This document shows positions 1 to 64,000 of a stretch of 64,000 nucleotides of DNA, in pieces. Numbering within the stretch: position 1 is the stretch's first letter; the number at the start of each line of letters is the position of its first letter. The notes beneath the pieces are model-generated. The model saw only the letters and a program-made list of their open reading frames with translations, searched no databases and had not been told where the DNA came from. The stretch is from Diphasiastrum complanatum (Eukaryota; Streptophyta; Lycopodiopsida; Lycopodiales; Lycopodiaceae), in assembly GCA_029204225.1 (NCBI GenBank), contig CM055092.1, positions 40,087,820-40,151,819 on the forward strand, read 5' to 3'. Both the position numbers and the translations under genes were made by a program.

Positions 1-2
1 TT

Positions 3-1382
3 GGTCATGGAAGACACCAATCAAGAGGTGGAAACTCAAATCATGGATCATTCCAATAATTTCAAGAACAATCCAATGATGGCCCAAATTGAGAAAATTG
101 AAATCAAGGCCGAGGTCAAGGACACGGCTATTCCAAGCAAAATAAATCTAGAAACTGTAGGTATTGCAACAAACCTGGCCACTGGGAGCGTAAATGCTTC
201 AAGAAACAGAAGGAGATGGAACAAAGAAAAGACAAAGGGCAAGCAGAAAATTATGCTGATCAACATCAATATGATGATTATTATTATTAAGACAATTATA
301 CTGATCATCATCAATATGATGATGATCAATATGAAGATGATACAGGTGAGAGCTCAAAATTGTTCACTACAACATTAATGACAAGTGATGAAACCAAGGA
401 TACCTGGTACATTGATAGTGGTGCATCCAAACACATGACTTCAAGGAAAGAGTGGTTTTCAAAACTCAAGGAAACTCACAATGGTGATGAAGTTGGACAA
501 GCTGATGGCAAATTGCTATCTGTTAAAGGAGTTGGAGTGGTACCAGTGAAGTTAGCCAACGGGGAGATAAAGCAGATAAGCAATGTGCAATATGTACCTG
601 GTTTAGCTAACAATCTACTATCTGTTGGGACGATGGCTGATCAACAACTCAAGGTTGAGTTTGACAGCAACAAATGTCTTGTCAAAGACATCAAGAATCA
701 CTACAAAGTGATTGCTACAGGAGCTAGAGTCAATGAGAATCAACTCTACAAATTGAATGCAAGATCTTTTGCTCAAGCTATGGTAAGCACGGTTGATAGT
801 CGAAGTGATCTTTGGCATCAACGATGCGGTCATATTAGTGCTCAAAGTTTACAGATTCTCAAAAGAGGTAATCTCATTATAGGATTGTCTGATATTTCTT
901 TTGAAGGAAAAATTTGTGAAGGTTGCATTTTGGGAAAACAACACAGAGACAGGTTTCCCAAAAGTGGAGCAAGGAGAGCCAGTGGCATCCTAGATCTTGT
1001 CCACAATGATCTATGTGGACCTATGCAGACTAGGTCTCTTAGTGGCTACTATTACTTTATCACCTTCATTGATGATTATAGTAGATGCATTTGGATTTAT
1101 AAATCAGATGCTTTTGCTAAGTTCAGGGAATTCAAGGCATTAGTTGAAAAGCAAACAAGATGTTGCATCAAAACTTTGAGATCTGATGGAGGTGGTGAGT
1201 ATTTTTTGACAAAATTTATTGATTTCTGCAAAGATCAAGAGATCAAGAGACAGACTACAATGCCTTATTCACCACAACAAAATGGAGTTGCAAAACGAAA
1301 GAATAGATCTATTGTTGAGATGGCTAGGGCGATGTTCAAAAGCAAGGGTCTGCAAAAACACCTTTTGGGCATAAGCTTGTAG
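3..1382 (+). pseudogene. copia gag C-terminus, protease and integrase core (element J)
   Basis: One reading frame runs from the left edge. A CCHC zinc knuckle (CRYC..GHWERKC) at 156-197 binds RNA in Gag. It is followed by an acidic Asp/Tyr-rich linker with one in-frame TAA near 286. The aspartic protease motif YIDSGAS has its Asp at 414-416. The pre-integrase motif (LWHQRCGH, then CEGC) and the integrase core follow: Asp in HNDLCG, Asp in RSDGGGE, then NGVAKRKN. The catalytic Glu expected in NGVAERKN is Lys here, which should destroy strand transfer. The frame ends in TAG at 1380-1382, inside the integrase C-terminal half. Confidence 0.88.
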
Positions 1383-2623
1383 CACAGCTACGCACATCCT
1401 GAATCGGTGTCCTACAAAATCCGTGGAAGGTAAGACACCTCATGAATCTATTACTGGAAAGAAACCTAATATTTCTCATTTAAGATATTTGGTTGTGATG
1501 CCTATGCTCATATTCCTGATGAGAAATGAAGGAAATTGGATGCAAAAGCTATCAAATGTATTTTCCTTGGATATGATGAGAAGGCCAAGGCATACATGAT
1601 GTATGACACAAATGCACAGAAGCTTGTAATTTCTAGGGATTCTACATTTGACGAGATGGGCCAAGGTGAACAATCGAAGGTAATCACTGAACCTTTTGAT
1701 GAGGGAGCGAAAGTACAGGTCAAGAAGAAAGTGGATTCTGATATAGAAAATCCATTGGACAAAGGCAAGCCTGATGCTGAAATTCCCAAGAGAGTACCTA
1801 AATGGTACTTACCAGACACAGATGGTGCAAAGAAGGGAGATACTCTCGAATCTAGTGAGGAGGGAGAGCTTAGAAGATCAAGTAGAAATCGAAAACCTCC
1901 TACAAGATTAGAGATGAATCTAGCCCTAATGGGTTCTGTGCTCAAGGCTCAAGAACCGAAAACTTTTGATAAAGCAAAGGAGCACGAGGAGTGCGTGAAG
2001 CTATGGAAACAAAAATGGAAGCTATATCAAAAAATAGGACTTGGAACTTGGTTGAGCTACCCGATGGTAAGACGCCTATCACTTGCAAATGGATATACAA
2101 GATCAAATATGGAATTGATGGGCAACTCAACAGTTACAAAGCACGGTTGGTTGCGAGAAGATTTGAGCAGCAGGAAGGTATTGATTTTGAAGAAACCTTC
2201 GAACTCGTAGCTAAGATGGTAACTATACGTTCTGTCATTACTATTTCTGCTTTCTATGATTGGAAGATCCATCAAATGGATGTTAAATCTGCTTTTCTTA
2301 ATGGAGTGCTGGATGAAGAGGTGTACTTAGTACAACCTCAAGGATTTATTGAACCAAGGAGAGAGCACCTTGTTTGTAAGCTCAACAAAGCTATTTATGG
2401 GTTGAAGCAAATACCACAGGCGTGGTACTCTTGCATTGATGAACACTTTAAGCGAAGGAGAATGGTAAAGAGTAATGTTGATCCTAATCTTTACATTCTA
2501 AGGCAAGATTCACATATAGTGTTCATTGTGTTGTACGTGGATGATTTGATTATTATAGGAAGTAATAAGAGCTTAATTGATAAAATCAAATCAGATCTTT
2601 CCAATGCTTTTGACATGAGTTGA
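1383..2623 (+). pseudogene. copia integrase C-terminus and reverse transcriptase (element J)
   Basis: Continues the polyprotein through stops and frame changes. Integrase C-terminal motifs (FGCDAYAHIPDEK, then CIFLGYDEKAKAY) appear near 1485-1580. A charged linker with RRSSRNRKPP precedes RT. The RT frame is displaced near 1990 and reads TCKWIYKIKYG, YKARLVARRF, QMDVKSAFLNG, YGLKQIPQAWY and the catalytic YVDDL up to 2623. The RT C-terminus and RNase H are absent. The product would polymerise cDNA from element RNA, but the interrupted frame makes expression unlikely. Beyond 2623 there are about 135 bases without recognisable coding content before the next LTR. Confidence 0.85.
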
Positions 2624-2759
2624 AAACAATCACTAAAGTTTTGAATATCTCTCTCTCTCTATAATCACTAACTCTGAGAAGTCAGCTACTGAAAGACCCG
2701 TTCTGGTCGTTTAATCTTGTCATAAAATAGTGGCCGTGAGCACAATGAGGCTCAGTTGC

Positions 2760-3383
2760 TGTTGGCTGATTCTGACGAATCCCCAAGATACTCGGACAGA
2801 GCAACTCAAGAACACCTCTCACCTTAGACTGATGAGGTCTCTGAGAAGACGAGACTAATGAAGACTGAGAGCCGAGTATGAGAGCCGGGAAATACTAGCT
2901 AGGAAAGACATGCCAGAACTATGTAAGCCTCATGGTGAATCCCGGAAGATGGAATGACCATGTAGGAACTAGTATTTCTAAGAAAATGTAATAAATGCAA
3001 GTAGACCCCTCTTAAAGAAAGTAGAGTGAGCCACCTTTTGATGGTGACCTCTAGTGGAGAGCATTATTCCACTTGTAATTTGTGAAATGTGGAAATTCCA
3101 CTAGCCACCTAAGGAGCTCTCTTGCTTATTTAAGGGACTCCCTCTTTGTGAAGAGGAGCTTTTTGTGAATTGTATCAACTCCATGCTGAAATGAGAAGAG
3201 CCTTCACGAGTTTGGTGCATCCACTGAGCTCCTTGATCATGCTTGTTTCTTGAGTGATACATTTATGACCTTGCCCTTTCCTCCTTTTGTGTGTGGTTGT
3301 GGACTGTAGAGTGGATTAGATTTGCTGCTTTCGTAGAGTAGATTAGCTTCTTTTCTTGTTTGTGGATACTGTAGGAACTAGCA
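2760..3383 (+). repeat. LTR-like sequence, family M
   Basis: Begins TGTTGGCTGATTC, a typical LTR start, and has a TATA-like TATTTAAGG near 3125 with transcribed-looking sequence after it. The first 223 bases (2760-2982) recur in inverted orientation at 6758-6980, about 94% identical by eye; both copies share the same left end at TGTTGG. The right end is uncertain: I chose CA at 3382-3383. The 12-mer TGTAGGAACTAG occurs at 2961 and 3370. It could be a solo LTR or the 5' LTR of a deleted element. Confidence 0.5.
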
Positions 3384-3419
3384 TTCAAGATGAGTATCTA
3401 GGCCTCAGGATGTAGGTAG

Positions 3420-4487
3420 GTGAGGATCGAGGATAAGAAAATCTATATGACACAGCCAGAGGGATACGAACTCAATGACAAGCAACAACACCTTGTATGC
3501 AAAATTCACAAGGCGCTCTATGAGCTGAAACAATCACCAAGAGCCTGGTTCCATAAGATCAATGCATTTCTGATAGAGAATGGTTTTATTCCAAACTCAG
3601 CAGACTCGAATGTTTACTTCAAATCTGTATCAGAATACTTCATAATCATCACTCTCTACATAGATGATACACTCTTATTCAGTAATAATTTGAATCTGAT
3701 GAAGGATACAAAATGCATGCTGGCCTAGGAATACAAGATGACTGACATGGGTCCAGCCCACTATTGTTTCGGAATCCAAATTCAACGAGATCGACCCAGC
3801 AGACTGATCTTTATTAGTCAACAATGAAATCTCAACAATGTGCTGAAAAAGTATGGAATGACCAATTGCAAACCCAGTCACTCTCCACTAGACCCTGGAC
3901 TAAAACTCTCAAAGGAACAGTCTCCTCAGACTGAGGCAGAAAAGGAGTAGATGAAGTGCTACCCATTTCAATCCATCATCGGCTCACTGATGTACGCAAC
4001 GATCTGCACGCGACTAGACCTTGCATATTCAATCAGTACACTCAACCAATTCCTGTCAAATCTAGGCATAGCTCATTGGAAAGCGCTAACAAAGGTCATG
4101 AAGTACATTCAAGCAACAACAACTCTCAACATCTGCTATGGAGACAGCCAAACTGCTAATATCTTTGAAGCCTACACAGATGCGGATTGGGTAGGAGATG
4201 TCGACACCAGAAAATCAACTTCTATATTTGTATCTTTACACAACCAATGCCCAATCTCATGGAACAGCCGAAAGCAGACCTCAGTTGCATTATCATCAAC
4301 AGATTTCAAATACATAGCTACGACAAATGCAACCAAAGAAGTGATCTGGCTTAGGCAACTGCTTGCAGACCTCAATCTTGCACAACCACTTCCTACAACA
4401 ATCTATTGTGATAATCAAAGCACAATAGCGCTATCTCTCAATCCGAGATTTCACTCTTGAAGCAAACATATAGAAATCAGGCATCAC
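3420..4487 (+). pseudogene. copia RT C-terminal half and RNase H (family G)
   Basis: Starts abruptly inside RT at KKIYMTQPEGYE and runs through LVCKIHKALYELKQSPRAW, the catalytic YIDD and the connection (LGIQ-like, SIIGSLMYA). RNase H shows AYTDADWVGD, RKSTS, the ALSSTDFKYIA region and YCDNQSTIAL. Three stops (about 3727, 3826, 3949) and one after the RFHS motif (4458) break it. Homology to the sibling copy at 57.4-58.2 kb ends near 4487, so polypurine tract and LTR are missing. The start point lies at almost the codon where the G-type copy at 9.5-10.9 kb ends. Confidence 0.85.
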
Positions 4488-4758
4488 AGTGTCTCACTCG
4501 TTGGCGCAATGACATTATACTCTTTCACTATGTTCTGCTCGTTGGCAGACTTTCATGCACAACTATGGTGTCTTTTCTTTCTTACTCTATTCGCTACGTC
4601 TCTCTCTATCTCTTACAGATCTCTGTATTTACATCTTTTTTGTCTTATGATCCAGAGATGATCGTTTATACCTCCACTATATGGAGTTTACAAGATAGCT
4701 AAACATAGAATCGCATCACTAGTTAACGCTAAACAACTAGTTAGTTAGTCTCCATCAT

Positions 4759-5100
4759 TGCTTCTCGTTTCAGCTGGGCATGAAGCCCGTTGAGTTGCTA
4801 GCTGGCACTGCGAAAGATTTTTCTTTGTCTGTTTCGTAATCTCCCGTTTGCTTTCGTTCTTTTGGTTTCTTTTTGTGGTTTTTGTTTCGCGTCTCTTTTG
4901 CGGTTTGCGGTCCTGGAGGTGCATTTGCGATTCGCGATTGATTCGCGAATCGTTTGTGCATCGAGTCAAAGACATGTTGACTGTCGTGAGTTGTTCTCGT
5001 TCGTGCTTCGAGTCAAAGACACGTCGACTGTCGTGAATTGTTCGACCTTCATGTCTTGTTCGTGCTACGACAAAGTTGCAGGAGTTCACCATTTCTGACA
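4759..5100 (-). repeat. 3' LTR (partial or short) of copia element K
   Basis: Read on the minus strand, RNase H of K is followed by a purine run AAGAGGAAG (5101-5109) and then TGTCAGAAATGG, the expected polypurine tract and LTR start. The other end is tentatively TG at 4759. Inside are a two-copy duplication of about 45 bases (roughly 4955-5042) and a perfect 9-bp inverted repeat at 4928-4952. No TATA box is evident. A 152-codon frame reading across it is only read-through from RNase H. The 271 bases to its left (4488-4758) hold nothing I recognise. Confidence 0.5.
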
Positions 5101-5110
5101 CTTCCTCTTG

Positions 5111-6757
5111 ATCCTTGAAGCTTTGTTCGTTCAATCCAATTGCCTCTCTTTGTTTGGTAAAGACTAGCTTGTCGAGCGGTTTTGTGAGGAGATCTGTAAT
5201 CATATTATCTGATTTTATGAACTAGACCTGGAGCTCTCCTTTCGAGATCAAATCTCGAATATGATGGTACTTCAGAGGAATGTGCTTCGTCTTTGAATGG
5301 AAGACAACATTCTGGGACAGATAGATGGCACTCTGAGAGTCCATCATCATCGTGCTTGGCCCCTCTTGTGGTATTCTGATTGCCTCCAACATCATTTGCA
5401 GCCACACTACCTCATTTGCCACTTTCGAGGCTGCGACATACTCAGCTTCGCAGGGGATTGAGCTACCAAGTTTTGCTTTCTGCATATCCAGCTGATTGCA
5501 GCTCTGCATGCTATCGTACATCCTCCAATAATGGACTTGCTATCATCTTTGCAGCTCACCCAGCTCGCATCACTGTAGTGATGCAGCTCAATCCTTTCTC
5601 TTCGTTTCTAGCTCTGTAGGTTAATCCAACATTCTGGGTACCCTTCAGATATTGTGGAATTTGTTTGGCCATTTTCCAACGTGCTAGACCAGAATTGGAA
5701 CAAAATTGGCTCAATGCATAAACAAAGAAGGCCAGATCGGGTCTAGTACAAATTGTTAAGTACATCAAACTACCGATTAAGTTCTAGTAGGATATACCTG
5801 CCATCTTCTGTTCTTCCATCTTCACAATCCATCATGTAGTACTGCTTCAGAACTTTTCTGACGTATTCTGATTGACTCAAGTGCATTTCGCCATTTGTTT
5901 GAACTCTTCTGATCTCCAACCCAAGGCATTTTGTTGCTTCTTCAAGATCTGTGATTTCGTAGTTTTCAGAAATCTGACTCTTCGTTTCTTTGATCAACAT
6001 CAAGGAATTTCCTATCATCAACGAATCATCCACGAAAATGGTCAATATCACAAAATTCTTTCCTAGTCTTTTGATGTAGACATTACAGTTTGGTTGAGTA
6101 GGATTGAAGTCTAGAGACTTCAGAAGACCATCAAGCCTTTTGTACCAGGCTCGTGATGTCTGTTTTAGACCGTAGATGCATCTCTACAATCGACAGACAT
6201 ATTGTCTATTGTTGGGGTCTTCATAGCCTTCAGGTTGCCTCATGAAAATTTTCTCCTCTAGATCTCCATGGAGAAAGGCTATTTTCACGTCAATATGGTG
6301 AATTTCTAGATTGTACTGTGTGGCATATGCAAGGAGTAGCCTTATGCTTGTCATCTTGACCATGGGCAAATATGTGTCGAAATAGTCGACACCATATCTC
6401 TGCGTGTAGCCCTTCGCGACAAGCCTTGCTTTGTAGCGGCCAATGGTGCCATCTGATTTCAGCTTTTTCTTGTACACCCACTTGCAGTTGACTACTTTTC
6501 TGTTTTCTGGTAGTGGCTCTAATGTCCATGTCTCATTTCGCCTCATCGACTCGATCTCTTATGACATTGCTAGTTTTCAAAATTCTCCCTCTAGACTCTA
6601 GATAGCTTCTTGGTATGTAGCTTGCTCTTCTGTGAAGCTGTAGTACTCAAACTACGTGTCTTCACTCCATTGAAGATTGTCAGAATAGCGGTCTGAAGGT
6701 CTTCTTTGTCTTGTTGACCTTCGAGGTTCGTTTCGTCGCTGCTTGAACATTTTTGTA
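5111..6757 (-). pseudogene. copia RT and RNase H (element K)
   Basis: On the minus strand the order is an Arg-rich pre-RT linker (RRPSDRYSDN), RT with CKWVYKKKLKSDG, YKARLVAKGYTQ, HIDVKIAFLHGDLEE and MRQPEGYEDP, the catalytic FVDD, then RNase H with PCEAEYVAA, DSQSAIYLSQN and LLTKPLDKL. Frames are broken near 6180, 6060, 5770, 5550 and 5220. Integrase, protease and gag are missing: the pre-RT linker joins directly to a piece of the family M LTR at 6758. K is a separate family from G and J by its motif wording. Confidence 0.85.
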
Positions 6758-6980
6758 CTTAGAAATACTAGTTCCTACATGGTCATTCCATCTTCCAAGA
6801 TTCACCATGAGGCTTACACAGTTCTGCCATGTCTTTCCTAGCTAGTATTTCTCGGCTCTCATACTCGGCTCTCAGTCTTCATTAGTCTCGTCTTCTTAGA
6901 GACCTCCTTGGTCTAAGGTGAGAGGTGCTCTTGAGCTGCTCTGTCCGAGTATCTTGGGGATTCGTCAGAATCAACCAACA
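6758..6980 (-). repeat. inverted 223-bp copy of the family M LTR 5' end
   Basis: Reverse complement of 2760-2982, same length, with about a dozen differences by eye. On the minus strand it begins TGTTGGTTGATTC at 6980 and ends CTAGTATTTCTAAG at 6758, where it meets the RT linker of element K. The matching + copy continues past this point with LTR sequence, so the minus copy is truncated here. Confidence 0.8.
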
Positions 6981-7575
6981 TCATCCCACTCCTAATGTGT
7001 TGCAGGACCCACTGCAACTCATATTGGACGATGTCGCTTCGCTTTGTATTGTCATCTTCGATCGTCACTTGAAAAAGCGTAGATCCTCGTTCACTTACAT
7101 AAAACCAAGTGCTTATTGTCGCCAGTCTTTATCACAAAAATCGTTTTTCACGAATTGTTGCAGTTTAACCAGAATGTCTTATTGCTATAGTTGGTTGACA
7201 TTCTCAAAATTGGAGAGCTCTCAGCAACTTCACAACTTTCATGCTTGAGTGCTTTTCTCATGTCTCTTTCTTATCACTTGTATATGCCATTAACAGTTTC
7301 AACTTTGGTTTCTTGGCAGATTCTATTTTTTGGGAGGTCTGTATCCTCCATTTGCTTCTGGGTGTTTCCGTGGTTCTTCTCTCAGTTGAAGTTTTAGTCT
7401 CAAGTAAAACCTTCAATCTACAGGTTGCACAAACTTTGATTATCAGTCTCAAGGGGATGGACTCATTAAAAATTGGTGGTAGGAACAATTTTAGATGGGC
7501 AGTTTGGAAACGGTAAGGGAATATGATGAAGGCTTGGTGGTAGGGTGAAGGAACTGATAGTTCGACAAAAAGAAG
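6981..7575. other. no gene seen
   Basis: About 600 bases between the M LTR fragment and element L. Short open frames on both strands show no motif that I recognise. It may be the decayed leader or gag start of element L. Confidence 0.5.
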
Positions 7576-8215
7576 ACCAATGGAAAGAAGAAGCATCCAA
7601 AGGAGGCCAAAGAAGAGGATGACGCATCAAGCTCAAAGGACAAGTCAAAGCAAAAATGCTTCTTTTGTGGAAAGAAGGGGCATTATGCATTTGAATGCTA
7701 CAAAAGGCTAAGAGCACAAGTGGAGGAGGACAAACAAGGAAACCTTGCAAAGGAGGAGGAGGAGGATGAAGTAGATGTATTCTTGATGGCATCTACATCC
7801 TCACCAACAAGCAATAGCAATTCAAGAGACAATTGGTGGATCGACAGTGGGGCTAGCTCCCACATGTCTTGTGAAAAGGACTTTTTCTCAACCTTACACT
7901 ATTTCAATGTTGTTAAAAGGTTTGTCTTTACTGCACATGATGAAGAATGTAGGATAGATGGTGTTGGCACCATCTCTTTGTGTCTAGGATCCTCAAAATG
8001 CATGGATCTAGAAAATGTCCTTTATGTACAATCAGTCACCAAGAATATGCTTAGTGTTGGTCTACTCTTAGAAAGTGGTTTGATCTCCACTTTAAGCATG
8101 GTGTTTTCTTCATCTTGAAGAATGATGTTTGCATTGCAAAGGGATTTAAACATGGAAGATTGTTTAAGTTGGAAGCTAGTGTTGCTTTTGAAAGAATGAG
8201 CTTGGCAAAGGAGGA
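7576..8215 (+). pseudogene. copia gag zinc knuckle, protease and start of pre-integrase (element L)
   Basis: A Lys/Glu-rich stretch leads to the zinc knuckle CFFCGKKGHYAFEC near 7660-7700, an acidic linker, and the protease motif WWIDSGASSHMS near 7832. The protease body follows (FTAHDEECRIDGVGTISL, NVLYVQSVTKNMLSVGLL). A frameshift near 8075 separates it from HGRLFKLEASVAF, the segment that normally leads into the integrase HHCC domain. There the copia match ends. Integrase, RT and RNase H are absent, although a polypurine tract and LTR follow 1 kb downstream. Confidence 0.82.
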
Positions 8216-9263
8216 GATCACTCAAGAGGATATCTTGGCAAAGTGTGATGTTGCTTGCATTGAGGAGGAGCATCAAAAGGAGTAAGATCTTGAGGATCAG
8301 CTTCAAAGCATGAGAGTTCCAAGGGAGTCCTCAATGACAATGGCTGAGTCATCAAATTGCATGCAAATTGTCCATTCAAGTGTGCATCTTGCAAGGGTGC
8401 TGAGCATTGGAAAGTCTACTATCTTTGAATACTTTTTGGAAAGTAGTAGTAGCCATGAGGTGACTTGTTTCTTACCTTTAAGATTCATGGTGTTTATTAC
8501 TTTGTATGACAAGACAATGCAACGGGTTGCTTTGAAATCTACATTTTTTTGTTGACAAAGCAATTTCATTGGATAACTATTTTTGTAATAGTTTGAATAG
8601 AGTCATAAAAGATGAAACATTATTTGCTTTGGAAATCTTTGTGTCCACATGCTTTGTGCATGATCATTCCAATGTAAGGACCAAAGATTGTCCTATTTCA
8701 ATGATAGAAATAATGGTAGTGTTTTGCTCTTCAAGTAGAGATTGTAGAATCTACTTGTTTTCAACCAAAGAATTTGTGGAAATGTGATCTTTCAAGAGTG
8801 GAAGATCTGTAAACTTGAAGAAGCACCTTTGGATCAACACCTTATTCAATTCATTGATGGTTTGGAGTCAAGTCAAGTGGAGGAGCAAGCTCAAGATCCG
8901 AGGACTCCAAGAAGAACCATGAGTATCAAGATGGAGCCATCTAGGCTCAATCATATGGATCAAGCAAGGCAAGTTGTCTTTGGCAACATTATGTATGCAC
9001 TTAATAGTTTAATTAATGTATCTTCAAGTGCACAAAATGCCTTGGAATCCATGGCTTGGCATGATGTATAGTTTTTGAAGTGTGCTACATGACACATTTA
9101 TGGAACATCTTGTAAGGGATCCTTTAAGAGGTGGTGAAAGATCCTTCATGGACATCATTCTCTATTGGAGTCTCAAAAGTTCCTTGTTTGTAGCTCGATT
9201 TTTTAGACACTTCTAAAAGCATTCATTCATCTAGAAATAGAGTTGTAAATAGATCAAGCTAAA
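8216..9263 (+). other. unrelated segment replacing pol in element L
   Basis: Between the pre-integrase remnant and the polypurine tract lies about 1 kb with no copia motif. It carries open stretches at 8310-8555, 8569-8787 and 8784-9071 (81, 72 and 95 codons). The last is acidic, with VEEQAQDPRTPRRT; none matches a family I know. It could be captured host sequence, a rearranged spacer or decayed element DNA. The position, inside an element that still has a 3' end, is what makes it notable. Confidence 0.5.
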
Positions 9264-9480
9264 TTTGAGGAGTGTGAAGAATTGCCAAAAATTGGCAAAT
9301 CTAGATTGATCAAAAACCATGTAGTATAATGTAAATTTTGTACATAAGTGGATTCCACACATGTGAGGCCAAGATGCCACATGTCAATACACTCCTAATG
9401 TAGGTTAGATCAAGTCCATAGGGTTGGTCATGTCATTTTGGTAGTGATTCCTAGTTTATAGGACCTAAATCCTAGATTTA
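9264..9480 (+). repeat. polypurine tract and LTR start of element L
   Basis: TTTGAGGAG at 9264-9272 is followed by TGTGAAGAATTGCC at 9273. This is the same arrangement as the ends of families A, C and D, which begin TGTGA or TGTTA. The LTR opens with a 7-bp inverted repeat (TTGCCAA/TTGGCAA). It is cut at about 9480, where the family G integrase fragment begins, so the remaining LTR is about 208 bases. Confidence 0.65.
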
Positions 9481-9482
9481 AG

Positions 9483-10890
9483 GTGAAAATTTTAGTACAA
9501 GACCTACCTTCAATCAACAAACCAACTTCTCCATGCGAAAACTGTATTATCAGCAAGCATGCTAGAAGTCCCTTCAGATCAGACTCAGTTCATACATCCA
9601 AGGGCTTGCTTGACTTTGTACACAACGACATTTGTGGCTCGATGCAGACTGCTGCCACAGGGGGAGCTCTCTATTTCTTAACCTTCATCGACAATTTCTC
9701 TCGAAGGAGTACAACCTACTATATGAATCACAAATTCAAAGCATTTAAGTTTTTCAAGCAGTTCAAGACGTCTGCAAAAAACCAGACCCGGAAGAAGATC
9801 AAGACTCTACGCACAGATGGAGGGGGAGAGTACATCTCCACAAAATTCAAGGAGTTTTGCAAGGCCAACGAGATACTTCAACAATTCACAACTAGCTACT
9901 CACCTCAGTCCAATGGTGTAGCTGAGCAGAAGAACCAGACACTCATCAAGAGTGCCAAGAGCATGATGGCCCAAGCCTCTTTTTCAAAGAAGTTTTGGGT
10001 AGAAGCTATTACTATAGTTGCCTACTTACAGAATCGATCCATCACCAAAGCCCTGAATGGCAAGACACCTTATGAGGTGTGGATAGGATCAAAACCATCA
10101 CTCAAACATTTGAGTATTTGGATGCATCGCTTTCATTCAGATCCTTGAGGATCTAAGAAGAAAGCTAGATGACAAGAGCTGGAAAACAATCTTCATTGGC
10201 TATTCCCAAAATCACAAGGCATACAAGCTCTACAATCTGGATACCGAGAAGGCATTCACTTGTAGATATGTCATTTTCGTGGAAGACCAGTTCCTCGACC
10301 ACAAAGGGAAAGCTGCTGATAATTTCGACTCATGGATCGAACAACCAATCAATTTTGATCTAGAGATTCAACTGCAGAATCTCAATGCTGACTCAGAAGA
10401 TGAGTCAAAATCTCAATGAGTCAACCCACATCAAAGGACCAAAGTTCAAACCAGGAGGTCAAACAGGTCCAAACAACTTCCATCCAGATTTATGGATGAT
10501 CGGCCTGCTATTTTGTGCAGGAACTGACCACAGTTTCTGAGGCGATGTCTACTCTTGATGCTGACCAGTGGAAAGTAGCAATGGACACCGAATTCGATTA
10601 TCTTATGGAGAATCAAACATGGACACTCACTAAGCTACCAAAGGATCGAAAACCAATTCCATGCAAATGGATATTCATGGCAAAGTACAATGCTGAAGGA
10701 AGGCTAAATTGTTACAAGGCCTTGCTAGTCTCCAAAGGCTTTTCCTAGATTCCAGATCTGGATTATTCAGAAACCTTCAACCCAGTCGTCAAACATGCTT
10801 CGATCCGCCTACTTCTCTCCTTTGCAACTACAGCAAATCTTGAAGTTCATCAGATGGATATCCAGACCGCTTTCCTCAATGGAACCATTG
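9483..10890 (+). pseudogene. copia integrase and RT N-terminal half (family G)
   Basis: Starts in the integrase zinc region (SPCENCIISKHARSP). The core has Asp in HNDICG, Asp in RTDGGGE and Glu in NGVAEQKNQ, so the DDE residues are kept. The integrase C-terminus (YEVWIGSKPSLKHL) breaks at a stop at 10146 and continues in shifted frames to about 10420. RT resumes near 10515 with MENQTWTLTKLPKD, CKWIFMAKYN and an in-frame TAG at 10746, then SETFNPVVKHASIRLLLSF and TAFLNGTIE at 10890. There it is cut and a gypsy LTR begins. Confidence 0.87.
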
Positions 10891-11428
10891 AAGTAGGCTG
10901 GATCTGTGGTGTAGTTCTTGCATATCTCTTACAGTCTAGTTCTTGATGTTCTTAGGGTGTCCAAGAATCAAAAGGTTGGTTGGTTTCTTGATTCTTGGAC
11001 TCCTAAAATTCTGTAGATTAGTTCATGTTTCTTGTTTTGTCAATTTATGCAAGTGTAGCTCAATTTAGTAATGCTTAGGCTCTGATTTAATTCATTTTTA
11101 AGAGTAGTAGATAGCTGTAGAATCTGCTGAATGTTCATTTGGGCTGCACTCTGATCTATGAATGAGCGTTCTTGGCTTGCATCTCTGTTATAATGTAAGT
11201 ACGTTCAAGAGAGTTCATCCCTGAGTAGTCCTCTGATAGGCAGGAGAAAAATCTATACTACAATGACAATTTGTCCCTTCTGCCTGGTTTGTCATTGTAA
11301 GATCAAGAAGACTTCTAATGAATGCCATGAAGTCTAGTAACAGGCAGAATACCAAGCCGTAGAAGTTGTAAGCAAGAAGAAAAAGAACCGTAGTAAATGG
11401 ATCTTCTGGATTAGTGGATCTATAAACA
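10888..11428 (+). repeat. putative 5' LTR of a Ty3/gypsy element
   Basis: About 540 non-coding bases directly follow the broken copia RT and end in ATAAACA, two bases before a gypsy-type primer-binding site. The right end (11428) is placed by that site; the left end is only the point where copia homology stops. No second copy of this LTR was recognised in the window. Confidence 0.5.
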
Positions 11429-11430
11429 TT

Positions 11431-11443
11431 TGGCGTCATTGCC
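11431..11443 (+). promoter_or_regulatory. primer-binding site, tRNA-Asp type
   Basis: TGGCGTCATTGCC differs at two positions from TGGCGCCGTTGCC, the site used by many plant Tat/Athila gypsy elements and complementary to the 3' end of tRNA-Asp. Minus-strand cDNA synthesis would start here. Position just after an LTR-like end and 2.3 kb upstream of a gypsy gag supports the call. Confidence 0.6.
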
Positions 11444-11511
11444 CATTGAACCGCAACACCTTCTACATCAGAAACCTGCAACTTTGTCCACGCTCTGCCC
11501 GTCCCCTCACG

Positions 11512-12600
11512 ATCACATCTCAACTGGAGCCACCCCTGTGTTGAGATCTCACTTGGAGAGCTCCTGTCCAATCTCAACCGACGGTAATCTATTAAAATCT
11601 TGACTGACAGTTTCCACTCAGATCTCAACCGACAGCACTTCATCAGATCTCAATCGACGACCTCATTCCAATCTCGACCGACGGCCATGCGTTAGATCTC
11701 AATCGAAGCCTCTTTCTGAAATCTCGACCGATGGCCCTCAATCAAATCTCAACCAATGGTGCCCTATAAAATCTCAACCGACGGCCACTGTCACATCTCA
11801 ACTGAAGCCAATCATTCAGATCTCGACCGACGAGTTGCCTGAATCTCGACCGACACACTCAGTTAGATCTCAACCGACGGCCTCAGTAAAATCTCAATCG
11901 ACGGCCACTGTCACATCTCAACTGAAGCCAATCGTTCAGATCTTGACTGACAAGTTGCCTGAATCTCGATCGACGCACTCAGTTAGATCTCAACCGACGG
12001 CCTCAGTAAAATCTCAATCGACGGCCACTGTTACATCGCAATTGACGACCACTGCCAGATCTTGACCGATGTTGCCCTGTCTCAAATCTCAACCGAAGGC
12101 CATTCAGTAAAATCTCAACCGACGGTGCCCTGTGAGATCTCGACCGACGCCATCAGTTAGATCTGGACCGACGTCATCAGTCAAATCTCGACCGACGCCT
12201 CATGTGTCAGATCTTGACCGACGCCATCAGTTAGATCTTGACTGACACCATCAGTTAGATCTTGACCGACACCATCAATTAGCTCTCGACCGACGCCTCT
12301 TGTGTTAGATCTCGACCGACGGTTTTCGAACAGATCTCGACCGATGGGTCCCTATCAGATCTCGACCAACGTTATTAGTCAGATATCGATCGACGCCTCC
12401 TGTGTTAGATCTCGACCAACGGTTTTTGAACAGATCTCGACCGAGAGGTTCCTATCAGATCTCAATCGATGCTATCAGTGAGCTCTTGACCGACGCCTCC
12501 TGTGTTAGATCTCGACCGACGGTTTTTGAATAGATCTCGACCTACGCATCCCTATCAGATCTTGACCGAAGGAATTCGATCAGATCTCAACCGAAGCCAT
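11512..12600 (+). repeat. degenerate minisatellite in the gypsy leader
   Basis: About 35 copies of a core close to ATCTCGACCGACG, separated by 10-20 variable bases, so the monomer is roughly 25-33 bp. Higher-order repeats are visible: a unit of about 120 bp twice around 11835-12045, and a 100-bp unit whose CCTCYTGTGTTAG start recurs at 12296, 12396 and 12496. Core variants are mostly CG to TG or CA changes, as expected for methylated CpG. It lies between the primer site and gag. A 76-codon frame across it is an artefact of the repeat. Confidence 0.9.
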
Positions 12601-13450
12601 GGTGCCCAACTGCAACCAACACCCATTCGTCCACAAACGTAACCAGTCGCATTCACCCGCATTGTCCTGCACTACAGCCATTGCCACCACCTTACAACCG
12701 TAGCAACTGAAGTGATCCCTAGTGACATCCCTTGAATCGTAGTATCACAATTAACCGTCCCCAACCCTTACACCATAGTATTAACATTGAACCGCACCAG
12801 CCGCATTCAACAACAAACAAACACCTGCATTCACCATTCACAGCACCAACCCACAATCAAACTGTAAACATCCACCTAGACCACACTAAACAGACTAACT
12901 GCCAAGAACTGTAGCCACCACATTAGCTTACACTCAACCGCAACCACTACATTCAACCCCACCTGTCCACCGTCACAACCGTAGTCAACCATCACCAATG
13001 TAGTCACCACTAAGCCATAGTGCCCAACCGCATCCAACCGCACTTATTCGCCCTACGACTACCATCGGCAACCTTCACCGCAACACATAGACACTGCATT
13101 CAACCGTATCCGCCCTGGAACGATCACCTTGCCCTACCACCACATTACTTTGCACCCATCGCATTCTCCTCATCCATCGTAGCAACCACCATCGACTGTT
13201 GACATCGCAATTGCCTGTCGCAACCGCAACCACTGTTGCAACCGCACTCGCCTGCTACAACCGTAATCGACTGCTGACACTGCCAGTCCACATCCCTCCG
13301 TCCTCAATCGCATTAGATCGCAATCTACGTAGCCACCGCAATCGCAATCAATCGCAACTGAACGTAATCGAACGCAACTAACCGCCACCATCCATCAACT
13401 GCATCAGATCGCAATCACCCACACCCCACCGCAAACGGCAAACCGTAGGG
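12601..13450 (+). repeat. C-rich, G-poor degenerate simple sequence
   Basis: About 850 bases built from recurrent CAACCGCA, ACCGTAG and CCACCA-like words, with very few G on the + strand. It follows the minisatellite and precedes gypsy gag, so it is probably part of the same leader. Short frames rich in His, Asn, Thr and Pro result from base composition and are not proposed as genes. Confidence 0.7.
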
Positions 13451-13744
13451 ACCGCAAAAATCCAAAAAATAAATAAAAATAAATAACAAGTTTAAAAACA
13501 CCAGTACCTAATGGACCAACACAAAGACCCTGAAATTTCAGACAATTATCCATATGAGATCAGGTCCCATGTAGCTGAATAAATCAGACGCCATAGGCTC
13601 TACCAAATGCGGGCCGAACTCCAAGAGCCATCCACAAACCCATTCGAGGGACAAGAACCTGATAGACCCGAGTCTTTATGCGCATGACCCGATTTTTCTG
13701 GTGCTGAGCCCTCACAGGTCAGAACCAACCTAATGGAATTCCTG

Positions 13745-14810
13745 CTACCCACGGAGCTCATTTTGAAAGACGTACACCCAAGCTAGATCTACACAAGTTT
13801 GACGGTAGTTCGGACCCTCAAAGATTTTTGCAAATCTTTGAGAATGCATGTGATGTGTATGGCGAAACATCTCCCGATGCTATGGTCCAACTATTTTCGA
13901 TGACCCTGATCGCTAAAGCACATGATTGGTTTTTCAACCTTGATCGTGACGAAAAGATAGACTGGTCAATTTTAACAGAATCCTTTATCAAGCGTTTTAA
14001 GCTCTTTCACTTGACCAAGAGCCCTTTTGTCAGATTGAGTAACATCAAAATGGAAAAAGACGAACGTGTACAAGACTATATTGAGCATTTCAAACGCCTC
14101 AAAAGTCAAGTCCAAGAACACCCCTCCGAACAGATGCTCATCATCTGGTTTTTAGTTGGCCTTCCAAGATGGATTAGACGCGAGCTTAAATTCAATGATG
14201 AATATATGAGCCTCAAATTAGCTATGTCTGATGCCATCAAGGAAGAAGACGAAGGATCAGATGTTGACGAATCCAAGGAAAGACGAGCACCATGTGCTCC
14301 TCTCCATGAGTCGAAGTCGATCGAGGATATCCAAAATCAGCTTTGGAAATCCCAGTTGAAGTTGTTGAATAAGCAACATCAACTACAGATGGAGAAACTC
14401 ACCAATGAGTTTCAAGCTACCCTGAAGTCTATCCAAAGCAGTATGTCTGGTCAGTCAAACCCTGCACATGTACCTTATAGATGAAAAACAATATGGTGCC
14501 CACACTACCGGGCTACGCATCATGTTGATGCTTGTCCTTCATATCCACCTATCCAAGCACATATAGTCCAACAATATGAAGCACGACCATCACATTTTCA
14601 ACATTCCTTGACTTATCCCGAATATCCACCAGAAAGTCCAAAACCATTAGCCATATAAGATGGCTATGTCGTTATACAAGGGCCATTGCACACCAGATGT
14701 TTCATCTGTGGTGAAACTGGCCACTTCATGGGTGATTGTCCAGTCAAGACCAAGTACCATGCTGAGTGTCCTAACTGTATCAGAAAAAATAGTTGTGAAA
14801 GTACTGTACT
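13745..14810 (+). pseudogene. Ty3/gypsy gag (capsid and zinc knuckle)
   Basis: Homology starts about HFERRTPKLDLHKFDGSSDP and continues in one open frame from 13828 to 14482. It shows the retrotransposon Gag capsid pattern: AKAHDWFFNL, WSILTESFIKRF, VQDYIEHFKRLKSQV and GLPRWIRREL. A charged, Gln-rich tail follows. After a stop, the zinc knuckle CFICGETGHFMGDC lies at 14698-14739, with another stop at 14656 between the two. Gag packages element RNA. Protease and pol are missing to the right, so this is a 5' half-element. Confidence 0.85.
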
Positions 14811-15266
14811 TTAGAACCATAAATGGATCTACAAAAGATCCACAAGAGTGATTGGATGCTTGCTTAACAATCTATCAAAAAACTAGACACAAAAAAGTTG
14901 ATCTAGATTGGCAATTTGACAAACAACAAGCATTCACAATCAAAAGCATTGATCAACAATGAAATCCAAGCCCACCTATGTTTACTATAGGCCTTCAACC
15001 TGAGAAACAAGTAGAAATTGATTTGGTTTCATTTGGATCACGAAAACTCAATGTACATAGTGAACTAGCTTGAGATTGCCAATGAGCTCCAAAAATTTTC
15101 TGTCTTCTCACTATGGAGAGAGGGAATACATAGCAAATTCGACTTCCTTCTTGAAGTTAGGTGGATTTCCAGCATGTAATAAGGAAGTTAACTCACTCTC
15201 CTTGACCTAAAATGAAACCCTAGCCTATTTCCTAGAGTCATGCTTGGTAGACTTGGATCTAAACTT
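14811..15266. other. no gene seen
   Basis: About 450 bases between the gypsy zinc knuckle and the reversed family G gag. Frames are short and stopped. It may include decayed gypsy protease sequence, but I see no DTG or DSG motif. Confidence 0.4.
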
Positions 15267-15890
15267 CTAATTTTTTGAATATAGAGCTTGAGGATCCGAT
15301 CCTGAGCCTGAGGAGGATGTTGATCTTTTGATCTCCTCTTGTAGGAGCAGTGAGATTACTCTTGATAGAGTGATGTGCTCCTGGGTAGAAATTGCCATTA
15401 CCCAATTTTTGTAGGCTTCAGGTAGACTCCATAATAGAGTCATGAGTGCATCTGAATCTTCTATGACTGAGCCTGTTGTAGTCATCTGTTCCATAAGATT
15501 TTTGAAAGTGTTGAGGTGACTCAAAACACTATCTGCTTCAGCCATTCTAAGGTTGAAGGATTTCTTCCTCAAATGGAGCTTGGATGTAACGTCTCTAATG
15601 TCATAGAAGAGAGTTGCTAGGATGTCCCATGCAGCCTTAGTTGTTTGAGCAACACCTATGTGGCTGATCTGAGTGTTCTTTATGTTGAGGGTAATCATGG
15701 CAAATGCTTTGCCATCTCTTAGTCTCCACTTGGTGATGATGTCTGCATTATCTTCTGGTTTGAGTTATGTGCCATCAACGATGTCCCACAATTCTTTTGC
15801 TAGAAGTATAACCTTCATCTTGAATTTCCAGAGATGGTAGTTATCTCCATCAAGTTTGTTAATGAGAGATGAATTGGATGATGGATCCAT
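15267..15890 (-). pseudogene. copia gag N-terminus (family G)
   Basis: Minus-strand ATG at 15888-15890 opens MDPSSNSSL, then NYHLWKFKMKVILLAK, the start of the plant copia Gag domain. It continues through KAFAMITLNIKN, AAWDILATLF, NTFKNLMEQM and the helical tail to SGSDPQ. One TAA near 15760 interrupts an otherwise single frame of about 208 codons. It closely parallels the gag start of element B at 33573. It is cut at 15267 before the zinc knuckle. Upstream on its own strand an LTR of the same family follows almost at once, with no primer site between. Confidence 0.83.
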
Positions 15891-15949
15891 TTTGCTTGAA
15901 CGAGATCATTGGTAGCTTGTTTCATCTAATATAGAGATTTAGAAGAGAG

Positions 15950-16440
15950 GAAATATCTTTTAAGCTTTTAAGGCTATTTATGCCAGTCTTTGCATATGTA
16001 CAAAAGTTGGTAACCATCAATCACCTTTGGGATATTTGCTTGTCCAACTGTTTTAGGGTTACTCATCCATTGGCGAAGTCGGTCAGCAAAAATACGAAAA
16101 AGACAAAGGTGCCTTAAAAATAATTTCTAAGGTATTTTGGCCACTTGGCCAAAGTGTTGCATTTTTCACTAAGGAGAGAAAAAGGCAAAAAAGACGAAGG
16201 TGCCTTAAAAATGATTTCTAAGGTATTCTAGCCACTTGGCTAGAGTGTCACATTTTTCGCTAAGGAGCGAAAAAGGCAAAAAAGATGAAGGTGCCTTAAA
16301 AATGATTTCTAAGGTATTCTGGCCACTTGGCCAGAGTGTCGAATTTTTTGCTAAGGAGCGAAAAAGGCGAAGGTGCCTTTAAAAATGCGAGGAGAAATGT
16401 AGTGTCGCATTTTTTGCAAAATGGCCTAAAAAACCAATTT
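15950..16440 (-). repeat. family G LTR, 5'-truncated, with expanded U3
   Basis: On the minus strand this matches the family G LTRs at 53158 and 58200: GGCACCTTCG words, AAATGCGACAC words and the stretch around TTTGCATATGTACAAA. A TATA-like GGCATAAATAGCC lies at 15972-15984. The expected LTR start (TGTTAGATTTC) and the R-U5 end are both absent. Right of it, 16441-16690 holds only a near-palindrome (16512-16536) and no gene. Confidence 0.7.
16107..16379. repeat. 91-bp tandem repeat within the LTR
   Basis: AGGTGCCTTAAAAAT-type units start at 16107, 16198 and 16289 (period 91), with a shortened fourth start at 16371. Each full unit contains an inverted GGCC-ACTT-GGCC core and a TGTCGCATTTTTCGC-like element. 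The sibling LTRs at 53158 and 58200 show only single copies. Confidence 0.88.
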
Positions 16441-16689
16441 AGCATCAGTGTCGCAAAACACTTAGTTGCTCCAGATGTGCCAAAGGTAAAATGGCGATAG
16501 TGTCGGGTGTTGGGTTTTTCACCCGTGGAAAAACCCGAGTAAAAACACAGACTATAGCGACAATCAATTCAAATATGCAGACTATTGAAAAACAGTTCAT
16601 TTTTTTGCATGTTTCATTTGAGAGAGTAAAATGAGAGAAGGAAGGAGGGTAGTTAGGAAGAGTAGGAGTAAGATTAAACTCCAACATTT

Positions 16690-17306
16690 GGCATGTCGTA
16701 AGTGCTTGATCATCAGTATTTTTAGAACGAGCTTTCACCATTTCCTGTCGTTGATCGTCCTGCATCAATATTCATGTGATCTTGTCAAAGGTTGGTAGTC
16801 TTTCTCTTGATGCTATCCCACTCACAAACATATGATAGATATCTGCAATGCCGCATAACAGAGTTTGCACCAACTTGGCATCACATATGTGCTCGCCTAT
16901 GGAATGTAGTTCATCCCTTATTGCCTTGATTCTGGTCATATAAATTTGGATGTGCTCCCCTTGCTCCATACAGGCACTATTCAATTTTGACTTCAAAAAC
17001 ATAATTCTTGGTGGGTTTGAGGTCTCGAACTACTCTTTAAGTACATCCCAAACTTGTATTGGTGTCACAACATCACTGATGTGGGTAATGATGTGGTGCA
17101 CTGATAGGTTGATGAAGGTCAACTCACTCTTCATCTTCATGTCAAGCACTTTGATGTCTGCTTCATTTGGCAGTCTTCACTCATCACCTAATTCAACACC
17201 CCACAATCCCTTCTCTATCAAAATGTTTGAACTTCCACACTGCATAGTTGTAAATTCCGTCCAATTTGCTATTTTTGTTTGAAATGGACTCTCCCATGTT
17301 TGCCAT
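16690..17306 (-). pseudogene. copia gag N-terminus (family N)
   Basis: Minus-strand ATG near 17306 opens MANMGESPFQ. The Gag domain is recognisable in SELTFINLSVHHIITHI, VWDVLKE, RIMFLKSKLNSACMEQGE, HIQIYMTRIKAIRDELHSIGEHI and LVQTLLCGIADIYHMFVSGI. In-frame stops occur near 17175, 17030 and 16770. No zinc knuckle follows. It is a different gag from families A-F and G. Confidence 0.75.
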
Positions 17307-17976
17307 CTCCAAAATGCCTAGAACTACAACGGTAGCCTAAAAGAGGTATTATGGGCACAATGGCAATGTCAAAAAAATTTTTTAATGACGTGCACATTTT
17401 TTCTTATCAGGCAACCCAACGCTTATCACCAAATGGTTTTCGTTTCCAAAATGACTTTAGGCACACACACACTCCTACATCGATGCTCCCAAATTAAAAG
17501 GGCTTAAATTGGTTTTGGTGTCCACTAATCACTTTCTCCATGGCAAACACTTTGTTTTTACGTACCGTACTTGTAGTACAGTCTGGATGCCCTTCGTTTA
17601 AAGTCTGTAGCCCTTCGTTTGGCCCAAAACGGTTAAAGGAAGTGAAATTAAGAGATTTTTTAAGAAATAAAGTATCTTTTCAAAATGAAGAAGTTTCAAA
17701 CTTCACAAATTTATGGGTCTTAGGTCCCTTCAAGATGAAATTTTTTAAGGAAGTTGAAGGTCAATTTACACTTCAACCTCCTTTGGACCCTTTCAAATTG
17801 CTATGGACGATTGATCTTGATCCAATGGTTTTATGTTTTCCTTCCTCAACCATCCATCTCATGGAAGAGAGATCCTATGGTTTACATTCCATCGGGTGCG
17901 CTAATTTCGATTCATGCATACACAAACCCCTTTTAAACTTTGAGGCCCCACTCTCGATTGACGTGCCCTGTGCTGA
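17307..17976. other. no gene seen
   Basis: A 217-codon frame starts at 17540 on the + strand and runs into the CT microsatellite, where it encodes only Ser-Leu repeats. Its first 140 residues match nothing I recognise. I treat it as non-coding. The leader and LTR of gag N should lie here, but I could not identify a primer site. Confidence 0.5.
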
Positions 17977-19924
<1,948 letters not shown>

Positions 19925-20300
19925 TGTCGAAAATCGACACATTAGTCAGTGGAAGCTCAAGCGGGTGCATGTAGGATCAGAAATGCCACAATTAGCAGCA
20001 GAATAATCAAAATGATTCATACAGATGAGCAAATGAACAATACAGTAGTGGGACTGAAATCGCACTCTAATCAATATCAACAATGAGTACAATTTCCTGA
20101 AGTAATACCTTCAGCTTGTTGAGCGTGATAACGCTGGCTACAAGGAAAAACTCGAAAAATCAGAAGAAGTTTTCTGATGAAGATTATTGTTTTTTTTTAC
20201 TAACTTCCTATCTATAGTTTATTGTTCTATTACAAAATATGTACTTGTAAATATCTAATTAGCATTAAATGCTATCTGCCTCATTTATCACAACTATTTT
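19925..20300 (-). repeat. family G LTR fragment (3' part)
   Basis: On the minus strand it matches 53585-53925, including GTAGCCAGCGTTATCA, CTCAACAAGCTGAAG, TTGTACTCA and an end reading CGATTTTCGACA. The end at 19925 supports GACA as the true family G and B LTR terminus. The 5' part and any coding region are missing, so this is a solo-LTR remnant or truncated copy. Confidence 0.75.
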
Positions 20301-23300
20301 GAATGTACAAAGTAATTGGTCCTTTAACGTGGATCGGATTTCTAACTGATAGTATTGGAGTTTTACAATGTATCGAAAATATACAATGTCTCAAAAATAT
20401 ACACTGACTCAAAAAAGAACACTCCATACATCCCTTATGATATGTATGCACAATCTCCACATTCAGTTATTTATCCAATGGTATTCATTAATATCATAAT
20501 AGAAAATCTAATGAATATCGATATATGTGTGTTGTCACTTCTCTTCTTATTGGCAAACTTGGTAGTCTTTGATTACTTAAAATTAGTCATTTACTTATGC
20601 TTTGTGAATTTCATCCAAGGGATAAAAGGACTCGTTGTGAATGTGTGAATTTCAAAGGTACGATTATTTGAAGAGGCACATAGTCAACAGGCACATGTGA
20701 ATGAGACCTCCACGACATCTCCATGCATGGGATATGGTGCTTGGTCTAGCAGTATGGTGGCAACGTCTTAAGGCACTAACATCTAGAAACAAATCATAAT
20801 AGATAAAGAGTGATATCTTGATGGAGTGTATCATTTTCACGTGAATAAATTGATGTTGTTTTTTTATTGCTTGTAGATACAACATGCAATGTTGCACATC
20901 CAACATATCTTGAAATTAAGCCTACCAGTTGTACATTCATGACAACATGCAACATTTGTGGATATGTCCACCTACGCATCCACGTCGCCCACTAATGTTG
21001 TAAGAAGATAGGCACAAATGTGGATTTTGGATTTTCATTGAGGATGTGTGGAAAATGGGCTTGTTTGAAATTTGGGCTCTAAGTTCGTGTACCTTGCCCT
21101 TTGAAACTATTGTGCTGGGCCTTGAGTCCCTATTTGTAAACTATTGTACATCTTGTTTATGACTTGTTAGGATTGGATCTCTTGCCTAATTGATTTGTCA
21201 TAGTAAAAAATAAATGTATACATATAAGAGCTACATTGGCACGTTACTTTTAATCTATTCATGGCCACTATAGGCTCTAGTAGATTCCTCCCTTGTCAAC
21301 TTGAGAACAAAATTGGAAAATTTTGCTTGGTCATTGTGACAATATTCATACCACCATTCTAAGTGGAGATTTTCTTATAGAGTCATCCACAACAAAACCT
21401 TTTTCTAGACATACATGCTCATGCAAACAATATTTCATAGAGTTTTATAAAACATACTAGAATATTATATAAGGTCTATTATATAAGATTGCTAAAAATG
21501 TGCACAAGGGAACAACCCACAGCACAAATTCTTAATGACATGTTTTATTATGTCTTTTCTTATCACAAAATCAATCATTAAAAGAAACCATGTTGTAATC
21601 AATAACACCAGAATACACAAAGTGTTAATTTCAAAACATAAAAAGCTACAAATCTGAACTTAAATTTAATCCTCATAGAGGATAACTCCATCTTGTTTTA
21701 TTCTTACATTAGTATATTATGAAAGCACAAAATGATCACCATGACTACTTGTCTTTGTTAGGTTGATATTTTTAATTAAAATTGTACTTCAAGACAAGGA
21801 AAACCAGAGTTGTAGATAAAAAATAGAATCCAAATCTCACAACTACACTCCTATAGTTACAACAATATTTGATAACTACAAAGAGTTATTTACAAAATTA
21901 CAATTGTCTACAATAGGAGGTATGTATAAAGTACTATCTACAAGATGATTTACGATGGGAGGGATGATTTATTTTCTTGAGGTTAAATAATGATAGTGTG
22001 TATTGCTGCTTTGTACATAAATTTATTTTGTGTGTTTCATGCTTGTTATATTTCATGAGGAAAAGTAGCCCAATAATGTAGTCAACATAAGAACATTGAA
22101 TTACCACTTTAAACAAAACTAATATATTTTTATAGCCAGGGGTGCTATATTATTTGCATTTAAATGGTAGAAGGGACAAATTTTTTTGTCCTAGGGCACT
22201 TTATCATCCTTTAAGACTTGTTTTATTTTTTTTGAAGTAATAAGTTTGGTTTTGAGAAGAATTTTTTTTTAGTGATATTGTCCAGCTACTTGTTGTACAC
22301 TAAAAAATAAAAACCAAAGTTTTTGAGCAACCACTATTTTTTGTCAAACACAAAATATCAATAAGAAATTATAGATACCAAAATCAGTTAAAGTAGCCGA
22401 TTAAGAACTAAAACCAACTATAGTTGCAAAATTAACAACCAAAAGCAGCTAATTACTACCATAATACTAAAAGTGCTAAAAGTAACGAAATTCATTACAG
22501 AGAGAACCCTACAATGCTTAATTTACCCTTTCTCTTGTGGCTTCAATGACCGTCGGAACGATCGTCTGCTGCAACAGCCATCCTTTCAGACGATTCATCA
22601 AGCTGTGAATGTGTGGTTTCTGATTGATCCATGACCCCTGTAATAGCTAGTGATCCGTCATGGCAACTGGTCCGTGGCCGTTTGTGTATGTTGATGATCA
22701 AGATCAATTTTGCGGAATGCAAGAATATGTTTCGAACAACCCCATACTTGGCTTTGCCCCTTTGCACAATAGGCTCCAAGTGAGTGCATCACATAAACTA
22801 TGAGCATTATAAAACATGAAGTAGCAACAATTATCAATTTTACTCAACATTAGTTTGAGGGTAACTAAATGGAAAACCATCTCCTTTGTCATATGCTCTT
22901 CTTATTAGAACCTAAAGTACAAGTTAGATCCATTGATGATCCTCCAAGATCCCTGCCAGTACAATTTAGCTTTCAAGTTTTCCTTGCCAAGCATCGATGT
23001 CTCATACTAGAATTTTGCATGACTTAATTACCACAAGCAAGGATAACATTTTGATTTTTATAGATCCTTATCCTTGACTTATCATGAAGAAACCCATGAT
23101 TTTTCATCCCAAAGGTTTGACTAAAATCGTAAAGAATCCTATCAAACTCCAATACACTATGCAAAGTAAATATAATGTCATCACCATTAAGCAACCATAA
23201 GATAAAATGATATATTAAATTTGAAGTAGAAAAAATAAAGATGGCTATGCAACTAGATCTTTGCTACCCTTTTAATTCCATCCAAACCTTTGTAATGATG

Positions 23301-24470
23301 CAAAGCTAGATCCATGATGCATTGTGTTCTCAAACTTGGTAGTTGATATAAAAACTTGTACCTTCCTTTTTTTTTTATTTCCAAGGTACAGACTCCATCT
23401 TCCTTTTCACATAGTTTCTAGTAGGCTTTTAATCTTAAAATCTTCTTTTTTTTTCTTGTCTCTAGTGCCAACAATGTGCCACACAATCCTCCTTGCCAAA
23501 TTATAATGTTCTTCACCAAGATTTTGCAAAACAAGATTAAGCTCACATAAACACCATGGTTACGCTTAGTAAAGATAAGTTCAAATTCAGCTTTTAAAAT
23601 GCTTTTTATAAAGATAGTGTTCTTAACACAAGAGCTGTAGAAAAATGTGCATATTAATTACTTTTAAAAAAAATTCATACCTCACTAACTATCACAAATG
23701 TCATCACATCCTTTCACATATATGTTCTTCATATATTATCGATTATAGAAATTGAGCCATTGGTATTGGGGGATTTGCAAGAAAGATATGATGTGTCAAA
23801 CATGTGAGGGTATAGGTCAAACTTTGATATTCTCAAATGTCAATTTGCATTATTGTATCTTTAACTATAGTTTTATGAATGTCCATAGCAACAAGCACAT
23901 CAAAATTGTGTTTTTCAAATTGGATCTCTATTGAAGAAAGTGTGTGCATTTAAACTTTCTTATGTCAAGTGTTGAAATACAAGAAATCAACAAATACATG
24001 TAATAAAAGAAACGATTTTAAATAAACACTTCCTATTCCAATACAATTTTCATCGAATTGCATACATATGAAAGAAGTTTGCATCTAAATGATCATTCTA
24101 ACACAATGCTTTTAGCAATAAATCATTTATCGCTTCTAAAACTTGGCAACGAAATAACTTCAAGCTTTTCAAAACTCCCATGCATATTTGGATTATAATT
24201 AGATTAGTTAAAAAATATACCATTATTGGCAAATTCTTTTGAATTTTGTATCTTATACTATAACTTTTCTATGAGAAAGTAAAGGGCATCCAATATACCT
24301 ACAAGTGATTGTATTGGCTCCAATTCATTTATGCTTGATAGCTATAAATTTGCATGACACAATAGGCTCTAAGCTTTTAAGTAAAAAACAAAAGATTAAT
24401 AATGAGAAAATATAAAAAACTTATGATTATATTTTTTATGATCATGAGGATTAATATGTTGTATTTTCAG
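20301..24470. other. AT-rich non-coding stretch
   Basis: No recognisable gene over about 4.2 kb. A minus-strand 78-codon frame at 22543-22779 has a protein-like composition but no known motif. Homopolymer runs of A and T are frequent. I found no LTR ends, tRNA or clear tandem array. Confidence 0.45.
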
Positions 24471-24479
24471 CTCGAAATG

Positions 24480-24489
24480 TATATAAAAG
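24480..24489 (+). promoter_or_regulatory. TATA box candidate
   Basis: TATATAAAAG lies 215 bases upstream of the ATG of the small signal-peptide ORF at 24705. The match to a plant TATA consensus is very good, but such matches also arise by chance in AT-rich DNA. Confidence 0.35.
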
Positions 24490-24704
24490 TGTTTGTATTA
24501 ATACATGTGAAATGGATTGTCTTCGGGGAGACGACCTAAACTCTAGAATCCTAGCTTTCTATTAGGATTTGAATATCACCTTTGTCGTCGTTTTTTTATT
24601 ACTATCAAGACGTCCCTTTTGGTAATGGATGTAGCAATAACCATGAGTTCATAATAAATTTTGTCGGTTTCCAAGCACCAACGTCATCTTTCTCATTGAG
24701 AAGA

Positions 24705-24785
24705 ATGACATGTTCAATTTTGAATCTCGCTCTCCTTGCCATTGTCATTGGCATTGCCTTGAGCACCAAAGCCTTGCCTACATGA
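24705..24785 (+). CDS. 26-residue signal-peptide-like ORF, possibly truncated
   Basis: MTCSILNLALLAIVIGIALSTKALPT resembles a complete secretory signal: short polar N-terminus, hydrophobic core of about 15 residues, then small and polar residues suited to cleavage. TGA follows at once, so no mature product remains in this frame. Possibilities are the first exon of a secreted peptide gene, a pseudogene cut by a frameshift, or chance. The frame is open upstream to 24582, but the hydrophobic segment fits best with the ATG at 24705. The TATA-like box upstream is the only supporting context. Confidence 0.25.
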   Translation: MTCSILNLALLAIVIGIALSTKALPT

Positions 24786-25065
24786 AGTACTAAGCTTTGT
24801 ATCCCAGACTTTTCAAGGAAGTGCTCGTTTCTTATCTAGTTGCACATAAAAAAAATCTCACCAATCACCCAACATGCAACATCCATGGTAAATTGACAGA
24901 TGATACTCTATGTATGATTAATAATAGGTAGATTGAATTAACGGATTCAGTTGAAAATAAGCAGAACATTAATAGATGTGTTGAAAGGATCGTGCCATGA
25001 TGACATCTTCATTGAACATGAAATGTGATATAGATGATGACTATTAAATGGAACAAAGTTTCGTG

Positions 25066-26673
<1,608 letters not shown>

Positions 26674-26872
26674 TTAAGGTGTAAGCCAGCGAACTTCAGC
26701 TTGAACAGCCAAGCTACAACCACTTAAGAATATCCGATCGGGTTCACTTCTTTCGAACGAGGAAAATAGGCCCATAGCTGGGTTGTGCATTAACTGAAGC
26801 TTAAATGCAGCATCCATCTGCAACCAACCTTGGAAATCCTTACTGCCACCATTATTGTTTTGCATAGGAATA
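26674..26872 (-). CDS. possible terminal exon of an unknown gene
   Basis: On the minus strand, TTATCGACAG forms a plausible 3' splice site directly before GATGTTGACTATTCC. The frame then runs to TAA at 26674. It has a mixed, globular-looking composition including GGSKDFQGWLQMDAAF, HNPAMGLFSSF and GCSLAVQAEVRWL, unlike the low-complexity frames around it. I do not recognise the family. A possible upstream exon lies near 27150-27205 between CCTAG and GTAAAC signals. It may equally be a gene relic. Confidence 0.25.
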
Positions 26873-26882
26873 GTCAACATCC

Positions 26883-28430
26883 TGTCGATAAACTTTTGTT
26901 ATAACAATGAGCTACGAGTCCTTCATGATCAATGCACAAAGGCATGACATTAGATACAACGATGAATAATTTTATACAGTTAACATGCTTGACATGTTTT
27001 TGGAAAATAAAGTTCGGAATGAACCACATGAAATTTCAGTAACACTGAACAAGTCAATCGTGCTCATCTAATTTCACCTGAAACGACCGCCATAATCCAA
27101 AGCAAAAGATGATATTAATTGTGTTTGTGTTTTTGTCACCTTTGTTTACCCTGAATTGTGCGCTTGTGGCGATGTACAGAACCGCCTCCAGTTTGTTTCC
27201 TAGGCCAAGTATAAGACAAAAATAGTTTAGCAATAGCTTGGTCAAAATTTTTGACAGGCTATTATCTACCAAGCTGAATATGGTAACTCAGGCAATTGGC
27301 ATACATAGATCAAAGATAGCTATAACCAACTTGCAAATGCTCTTCGTCAAATTGGTGAATTAAATGAACTTTCATTAATTTATAGTATCATTTTCTAGTG
27401 TCATTTCGCTAAACAGATTGACAAAGATGCCAGAGTGATGCCATTCTATGTTTGGCTAGTTTTCTGCATGAAAGCTCATTGTGTCTTCTAGTATTGCCCG
27501 ATTGATATCTTAAAAGGCTACCTGATCATCCCAGTGAAGTTGATGAATAAATAAATTTATGTGACTTGTCCATTAACCAAGGGTAGGGTAACGTAATTCT
27601 TGTAAGACAAACAACAAAAAGTGAGATCATTATTGAAATATTGGACTCTTGGAGTAACATCGCGTCCAGTACATTAGATTGAATCAGCGTTATTCTAATT
27701 TATGATTGAGCTTCTACATTACTAGGCTAGTGATTAGCCGCAGGAGCAATACATTTCTCACTATTCCGCGCGTCTGTATTATAAGTTTTCGTATTATTGC
27801 ATATTTTGTGCAGGAGCAAGGTCATATTTTCTTCCATCGGCCAATCTTGCAAAGGATCGGGTATTCCATGTTGACATGTCATGATCAGCTATCGTAGTTA
27901 AAACGTAAGAATGAGGAGATGGATAAACTACAGTGGTTATCGGCCATTACTTATGTATTTTAAAATTTAGACTGTTCTTTCCACTTGGAGGCCTTATTCT
28001 TGCTTCTAACCCGCCTTATTTACCAGCCAATAAGTTTCTAAGAAAGGTAGTATAATTGGACTTGTGAGCTAGCTTACTTTTATAGCCATACTATTGAGCG
28101 GTTCAGTTATCCATAAAGCAAACGGGCACCTGTATCACAACTATTCTTTCTATATGCTTGCTAATATTACAGTTACTATATTAAATGTCTAAATGGCAAC
28201 AATACTTTGTAAAATGCTATCAGCTATGTCCAATCCGCTTTTACTGCTGTGTGTAAAGTCTGTGGTTAAGGTAGTTCGTTCACTACTGCAGATGAATTAA
28301 GGACAGACACATCCAGAAATCTGATCAGTAGGCTTACAAAATTCAACGTAGATATCCAGTCATTCGCACCTCTCACAACGAAGCAGAAGACAGCATCTAA
28401 TAGACAGCCAAATAACTTAGCTGTACTTCT
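26883..28430. other. non-coding or intronic, nothing firm
   Basis: Contains the weak minus-strand exon candidate near 27150-27205 and otherwise no coding signal. If the flanking minus-strand exon candidates belong to one gene, this would be intron. Confidence 0.35.
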
Positions 28431-28432
28431 AC

Positions 28433-29135
28433 CTAACATACTGAGGCACTGTAATGCTTTGCAACTGTCTAAAACGGCTTATACAAACGCTCAAACACAC
28501 ACTCAGATCAGTAATCCTTTAACATGCTGAAGCACTATAATGCTTTACAGATTGCAACAAACTACCTATAGAAACGCAGACAAACACTCAGATCGGCAAT
28601 GAATTTGTCATCACGAGCGTGACAAATTTGAGGGGCTAAAAGCTGGAGGGTTTCACATCCATGCATGCTTAGACCATTCACGTAGATAATCCAGTCATAT
28701 CCATTTTTGACAATGATATAGAAGAAATCATGTAACATACAGCTAATTGAGTAACTCGTACCTCGATTTAACTTGCCAAAGCACTTTATTGCTAAGCAAA
28801 GCTTATAGAAATGCCGAAACACACTAAGACCAGCAATAAATTTGTGAAGAACGTGACAGATTTGAGGAACTAAAAACCGGGGGGGTTTCACGTCCATGCA
28901 TGCAGGCTTAGAACATCCAGCGTAGATAATCGAGTCATTCGCATGTGATTACAATGAAATAGACAAACTCATGCAATACACAGGCAATTACCTCGATTTA
29001 ACATGCTAAAGCAGTGTGATGCTTTGCAACTTTCAAGTTGCAACAAACAGGTTACAGAAACGCTGAAACACACACTCAGATCAGCGATAAGTTCGATATA
29101 ATTTGTCAAAAACTCGACAGATTTGAGGAGCTAAA
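28433..29135. repeat. degenerate long tandem repeat, unit about 230-250 bp
   Basis: The marker TAACATGCTRAAGCA..TGCTTTGCAA recurs at about 28519, 28769 and 28999, with a partial copy at 28435. Each unit also carries AAACACACACTCAGATCAG, GACAGATTTGAGGAGCTAAA, CATGCATGC and GTAGATAAT words. The units have diverged substantially, so the array is old. On the minus strand each unit contains a pyrimidine-AG and a CGAG/GTA pair resembling splice sites. Confidence 0.8.
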
Positions 29136-29282
29136 GGCCGGCGGGGTGATTCAAACTTGCACATCACATCAAAATATGCAGTTATTCACCAACAACATCC
29201 GCAAAGTGAAAAGCAAATCAGCAGATCAAAAAACTCAGCAAATGTAAAGATTAAGATACCAGCCGGCATTAAAGATTCTTAC

Positions 29283-29345
29283 GTCAACTCCATGGCCGCA
29301 CGCATCTGAGACGATAAATCGCCCGCACGATCCCACGCTTCAGAA
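29283..29345 (-). CDS. possible first coding exon of an unknown gene
   Basis: Minus-strand ATG at 29343-29345 opens MLSEAWDRAGDLSSQMRAAM, an amphipathic helical stretch. It ends at GAGTTGAC/GTAAGA, a near-consensus plant splice donor. Codon composition is less AT-biased than the surroundings. Upstream on the minus strand is a short GTTCGT repeat as a possible 5' UTR. I do not recognise the protein, and linkage to the exon candidate at 26674 is a guess. Confidence 0.3.
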
Positions 29346-29529
29346 AGCATCGATCTAATAAAATTAAATCATAGCTGCACGAACACGAACACGAACACGA
29401 ACGAACTAAACGAAAATATTAGACGAATGGTCGTCACGTTTACACACTTTGCGTGAAAAAAAAGCAATCACATACATACACCATGCCAAGTTTCCAGGCT
29501 CCTACCGGCAACCGGCTTATAGTATCAAC

Positions 29530-29960
29530 GACCTATAACTAGGTCGACAGGGATATAAGTCCAAGTGTTGGGTGGGTGGGTGTTGGCAAGCGTTTTAACG
29601 TATTAGGGCGTCGTGACCCCGGGGATATAGGGAGAGTCAAGGGGGCGAAATTTTCTTGGCTTCTTCTCTACCTCTTCGGCTATTGAAGAGCCTCCTAGGG
29701 CAACAAACTTGGCTTTTGGGGTGACCGAGCGGTATGTAGAGCCTCCCAGTGTGTAGCAAACTTGCCTTTTGGAGTGAACGAGCCGTGTGGAGGGGAGAGT
29801 GTAGTTCCAACCTAGGATGCAATGTCGAGCTAGGCCTGTCCTGATCTTAGGGTGGTGGAGGCTTGTTAGCCCTTGGGAGTCAACAATATCCAGGAGCTCT
29901 CTTGTCCCCACACTTGGATCAGGGCAGGGCCAGCTTAGCAACCACGGTTGGAAATGTGCG
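29530..29960. repeat. GC-richer block with an internal duplication
   Basis: Composition shifts to GC-rich. A unit of roughly 55 bases is present twice around 29680-29790: GAGCCTCCTAGG, AACTTGGCTTTTGGGGTGA and GAGCGG against GAGCCTCCCAGT, AACTTGCCTTTTGGAGTGA and GAGCCG. A 112-codon minus frame crosses it but shows no family motif. It could be an unclassified LTR or repeat. Confidence 0.55.
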
Positions 29961-29961
29961 G

Positions 29962-30140
29962 ATCAGCTTATTCCTCAACTGAGATGAGGGTACATGCAAG
30001 GCCCCACCCTTATCCAAGTCATCAAGAAAAGCTAATGCACTTGATCATGATGCGTTCATGAAGTGGGACATCCATGAATTGATGGATGACGGTGGGGCCT
30101 TGCATGCACCCCCATAGTGGAGTTGAGGAATACGCTCATC
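29962..30140. repeat. imperfect inverted repeat, arms about 48 bp
   Basis: GATCAGCTTATTCCTCAACT ... CATGCAAGGCCCCACC on the left is mirrored on the right by GGTGGGGCCTTGCATG ... AGTTGAGGAATACGCTCATC. The 80-base interior holds a second, smaller near-palindrome (CATCCATGAATTGATGGATG). It would fold into a long hairpin and resembles a foldback or MITE-type remnant. Confidence 0.75.
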
Positions 30141-30825
30141 CCAAATGAACTCTCACCATGTGTAGCCCACATTAAACAAAGGACATCCTAAGTCCCACTG
30201 CTCCAGCTTGCATAATTGAGATACATCAACAAACTTATCTTGTGCCACTCGCTTCACCCCTTTGACTAGATTGACCATTGATTGAGTCTTTCCCCTCATC
30301 TAAGAGTCCCACCCCTCTGGTATCTCCCCTTGTTGGTTCTCATCCCTTGACACACAATATCAACTAGCTTTGAAATAGTTGTCCCAGATAGAGGAGGTTT
30401 TCAATGCAATGGATCATTGAGATCCAATCGATGCTAGGTGAAAATCTCAAATTTAACCAACAATTTTTTGAAGCATCCACTGGCCTACCATAACAAGTAA
30501 AACTTCCGTGTTGCTTCTTCACATGTCCATTCTGAAGTTGCTGGCCTCCAAAAAGCTAGGGGGACAAATGTAACTAAAAAGGAACCGAGACTTGGCATGT
30601 GTGGACCCATATCAAGCTTTTGAAGAAATAATAGAAAATTCTAGCCTACAATGAAGCACCAATACTTTCATCTAATGATTGACTACTTAAGATTGGCATC
30701 ACACAAAAAGTTCTAATTAAAGCTTCTACGTTTGTAAAGCATCACTAACAAGCTCACTCTAATGACCATCACATACCACAACATTGTCATGCAGATTGGA
30801 GTACATATTGGGATTTCATTTCTCT
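30141..30825. other. no recognisable gene
   Basis: A minus-strand open stretch near 30190-30300 reads MVNLVKGVKRVAQDKF and onward to a TGA. It looks protein-like but I cannot assign it. No element boundary apart from the possible LTR edge at 30826. Confidence 0.35.
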
Positions 30826-31457
30826 TGTGGAACTTCTTAGACTAAAATATTTACTTTTGATTAACTTCTTTGTCCATGTTCTCCATATTTTGTCTTCTAT
30901 TTGCTCCAATACCTCCATCCACTATGCACACTACTTGGAGTCGTCTTCGACCAAAGGACTACTAACATAGATTTTTTATTTACCTAGACAAGTGACCAAT
31001 GCTCTATTGTGCCTCTTGTCCTAAAATATTGAATATAATGGATGCATGATTCCAACACTCCCACTTCAAACTAGAGGCAAGTTCCTTTGTCTAGCCCTTT
31101 AACTTGTCACCCATTTTTTAAACCTTGGCAAGTGAGTTGACCACCCCCATATTAAACTTAGCTGGTAAGTGTTACTATGGAGGGCCACAATTTTTTTGGC
31201 CCATTTGAATCCATGCCATACCATTTGTACTATTTTTGTGACTAGATTCAATGTATCTACTACTCAAATTGAATCTCTCCAAAACTTGTGTTCTATAATT
31301 TCCCACACTTTCCAAAAGCGTTTATTCAAATGCTTTTAGACTAATATAACTTTGAAAAGTCAAACTCTAAGTCTAATATGAAAATTGGCCTCATTTGTGT
31401 ATGGGCAATTTATCAAACTATGACCAATCTTTACTAAACTAGTTGAAATTTCTCACA
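30826..31457 (-). repeat. 3' LTR of copia element A (left boundary uncertain)
   Basis: On the minus strand GAAGAGGGAG (31458-31467) is followed by TGTGAGAAATTTC, the same polypurine tract as element D and a similar LTR start. The far end is placed at TG 30826 because its minus-strand form ends CTAAGAAGTTCCACA, like the LTR ends of D and F. That gives 632 bp, near the 655 bp of D. The right-hand partner LTR of A is lost. Confidence 0.5.
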
Positions 31458-31467
31458 CTCCCTCTTC

Positions 31468-32345
31468 AACTAGTTTAAGCTTAACCATAGAACTTTGATC
31501 CAACTTTAGATTGATCTCCATCCTAAGTATAGACCTCCTTTCTAATGATCTAAAGTAGCTTCCATAATTGATATAGAGAATAGTGTCCACCACTTGGGAT
31601 GCATCACTATTTCTTACATCAATTTAACATGTCAAGATGTGAATAGAACCTGAAGAACAAAATAGAATGTAAACAAGATGATTTCTCCATGCTAAAAACT
31701 TTGAACTCTCTAAAAAATTACAGCAACCAAACAATAATTGTGAGTGATCAACCATTGCTTGCATGTATCCTCCCTCTTTTTCCTTTATTGCCATGTATCT
31801 ACCATGCAACTCCATGATTCCATCTTGCCTCAAGATATCATCATACCTTGATGACTTGACCATGAATGAGTGACATAATGAACATCCAATAGCTTCATAT
31901 CCATCAGCAAAACCAGCCAAGAATGCTAGTACAACTTCAACATCAAAATGATGCTCACCAATGTAGCTAGTTTTACCATATCTTGACAATTTGCACACAT
32001 CCACATGAAATTGCTCAAACATGAGATAGAACAAGTAAAGTAAACTTGAACAACACTTCCTTGCTGCTCCTTTGACCTTACTTGAGTTTTCAATAACCTA
32101 CAAAAATAGATCCATAACATCTTTTCCAAATGACTCTCCTTTGATGCTCTTGACTAGCTTCAACTTTTCCTTTTGTGTTGTTGAAGCCCTTTGAAATCAA
32201 CCTCTTGATCTTCCACTTGACCATCAAAGTCATTGACTAAAATCTCTTTTCCAGATCCATTAGTTTCTAGAAAATAATTAAAACATCCATCTGCTTGCAT
32301 AGCATCATCTACACAAGAAGATTCACCCATTTGCTTATCCTTCTC
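31468..32345 (-). other. foreign segment in place of RT-RNase H in element A
   Basis: On the minus strand, copia homology ends just after SRLTYDEKDKQ, where RT should start. About 880 bases later the polypurine tract and LTR of the same element appear. Between are frames of 136 codons (31624-32034), 67 codons (31926-32129) and 69 codons (32160-32369). They include GEHHFDVEVVLAFLAGFADGY, GIMELHGRYMAIKEKEGGYM and VEDQEVDFKGLQQH. None belongs to a retroelement domain I know. Capture of host sequence is one explanation; a decayed spacer is another. Confidence 0.5.
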
Positions 32346-32590
32346 ATCATATGTGAGCCTTGAAGGCATTCATCTTTCCCTTGATGTTATCCTTGGCTTT
32401 TGACTTGATGAAGGTACATCATCATCACCATCTAAAGTAGGATCCTTTACATCAACATCAAGAATGTTGGATCCATCCACATCACCATCAATAATGCTTG
32501 AAGATACATTTGGAATGTTCCCCTCATAAAAAATGACATCTCTACAAATAATCACCTTATTAGTAGAAGGAATGTGAATCTTGTAGGCTT
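32346..32590 (-). pseudogene. element A integrase C-terminus (left part of split gene)
   Basis: On the minus strand: YKIHIPSTNKVIICRDVIFYEG, an Asp-rich linker, then RLTYDEKDKQ. It continues directly from the segment at 35812-36705, from which it is separated by element B. The wording matches D and F in the same region (IPSTKKVVISRDVIFHEE in D), so A belongs with them. It would be part of the linker between integrase and RT. Confidence 0.85.
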
Positions 32591-33429
32591 TGTTGAAATT
32601 CTATGCTCAGGCCCAATTCCATCAGGTTATAACGAGCATCCTGAAAAATCTTGTTTATATCTATTCTTGAAAACTACAAAAATTATGAAGGCTCGAATTT
32701 TTAGCAAAGGATGAAAAAATTCATGATCGAATTTTTCCGACCCAAGCCTATTTTTTTGAACCAATTTCAATCTTGTGAAAGAGAGTTTTTTTGAACCTGT
32801 TCGGTTCGGATTGGTTCTTTTCCGAGCGCCTTTGAACCTGTTCGGTTCAGATCTATTCTGAATTTTCTGACCTAGTGTAAAATTCTAAAACTTTGTATAT
32901 TTTTTGAACCAGTGTATATTTTTGAAGTTTTGCAAAATTCTGACCCTTTGTATTGTCAACTCGGAAATCTGACCCACGTCGCGACATTGACAGTCCGCTA
33001 CCTACTGCAAGACAAATGAAGTTAATCAAGTAGATGAATGTTAGCTTTCAAAGTACTAATCATTTGACTTCCAATCATCAAGGAAGATCTACTGGAGTCA
33101 GTGCTCTGATCAGGCTATCATCTTGCAGGCATTTTGTTGTAAATAAGTTAAGTTGTAGTTTTTGAATATTCAGTTAGCTATCAACCAACTCAGCTGAAGA
33201 CTGATTAGCGCCACTATTTTTGCGCCAGCTTCAAGCTCATTGTACTCATTTTTTATTATTATCAGAGTGTATTTGTGTTCCACTATTGTTCTGATTTATT
33301 TGTGTGCATTGTAATAGTGTTCAAACCATCTTGAATGATTTTACTAGTAAGTGTCATATTTTCGATCCATAGCTCATCACCCACTCACCACTTCTGCTGC
33401 AAGATATCGATTTTCTTTGATTTTTGACA
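32591..33429 (+). repeat. 5' LTR of element B (839 bp)
   Basis: Runs TGTTGAAATTC to TTTTTGACA. Near 32796-32880 are two copies of an imperfect unit of about 45 bp carrying CTGTTCGGTTCGGAT. The end is fixed by the primer site directly after it. Compared with the 3' LTR it has about 300 additional bases in the middle, so the partner has lost sequence. Confidence 0.85.
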
Positions 33430-33441
33430 TAGTATCAGAGT
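33430..33441 (+). promoter_or_regulatory. primer-binding site of element B, initiator-Met tRNA type
   Basis: TAGTATCAGAGT matches 10 of 12 bases of the plant copia site TGGTATCAGAGC and abuts the LTR end. Confidence 0.8.
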
Positions 33442-33572
33442 AGGTGGCTCAGTAATCTGCATTTTCATTGTGGATTCAGTCTCGTTTCTACTGAGACCTC
33501 ATATTAGCAGGTGCGCAGCCAACAATATTCAGCCATTGTTGTTTCTACCAACAATATCGATACTATACTAGA

Positions 33573-34290
33573 ATGGATTCTACTTCTAGTTCTTCTTTGT
33601 TTGACAAGCTCGTTGGAGAGAACTACCATCTTTGGAAGTTCAAGATGAAGGTCGTTCTACTAGCCAAACTGTGGGACTTAATGGATGGTACTAAACTCAA
33701 GCCAGAGGCTGATGCAGCTAGCATCACCAGATGGAGACAACGAGATGGCAAGGCTTTTGCCTTAATCACTCTGAATATCAGAGACTCCCAAATTAGTCAT
33801 ATCTGATCTGCATAGACACCTAAGGATGCTTGGGACATCCTAGCAACTCTCTATGACATCAGAGATGTCACTTCCAAATTACATCAAAGGAAGAAATTCT
33901 CCACACTCAGAGTGTCTGATGCAGACACCATTTCTAGCCATCTCAACAGATTCAAAAACCTAATGGAGCAAATGACTGCAACAGGATTGAACATTGAATA
34001 TTCAGATGCAGTAATGATCTTTTATCGAGTCTCCCTGAAGCCTATGAAACAACAAGCATGTTAGAAGTTCAATCATCTCAGATTCAGAATGTACTTCTAA
34101 AAATTTGTTAGATCTTGTACACATGGACATTTGTGGTCCTATGCAGACTATTTTCACAGGGGGAGCTGTCTATTTGCTAACTATTATTGATGACTTCTCT
34201 GGGAGGACTGCAACATATTTCTTGAAGAACAAATCCGATACTCTGAAGCTCTTCATGCAGTTCAAGACATCATCAGAAAAATCGACCTAG
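33573..34290 (+). pseudogene. element B gag N-terminus fused by deletion to integrase core
   Basis: MDSTSSSSLFDKL opens Gag, followed by NYHLWKFKMKVVLLAK and FALITLNIRDSQISH, a stop near 33805, then further Gag (DAWDILATLYDI, RFKNLMEQMTATG) in a shifted frame. Homology then jumps to integrase near 34100 (DLVHMDICGPMQT, LLTIIDDFSGRTATYFLKNK) with the first catalytic Asp only. Zinc knuckle, protease and the rest of integrase are deleted. No functional product is expected. Confidence 0.8.
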
Positions 34291-34299
34291 AGAAGACTC

Positions 34300-35240
34300 A
34301 AAGCTCTACACTCTGATGTAGGGGGAGTATTCCAACAGCAGAAGATCAATTTTTATTGGCTATTTCTCAGACCATCAGACATACAAGCTCTTCAATCTAG
34401 ACTCTCAGAAGACCTTGAAGAGCAGAGATTTCACTTTCTTGGAAGATCAATTTTTTGATCAGAAGGGAAAAGCCGAACAACAAAAAACTGATCCAAGTGT
34501 CGAATAATAGAAAATTGATACTGACTTGGATAGTGAATCAGAATCTCAACGGATCGAACAACATCACAAGATCAAATTTCAACACAAAAGATCGAATCGA
34601 TCCAGATAGCCTCTCTTCCTATTTATGGATAATCCGGCCTACTACTTTGTGCAGGAACTCAGCACTATTTCAGAGGCAGAGTCATTCATTGATGCTGACT
34701 AGTGCAAGGCAAAAGAGGACACCACACTTGTAGTTCTAAACGAGAATGGTTTTTATCCAAACTCGGCATACTCAAATATTTACTTCAAGTCTGTTTCAGA
34801 TCTTTCCATAATCACTACATTTTTCGAATCCGACCCAGCAGACTGATTTTCATCAATCTACAGAAGTTCAACTCATCAGCCAAGATTCTCAAAGGCTATA
34901 CAGATGCAAATTGGACAGAAAGGATGGACACCATAATATCGACTTCTGAATTTATGTTCAATCAAAGTCCAATCACATGTAACATCTAGACCTTAGTAGC
35001 ATCATCCTCCACAAAATCGGATTTTACAGTTGCCACAAATGCTACCAAGGAGGCAATTTGGCTAAGGAACCTGCTTGTAGATATTGATTTCATTCAGTCA
35101 CATCCAACGTCCATCTTCTGTGACCACCAAAACACAAGGGTAATTTTTCTGGTTTATTTTAGGACAGAGTTTATGGCAACAGTATACTTCGTCATGGAGC
35201 ACCATCTCAGATTTAACAATTTGTTAAATCTGAAGATCGA
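34300..35240 (+). pseudogene. element B scraps of integrase C-terminus, RT and RNase H
   Basis: Disordered short frames with family G wording: PSDIQALQS-like integrase C-terminal fragments around 34350-34500, a linker to about 34690, an RT fragment near 34735 (NENGFYPNSAYSNIYFKS), RNase H fragments around 34890-35130 (YTDANWTE, then ATKEAIWLRNLL), and the C-terminal tail before the polypurine tract. Multiple deletions and stops. Best read as a non-autonomous, decayed copy. Confidence 0.65.
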
Positions 35241-35269
35241 AATTTTTCAGGATCCACATTAAGGGGGAG

Positions 35270-35811
35270 TGTTGGAATTCTATGTTCAGGCCCAATTCCA
35301 TTAGGTAATGAGCATCCTGAAAAATTCTGTTTATATCTATTTTTGAAAACTACAAAATTTATGAAGGCTCGAATTTCCAACAAAGGATCAAAAAAGTCAG
35401 GATTTTGATCCAAGCCTATTTTTTCGAACCAATGTCAAATCTTGTCAAAGAGAGATTTTTTTAACCTGTTCGGTTCGGATCTGTTCTAAATTTTTGGAGC
35501 ACCTTCGAAACTGTCCAGTTCGTATTTGTTCTAACTTTTTCGAGCGCCTTTGAATCTGTTCGTGTTGGATTGGTTCTAGCTTTTTCGAGTGCCTTCAAAC
35601 CTATTCGGTTCAGATCTGTTCTAAATTTTTCGACCCAGTGTAACATTCTGAACCTTTGAATATTTTATTGTTCTGATTTATTTGTGTGGATTGTAATAGT
35701 GTTCAAACCATCTTGAATGATTTTATTGGTAACTGCCGCATTTTCGATCCATAGCTCACTACTCGCTCACCACTTCCACTGCAAGATATCGATTTTCTCC
35801 TATTTTCGACA
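35270..35811 (+). repeat. 3' LTR of element B (542 bp, internally deleted)
   Basis: Begins TGTTGGAATTC after AAGGGGGAG and ends TTTTCGACA. The 45-bp TTCGGTTCGGATC-type unit is present about four times (35462-35640), against two in the 5' LTR. About 300 bases of the central R region present in the 5' LTR are missing. Confidence 0.85.
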
Positions 35812-36705
35812 TGCTTTACTCACCTCACTATATCCAACAAATATACATTTCCTTGAAGATGGATCCTCCTTGGTCCTATCATCAAGAGTTATATTGACAT
35901 AGCATGTGCATCCAAAAGTTCTAAGAAAGTTGACACTTTGACTCCTCTTGAATAGCATCTCAAAAGGTGTCCTTCCATCCAAAATAGAACTCGGCCACCT
36001 ATTGCAAAAGAAATTAGCACACAACAAAGCTTGATCCCAAAATGGATTATCAATGTTAGCACTTAATCTCATGTCTTTGGCACTTTCACATAAAGCCCTA
36101 TTCTTCCTTTGTGTTGTATACTCCCTCTTGATCCCATGCTCATCACAAAAAGCCTTGAATTTGGTACATATGTACTCTCCACCATTGTCCCTCCTTAAGC
36201 ACTTGATCCTTGTAGAAAATTGGTTCTCCCTTGCATTCTTGAACTTAACAAAGACATCATAAACTTCATCTTTGTTCTTTAGTAGATAGATCCAACAAAA
36301 TCTACTAAAATCATCAATGAAAGTTACATACATCTTAGCTCCACTATTGCTGATTGCATGAATATCCGAATGTACAACTAAAGGCTTTGTAGATCTAGTA
36401 TAAGGTAGTCTATGTGACTTTGACAAAGCACAAGTCACAAACATGATTGATGCAACTTAAGGAACTTGGAGGACCAATCACAACCTTGTTTCTAGCCATT
36501 ACCTACAATGACTTGAAGTTGAGGTGCCCCATCCTTTTATGCCAAACCTCTTGAATAGGTATTTGATCACTTGCCACAAATCCAACTTGGTTAGCAATAA
36601 CACAAGCATCTAGTTTGAACAACTCCCCTTGCCTTTTATCTTTTCCAACCAGGACATCCTTCCTTTTGATCATAGGAAGGTAGTTCAACCTTGAAAATAC
36701 CTATA
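35812..36705 (-). pseudogene. element A protease-integrase remnant (right part of split gene)
   Basis: On the minus strand, from 36705: a broken end of the protease domain, RKDVLVGKDKRQGELFKLDACV, the zinc region (VWHKRMGHLNFKSL, then CALSKSHRLPYTR) and the integrase core. Asp is present in VHSDIHAIS and in RRDNGGE. A deletion removes the NGVAE region, so the catalytic Glu is lost (EYTTQRKNRAL). The C-terminal part ends SEVSKA at the B insertion. The zinc region is also shifted by a frame change near 36440. Right of 36705, element C begins. Confidence 0.85.
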
Positions 36706-36786
36706 GTGAAGAGAGTAGCAACTCTAAGTCTGATAGGAACAAGCTCAAACATATCTCAATCCAATAGCTAAGAAGTCTTTATTATA

Positions 36787-39332
36787 ATGGCATGTCATGG
36801 AGGATATCTTCTAGAAGCCAGTGAAAGACTAAACACTTCTAATTACTCAATTTGGAAGTTAAGAATGGAGTCTGTTTTGATTCTCCAGGATGTTATGGAT
36901 ATTGTGCTTGGTGTTGAGGAGGAGCCTCAAGCACAGGTTGAAATCCCTAAATATAAGAAGAGAGCTAGAATGGATCTACATTTCATTAAGATGAATGTAT
37001 CTAATGAAATTTTGAGAGAGATAGGGTCTTGCACTACAGCCAAAGAAGATTGGGATGCACTAAAGTCCATCTATGAAGCAAAGAATACTTCTAGAATACT
37101 CACTCTTAGGAATCATATTTTCCAAAGTTTTCAAAGAAGTGAAGAGAGTGCATCTAACTATGTTCAGAGAGTTAAAGATTTACATAGAGAGCTTTCCTGT
37201 GTTGGTGTTACCATTAACCAAGTTGAGCTAGTTCAAGTCATACTGAATGGCTTGAGAGATGACTATGATAATCTTGTTCAATCTTTTGCTATTAAGGAGG
37301 AGTTACCTAATCTAGAAACTCTCCAAGGAATTCTTATTTCTGAAGAATCTAGACAAAGCTATAAACTCTCCAGGATGAACAAACTTGAACATGGTGGAAG
37401 TGACAAAGCCCTCTTTGTCAAAGGCAAGCAGAAAGGAAGGAGTAAGAACCAATTCTCTCAAGCATACAACAAAGCCAAAGCCAAAGATCGAGATCTAGAT
37501 GGTGAAGAGGATGAAACATCTCATCTCTCTAACTCAAAAACCAAGAAGAAGAAAGTGAAGTGCTTCTTCTATGGCAAAAAGGGGCACTATGCCTCTAATT
37601 GCTTTAAGAAGAAAAACCAACTCAAGCAAGCTAATCTCTCCAAAGATATTGAAGAAGATTATGTTGCAAGTGATGGAGAAGGATCACTTATGGTGTCCAG
37701 TTTTTCTTCATCACCTTTCAAGAAAGATGGAGCTTGGTATATAGACAATGGAGCCTCTTCACATATGTGCTGTTCAAAGGAGTCATTTGACTCAATCTTA
37801 TCTTTCAAAGGACTCAAGAGATCTATTTACACAGCTAATGATCATGAGTGTCCAATAGAAGGAATTGGCAACATTCCATTGAAACTTGCTTTTTCAAAAG
37901 TTCTTGCACTTTCTAATGTTCTTTTCATTCCAAATCTTACAAAGAACTTAATTAGTGTGGGAAAGTTGCTTGATAATGGTTGTGATGTAAAGTTCAACTC
38001 CAAAACTTGTTTTATTAAGAGAAAAGATGAGATCCTTTCTGATGAAACTAGATGTGGTGGAATTTTTAAGTTGAATTCTTATGAGAATGCAAACCTTTGT
38101 GAAATTGCTTTGTTATCTAAGGAGGAGCTGTGGCATAGAAGGTTGGGACATCCTAACTTTACATCTATGTCTTCTATGTTTAAGAAGAAGAAGGCTTTTG
38201 GTCTTCCTAAATCTCTTTCTAAAGATTTCAAGCCTTGTGAGGCTTGTGCCATTGCAAAGTCACACAGAAAGCCATATCAGAAGTCTTTTATAAAGACTAC
38301 TTATCCATTGGAACTCATACATTCAGATGTACATTTTTTCTCTTCTAAAAGTATTGGTGGTGCAACATGTTTTGTCACCTTTATTGATGACTTTACTAGA
38401 TACACTTGGTTGTATCTACTTTCTTCAAAGGCTATGGTTTTTGATCACTTCCTTATCTTCAAAGCTTATGTAGAAAAACAGTTTTCTTGCAAAGTTAAAG
38501 CTTTAAGATGCGATGGAGGAGGTGAAAATATCTCCAACAAGTTTCATAATTATTGTGAAGGTGAAAGAATAAAGAGAGAATTTTCTTGTGTCTATTCTCC
38601 ATCCCAAAATGGAGTAGCTGAGAGGAAAAACAGATCTTTATGTGAATGTGCTAAAGCAATTCGAGCAGCAGCTTCTTTGCCTATTGAATATTGGGGTGAA
38701 GCTATAAATTGTGCAAACTATTTGTGCAATAGATTACCTCACAATGCTCTTGCTGGAAAAACACCTTTTCAAGTCTTGTTGCAGAAAAAACCTAAGGTAA
38801 ATCACCTTAGAGTTTTTGGTTGTTTTTGCTTTGTGAATATGCCCTTGGAAACCAGGAAAAGAGATGATCCTAATTCTGTTAAAGGGATCATGGTTGGATA
38901 TGCATCCAACAAGAAAGCTTACAGGATCTATGTTCCCTCTACCTCAACTACAATTGAGAGTAGAGATGTGATATTCCATGAAGATCAAATATACATTCTT
39001 AAGAAGGCCAAGTTCAAAGATTCTCACAAAGATACTCCAATCGTCACCCTTGAAGATCATCATGGAGAGATGGGGACGATATTTGAGGAGGAGTCACCTC
39101 GAATTTTTTCACCAAGGAGATCTCAAAGAGAAAGATCCGAGCCTAGAAGGCTTACCTATGAAGATAGAGGAAAGCAAGTGGAAATCAACTCCACTAATTG
39201 TGCCTATTTTATCTCTCATGAGGAGCCGAAGGAAGTATATGATGCTATCAACTCAAAGGAATGGTACTTTGCCATAAGGGAAGAATATGATGCTTTGATG
39301 GCCAATAATGCATGGGAGCTTCTGGATCTTCC
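36787..39332 (+). pseudogene. element C gag, protease and integrase (open but with mutated motifs)
   Basis: About 848 codons open from the ATG. Gag reads NYSIWKLRMESVLIL and HFIKMNVSNEI. The zinc knuckle reads CFFYGKKGHYASNC: the second Cys (residue 262) is Tyr. Protease reads YIDNGAS, so the usual Asp-Ser-Gly is Asp-Asn-Gly (residues 320-322). Pre-integrase has LWHRRLGH and CEACAIAKSHR. Integrase keeps D514, D576 and E612 (35-residue spacing). The frame ends in the pre-RT linker (WELLDLP) where D inserted; ten more codons read into the D LTR. The two altered sites suggest Gag RNA binding and proteolysis are impaired. Confidence 0.88.
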
Positions 39333-39987
39333 TGTGAAAAATACAGATCCTAAGTGGATCTAAACTCCAAGATCATTGGCTTGAATGCTTGCACTCCAAA
39401 CTACATAAGCTAGGAATTGGCAACACATTCTATGCTACCTAGAATGCAAAGAACTTGATCAAAAAACATTTATCACAAATGGAAACTTCCATAAACATCA
39501 AGTGCGGCCCAAAATAGCATTATACAGTCCATAATACATCAGCCTATCACTTTTGGAAAGCACCTAAGATCATACACAATAGCTTGAAGACAATACACAC
39601 AACAATGCTCTCAATGGAGGAAGAAACAATGACAATGATCTATTGATCTCAATGAAGCATACAAAAGGTTTCTCCAACCTGTTCTCCACGACTTCCCTAC
39701 TATTTATGGATGAGGAAGATGACTCTCTCTCCTCTCTCTAGAAGGTACTTGACCCTAGATATTCCCTATATAGGAAAAATAGCTAAAAATGGCTTATATG
39801 ACCAAAATACATCAAAATGGTCTCATTTTGAAGGGTATGAAGTTTGACACTTCATCATACTGAAAAAATACAGTAAATAAAAACATTGTGGCCTGGTTCA
39901 CACGTGTGAAACTCCAGAACCAAAACTATTTACAATTTTAGCCAATTTAGGCCTCAAACTAGCTAGGAAATGTTGACAATTTTCACA
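39333..39987 (-). repeat. 3' LTR of element D (655 bp)
   Basis: Left LTR in window coordinates, bounded by TG and CA as an LTR should be. It contains the same TATA-like site, the TTCACACGTGTGAA palindrome (39897-39910) and the CT-rich segment as its partner. The 3' end of the element transcript would form here. Confidence 0.96.
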
Positions 39988-42900
39988 CTCCCTCTTCAAC
40001 ATTGAATGCTAGTTTCAACATAGTCTTTGAGCACATTCCAAGATTAGATCTATGCATTAAATATAGGTCCTTTCCCAATGGTTTGGTGAAGATATCAGCC
40101 ACACACTCCTTTGAAGAGACATGTTGAAGCTCCACCTCTTTGGCAATGACTTGATCTCTCACAAAATGGTGAGCAATCTCAATGTGCTTGCTCCTTGCAT
40201 GAAAAACAGGATTGCTTGCCAAGCTTTGGGCTGAAAGGTTATCACAAAGTATGATTGGAGTCTTCTCTGGTTCCAGCAAGTGAAGATCCAATAACATCCT
40301 CTTGATCCAAAGAATCTCCTTGGTGCATGTTGTTAATGCCTTGTACTCAGCTTCGGTGGAAGATAGAGAGATAGTTGGTTGCTTCTTTGATAGCCATGAG
40401 ACCACTCCATCTCCAAGATAGATTGCAAAGGCACTTGTTGACTTCCTATCCATTTGATCACCTGCAAAATCTGAATCTGAAAATCCACAAAGGTTAGGTG
40501 TAGTACCTCCATACAAGATGCCAAAATCTCTAGATCCCGAGATGTATCTAAGTACTCTCTTTCCTAGCTTCCAATGAGCCTCACTAGGATCTTGCATAAA
40601 TTGACTTAGTTTACCAACCACAAAGCTTAGATCAGGTCTTGTGATGGTTAACCATATAAGAGATCCTATTAGCTTTCTATAGAGAGTAATGTCCTTGAAG
40701 GATCTTTCATTACTTCTTGTAGTTAGCTTTACATTTGATTCCATAGGAGTAGAAACAACTTTACAATCTTCCATATGAAACCTTTTTAGAATAGAGTTAA
40801 CATACTTTTCTTGACATATGAATGTAGATTTAGAAGTTCTAATAATCTCTATTCCTAAGATATAATGAAGTTTACCAAGATCTTGAATTTCAAACTCTCT
40901 TTTGAGTGCCATCTTGATTTCATCTATATCTAGATTGTTACCACCACTTAAGATAATGTCATCAACATAGATCAAAAGTAAAGTGATATCATTTTCATTC
41001 AATCTAAAGTAGAGAGAATGATCATACTCACTCATAACAAAGTTTTGAGAAAGTAAGAAGGAATTGAGCTTAGCATACCAACTCCTTGGTGCTTGCTTTA
41101 GCCCATACAAACTCTTTTGGAGATAGCACACATGATTAGGCTCATCATGTGAAACATAGCCCTCGGGTTGCTCCATGTAAATATCTTCTTCAAGATCACC
41201 ATTCAAGAAGGCATTAGTAACATCCATTTGCCACATATCCCAATCATAAAGAGTTGCAAGAGAGATTAGGATTCGAATAGTTACCATCTTTGCCACGGGT
41301 GCAAAGGTCTCATCATAGTCAATACCATATTCTTGAGCATACCCCTTTGCCACCAACCTTGCCTTGTACTTGTTGATTGATCCATCTTGATTTGTCTTGA
41401 TCTTGAAGATCCACTTACAACCAATTGCCTTCTTGTCCTTTGGAAGCTTTACCAACCTCCATGTGTTGCTTTTGATGAGTGCTTGATGCTCATGATCCAT
41501 GGCTTGGATCCATTCCTTCTTTTGAATTGCTTCACCTACACAAGTTGGTTCATCAAAAGAGGTAAGAAAAGCAAAGTTAGAGTTGTCCACCTCTTGCTTT
41601 CCTTTTTCATCATAGGTTAGCCTTGATGGCTTAGCCCTTTGCCTTTGAGTCTTCCTTGAAGTTTGCTTTGGAGTGGCATCTCCATCTTCATCCAAGACAT
41701 CTTGCACATCATGATGATTAGTAGGCACATCAACATCAACATCAACAACATTGGAAACATTCTCTTCATGAAAGATGACATCCCTACTTATGACAACTTT
41801 CTTTGTAGAAGGAATGTACACTTTGTAAGCCTTGCTTACTTCACTATAGCCAACAAACACACCCTTCTTTGATGAAGGATCTTCTTTAGTTCTATCATCA
41901 AGTGTGATATTGACAAAACATGTACATCCAAAGATCCTACAATGCTTGACACTCGGCCTTCTACCATAAAGAACCTCATGAGGAGTTTTACCATCCAAGG
42001 AAGCACTTGTCCATTTATTACATAGATAGTTAGCACATGCTAAAGCTTCCCCCCAAAAAGACTTAGCAAGATTAGCATGTAGTCTCATTGCCTTGGCACA
42101 TTCACAAAGGGTTCTATTCTTCCTCTCGGCCACTCCATTCTGTTGTGGAGTCCTAGGACTAGACATCTCCCTCTTAATCCCATGTGCTATACAAAAGTCT
42201 TTGAACCTATTTGAGGTGTATTCCCCTCCATTATCAGATCTTAAGCATTTGATCTTTGTATTGAATTGGTTTTCCATTTCATTCTTGAACTTGACAAATG
42301 CAGCAAACACTTCATCCTTACTTTTAAGAAGATAGATCCAAGTATACCTACTAAAGTCATCAATGAAAGTTGCATACATCTTTGCCCCACCATTGCTAGT
42401 TGTACTAGAAGAATGAATATCAGAATGCACAAGTTGAAAAGCTTCTTTAGATCTAGAAGTAGATCTAGAATAAGCAAGTCTATGAGATTTGGACAAGGCA
42501 CAATGTTCACAAACACTATTGTTTGCAACAAGACTTTTAGGGAGACCAAGAACAAGCTCCTTCTTTGCCATTACCTCCAAAGATTTGAAGTTGGGATGGC
42601 CCAACCTCTTGTGCCAAACTTCTTGGTTTGTCAATTGCTCCCTAGCCATACATCCTTCATGATTAGAGATCACACATGCATCAAGCTTGAAAAGTTTACC
42701 ATGCCTCCTACCTTGAGCAATCAAGGATCCACATTTACTTATCAAACATGCATCTCCAATGAACTCCACATCTAGTCCTTTGTCAATCATTTGACTTACA
42801 CTAAGCAAATTCTTAGTGATTGAAGGAATGTACAAAACATTTTCAAGATTTGCTTTCCTATTTGTTGAAAGGGAAATAGGAATAGTGCCTATGCCTTTGA

Positions 42901-43936
42901 TGTCACATTGACCATCATTTGCAGTGTAGATGATGTTACCTTCTCCCTCATAAGACAATAAGGATGTAAAGTATTCCTTATGTCTTGTCATGTGAGATGA
43001 GGCTCCACTATCAATCCACCAAGGATCATTATCATCTATGTTGGCTAACAAACTTGAAGTCATAACAAGTGATTCACATGTGTTATGTTCTTCCTCATCT
43101 ATTGTAAGATTTCCTTGCCTCTCTCCTTGCTCTCTTTTCTTCTTATAACATTCATTTGCAAAATGACCTTTTATCCCACAATAAAAGCACTTGAACTTTG
43201 ACTTATTGTTCTTAGTAGAAGAGGAAGAGGAAGAGTGATCATCATGATCAAAGTTACCACCTTTGGACCATTTCCCTTTGCCTTTACCTTTGCCCTTGAA
43301 TTTGCCTTTTGTGAAGAAAGCCTCTTCACCTCCACCTTGCAAGGATGCACCATCAAGCTTTGATTGCAACCTATGTTCTTCAGCCAATAAGATTTCTTGC
43401 AAGTCAACCACACTTGGCAAGACTCTTTGAATGGCAAAACTTTGCACAAGGTTAGCATGTTCATTTAGCAAACCATTCAACATAACTTGGACTATTTCAC
43501 CATCTTTTATGTTCTCATCAATGCATGCTAAATCATCACTTAGGGACTTAACTCTCAAGATAAATGCATGAGCACTTTCACCCTCTCTTTGCCTACTAGA
43601 AAATATTTGTCTCCTTAGGGTCAATACCCTAGATGTGGACTTTGATTCAAAGAGCTTCTTTAAGGCATTCCATGCCTCACTTGCACTTTGACACTTTCCA
43701 ACTTCCTTGAGAAGTTCATTTGTAACATTCATTTTAATGATATGAAGAGCCCTTTTGGCCTTCTTATCAAACCTTTGTTGCTCTTGAAGTGTGAGAGGTC
43801 TCTCTTCAATTTCTGCAACTATGTCCATGAGTTCATTCAACTCAAGTAAGGACTCCATCCTCACTTTCCAAGTAGAGTAGTTTGATGAACTCAACCTTTC
43901 ACTAGACTCTAGCATGATCCCACCATTGGAAGCCAT
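39983..43936 (-). CDS. element D gag-pol polyprotein, intact (1,317 aa)
   Basis: A single frame encodes every copia function. Gag domain spans about residues 15-195 (NYSTWKVRMESL, HIIKMNVTNELL). A Gly/Lys-rich stretch leads to the CCHC knuckle, C250, C253, H258, C263. Protease has D309-S310-G311. The integrase zinc site is H442, H447, C476, C479; the core triad is D506, D568, E604. RT spans about 825-1070 with catalytic YVDD at 990-993. RNase H spans about 1150-1285 (D1154, E1195, D1232), ending in FTKPLGKDLYLMHRSNLG. Polyprotein processing by its own protease gives capsid, protease, integrase and RT-RNase H. All key residues are present. No separate gag stop or frameshift site is seen. Confidence 0.96.
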   Translation of the reverse strand: MASNGGIMLESSERLSSSNYSTWKVRMESLLELNELMDIVAEIEERPLTLQEQQRFDKKAKRALHIIKMNVTNELLKEVGKCQSASEAWNALKKLFESKSTSRVLTLRRQIFSSRQREGESAHAFILRVKSLSDDLACIDENIKDGEIVQVMLNGLLNEHANLVQSFAIQRVLPSVVDLQEILLAEEHRLQSKLDGASLQGGGEEAFFTKGKFKGKGKGKGKWSKGGNFDHDDHSSSSSSTKNNKSKFKCFYCGIKGHFANECYKKKREQGERQGNLTIDEEEHNTCESLVMTSSLLANIDDNDPWWIDSGASSHMTRHKEYFTSLLSYEGEGNIIYTANDGQCDIKGIGTIPISLSTNRKANLENVLYIPSITKNLLSVSQMIDKGLDVEFIGDACLISKCGSLIAQGRRHGKLFKLDACVISNHEGCMAREQLTNQEVWHKRLGHPNFKSLEVMAKKELVLGLPKSLVANNSVCEHCALSKSHRLAYSRSTSRSKEAFQLVHSDIHSSSTTSNGGAKMYATFIDDFSRYTWIYLLKSKDEVFAAFVKFKNEMENQFNTKIKCLRSDNGGEYTSNRFKDFCIAHGIKREMSSPRTPQQNGVAERKNRTLCECAKAMRLHANLAKSFWGEALACANYLCNKWTSASLDGKTPHEVLYGRRPSVKHCRIFGCTCFVNITLDDRTKEDPSSKKGVFVGYSEVSKAYKVYIPSTKKVVISRDVIFHEENVSNVVDVDVDVPTNHHDVQDVLDEDGDATPKQTSRKTQRQRAKPSRLTYDEKGKQEVDNSNFAFLTSFDEPTCVGEAIQKKEWIQAMDHEHQALIKSNTWRLVKLPKDKKAIGCKWIFKIKTNQDGSINKYKARLVAKGYAQEYGIDYDETFAPVAKMVTIRILISLATLYDWDMWQMDVTNAFLNGDLEEDIYMEQPEGYVSHDEPNHVCYLQKSLYGLKQAPRSWYAKLNSFLLSQNFVMSEYDHSLYFRLNENDITLLLIYVDDIILSGGNNLDIDEIKMALKREFEIQDLGKLHYILGIEIIRTSKSTFICQEKYVNSILKRFHMEDCKVVSTPMESNVKLTTRSNERSFKDITLYRKLIGSLIWLTITRPDLSFVVGKLSQFMQDPSEAHWKLGKRVLRYISGSRDFGILYGGTTPNLCGFSDSDFAGDQMDRKSTSAFAIYLGDGVVSWLSKKQPTISLSSTEAEYKALTTCTKEILWIKRMLLDLHLLEPEKTPIILCDNLSAQSLASNPVFHARSKHIEIAHHFVRDQVIAKEVELQHVSSKECVADIFTKPLGKDLYLMHRSNLGMCSKTMLKLAFNVEEGV
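39988..39997 (-). promoter_or_regulatory. polypurine tract of element D
   Basis: GAAGAGGGAG on the minus strand directly abuts the 3' LTR; it would prime plus-strand DNA synthesis. It is also coding: the polyprotein frame passes through it. Confidence 0.9.
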
Positions 43937-45096
43937 GATTCTAATGTTTCTTCAACTTTTAGGTTCTGTCCTAAAGCACTTAGCACTCACTTTTCTCTCA
44001 ACAAATGATAGATAAAGAGATCTATGAAGATTTAGGACCCTAAAACACTTCTATCTTGAACCTAGATGGTTTCCAAGCATAGAAAGGAAGATTGAAACAC
44101 ATGCAACACTTTGCACACACTAAGAATGGATTACAAAATCAAACCAACCTGAACACACTCTTGCTTAAGCTCTCAAACTTTCCAGCAAGTGACCAAATCA
44201 AGTTATGGTGTGAAGAGTTACTTGCATTCTTAGAAAATACCCAAAACTAGGATGCCAAGATTACCTAGTAATGAACAAACTTGATCAACATATGATCAAC
44301 ACACTAAGATATTGATTCAACCTGTAAAACCACATGTAAACCACACTTCTAAAAGTTTATAAACTCCAGCAAGTGATAAATACAAGATTTAGAGGTGAAT
44401 GAATGAGCACACTTAGTGAATCACAAGACTAGCTTCACTATCTTGTCAAATCTTGGTGTTTAGATGTAGATCTAAGATCACTTCACATGAGAATGTTCCT
44501 CAACCTGTTAAGAACCTGAAAACACACTTGCATAATGGTTAACACCTTCCAGCAAATGCTCCAATCAAATTACATAAGGAGAGTTACTTACATGCTCAAC
44601 AAAGTACACCAAAATTTATGCCAAAATTGATGACAATCTTTACAATATGCTCTTCACAATGGAGCTTACAATATGTTCACCCAAAAAAGGGGATCTTTCA
44701 TCCAAATGGGAGCTTTGCTCAGCCTTTAGGAGAATTACAACTCACTCAAAAGAGCATTTGTCATCCACTTAAGGAGAAGTTTCATCCACTTAAGGAGAGT
44801 GTTCATCCAAGAATGGAGATTGTCAACAATAGGATTGAAAAGAACATTGTTAGTATTGAATATGCACAAGCCTCACAATCACAAATGATTAGGTGTTATG
44901 ATCTGATCCAAAATAGTTTCTTTTCAGCCTCTGATCTTCAATAGACCTGAAATATGCTTTTGATCCACAAGTTCAACTCACAAAACAAAGGTTAGTAAGA
45001 TTTGATCAACAAAGCAATGCAAAATCATGCTAGAACTTGATCAAACATCCAAATATCACCAAAAATGGAATACTTACTGTAAATAGAAGCCAACCA
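43937..45096 (-). other. leader of element D, with degenerate repeats
   Basis: About 1.16 kb between primer site and start codon. Three diverged units begin with AACCTG and contain CCAGCAARTG and GAGTTACTTRCAT words, around 44140-44260, 44320-44420 and 44500-44620. At 44761-44822 a 21-bp unit (TCATCCACTTAAGGAGA-) is repeated nearly three times. A + strand frame of 108 codons crosses this part, with HPLKE repeats; I consider it incidental. A long leader may hold packaging signals, but nothing specific is visible. Confidence 0.7.
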
Positions 45097-45108
45097 GCTC
45101 TGATACCA
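45097..45108 (-). promoter_or_regulatory. primer-binding site of element D, initiator-Met tRNA
   Basis: TGGTATCAGAGC on the minus strand is a perfect match to the standard plant copia site and abuts the 5' LTR without a gap. Confidence 0.95.
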
Positions 45109-45542
45109 TGTGAAAAATACAGATCCTAAGTGGATCTAAACTCCAAGATCATTGGCTTGAATGCTTGCACTCCAAACTACATAAGCTAGGAATTGGCAAC
45201 ACATTCTATGCTACCTAGAATGCAAAGAACTTGATCAAAAAACATTTATCACAAATGGAAACTTCCATAAACATCAAGTGCGGCCCAAAATAGCATTATA
45301 CAGTCCATAATACATCAGCCTATCACTTTTGGAAAGCACCTAAGATCATACACAATAGCTTGAAGACAATACACACAACAATGCTCTCAATGGAGGAAGA
45401 AACAATGACAATGATCTATTGATCTCAATGAAGCATACAAAAGGTTTCTCCAACCTGTTCTCCACGACTTCCCTACTATTTATGGATGAGGAAGATGACT
45501 CTCTCTCCTCTCTCTAGAAGGTACTTGACCCTAGATATTCCC

Positions 45543-45548
45543 TATATA
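45543..45548 (-). promoter_or_regulatory. TATA box of element D
   Basis: TATATA within the palindromic CCTATATAGG, about 220 bases inside the LTR from its upstream edge (45763), a usual distance for plant copia LTR promoters. A purine-rich GAGAGAGGAGAGAGAG run follows downstream on the minus strand. Confidence 0.65.
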
Positions 45549-45672
45549 GGAAAAATAGCTAAAAATGGCTTATATGACCAAAATACATCAAAATGGTCTC
45601 ATTTTGAAGGGTATGAAGTTTGACACTTCATCATACTGAAAAAATACAGTAAATAAAAACATTGTGGCCTGG

Positions 45673-45686
45673 TTCACACGTGTGAA
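45673..45686. promoter_or_regulatory. 14-bp palindrome with G-box core
   Basis: TTCACACGTGTGAA is a perfect palindrome containing CACGTG (45677-45682), the core bound by plant bZIP and bHLH factors. It sits upstream of the TATA-like site in U3. The 3' LTR carries the same sequence at 39897-39910. Function is inferred only from sequence and position. Confidence 0.6.
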
Positions 45687-45763
45687 ACTCCAGAACCAAA
45701 ACTATTTACAATTTTAGCCAATTTAGGCCTCAAACTAGCTAGGAAATGTTGACAATTTTCACA

Positions 45764-47198
45764 CTTCCATCCAACAAGCATACCATTGGTTGCAAATGGG
45801 TTTTTTGAGTCAAGTATAATCAAGATGGCACTATCAACAAGTACAAGGCTAGGCTTTGTGCTAAAGGATTTGCTCAAGTATATGGACTTGATTATGAGGA
45901 GACCTTTGCCCCAGTTGCAAAGATGGTGTCAATTAGAATCATAATTTCTCTTGCTTGTTTTTTCAATTGGCAAATTCTTCAACTAGATGTTTCTAATGCA
46001 TTTCTAAATGGCTATCTAGAAGAAGAGATCTATATGGATCAACCTATTGGGTTCATCCATGATGAAGAAAAAGTTTGCTTGCTCTTCAAAAGTTTATATG
46101 GATTAAAGCAAGCTCCAAGGTCATGGTATTCTTGACTTAACACCTTTCTTGAGTCACTAGGATTTAATCTTAGTAACTATGATCCTTCCTTATATGTCCT
46201 TTTGTGATAAAGATATTGTCATCCTTCTTATTTATGTTGATGATATCATTCTGACAAGAAGTTGTATCAAGTTAGTTGAGGAAACCAAGATTGCACTTGG
46301 AAAAGAGTTCAAGATGCAAGATCTTGGAAAAATTCACTATATTCTAGGATTAGAGATTGACTTTCTTAAAGATAAAGCTTTTGTATGTCAATCTAAGTAT
46401 GCTCTTTCAATATTAAAAAAGTTCAATATGTTGAATTGTAAGAGTATAGCAACACCTATGGAGCAAAATGTAAAGGACTCTAACAAAGGTGATGAAAGAT
46501 CCTTCGAGGACATCACACTTTTTAGAAGTCTTATAGGCTCCTTAATTTGGCTCATAATAACTAGACCTGACATAAGCTTTAGTGCTCATAAGTTGAGCCA
46601 AGCTATGCAAAATCCTTCAATTTATCATTGGAAAAAAGCCAAGAGAGTGCTTAGATATATATCTTCAACTTTTAATTTTGGTTTATTGTATAAAAATGAA
46701 GAGCTTTCTATTATTGGTTATTCTGACTCGGATTTTGCAAGTGATAGAGCAGATCGAAAATCTACAAGTGCTTATGTCATATATCTTGGAGGAAACTTGA
46801 TATCTTGGCTTTCCAAAAAGCAAGATACTGTATCACTCTCATCATGTGAAGCTGAGTACAAGGCGCTCACTACAACAACAAAGGAAGTGCTTTGGATCAA
46901 GAGGTTACTAGTGGAGCTAAAGATAATTATGGAAGAAAATATACCTATGATCATGTGTGACAACATTTCAGCTCAAGCCCTCGCCAACAACCCAATATTC
47001 CATGCAAGGAGCAAGCATATCGAAGTTGCACATCACTTCGTGAGAGAGAAGCTCATTGGAGGTGAAATCAAATTGGAGCACATCGACATATCATCTTGCA
47101 TTGCGGATATGCTCACCAAACCTTTGAGCAAAAGTTCCTTCAACAAGCATAGAGCCAACCTTGGAGTTATACCAAGATCCATGTTCAAATCAATATAG
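45764..47198 (+). pseudogene. element C reverse transcriptase and RNase H
   Basis: Resumes in the pre-RT linker (SNKHTIGCKWVF), then [27 protein letters not shown] and [12 protein letters not shown]. Stops occur at about 45814 and 46134, and a frame change near 46196 precedes the catalytic YVDD at 46219-46230. From 46179 the frame is open for 339 codons through the connection (GLEIDFLKDKAF, LIGSLIWLIITRPDISF) and RNase H (GYSDSDFASD, SSCEAEYKA, MCDNISAQAL, MLTKPLSKSSF), with TAG at 47196-47198. Catalytic residues persist, but the frame is not continuous. Confidence 0.9.
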
Positions 47199-47207
47199 AT
47201 CATTTTT

Positions 47208-47926
47208 AGGAGGAGTGTTAAAATTGAAAAACAATCCATATTGATTTCTTGGCTTGCTACAAATGTTGTACCATGCAAGTATGTAGGTCATTAACGAAAA
47301 ATGCCAAGTTTGGCCTACATAGAACTCGAGCTACATGGTTATGTATTATCTAATTTGATAAATGCAACTTGCATATAGTTTGTAGACATAGAATTAGCAT
47401 GATTATGCTTGTAGAAACTCGTGGCAACTCACATGCATTAATTGTAAGTGATCCATAGTGACATGCAAGGCATGCACAAAGTTTAATGGACACATGCATG
47501 ATGATTTGGACATTTCTAGTTAGAACTAGTACACTTGTAAAAAGTTGGTAGAATTTCATGCATGACAAGTGACAAATGTCACATAGACTCTAGATGTCAC
47601 TTTAGATGTCATTTTGGAGTGGATAGATATGGTTCTACCTCGAGCTACCTCAATCTCCATAAATATGTGTAGCTCTCCACACAATCAATGATGAAGAACC
47701 AAAGTTTTGTAGCTATCTCATGTCATTTTGGATCTAAACAAATATTGCTTGTTATCTCTCTAGCTCTCTCTCTCTCTAACTCGTGTTGAGGCTAATGCTC
47801 ATACATTGAGATCTTGTAGTTTTATTCATTCTTTGATTCATTGCTATTATATTCTATTGATTAGCATGCTAGATTGTGGATTAGCCATTTCTTCTGAACT
47901 AGATTTTGTTGATCAATCTAGAATCA
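47208..47926 (+). repeat. polypurine tract and 3' LTR of element C
   Basis: AGGAGGAG at 47208-47215 precedes TGTTAAAATTG at 47216. A TATA-like CATAAATATG lies near 47656 and a CT-rich run near 47760. The right end is placed at CA 47926. The next bases, GGTTATAGTGCC, resemble a decayed initiator-Met site, so this LTR might instead also have served a downstream element; that is unproven. Confidence 0.6.
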
Positions 47927-48211
47927 GGTTATAGTGCCAATCACAAAGCTTAATTAAGATCAGTCACTCTTGTGGACATTCCCCACACATGTGAATTCTG
48001 GAAATTTTGTCAAAAAGGTAATCTCTATGTTTAAAATTGATTTTGGGCCTCAAGCTTTATTTTACTTACAAAGGTCCCAAGCCTATTATTTTAATTACAA
48101 CTTAGCTTGCGTGCTCATTGGGCCATGAGCTTATACATGCAAGATGCCATGCCTTCGCAACACATTTTACTGGTCGATTTTATTTATTTACAATTCGTCG
48201 AAAATACCCCC

Positions 48212-49195
48212 AACAGAGAGGCCAGCAACACAACAAGATCAAATGAGGTATAACAAGAGGGCCAAAAGGGCTCTACACATGATCAAGATGAATGCTACCA
48301 ATGAGCTTCTCAAGGCAGTTGGTAAGAGTACTTCATCAAAGGATGCTTGGGATTCATTGAAGAAGCTTTATGAATCCAAGTCTACTTCTAGAGTGTTGAC
48401 TTTAAGAAGGCAAATCTTTTCTTGTTTGCAAAAGAGTGAAGAAAGTCCAAATACTTTTATTTTGAGAGTGAAAGCTTTCAATGATGAGCTAGCTTGCATT
48501 GATGAGAGCATTAAGGAAGGAGAGCTTGTACACATTATTCTTAATGGATTGTTGGATGCTCATGCTAACATTGTTCAAAGTCTTGTCATTCAAAGAAATT
48601 TTCCAAGTTTGATTGATCTTGATCAATGAAGAATATAGGCTTCAAGCAAGAGCTGGATCTTCATCAACATCTCAAGGGCAAATTCAAAGACAAAAACAAA
48701 AGTAAGTGGTCTAAAGGGCAAGATCAAGGGGAGGCTTCTTTAAATGGTGAAAAGAAAGATAGATCAAAGCTCAAGTACTTCTATTGTGGCATCAAAGGAC
48801 ACTTTGCAAGTGAGTGCTAGAGAGAAGAAGAGAGATCAAGAAGACAATCAAGGTAATGTTACTCATGATGAAGATGGTTTGGATGTTCAAAATTCAAATG
48901 ATAATGCTTTTGTGATGTCTTCATGTATGCTTGCCAATAATGGAGATCTAGATCCATGGTGGATTGATAGTGGTGCAAGCTCACACATGACTTTTCACAA
49001 AGAGTATTTCACTTCTTTGTTGGCATATGGAGATGACAAGAGGGTGATCTACACGGCCAATGATGGTGAGTGTGCAATCAAAAGGATTGACACAATTCCT
49101 ATTTCTCTCTCTACAAATAGGAATGTTCATTTGAAGGATGTTTTGTTCATACCTTCCATTACCAAGAATCTACTTAGTGTGAGTCAATTTCTCAT
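48212..49195 (+). pseudogene. copia gag and protease fragment (element E)
   Basis: Starts abruptly within Gag (ERPATQQDQMRYNKRAKRAL). It continues with HMIKMNATNELL, FILRVKAFNDELACIDESI and a stop at 48627. Next come a frame change and the zinc knuckle with its first Cys changed to Tyr (YFYCGIKGHFASEC, then TAG). The protease WWIDSGASSHMT follows near 48957. Homology ends at TKNLLSVSQF, after which the remnant LTR of element F begins. E is closely related to F and in the same direction, so the pair may stem from unequal recombination or tandem insertion. The 285 bases to its left hold no recognised feature. Confidence 0.85.
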
Positions 49196-49306
49196 TTTGT
49201 GTGTAGATGCTGATTTTTCTACATTGGTCAGATTGGTAGTGTATTTCCCTTTCTAACCAAAGATCATTTAAGTGGATTGGATCTTAAGGATCTGAAATCC
49301 TTCACA
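49196..49306 (+). repeat. 5'-truncated LTR end of element F
   Basis: About 110 bases ending GATCTGAAATCCTTCACA, similar to the LTR end of D (GATCTGTATTTTTCACA), directly before a perfect primer site. The exact left edge is unclear because E protease sequence runs into it. Confidence 0.65.
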
Positions 49307-49318
49307 TGGTATCAGAGC
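49307..49318 (+). promoter_or_regulatory. primer-binding site of element F, initiator-Met tRNA
   Basis: Perfect TGGTATCAGAGC, directly after an LTR-type CA. From here a leader of 559 bases runs to the gag ATG at 49878. Confidence 0.9.
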
Positions 49319-49877
49319 TTGGGTTTCAGGTTATGAAGGAGAAAATCAGATCTATCAAGGATTTGGTGAAGATATCAAGTCTAGAGCATGCTAGAGAGGA
49401 TTCTACACCAAAATCGAGTAGATCAAAACCTATGTAGGTTTATAAACTTGATCAATTTAGATTTTTGAATTCACATACTAGATTTGGCTGATTTTTGGCT
49501 CATTGGATCAGCCTAAGTGGTGGCTAATAGATTGCATATCAAATTCTCAGTATTTGCATGCAGATTTGGGATAGTCAATTTTTTGTGATTTTGTCAAAAC
49601 CCTAATTTTGATTGGATCTCTAGATAGTGAGGTTGCTGGACTTCATTTGAGTGTGTTTCAATCTTAGGAAGTGGCAAAATTCATTAGATTGAGGATAGAT
49701 CATAGTTTGATCAAGATTCCATGATTCTATTTGTTGATTTGCTTGGTATAAGTGCTAGAAAAGAATTTTTGAGATAGTTTCAAATCTTGGCGATTTCTTT
49801 TGAAAGCATTTGTTGTTGTTCAAAGGAGTGCTTTGTGTATTGAAACAAGTTGAAAGAGAAGATCAGGTCATTGCTAC

Positions 49878-51663
49878 ATGGCAACCTCAATTGGAGTCAT
49901 GTTGAAAGCTAATGATAGACTTACCTCAAGTAACTATTCATTGTGGAAAGTGAGGATGGAGTCACTAATTGAGATGAATGATGTTTTGGATATTGTTGTA
50001 GGTTTGGAGGAGAGACCAACAACACAACAAGATCAAATGAGGTATGACAAGAGGGCCAAGAAGGCTCTACACATGATAAAGATGAATGTTACCAATGAAC
50101 TTCTCAAGGAAGTTGGTAAGTGCACATCATCTTTGGAAGCTTGGAATTCATTGAAGAAGCTTTATGAATCCAAGTCTACTTCTAGAGTGTTGACTCTAAG
50201 AAACCAAATCTTTTCTTGTTTGCAAAAGAATGAAGAAAGTCCAAGTACATTTGTTTTGAGAATGAAAGCATTGAATGATGAGTTGGCTTGCATTGATGAA
50301 AGCATTAAGGAAGGAGAGCTTATTCAAGTAATTCTTAATGGCTTGTTGGATGCTCATGCTAACATTGTTCAAAGTCTTGCCATTCAAAGAAATTTGACAA
50401 GTTTGATGGATCTTCAAAAGATTTTGATCAATGAAGAATATAGGCTTCAATCATTTTCTTGCTTGAAGCCTATATTCTTCATTTGATCTACATCGACACT
50501 TCAAGAGGAAGTTATGTTCACAAATGGCAAATTCAAGGGCAAAACCAAAATTAAGTGGTCTAAAGGGCAAGATCAAGTGGATGCTTCTTCAAGTGGCAAA
50601 ACTAAGGATAGATCAAAGCTCAAGTGCTTCTATTGTGGCATCAAAGGACACTTTGCAAGTGAGTGCTACAAGAAGAAGAGAGATCAAGGAGACAAGCAAG
50701 GTAATCTTACTCTTGATGAGGATGGTTTGGATGTTTAAGATACAAATGATGATGCTTTTGTGATTTCTTCATGTATGCTTGCTAATGATGGAGATCTAGA
50801 TCCTTGGTGGATTGATAGTGGAGCAAGTTCACACATGACCTTTCACAAATATTACTTCACTTATTTGTTGGCATATGGAGATGACAAGAGGGTGATCTAC
50901 ACAACCAATGATGGTGAGTGTGCAATCAAAGAGATTGACACAATTCCTATTTCTCTCTCTACAAATAGGAATGTTCATTTGGAGGATGTCTTGTTTATTC
51001 TATCTATTACCAAAAATTTGCTTAGTAAGTAAAGGCCTCAAGGTGGAGTTTGATGGAGATGCTTGTTTGATCAAAAGGAAGGATGTCTTGGTTGGAAAAG
51101 GTAAAAGGCAAGAGAAGTCGTTCAAACAAGATGCTTGTGTTATTGCTAAACAAGTTGGATGTGTTGCAAGGGATCAAATTCCTATTCAAGAGGTTTGGCA
51201 CAAAAGGATGGGACACCTCAACTTCAAGTCATTGGAGGTAATGGCAAGGAAGAAGGTTGTGATTGGTCTTCCAAGTTCCTTAAGTGATATCAAGCATGTT
51301 TGTGAGTCTTGTGCTTTGTCTAAGTCACATAGACTACCTTATACTAGATCTATTTCTAGATCTACAAAGCTATTTCAACTTGTACATTCGGATATTCATG
51401 GATTTACTACAATTAGCAATAGTGGAGCTAAGATGTATGTAACATTCATTGATGATTTTAGTAGATTTTGTTGGATATATCTACTAAAGATCAAGGATGA
51501 AGTGTATGATGTCTTTATCAAGTTCAAGAATGCAAGGGAGAACCAATTTTCCACAAATATCAAGTGCTTGAGGAGTGACAATGGTGGTGAGTACATATCT
51601 AACAAGTTAAAGGCCTTTTGTGATGAGCATGGGATCAAGAGGGAGTATACAACATCAAGGACC
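49878..51663 (+). pseudogene. element F gag, protease and integrase core
   Basis: ATG opens MATSIGVMLKANDRLTSSNY with Gag continuing to about 50450 (HMIKMNVTNELLKEV). There a snap-back palindrome destroys the frame. The zinc knuckle CFYCGIKGHFASEC (near 50625) and protease WWIDSGASSHMT (near 50808) follow, with a TAA at about 50738. The zinc region (VWHKRMGHLNFKSL, CESCALSKSHR) and the integrase core keep Asp in VHSDIHG and Asp in RSDNGGE. A TAA (in place of CAA) follows TTSRTP at 51667-51669. Confidence 0.88.
50426..50488. repeat. snap-back inverted duplication in element F gag
   Basis: GATCAATGAAGAATATAGGC... on the left is answered by ...GCCTATATTCTTCATTTGATC on the right, with arms of 25-26 bases (one extra T) and a 12-base loop. 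The loop and right arm together are the reverse complement of the gag sequence expected to follow the left arm, judged from element E. Confidence 0.9.
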
Positions 51664-53130
51664 CCATAACAAAATGGAGTGGCTAAAAGGAAGAATAGGA
51701 CTTTATGTGAAAGTGCTAAAGCTATGAGGTTAAGTGCTAATCTTGACAAACCATTTTGGGATCAAGCTTTGTTGTGTGCCAATTTCTTGTGCAACAGGTG
51801 GCCGAGTGCTATTTTGGATGGAAGTCAAGAGAATGACAAGTACCTTCAAGGCTCACATATGATCAAAAGGGTAAACAAGTAGTTTCTGGAGATTATGTTG
51901 ATTTCCTAACCTCTTTGGATGAGCTTACGAGTGTAGATCAAGCAAGGAAAGAAGAGGAGTGGATCCAAGCAATGTATCTTGAGTATCAACCTCTTATGAA
52001 GAATGGAACATGGAGATTGGTGGATTTGCCTAAGGACAAGAAAGCTATTGGATGCAAATGGATCTTCAAGGTGAAGACAAGCCAAGATGGATCTATCAAC
52101 AAGTACAAGGCAAGGTTAGTGGCAAAAGGATATGCTCAACAACAAGAGATTGACTATGATGAGACCTTTGCACCCGTGGCAAAGATGGTAAGCATTCAAG
52201 TCATCATTTCACTTGCTACACTTTATGGATGGGATCTATGGAAAATGGACATTTCAAATGCATTCTTGAATGGGGATCTTGAGGAGGAAGTGTACATGGA
52301 GCAACCCAAGAGCTACATTTCATCAACAAAGCCAAATCATGTGTGTCTTCTACAAACGAGTTTGTATGGCCTTAAGCAAGCACCAGGGAGTTGGTATGCT
52401 AAGCTTAACATTTTTTTTACTCTCTCAAGGCTTTGTTATGAGTGAGTATGATCATTCACTTTATTATAGATTTGCTGCAAATGATGTTACCATCTTGCTA
52501 ATCTATGTGGATGATATCATCTTGAGTGGTGGAGACAATCAAGTTGTGGAGGATATCAAGAATGCTCTTAAAAAGGAGTTTGAGGTGCATGATCTTTGTA
52601 ATTTGCATTACATTTTGGGAATAGAAGTCAATAGATCTTCTCAATCTACTTTCATTTGTCAAGAAAAGTATGCTAATTCTATTCTAGAAAGTTTTCATAT
52701 GGTAGATGCAAAAGCTATTGATACACCTATGGAGTCTCGTGTAAAGCTAACTATAAGAGGTAATGAAAGATCCTGCGAGGACATTACTCTCTATAGGAAG
52801 CTAGTTGGTTCACTCATCTATCTAGCTATTACTAGACCAGATCTAAGCTATTGTGTAGGAAGATTGAGTCAATTCATGCAAGATCCTAGTGAGAAGCATT
52901 GGAAGCTAGGAAAGTGAGTTTTGAGGTACATCATTGGAACTCGAGATTTTGGCATATTGTATGAGGGATCATCACCTACTCTTTTTGGATTTTCAGATTC
53001 GGACTATGCTGGAGATGTAATGGATAGGAAATCCATTAGTGCTTATTGTATTTTCATAGGTGATGGAGCTATATCATGGATGTCGAAGAAACAAGCCACT
53101 ATCTCATTGTCATCTAGTGAGGCCAAGTAC
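51664..53130 (+). pseudogene. element F integrase end, RT and RNase H
   Basis: After the TAA, NGVAKRKNRTL has Lys where the catalytic Glu is expected. The integrase C-terminus is deleted after AILDG (about 51825). RT reads NGTWRLVDLPKDKK, CKWIFKVKTSQDG, KMDISNAFLNGDLEEE and YGLKQAPGSWY, shifts frame near 52415, then LLIYVDDIILSG and LGIEVNRSSQS. A TGA interrupts at 52916. RNase H reads GFSDSDYAGD and SLSSSEAKY, where copia F homology ends at 53130 and family G 3' sequence takes over. Confidence 0.88.
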
Positions 53131-53925
53131 AATTTCAAGATCCACATTAAGGGGGAGTGTTAGATTTCTTATGCTCACTCTTAAACAAATCGTTCAAGTA
53201 ATGAGCATCCTGAAAACCGAAGGTCGACTACATGTTTCGGACCTTCACATTTTTTTCTTTTGAGATTTTTTGTGTCTTAAACGTTTTTAAGGCACCTTCA
53301 TCTTTTTCACCTTTTTTGCACCTTTGCAAAAAATGCGACACAATGGCCAAAATCCTTGGAATCCATTTCAGGCCCACCTTCGCCTTTTTTGCATTTTTTT
53401 CAAGCCTTCGCTCTAGAGGCACCTTCAAGATTTACATACCTTCAGTCTAAGGACACCTTCGGGTTTTTTCGAATTTTTGCTACATTGGCAGAGCGACGTT
53501 GCCAACTTATCATCAACCCTAAAAACAACTGGACAACAAAATATCGTAAGGGTGGTTACCAACTTTGTACATATGCAAAATTGGAGTAAATGGCATTTAA
53601 GCCTTATAAGATATTTGTCTCTTGACACTTTTAAATATATATACTAGTTGAATCAAGCCATGTAAGTGTTCATTTTCAATCAGAGTTATCTGTAGCCAGC
53701 GTTATCATGCTCAACAAGCTGAAGTTATTACTTCAAGCCATTGTACTCACTGTTGATATTAATCAGAGTGCAATTTTTGTCTCACTACTGTATTGCTCAT
53801 TTGTGCAATTTGTATGAATTATTCTTCTTGAATATTTTTGCTGCTAACTGTTGCATTTCTGTTCCTACACGCCTATGCTCAAAGCTTCGAGCTTCCGCTG
53901 TCGGTCATCTCCACGTTTTAGGACA
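53131..53925 (+). repeat. family G polypurine tract and LTR fused to element F
   Basis: TTCAAGATCCACATTAAGGG and GGGAG precede TGTTAGATTTC at 53158, identical in layout to the family G end at 58180-58200. The LTR contains GGCACCTTC and AAATGCGACAC words, a TATA-like GGCATTTAAGCC near 53591 and the GTAGCCAGCGTTATCA segment. It ends GGACA at 53925, placed by comparison with the minus-strand copy at 19925. Length 768 bp. Confidence 0.8.
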
Positions 53926-56035
53926 TGATTGTGGTCACTACAAATATAGACTAAACATTTGATAATTACAATTGTAACTTTAAATGCCTAATAATTCTAA
54001 TTAAAATTTTGTAATTTCTAAAAAAAACCCAATTGCACATAACTATTACATAAACTTTAAACAAAATTCCTACGTTTTACATACACAACATTCAATATCA
54101 GAGCTTTTACCCTTTGGCGAAAATCCTAACCACACCTAACTGGGGAGAAATATCATGTCATTGCGCATAATGTTCTACGTGTCATACCAATACTTCTGAT
54201 GTTCAACTACAATTTTAAATATTTTGTAAGCTTTAACTTGCTATAATTGCTTTTGCATTGTATAAAGATTTGGTCCTTTGAATTATTGATGCCTATCAAG
54301 TTTCCTTAGCAATCATCATTTAACCAAAATAATCTTAAAAGTGTAGATCAAGGAGTGCCAAAAGCATAAGGAGAAAACAATCTTTTTGCTACTTAACATT
54401 GCGTTTGCTAAAACAAGTACTTCATATTGGTATTATTGGTTTGTCCTTTGCAAAAATATTGGTATTATTGCTTTGTCTTTTCTTGTTGATATGATTTGAA
54501 TCACCATAGAAATCTTAAAGGGTTATTAGATGCACTCCAATACCCATGATCATGTGTAGTATACAATTTTCAACTCGACCATTAGAAAGTATATAACAGT
54601 AGATGAAGAATTAGCTAAAACTGAACCTATTTGTTGACGAGGAGATAAAAAGAAGAAAAGACACCTTGTAAAGATTTTATGCAAAATATTGGTAATTATT
54701 GCTTTGTCATTTCATGGTGATTTGCTCTCAATTACCATAGAAATTAAGGCTCTTTAGATGCACTCCAATATCCAAGTTCTATGTAGTATAAAGAAGCAGT
54801 GATTGAAATCTAAAAGCATCTACATTGGTGATGCTTATGTCATGGAGAAGATATAAAAATTTGTCATTTTTTTTTCCCATGTTGGGGGGGATCCAATGAT
54901 GGTCAATGATTTGCATAAATTCATTGTCATATTCTACATCGAGAAGACTAAGTGAATATACGAGTAGCAAGTTAGGCATGGCCCACAATAGTCAAAACCA
55001 TGGAGGTGGCACATTTTTTCTTTAGGATGAATCATCTCCTAGTAAGAGCATTGGGTGGATGCAATACATGACTATGTCTTGGATGATATAAGCAAGCTTG
55101 CCCTAGTGAAAGTTTCCCTCATTAAACCCAAATAATAAGACAAAGTTAAATTCCTCACATTCATAAACATGACTTGAGAGTAAACTTTTTCCCTTAGAAG
55201 TTCTAATTACTATATAGATTTTTGCTTCATTTCAACCATTTGTGAATCATTTTAATGCCTTGTACCTTAGTAGTACATAATGCAACTTTGCTCAATTTTT
55301 TTTATGGGCTCAATGAGACATGTGTTGTTTAAACTAGCTTTAAATACCAACTTTTTAGTGTGCATAAGGCGGCTTAGTTTGGCTTGTGTCCTTATAAAAA
55401 AGCTTCAATGTCATGGCAAAAATTTGAGAGGACATGAACATAGGAGAGTAAGAAATGGAAGATCTTTTGGTACCATTTGGCTCATGCATGATAAGTCATG
55501 TGATCTTCTTTGTCTTTATCATATTTACACAATGTCATATATGATTGAAAAATTTGCATGCATTGTTTGTCAATGTTTTAACTCTTAACTAGTATGATTG
55601 TCCACCATAATAACATCTAAAGGGAGCTTTGATAGGCTAGAAGAGTGTCAAAGTTAGCCTTAATAGGTAAAAGCTAAGTACCACTTGTGTTATTTGACTA
55701 GGCTCAATCAGACTCTTAGATTGCAAAGTTATAATGGTGAATTATATACTCTGACCAATGTGATTGTCTACCATAATAACATCTAAACAGAGATTTGATT
55801 ACTAGAAAAGTGTCAAAGTTAGCCATAATTGATGTGTAAGAAAAATCTCGACCATCTCTTGTTGATATTTGTAGATTTCATTCATTGATATATGTCGACA
55901 TTGAAATTGTAAAATTCAAAGCACTGAATATATGCCATAATATAAAAAAATTCATCGCTACTACAATATCAAGATACCAAAGTTTGATATAATTATCCCA
56001 TGTATATCAAGAGCTAGATACTACAAAAAATATTA
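53926..56035. other. AT-rich non-coding DNA with two direct-repeat pairs
   Basis: No gene recognised over 2.1 kb. A unit of about 110 bases starting AAAATATTGGT is present at 54453-54564 and 54682-54791. A second unit of about 63 bases, starting TGATTGTCYACCATAATAAC, is present at 55597-55659 and 55761-55825. Both pairs are diverged. Confidence 0.6.
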
Positions 56036-56160
56036 CTCCAAAAAAGCTTTCACGTTGAGGATGGTCGCAAACATCTTCACCAAAGCGCTTCCCAGGATCA
56101 AGCATCAGAAGTTCTTCAACATGTTGAACCTAACGAAGATACCAAGGCACCAACCGTGAC
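56036..56160 (+). pseudogene. copia RNase H C-terminal tail (family H)
   Basis: A short frame reads MVANIFTKALPRIKHQKFFN then MLNL, the conserved RNase H exit motif of copia polyproteins, followed by a stop and the purine tract TAAGGGGGC. Everything upstream of this tail is missing. Confidence 0.7.
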
Positions 56161-56164
56161 CTTA

Positions 56165-57137
56165 AGGGGGCCTGTTGGAAATTAAGCCCATAGTTGTCTC
56201 CTTGGAATTACATCTTAGACAGCCAATTTATTTGAAGAACGTCTACAACGGGCTTCCGGTTGATCTCCAACAAAGGGTAACCAATCCTATCATAATTTCA
56301 AGTTGAGATGTTAAGTTCAATAATTTGAAGTCATTGAAGCCTTGGCCAACTTAAGGACTTCCACAAAATTTAGCATTTAGAACAAGTCTGTAGAAATACA
56401 TTACTTTCACAACAATCTGCAAAAATACTCTAAGTGTCGTGACAATCTGCAGAAATGAGCTATGTTTGCGACAGCTTCATCTTTTTTGCATTTCCCCGAA
56501 ATGCGACACTTAGGCACAGTTCAAAGTTCAACCATTTTAGGGCACCTTCGGCTTTTTCTGAAAAACCCAAAGAGAGAGAAAAAACGAAGGTCGTCTATTT
56601 TGAACGGATGTTCCTAGCCACTTCCTAGAATTTGTGAAGTGAGAGAAAGCCACTTCCCCTAAAAGCGAAGTGAGAGAATTTGCGACGTCCTTGTCCACGT
56701 CAGCGATCCCAAAATTGAATACACTTTGTATAGCTGTCATTCTGTCATTGTAGCTCAACTACTTCCTAAGTACAATGAGATACTTAGTTAGATGACAAGC
56801 ATTCATTGTAATTAGATACAGAGATGCGGTGTATAAATACATTATCAAAGCACATTTTACTTGATGGTCCATCCATGAGACATATTATTTGAGCCTCCCA
56901 GTTACGTCGCCATTTTTGGTTGTAATTGCTATTTTATTGTGCTTCAGTATAATATAACAGCAGCATGTTTTCTATCTGTGTATAGTGTAGATGAATGCTT
57001 GTTGTGATTGTATGCACTTTATTGCTGTTTGATAAGATTTGTTCACTCGCTCTGATCAGAACATGGACGTCTACGACTCCTCAGTTTTTGATCAGACAAT
57101 GGCTGTCTTTGACACCTGAGGAACTTGCGCTACCACA
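56165..57137 (+). repeat. polypurine tract and LTR of family H
   Basis: AAGGGGGCC at 56164-56172 precedes TGTTGGAAATTAAGCC at 56173. TATAAATA lies at 56832-56839. GCGACAC and GGCACCTTCGGC words are shared with family G LTRs. A 32-bp unit with CACTTC...GAAGTG inverted ends is tandemly duplicated at 56616-56678. The right end (CA at 57137) is tentative. The 300 bases beyond it, to 57440, hold no recognised feature. Confidence 0.65.
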
Positions 57138-57439
57138 CTACTATTTCAATCTATTTCAGAACTAAACTTCATATTGAATCTAATTTTCAGTAATACCACA
57201 AACACACACACAAACCATTTCTAATCTCTTCGGTGGACTATACTCTCATTTTTGTGAGTATGAACTAATGTTTAAGATCCTATGGGCAACTAGAACACTT
57301 AAAGCTGTGATTATACTTAGCATAAGCTTTCTATTAGACTATTTTTGCATCTAGCAGCTGATTGTAACGGGAGAGTTGTTTAGCAATATTCTGCTCTCTT
57401 CTCCATTCACGTTCTTCACAATTCCTTGTCTCATCACCC

Positions 57440-58192
57440 TGGACTAAAGTTATCAAAGGAACAGTCTCCTCAAATTGAGGCAGAAAAGGAAGAGATGAAG
57501 CGCTACCCATTGCAATCCATCATCGGCTCACTGATGTACACAATGATCTGCACGCAACCAGAGCTTGCATATTGGATTAGTACACTTAGTCAGTTCCTGT
57601 CAAATCTAGGCTTAACTCATTGGAAAGCACTAACAAAGGTCATGAAGTACATCCAAGCAACAAAAACTCTTAGCATCTGCTACGGAGGCAGCCACACTGC
57701 CAACATTCTTGAAGCCTACACAGATGCAAATTGGGCAAGAGATGTCGACACCAGAAAATGAAATTTTGGATTTGTATTATGATACAACCAAGGCCCAATC
57801 TCATGGAACAACCGGAAGCAGACCTCAGTTGCATTATCATCAACAAAATCTGAATACATAGCTGCCACAAATGCAACCAAAGGGCGATCTGGCTAAGGCA
57901 ACTACTTGCAGACATCAACCTTGCACAAGCACTTCCTACAACAATCTATTGTGACAATCAAAGCACAATAGCATTATCTCTCAATCCGAAATTTCACTCT
58001 CGAAGCAAACATATCGAAATCAGGTATCATTACCTTAGAGAGAAAGTGCATAGCAAGGAAGTAGCATTGGTTTTCTGCAGAGCAAACTACATGGCAGCAG
58101 ATTACTTCACAAAGGGTCTATCAAAGGAGCAACATCTCAAATTTAATGATATGTTAAATCTGAAGATCAAGTTTTCTCAAGATCCACATTAA
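57440..58192 (+). pseudogene. copia RT end and RNase H (family G)
   Basis: Begins at PGLKLSKEQSPQ, the RT-RNase H connection, and reads SIIGSLMYTMICTQPELAYW, AYTDANWARD, a TGA at 57760-57762, SVALSSTKSEYIA, a frame change near 57880, then YCDNQSTIALSLNP, HIEIRYHYLREK, FTKGLSKEQHLKFN. It overlaps the same part of the 3420-4487 copy and preserves the natural 3' end that the other lost. Confidence 0.85.
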
Positions 58193-58427
58193 GGAGGAGT
58201 GTTAGATTTCTTATGCTCACTCTTAAACAAATCGTTCAAGTAATGAGCATCCTGAAAACCGAAGGCCGACTACATGTTTTGGACCTTCACATTTTTTTCC
58301 TTTGAAATTTTTTGTGCCTTAAACATTTTTAAGGCACCTTCGACTTTTTTGCCTTTTTCACAACTTTGCAAAAAATGCGACACAGTGGCCAGAATGCCTT
58401 GGAATCCATTTCAGGCCCACCTTCGCC
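58193..58427 (+). repeat. family G LTR 5' fragment
   Basis: TAAGGAGGAG then TGTTAGATTTC at 58200. It matches 53158-53385 closely, then stops after CCACCTTCGCC at 58427. The next 41 bases lead to the end of a minus-strand frame, so a different element has cut it. Confidence 0.82.
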
Positions 58428-58468
58428 GCCTCTTGATGACTCATGGAAATACTTCACTAGGAATTCGT

Positions 58469-60861
58469 TTATTTTTTCCTCCATGGACTTTGGTCTTCGG
58501 AAGGCCCGGCTGGCAGATATGTTGCGCGAACCTCTGGATGATGAGGCCTATCCTTCCTCTTGGCTTTGGCTTGGACTTGGTCTTGCATCTCAGCACCCGT
58601 ATCTGTTGGTCCTTGGTCTTGGCCTTTGGATCCTTGATCTTGACTGAACCTCCCTGCTGCTTGCTGGCTTTGGTCCTGGCTCATGTTGGCCTGTGCAGCA
58701 TAAAAAGTGGGTGGCAGTGGAATCACCACGGGGTTGGGCTGGGCCTTCTTCTCCATGTACTGTTGGCAATCCTTGAGGGATTGTTTAGCCTAGGCAAGCT
58801 CGTGAGTTGCGCTTGTCCGGTTCTTATCGAACTCTGCTTGGTAGCTGTTTAATGTTTGGCTATATACCTGCACCTAATGCCTAAAGAGATTCATCTCTAA
58901 TTGAGAGAGCGACCTTGAGTCTGGTGCAGGTTGAGCTAGCCAGACGAGCTTTTCACTTTGTAAGACTTTGACTTCTGCCCCCAGGTGCGTATTCTCTGCT
59001 TCATAAATTTGTAGTTGCGCCTGGAGTGGAGCGAGCCATTGGGACGCTTCGGATTGAAGCTCTCGCACCTTTGCGAAGGCCTCTGTCAGCACTTTGGAGA
59101 GGCTTTGAATGTATAGGTTGAGGCCATTCTCCTTCTGCTACAGCTTGACAGTCTCCCAGTGCCCTTCTTGTTCATGTTGTTGAGCTAGAATCAGCTCTTG
59201 CTACAGCTTTGTGAGTTCCGCTCGCAACTGTGTGTTGTTTGTTGCCAGGTGGAGTACCTTGCTGTCCAAAATAGCCTTGGCTACTACTGCCTCCAGGATG
59301 TATGTGCTCAAGGTCTGGTATGTCGTCGTTAAGTCGGTTGGAGCAGCCGATACGCTGGCACTAATAGGGGCTTGTGTGGTAGTGGCCCCGACAACTTGTG
59401 GAGCTCCGTCATCATTGTCTTCAATTAGGTTCTCGGGGGACCTGATGTCATCTGGGACAGTGGGATCAGCCCAATCTGGCGATGGTATAAAGATTGTCTG
59501 AACAAATGCGTCATCAGGCAATGGTTGGTTGCCCTCGGCAACCTTTGGTGGCGAAACAGGTGGGGTGAGAGAAGCAATAGTGGAAACGGGGGTGAGGACG
59601 GTTTGTCCAAATGAGAGGATAGGTGGAACAGAGGGGAACTGAAGTGTGGTGTGGAGCATGGAAGTCGAGGATGGAGCAAAAATGGTCTGGCGTGGGGGTG
59701 AAAAGTGATGACTTGCATCCACGCTAGAGTGTCCAGAGACAATTGAGAATCAGAGGGATTAAACTGGAGAGGAGCGACGGTGGCGACAGGAGCGATGGAG
59801 AATGCAATGGTGATGGAAGGGGTAATGGATAATGGAACAGAAATGGAAGTGGTTTCAACAGAGGAAACGGGAATGGAAACATAAATAGTTGTGGATGGAA
59901 CAGAAAGAGGGGTAGTGACAACAAAGACAGGAGGGGGAGGTTGCATGGAAGAAGAAGTGGTGGTGGCTGATGGAGTGGTTAGTGCAGTGGTGGTGGTGCA
60001 TCTCTGGGTAGTAGGTGAGAATGAAGATGAAGAGGTAGCGTCACACATTCGTTTGTTGGCCGTTGTGTCAATAACTGCAAGTTGAGAGGAGGTGGATGCT
60101 ACAAATGCTGGATAGAGGTTAGTGTGTGGCATGATGGAAGACAGAAGGGTTGAGCGGTGGAAACCATGCACTTTTGTCTCGAAAAGTGCGTAGGCAAAAT
60201 CACACAACAGGGGGCTTGCTGTGATACGCTCACGGTTGTTGGGTTTGATGGAGATGGTTAGTTCGTGAATGAGGAAGATATGCCAGTCGTATGGCACAAC
60301 TGAGGGGCCAGAGAATGCCAGAAAGGATTTTACTATCTGACTCAGTGGCTTGGACTGTATTTTGACCTTGCAAAATGTTGAAACAACCAGAAAGTTATTC
60401 AACAGATGCGCAATCGCCTTAATGACGGGTTCCGTGATAACATCTATCAAGTAACCGTTGTTAGTCTAGATTGGAATTTCTGGTGTAGTTTGGGTGACGA
60501 AAGGTTTGATCAGACTTTTTGCCTGACGATGGGAGATGGGCTGACGGTCACCAGACATAATGCCAATGGTGATCATCGAGTTTGCGTTAATCCTGACCTT
60601 GTACGTGGTACCTTGGTATAGGAAGTGGAAGCGTGACTTCGACGCATTCCAAGTGGCATAAGCATGAAGGGCGAGGCCCATGTTAATCTCAGAATGGAAA
60701 AGCACCGAGAAAAAGTCCATTGCCTCAAGAAGTGGGCCGACTGTGTGAAGCCATGGTTGAACTAGTGTGTTAGAGGATAAGGGCTAGATCTATGTGGCCG
60801 AGGGTATTTCATGCTGGATCACCTGCTTGGTGTCATAGTCTTCAGAGGATGAGGAGACCAT
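58469..60861 (-). pseudogene. unidentified retroelement-associated ORF, about 800 codons, interrupted
   Basis: On the minus strand ATG at 60859-60861 opens MVSSSSEDYDTKQ. An N-terminal region of about 230 residues looks globular (WLHTVGPLLEAMDFFSV, LHAYATWNASKSRFHFLY, SITIGI-like GDRQPISHRQAK, ASPLLCDFAYALFETKVHG). A Ser/Thr/Pro-rich linker follows, then a helical, Gln/Glu-rich C-terminal part that could form a coiled coil, ending before TAA at 58469. There is one frameshift near 59725. Seven in-frame stops (60784, 60790, 60466, 59201, 59138, 58874, 58790) are all TAG. It has no zinc knuckle, membrane segment or catalytic motif that I see. An extra ORF of a Tat/Athila-like gypsy element is my best guess. 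Confidence 0.6.
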
Positions 60862-61136
60862 GCTAGTAGTGATAGTTAAAGGGCGAAAAGTAGGAAAAAT
60901 AGGTGGAAAAGTAGGAAAAATCGGTGGAAAAAGTAAAAAGGTGTGGAAACGACAAAAAACTGTGAACAATGAGTGTCGGATGACAAGAACTGTAGTTCAA
61001 AGCACAGATCTATGTTCAGTATGAGCAGATGATAGCTTGTAGAAAATTGGGTCACAAACATAGAATTTGAAAATTTCAGTGAAAATTTGCGCAGAGCTTC
61101 GCCAACAAAGGTGACAAATGACTCGAACTCAGCCCT

Positions 61137-61143
61137 TATATAG
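61137..61143 (-). promoter_or_regulatory. TATA box candidate upstream of the unknown ORF
   Basis: Minus-strand CCGCTATATAAGGGCTGAG is a near-ideal plant TATA context. A start site about 30 bases downstream would give a leader of roughly 250 bases before the ATG at 60861. Confidence 0.5.
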
Positions 61144-61919
61144 CGGAATTTAGAGTGCGTATTACACGAAATCCACTTTCCCTTGTTTAGTTCCATCCAA
61201 ATTTTGGCAGGGACCTTCTTCACAAAATTCTAAGACCTCAGAGAAGTCTGTGAGAGTTCATAAGGTGATTTGACTGCCCTGCGAAGGTTCTGTGAGGGTT
61301 CAGACTGTCAGCGAGGGTTCAGACTGTCTGCGAGGGTTCAACTCTTGCAGGAGGTGATCTCTTGCACAACATATTCTCATGATTGGATTTTCAAGATCAG
61401 ACCATGTAGGCAGGCTAATTTCACTGCTCTGATTCCATTTATGCACCTTGCGAAGGTTGGTAGGATGATCTTGATGCTCTGCGAAGGTTCTGAAGATTCA
61501 GTTTCTGGGAGCCCTTGCATACACTAAAAAATGATGATTCCTTCATCAGGAACTCTCGTTGAGATTTTTATGGAAGCATCTGGGTCAGATCTAGTGACTG
61601 CCCAAGTTTCAAGAGCTATCTCCCAGAGGATCTCCAAAATTCGTGAAAAAAAAACTCTTTTAGAGTGTTTTTTGACGAGATCTTGAGATTCTCTGATTTT
61701 TAAGTTTTGCAAACTAGTAATCAGCTTCATCCATGCTTGATCTGACTGCTGGTAGTTCTCTGAAAGTTTTGATGGACATCTGGTAACAGATCCATCAGTT
61801 TTGGGTGAATTTTGTCCTTAATTTGCCATAATTACTGATCGAGGTCTCTGATCTACAAATTTAGGGGACTTATTGGCATAATCTGAGTGATGACCTGCTT
61901 CCTTCTTGATTCCATCTGG

Positions 61920-61944
61920 ATCAGGATCCCTCTTGGATCCTGAT
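61920..61944. other. perfect 10-bp stem-loop after gypsy pol
   Basis: ATCAGGATCC, loop CTCTT, GGATCCTGAT. It lies about 125 bases downstream of the integrase stop. It could contribute to RNA structure at the element 3' end; no function is known to me. Confidence 0.7.
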
Positions 61945-62069
61945 GGATTTTTCTGATCTTGCCAAATCTGGCCGAATCTTGATGGATCTAGCTTGATCTT
62001 CCTAGATCTAGTGGTGATGGCCTAGCAGAATAAGTTTTCGTAACGTGCCACCACCAATCTGGATCTATC

Positions 62070-62870
62070 TCACTGCGGGGGCCAGTACCTGTGCAATCGA
62101 CTACCGTTGATGGGTGTATCGAACGGTGTCCCATCTAGCCTCTCTAAATTCACGGCTCCATGATTAAGAATTTCCTTGATCTGATAAGGACCTTCGCCTG
62201 TGAGTTTTAATTTCCTCTTGATCACCTTGGTTTTATACATCAGGACCAAATCTCCGGAGTGAAGATCCTTCTTTTGTAACTTGCGATAGTGCCATGCTTT
62301 GCGTCTTTTCTTTTCAGCTGCCAGCGCATGCACAACTAGTAAGCGTGTTTCACAGAGTTTATGTAGAGCTTCGTGGCATAGACGTAGAGATTTGGATTCA
62401 TTCAGGTGTTGTGTTGTGGCAATCCTTAATGAAGGGACTAAAAACTCTATTGGCATTATAGCATCCTGACCATATACCAATTGGAAAGGTGTTTGATCAG
62501 TGCTTCTCTTATATGCTGTCATGAATGCCCACAGAACAGCATGCAACTTATGTTCCCAATCTGATCTGCTAGCTTCAACTATTTTCATGAGCACGCTACA
62601 CAGGATCTTATTGGATGATTCTGCTTGCCCATTACCACGAGGATAATAAGGCGTACTGGTCCTATGGATCATGAAGAATTCCTCCAACAGTGGACCTTGA
62701 TGGTCTCATTGATGAAATGACTTCCATGATCACTGACTAGCTCCACCGGGCATCCAAAGCGCACAATGATATTTTCATAAAGGAACTTGGCAGTGGTCCT
62801 AGCATCAACTACTCTTACTGTCTTGGCTTCAACCCACTTGGTGAGATAGTCGGTGGCTACGATTATGTAT
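62070..62870 (-). pseudogene. Ty3/gypsy integrase core and C-terminus
   Basis: On the minus strand, the core begins with ATDYLTKWVEAKT (first Asp) and LVSDHGSHF (second Asp). A frame change near 62690 precedes RGNGQAESSNK (catalytic Glu). The C-terminal part reads DQTPFQLVYGQDAIMPIEF, then the GDLVLMYK and GEGPYQIKEI module typical of plant gypsy integrases, ending HRYWPPQ and TGA at 62070. No chromodomain follows, which argues against the chromovirus branch and fits Tat/Athila. Confidence 0.86.
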
Positions 62871-63220
62871 CAATCCTGAGTACTTCTTGTTGCAGGGTGA
62901 ATTGGACCAATGTAGCCCAATCCCCACTTTTTGAATGGTGCTTGGGCTAAGACCGGGTGAAGTAGGTTATAATTCAATCTCGTTGGTCTCCTCGCCCTTT
63001 GGCACACATCACACTTTTTCAAGTATTCCTCCGTATCCTTATGAATCGTTGGCCACCAACATCCTGATTGTAGGACCTTGCGAACTGTAATGTCGGATGC
63101 AAAATGGCCTCCACCCATGCCTTCATGAGAAAGCGAAATGATTTGGGTAGTCTCATGTGGAAGAATACATCGTTGAAGAATCGTGTCTGGTCCTCTTCGA
63201 TACAACTGGCCGACAATCAG
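62871..63220 (-). pseudogene. Ty3/gypsy integrase zinc domain
   Basis: On the minus strand: LYRRGPDTILQRCI, then the HHCC site in HEGMGGGHFASDITVRKVL and CWWPTIHKDTEEYLKKCDVC. It ends with LGYIGPIHPATRSTQD at a TGA where Trp is usual. A TAG at 63218-63220 separates it from RNase H. The zinc residues are all present. It would help integrase multimerise and bind cDNA ends. Confidence 0.85.
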
Positions 63221-64000
63221 CTAATAAGGTCTAGCCTTCAGGATCAATTTCTGCTGATCCGCCTTTGGTAGTGATTTGTCTGATTGGCCCCACATTAGAT
63301 ATTCAGCAATGTCGGCAGCCCATTCTGGTACTGTGTCCATGTAGAATAAGGCAACATCGGCCAACTCATCGTCGGGTTGGGTTGCAACCTCCTTTCCCTT
63401 GATTCGCAACACATGATTTGCCATGTAGTGTTGTTTTATCTTGCGGACTACTATCCGAAATTCAAACTCCAACAACAGAAGTAGCCATCTGGTGATTCTC
63501 CCGGTGTTGCAAGTTTTGTTAACGAGATAGAGCATGGGTTGATGGTCCGTATAAAAAGCAAAATGTATGGCCATCAAGTAGTGCCAAAAAATTTTAACCG
63601 CATAAATCATTGTCAGTGCTTCCCGCTCTGTCGTTGAATAATTCATTTCTGTATCACTGAGCTATCGGCTTGCAAATCAGATTGAAAAATTATTTTTGTG
63701 TTCTCTAGGCTGGGTTAAGACTGCTCCAACTGCATACTTCGATCCGTCCGTATGCACGTGAAACTCAATGGACCAATTGGGTGGACGTAAGATCGGTGCT
63801 GAAGCCAATGCATCCTTAAGCTTTTGGAAAGCCTTTAGGGCTTCCTCGTTCCAATGTGGATCCGTTGTGAGTTTGTAAATTGGTTGGGCTAACTCCACAA
63901 AATCAAGAATGAAGATCCTATAATAGTTAGCATGACCCATGAAGATGTAGACTTCGCGGATCATTCTCGGTGGTGGTAGATCAACAATGATCCTGATCTT
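63221..64000 (-). pseudogene. Ty3/gypsy RT end and RNase H
   Basis: Enters from the right edge with the RT thumb motif (GHANYYRIFILDFVELAQP, TTDPHWNEEALKAFQKLK). RNase H follows: HVHTDGSKYAVGAVLTQ, a TGA and a TAG near 63675 and 63660, then MNYSTTEREALTMIYAV and FYTDHQPMLYLVNK. The RT catalytic core, protease and gag would lie beyond 64000. The element is decayed but recognisable throughout. Confidence 0.86.

What the first reader, a model, noticed from the sequence alone, without database searches (positions are those of the whole stretch)
39333..45763. Structurally complete, recently inserted Ty1/copia element with intact polyprotein
Seen: 655-bp LTRs that read as identical, perfect CTTCC duplications, perfect primer site, polypurine tract, and a 1,317-codon frame with all catalytic residues. 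Known: LTRs are identical at insertion and diverge with time. Inference: D inserted recently and may still be mobile, unlike everything else in the window.
Basis: partly seen in the sequence, partly recalled or inferred. Interest (0 to 1): 0.75.

Follow-up and report, generated by a model that had tools for sequence, protein, structure and literature searches.

The report
Young copia retrotransposon with spliced copies
This is a recently inserted, structurally intact plant Ty1/copia retrotransposon, an ordinary thing in itself, but its family in the same genome includes dozens of copies that look as if they were made from spliced RNA, which retrotransposons are expected to avoid copying.

Summary
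In detail: a 6,431-bp Ty1/copia element on the minus strand with 655/655 identical LTRs, CTTCC duplications, an exact 12-nt PBS, a short polypurine tract and an open 1,317-codon frame with the catalytic motifs. It lies inside a decayed copia element. In its unnamed 1.74-Gb genome the family is young and large: 40 of 40 scored LTR hits (221 candidates) are at least 99.6% identical, and a 40-mer of its pol occurs 2,050 times exactly. Recent insertion stands; genome-wide D is not special.

The unexpected part: 39 places carry the exact junction left by losing window 40477-41078 (602 nt, size checked in two copies), GTATGC...CTAAC...TTTTCAG, a GT-AG intron-like stretch in RT; the junction makes a stop codon. 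The same junction, predicted beforehand, occurs at two places in the diverged E family. Best reading: family RNA is spliced there, and spliced RNA lacking the RT core was reverse transcribed in trans and integrated, perhaps more than once. No RNA data were available. The 1.17-kb leader holds a diverged triplicated module of unknown function.

The parts
39333..45763 (-). Ty1/copia element D, 6,431 bp, nested in element C
   Evidence: LTRs, duplication; length
45109..45763 (-). 5' LTR, 655 bp, TGTGAAAA...TTTTCACA, TATA-like CTATATAG at LTR nt 215
39333..39987 (-). 3' LTR, 655 bp, identical to the 5' LTR
   Evidence: 0 of 655 differences
39328..39332 (.). target-site duplication CTTCC, left copy
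45764..45768 (.). target-site duplication CTTCC, right copy
45097..45108 (-). primer binding site TGGTATCAGAGC (initiator tRNA-Met type; tRNA match recalled)
   Evidence: exact match, abuts the LTR
43937..45108 (-). 1,172-nt untranslated leader, 17 upstream ATGs, longest uORF 23 aa
   Evidence: same leader in other copies
44446..44628 (-). leader module M1 (about 184 nt)
44262..44445 (-). leader module M2
44079..44261 (-). leader module M3
39983..43936 (-). gag-PR-INT-RT-RH frame, 1,317 codons, stop codon inside the 3' LTR
40477..41078 (-). 602-nt GT-AG stretch in RT (contains YVDD); its exact junction of loss occurs at 39 places in the genome; inferred intron
39988..39997 (-). polypurine tract GAAGAGGGAG
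36787..39332 (+). host copia element C, left part of its frame (open)
45764..47189 (+). host copia element C, right part; in-frame TGA at 45806 and 46133, later frameshift

Best explanation
D is a recently integrated, structurally intact LTR retrotransposon of the Ty1/copia superfamily. Shown: identical LTRs, target-site duplication, PBS, PPT, open frame, a young high-copy family, and 39 places (42 with slightly diverged ones) with the exact junction left by loss of one GT-AG stretch. Inferred: RNA from the 5' LTR is copied by the family's own RT in particles and integrated; part of that RNA is spliced from GTATGC in the RT region to TTTTCAG at the start of RNase H, which puts a TGA at the junction so that the spliced RNA can encode only Gag-PR-INT and the N-terminal part of RT; some spliced RNA keeps LTR ends, PBS, leader and PPT, is packaged with RT made by intact copies, and is integrated as RT-less copies. 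The low fraction (39 against 2,050) fits leaky inclusion rather than a main pathway.
For: Structure. Family youth: 40 of 40 scored LTR hits (of 221 candidates, D's own two among them) full length at 99.6-100%; 26 LTR pairs besides D, 22 with exact 5-bp duplications, 23 of equal length with 0-6 differences. Splicing: two C17 copies with different flanks and duplications lack the identical 602 nt; boundaries GT...AG with CTAAC ending 16 nt before the end of the stretch; only 38 of 3,352 possible 602-nt deletions in the frame have a GT..AG register; the acceptor ranks 2 of 317 AGs and the donor 22 of 210 GTs in D's frame (weight matrices recalled). 39 exact junctions genome-wide, reversed-pattern control 0; junction shifted by five bases 0 at up to one mismatch. 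Of the other 37 exact places, 20 were sampled at the expected 3' end: 19 end in the LTR there, with 18 distinct flanks. Predicted E-family junction found at 2 places. A marker variant found at 14 places is in the 2 C17 spliced copies and in 12 places with no junction place within 4 kb. Stop codon at the junction in both fetched copies.
Against: No RNA was available, so splicing is inferred from DNA. The donor is only moderate, and the CTAAC before the acceptor is not kept in E. Both sites lie in conserved coding motifs (SWYAKL and GFSDSDFAG), so their conservation in E needs no selection for splicing. The size of the loss was seen in two copies only; in the others only the junction. The 39 could be mostly one amplified founder; the marker evidence for a second origin could also come from recombination or gene conversion (the C17 pair lies 12 kb apart in inverted orientation). 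The two E-family places share the same variants and may be one locus. Identical LTRs can also come from conversion.
Confidence: 0.78

Rival explanations
1. The 602-nt loss was one ordinary DNA or template-switch deletion; its GT..AG ends are chance, and the RT-less copies are a normal non-autonomous subfamily mobilised in trans.
For: Copies are very alike (30 of 41 identical over 188 nt, 11 with one change); the C17 pair share a variant absent from the other 24 sampled 5' ends that reach it.
Against: Chance of a GT..AG register 38 of 3,352, with a top-ranked acceptor; only 1 nt of homology at the ends; same junction in the E family; the marker variant splits the deleted copies. Intact copies are about as alike over 176 of those 188 nt (20 of 24 identical to D, 4 with one change), so likeness does not point to a founder.
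Confidence: 0.17
2. D is older than it looks: its LTRs were made identical by gene conversion, or the assembly collapsed them.
For: Near-identical LTRs are abundant in this genome, so conversion is possible. Three family loci exist as duplicated blocks.
Against: Both LTRs sit at unique junctions with a matching duplication; D's internal region differs from every other fetched copy at only 3 of 4,000 positions, which itself indicates youth; other pairs show small divergences of their own.
Confidence: 0.05
3. The long leader is removed by splicing to let ribosomes reach gag.
For: Donor- and acceptor-like sites and a TACTAAC near the PBS; 17 upstream ATGs; donor count high at one threshold.
Against: The enrichment disappears at other thresholds; 26 of 31 copies reach the gag ATG at 1,157-1,172 nt, so none of those 26 lost a leader intron; the other 5 break off earlier and were not resolved.
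Confidence: 0.05

Closest known systems
Classic plant Ty1/copia (Pseudoviridae) elements, Tnt1-like annotated hits
   Same: Gene order gag-PR-INT-RT-RH in one frame, initiator-Met-type PBS, short PPT, 5-bp duplications, 6.4 kb with 0.66-kb LTRs against a 5.60/0.56-kb average for classic copia (PMC2829016, passages)
   Different: No linker (stop codon inside the 3' LTR); closest proteins listed are distant: gag 27% (Hibiscus, 3 hits in all), best near-full-length RT match 57% (Cucumis melo; 120 of 7,614 listed), INT at most 49% (120 of 5,476 listed)
BARE1 (barley) and EVADE/ATCOPIA93 (Arabidopsis) spliced subgenomic RNA
   Same: Copia elements in which splicing creates an early stop and a shorter product (PMC3735527, passages; PMC8892269, passages; PMC12786077, passages)
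   Different: There the intron lies at the gag-protease region and gives Gag alone; BARE spliced DNA copies could not be amplified. Here the stretch lies in RT and integrated copies without it are numerous
SpIREs (spliced integrated retrotransposed elements) of human L1
   Same: Copies of a retrotransposon made from its own spliced RNA (PMC5860796, abstract and section list)
   Different: Non-LTR element; splicing within 5'UTR or 5'UTR/ORF1; described as generally dead ends. The two LTR copies fetched here keep both LTRs, PBS, leader and PPT
Ogre (plant Ty3/gypsy) intron
   Same: Plant LTR retrotransposon with a functional intron (named in PMC12786077, passages; original paper not held; its place in pol is recalled)
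   Different: Different superfamily; details not read
Noble family of grapevine
   Same: Copia with a long leader of variable length starting at TGGTATCAGAGCC (PMC2576258, passages)
   Different: Leader 269-695 bp there, 1,172 here with a triplicated module

Membership tests
Ty1/copia LTR retrotransposon | Integrase before reverse transcriptase, RVT_2 type RT, copia-type gag | tested here: met
   PF14223 27-192, PF00665 499-597, PF07727 824-1066
Ty1/copia LTR retrotransposon | LTRs with TG..CA ends, PBS, PPT, short target-site duplication | tested here: met
Ty1/copia LTR retrotransposon | Transposes through RNA in particles | not testable with these tools
   no RNA or particles; the deleted copies are indirect evidence of an RNA step
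Sirevirus | Linker domain with several PPT copies, about 10 kb, large gag or env-like gene | tested here: not met
   No linker, 6.4 kb against values in PMC2829016 (passages); PPT copy number itself not counted
BARE1/EVADE-type gag subgenomic splicing | Intron at the gag-protease region ending in a stop soon after gag | tested here: not met
   The inferred intron is in RT, stop at the junction after codon 952. A further intron near the end of gag is not excluded: donor-like sites there were only listed
SpIRE-like spliced copy | Exact GT-AG excision relative to intact copies | tested here: met
   two copies aligned; exact junction at 39 places; E family
SpIRE-like spliced copy | Independent insertions with hallmarks of retrotransposition | tested here: met
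   TTGGC and GGGTG duplications for the C17 pair; 18 distinct 3' flanks among 20 places sampled of 37; duplications of those 20 not examined
SpIRE-like spliced copy | The spliced RNA exists in the cell | not testable with these tools
   no transcript data
Tork or other named plant copia lineage | Placement in a reference RT tree | tested here: inconclusive
   D on a long branch in a clade of 23 tips (support 0.93) of database proteins; no lineage references held

The most novel reading that the evidence does not exclude
The RT-region splicing is a conserved expression device of this copia lineage, not an accident: it makes a subgenomic mRNA for Gag-PR-INT that ends exactly at the junction, and its RNA is repeatedly packaged and integrated, so the family continually produces its own RT-less parasites, leaving a countable genomic record of how often a plant LTR retrotransposon packages spliced RNA.
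Probability: 0.25. Interest if true: 0.68.

Novelty: new variant of a known kind. Interest (0 to 1): 0.48.

Why it matters
Retrotransposons must avoid packaging and integrating their spliced RNA, and little is known about which RNA is packaged in LTR elements other than BARE (both stated in PMC3735527, passages). A family with about 2,000 young intact-donor copies and about 40 spliced-junction copies gives a direct count of leakage, and shows how RT-less parasitic copies could arise in one step from splicing. The element itself, young and intact, is ordinary for a large plant genome.

Tried and rejected
Leader introns: weight-matrix scans gave no robust excess, and the 26 of 31 copies that reach the gag ATG keep the leader to within 15 nt. 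A shunt hairpin: no strong structure, z between -1.78 and 1.71 in 10 windows. D and E leaders are only weakly alike (80 against a best of 200 shuffles of 69; single modules against E's leader fall below their shuffles). Host gene capture in the leader could not be tested. Rfam and tRNA searches of the window were empty. Lineage naming failed for lack of references. An allele without D: a 1-kb piece of C beside D gives 4,001 candidates, 40 scored, the best other copy 97%, so no allelic empty site is visible among them. A 200-base search over the intact donor found nothing although D itself must match; the tool skips common words, so exact patterns were used. A C4512 copy whose leader match ends at a donor-like site is followed by about 1.15 kb without further match to D in the fetched locus; its rest was not obtained, so it is not counted as spliced and not excluded.

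Full report
Observation. The two LTRs at 39333-39987 and 45109-45763 are identical at 655 of 655 positions and are flanked by CTTCC on both sides. The element reads on the minus strand: 5' LTR 45109-45763, PBS 45097-45108 directly abutting it (exact TGGTATCAGAGC), a 1,172-nt leader, a 1,317-codon frame 43936-39983, a 10-nt purine tract, and the 3' LTR. The stop codon lies in the first five bases of the 3' LTR. Pfam gives copia gag, Pol_BBD, gag_pre-integrase, integrase, SH3-like and RVT_2; zinc-knuckle, protease, integrase, RT and RNase H motifs are present (patterns recalled).

Setting. D sits inside another copia frame (C, plus strand). Read across the empty site, C is continuous up to a TGA 42 bases beyond the insertion, then another TGA at 46133 and a frameshift. 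A related element E (PBS 49307, frame from 49878 to 53133 with stops, 58-75% amino-acid identity to D in its pieces) lies downstream. Two other direct-repeat pairs could be LTRs: 32591-32866 with 35270-35539 (230 of 265 aligned positions identical) and 53135-53384 with 58177-58427 (234 of 250). I ran no dedicated LTR finder. D is the only young pair that I saw in the window.

Age. No difference in 655 bp gives an upper 95% bound of 176,000-352,000 years with recalled rates.

Family in the genome. The genome search answered: the window is C1:40087820-40151819 of a 1,744,706,496-base genome in 5,176 contigs, unnamed. Of 221 LTR candidates 40 were scored, all full length; four besides D's own two are identical to D's LTR, the other 34 differ by one or two changes. 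I fetched the other 38 neighbourhoods and 25 expected partner regions. This gave 26 LTR pairs besides D: 22 with exact 5-bp duplications, 2 with 4-bp, 2 without; 23 equal-length pairs have 0 (2), 1 (7), 2 (7), 3 (4), 4 (2) or 6 (1) differences. By flanks the 26 pairs are 21 insertions, because three loci occur as duplicated blocks. These copies were picked for likeness to D's LTR, so they lean young. The last 460 codons are open in 20 of 27 copies with a 3' end, and the first 100 codons in 23 of 29 5' ends long enough to test. A 40-mer over the intact donor occurs 2,050 times exactly, reversed control 0. D differs from every other fetched copy at 3 of 4,000 internal positions covered by at least 8 loci, none altering a catalytic residue.

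Leader. It contains three diverged copies of an about 184-nt module: local scores M1/M3 98 against a best shuffle of 41, M2/M3 82 against 45, M1/M2 only 50 against 42. It has 17 upstream ATGs against a mean of 28 in dinucleotide shuffles, the longest uORF 23 aa. Of 31 copies with a 5' LTR, 26 have the gag ATG 1,157-1,172 nt after the LTR, so the leader belongs to the family. I found no support for leader introns or a strong hairpin. Function unknown; a role in packaging or translation is a guess.

Spliced-looking copies. Two copies on C17 (12562031-12567859, plus; 12579680-12585512, minus) have different outer flanks and different exact duplications, TTGGC and GGGTG, yet lack the same 602 nt. 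In D this stretch is window 40477-41078 and reads GTATGC ... CCTAACCTTTGTGGATTTTCAG, with a single base of homology at the ends. Only 38 of 3,352 possible 602-nt deletions in the frame have a GT..AG register; the acceptor ranks 2 of 317 AGs and the donor 22 of 210 GTs in the frame by recalled matrices. The stretch covers residues about 953-1153 with YVDD, and the junction itself makes a TGA in both copies.

How many. The exact 38-nt junction occurs 39 times, reversed control 0; a 188-nt pattern with up to 3 mismatches gives 41 places, 30 exact and 11 with one mismatch; the union of both lists is 42. A control junction shifted by five bases occurs 0 times at up to one mismatch. Against 2,050 intact donors, 39 is about 1.9%. 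In these places I saw the junction, not the whole copy. I sampled the expected 3' end of 20 of the 37 other exact places: 19 end in the LTR there (18 exactly, one altered in the last two bases), with 18 distinct flanks; one had no LTR end where expected.

One origin or several. A variant at element position 1984 is in the two C17 copies and in none of the other 24 sampled 5' ends that reach it. Genome-wide its 41-mer occurs 14 times; the other 12 have no junction place of either list within 4 kb, and one of the 12 was seen to have an intact donor at the expected distance (whose list shows only the first places). So the C17 pair and the other deleted copies have different backgrounds: at least two origins, or one origin plus recombination or conversion. 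Over 176 nt beside the junction, intact copies vary as little as deleted ones (20 of 24 identical to D, 4 with one change), so nearby variants cannot decide further.

A prediction. E has the same donor and acceptor bases, though not the CTAAC. I built the expected E junction from E's own flanks and searched: two places match, each with two mismatches, both in the upstream exon, against 1,766 intact E-type donors at up to three mismatches. They share their variants and one is on a small contig, so they may be one locus. A second family with the same excision favours splicing over chance deletion.

Mechanism. Shown: exact GT-AG-less junctions at dispersed places, with LTR ends and, in the two copies examined, duplications. 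Inferred: splicing of family RNA, packaging of spliced RNA, reverse transcription with RT from intact copies, integration. Whether the spliced RNA is a useful Gag-PR-INT messenger, as with Gag in BARE1 and EVADE (PMC3735527, PMC8892269; passages), or mere leakage, is open.

Literature. BARE authors state that retrotransposons must avoid packaging and integrating spliced RNA and that DNA copies of spliced BARE RNA could not be amplified (PMC3735527, passages). Human L1 SpIREs are the nearest precedent (PMC5860796, abstract and section list). A review names Ogre and EVADE as plant LTR elements with introns (PMC12786077, passages). My searches that might show integrated spliced LTR-element copies listed 12 of 46, 12 of 199, 10 of 140 and 8 of 15 papers; I saw no plant case in those titles and abstract starts. 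The library is open-access only, so this is weak evidence of absence. Nesting is common, though coding regions are not the favoured target (PMC6911290, passages). Passages of PMC5014426 and PMC9097378 added nothing.

Check of this report.

Verdict. The finding as written is right and ordinary. The spliced-looking copies in its family are the part worth following.

Noticed in passing
window 36787-39332 and 45764-47189 (C): C's family is very large: 4,001 candidates for a 1-kb piece (40 scored), best other copy 97%; an older burst than D's.
   Followed up: partly
window 48216-49217 and 49307-53133: A second E-like gag/PR fragment lies directly upstream of E, 85% alike; E's match to D ends at 53133.
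   Followed up: no
window 53135-53384 and 58177-58427: Direct repeat, 234 of 250 aligned positions identical, starting where E breaks off and just after an RNase H match: possibly the LTR starts of another, older element inserted in E.
   Followed up: partly
window 32591-35812: Old, short copia remnant with LTR-like ends (230 of 265 aligned positions identical) and a PBS-like TAGTATCAGAGT at 33430.
   Followed up: no
window 11564-12600: Tandem array of ATCTCGACCGACG-type units with nested periods of 24, 49-50, 98-100 and 120.
   Followed up: no
window 17977-18142 and 25068-25167: Long dinucleotide runs, (TC)83 and (GA)50.
   Followed up: no
L011/L014/L030, L012/L010/L026, L042/L043: Three D-family insertions occur with near-identical flanks on different contigs or far apart on one: duplicated blocks or alternative haplotypes.
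   Followed up: partly
L009 1-2655 (C1813): Between internal region and 3' LTR lies about 60 nt that ends in the same bases as the flank upstream of the 5' LTR; rearranged or converted copy.
   Followed up: no
L024 and L064 (C12:3433529-3441654): Two family copies in inverted orientation share the flank TATAG, and the first lacks matching duplications: a rearrangement between copies.
   Followed up: no
L070 2411-3656 (C4:11429916): Copy in which LTR nt 1-176 joins directly to leader nt 430, without the rest of the LTR and the PBS.
   Followed up: no
window 13828-14484: Retrotrans_gag (PF03732) frame, a gag of another retrotransposon type.
   Followed up: no
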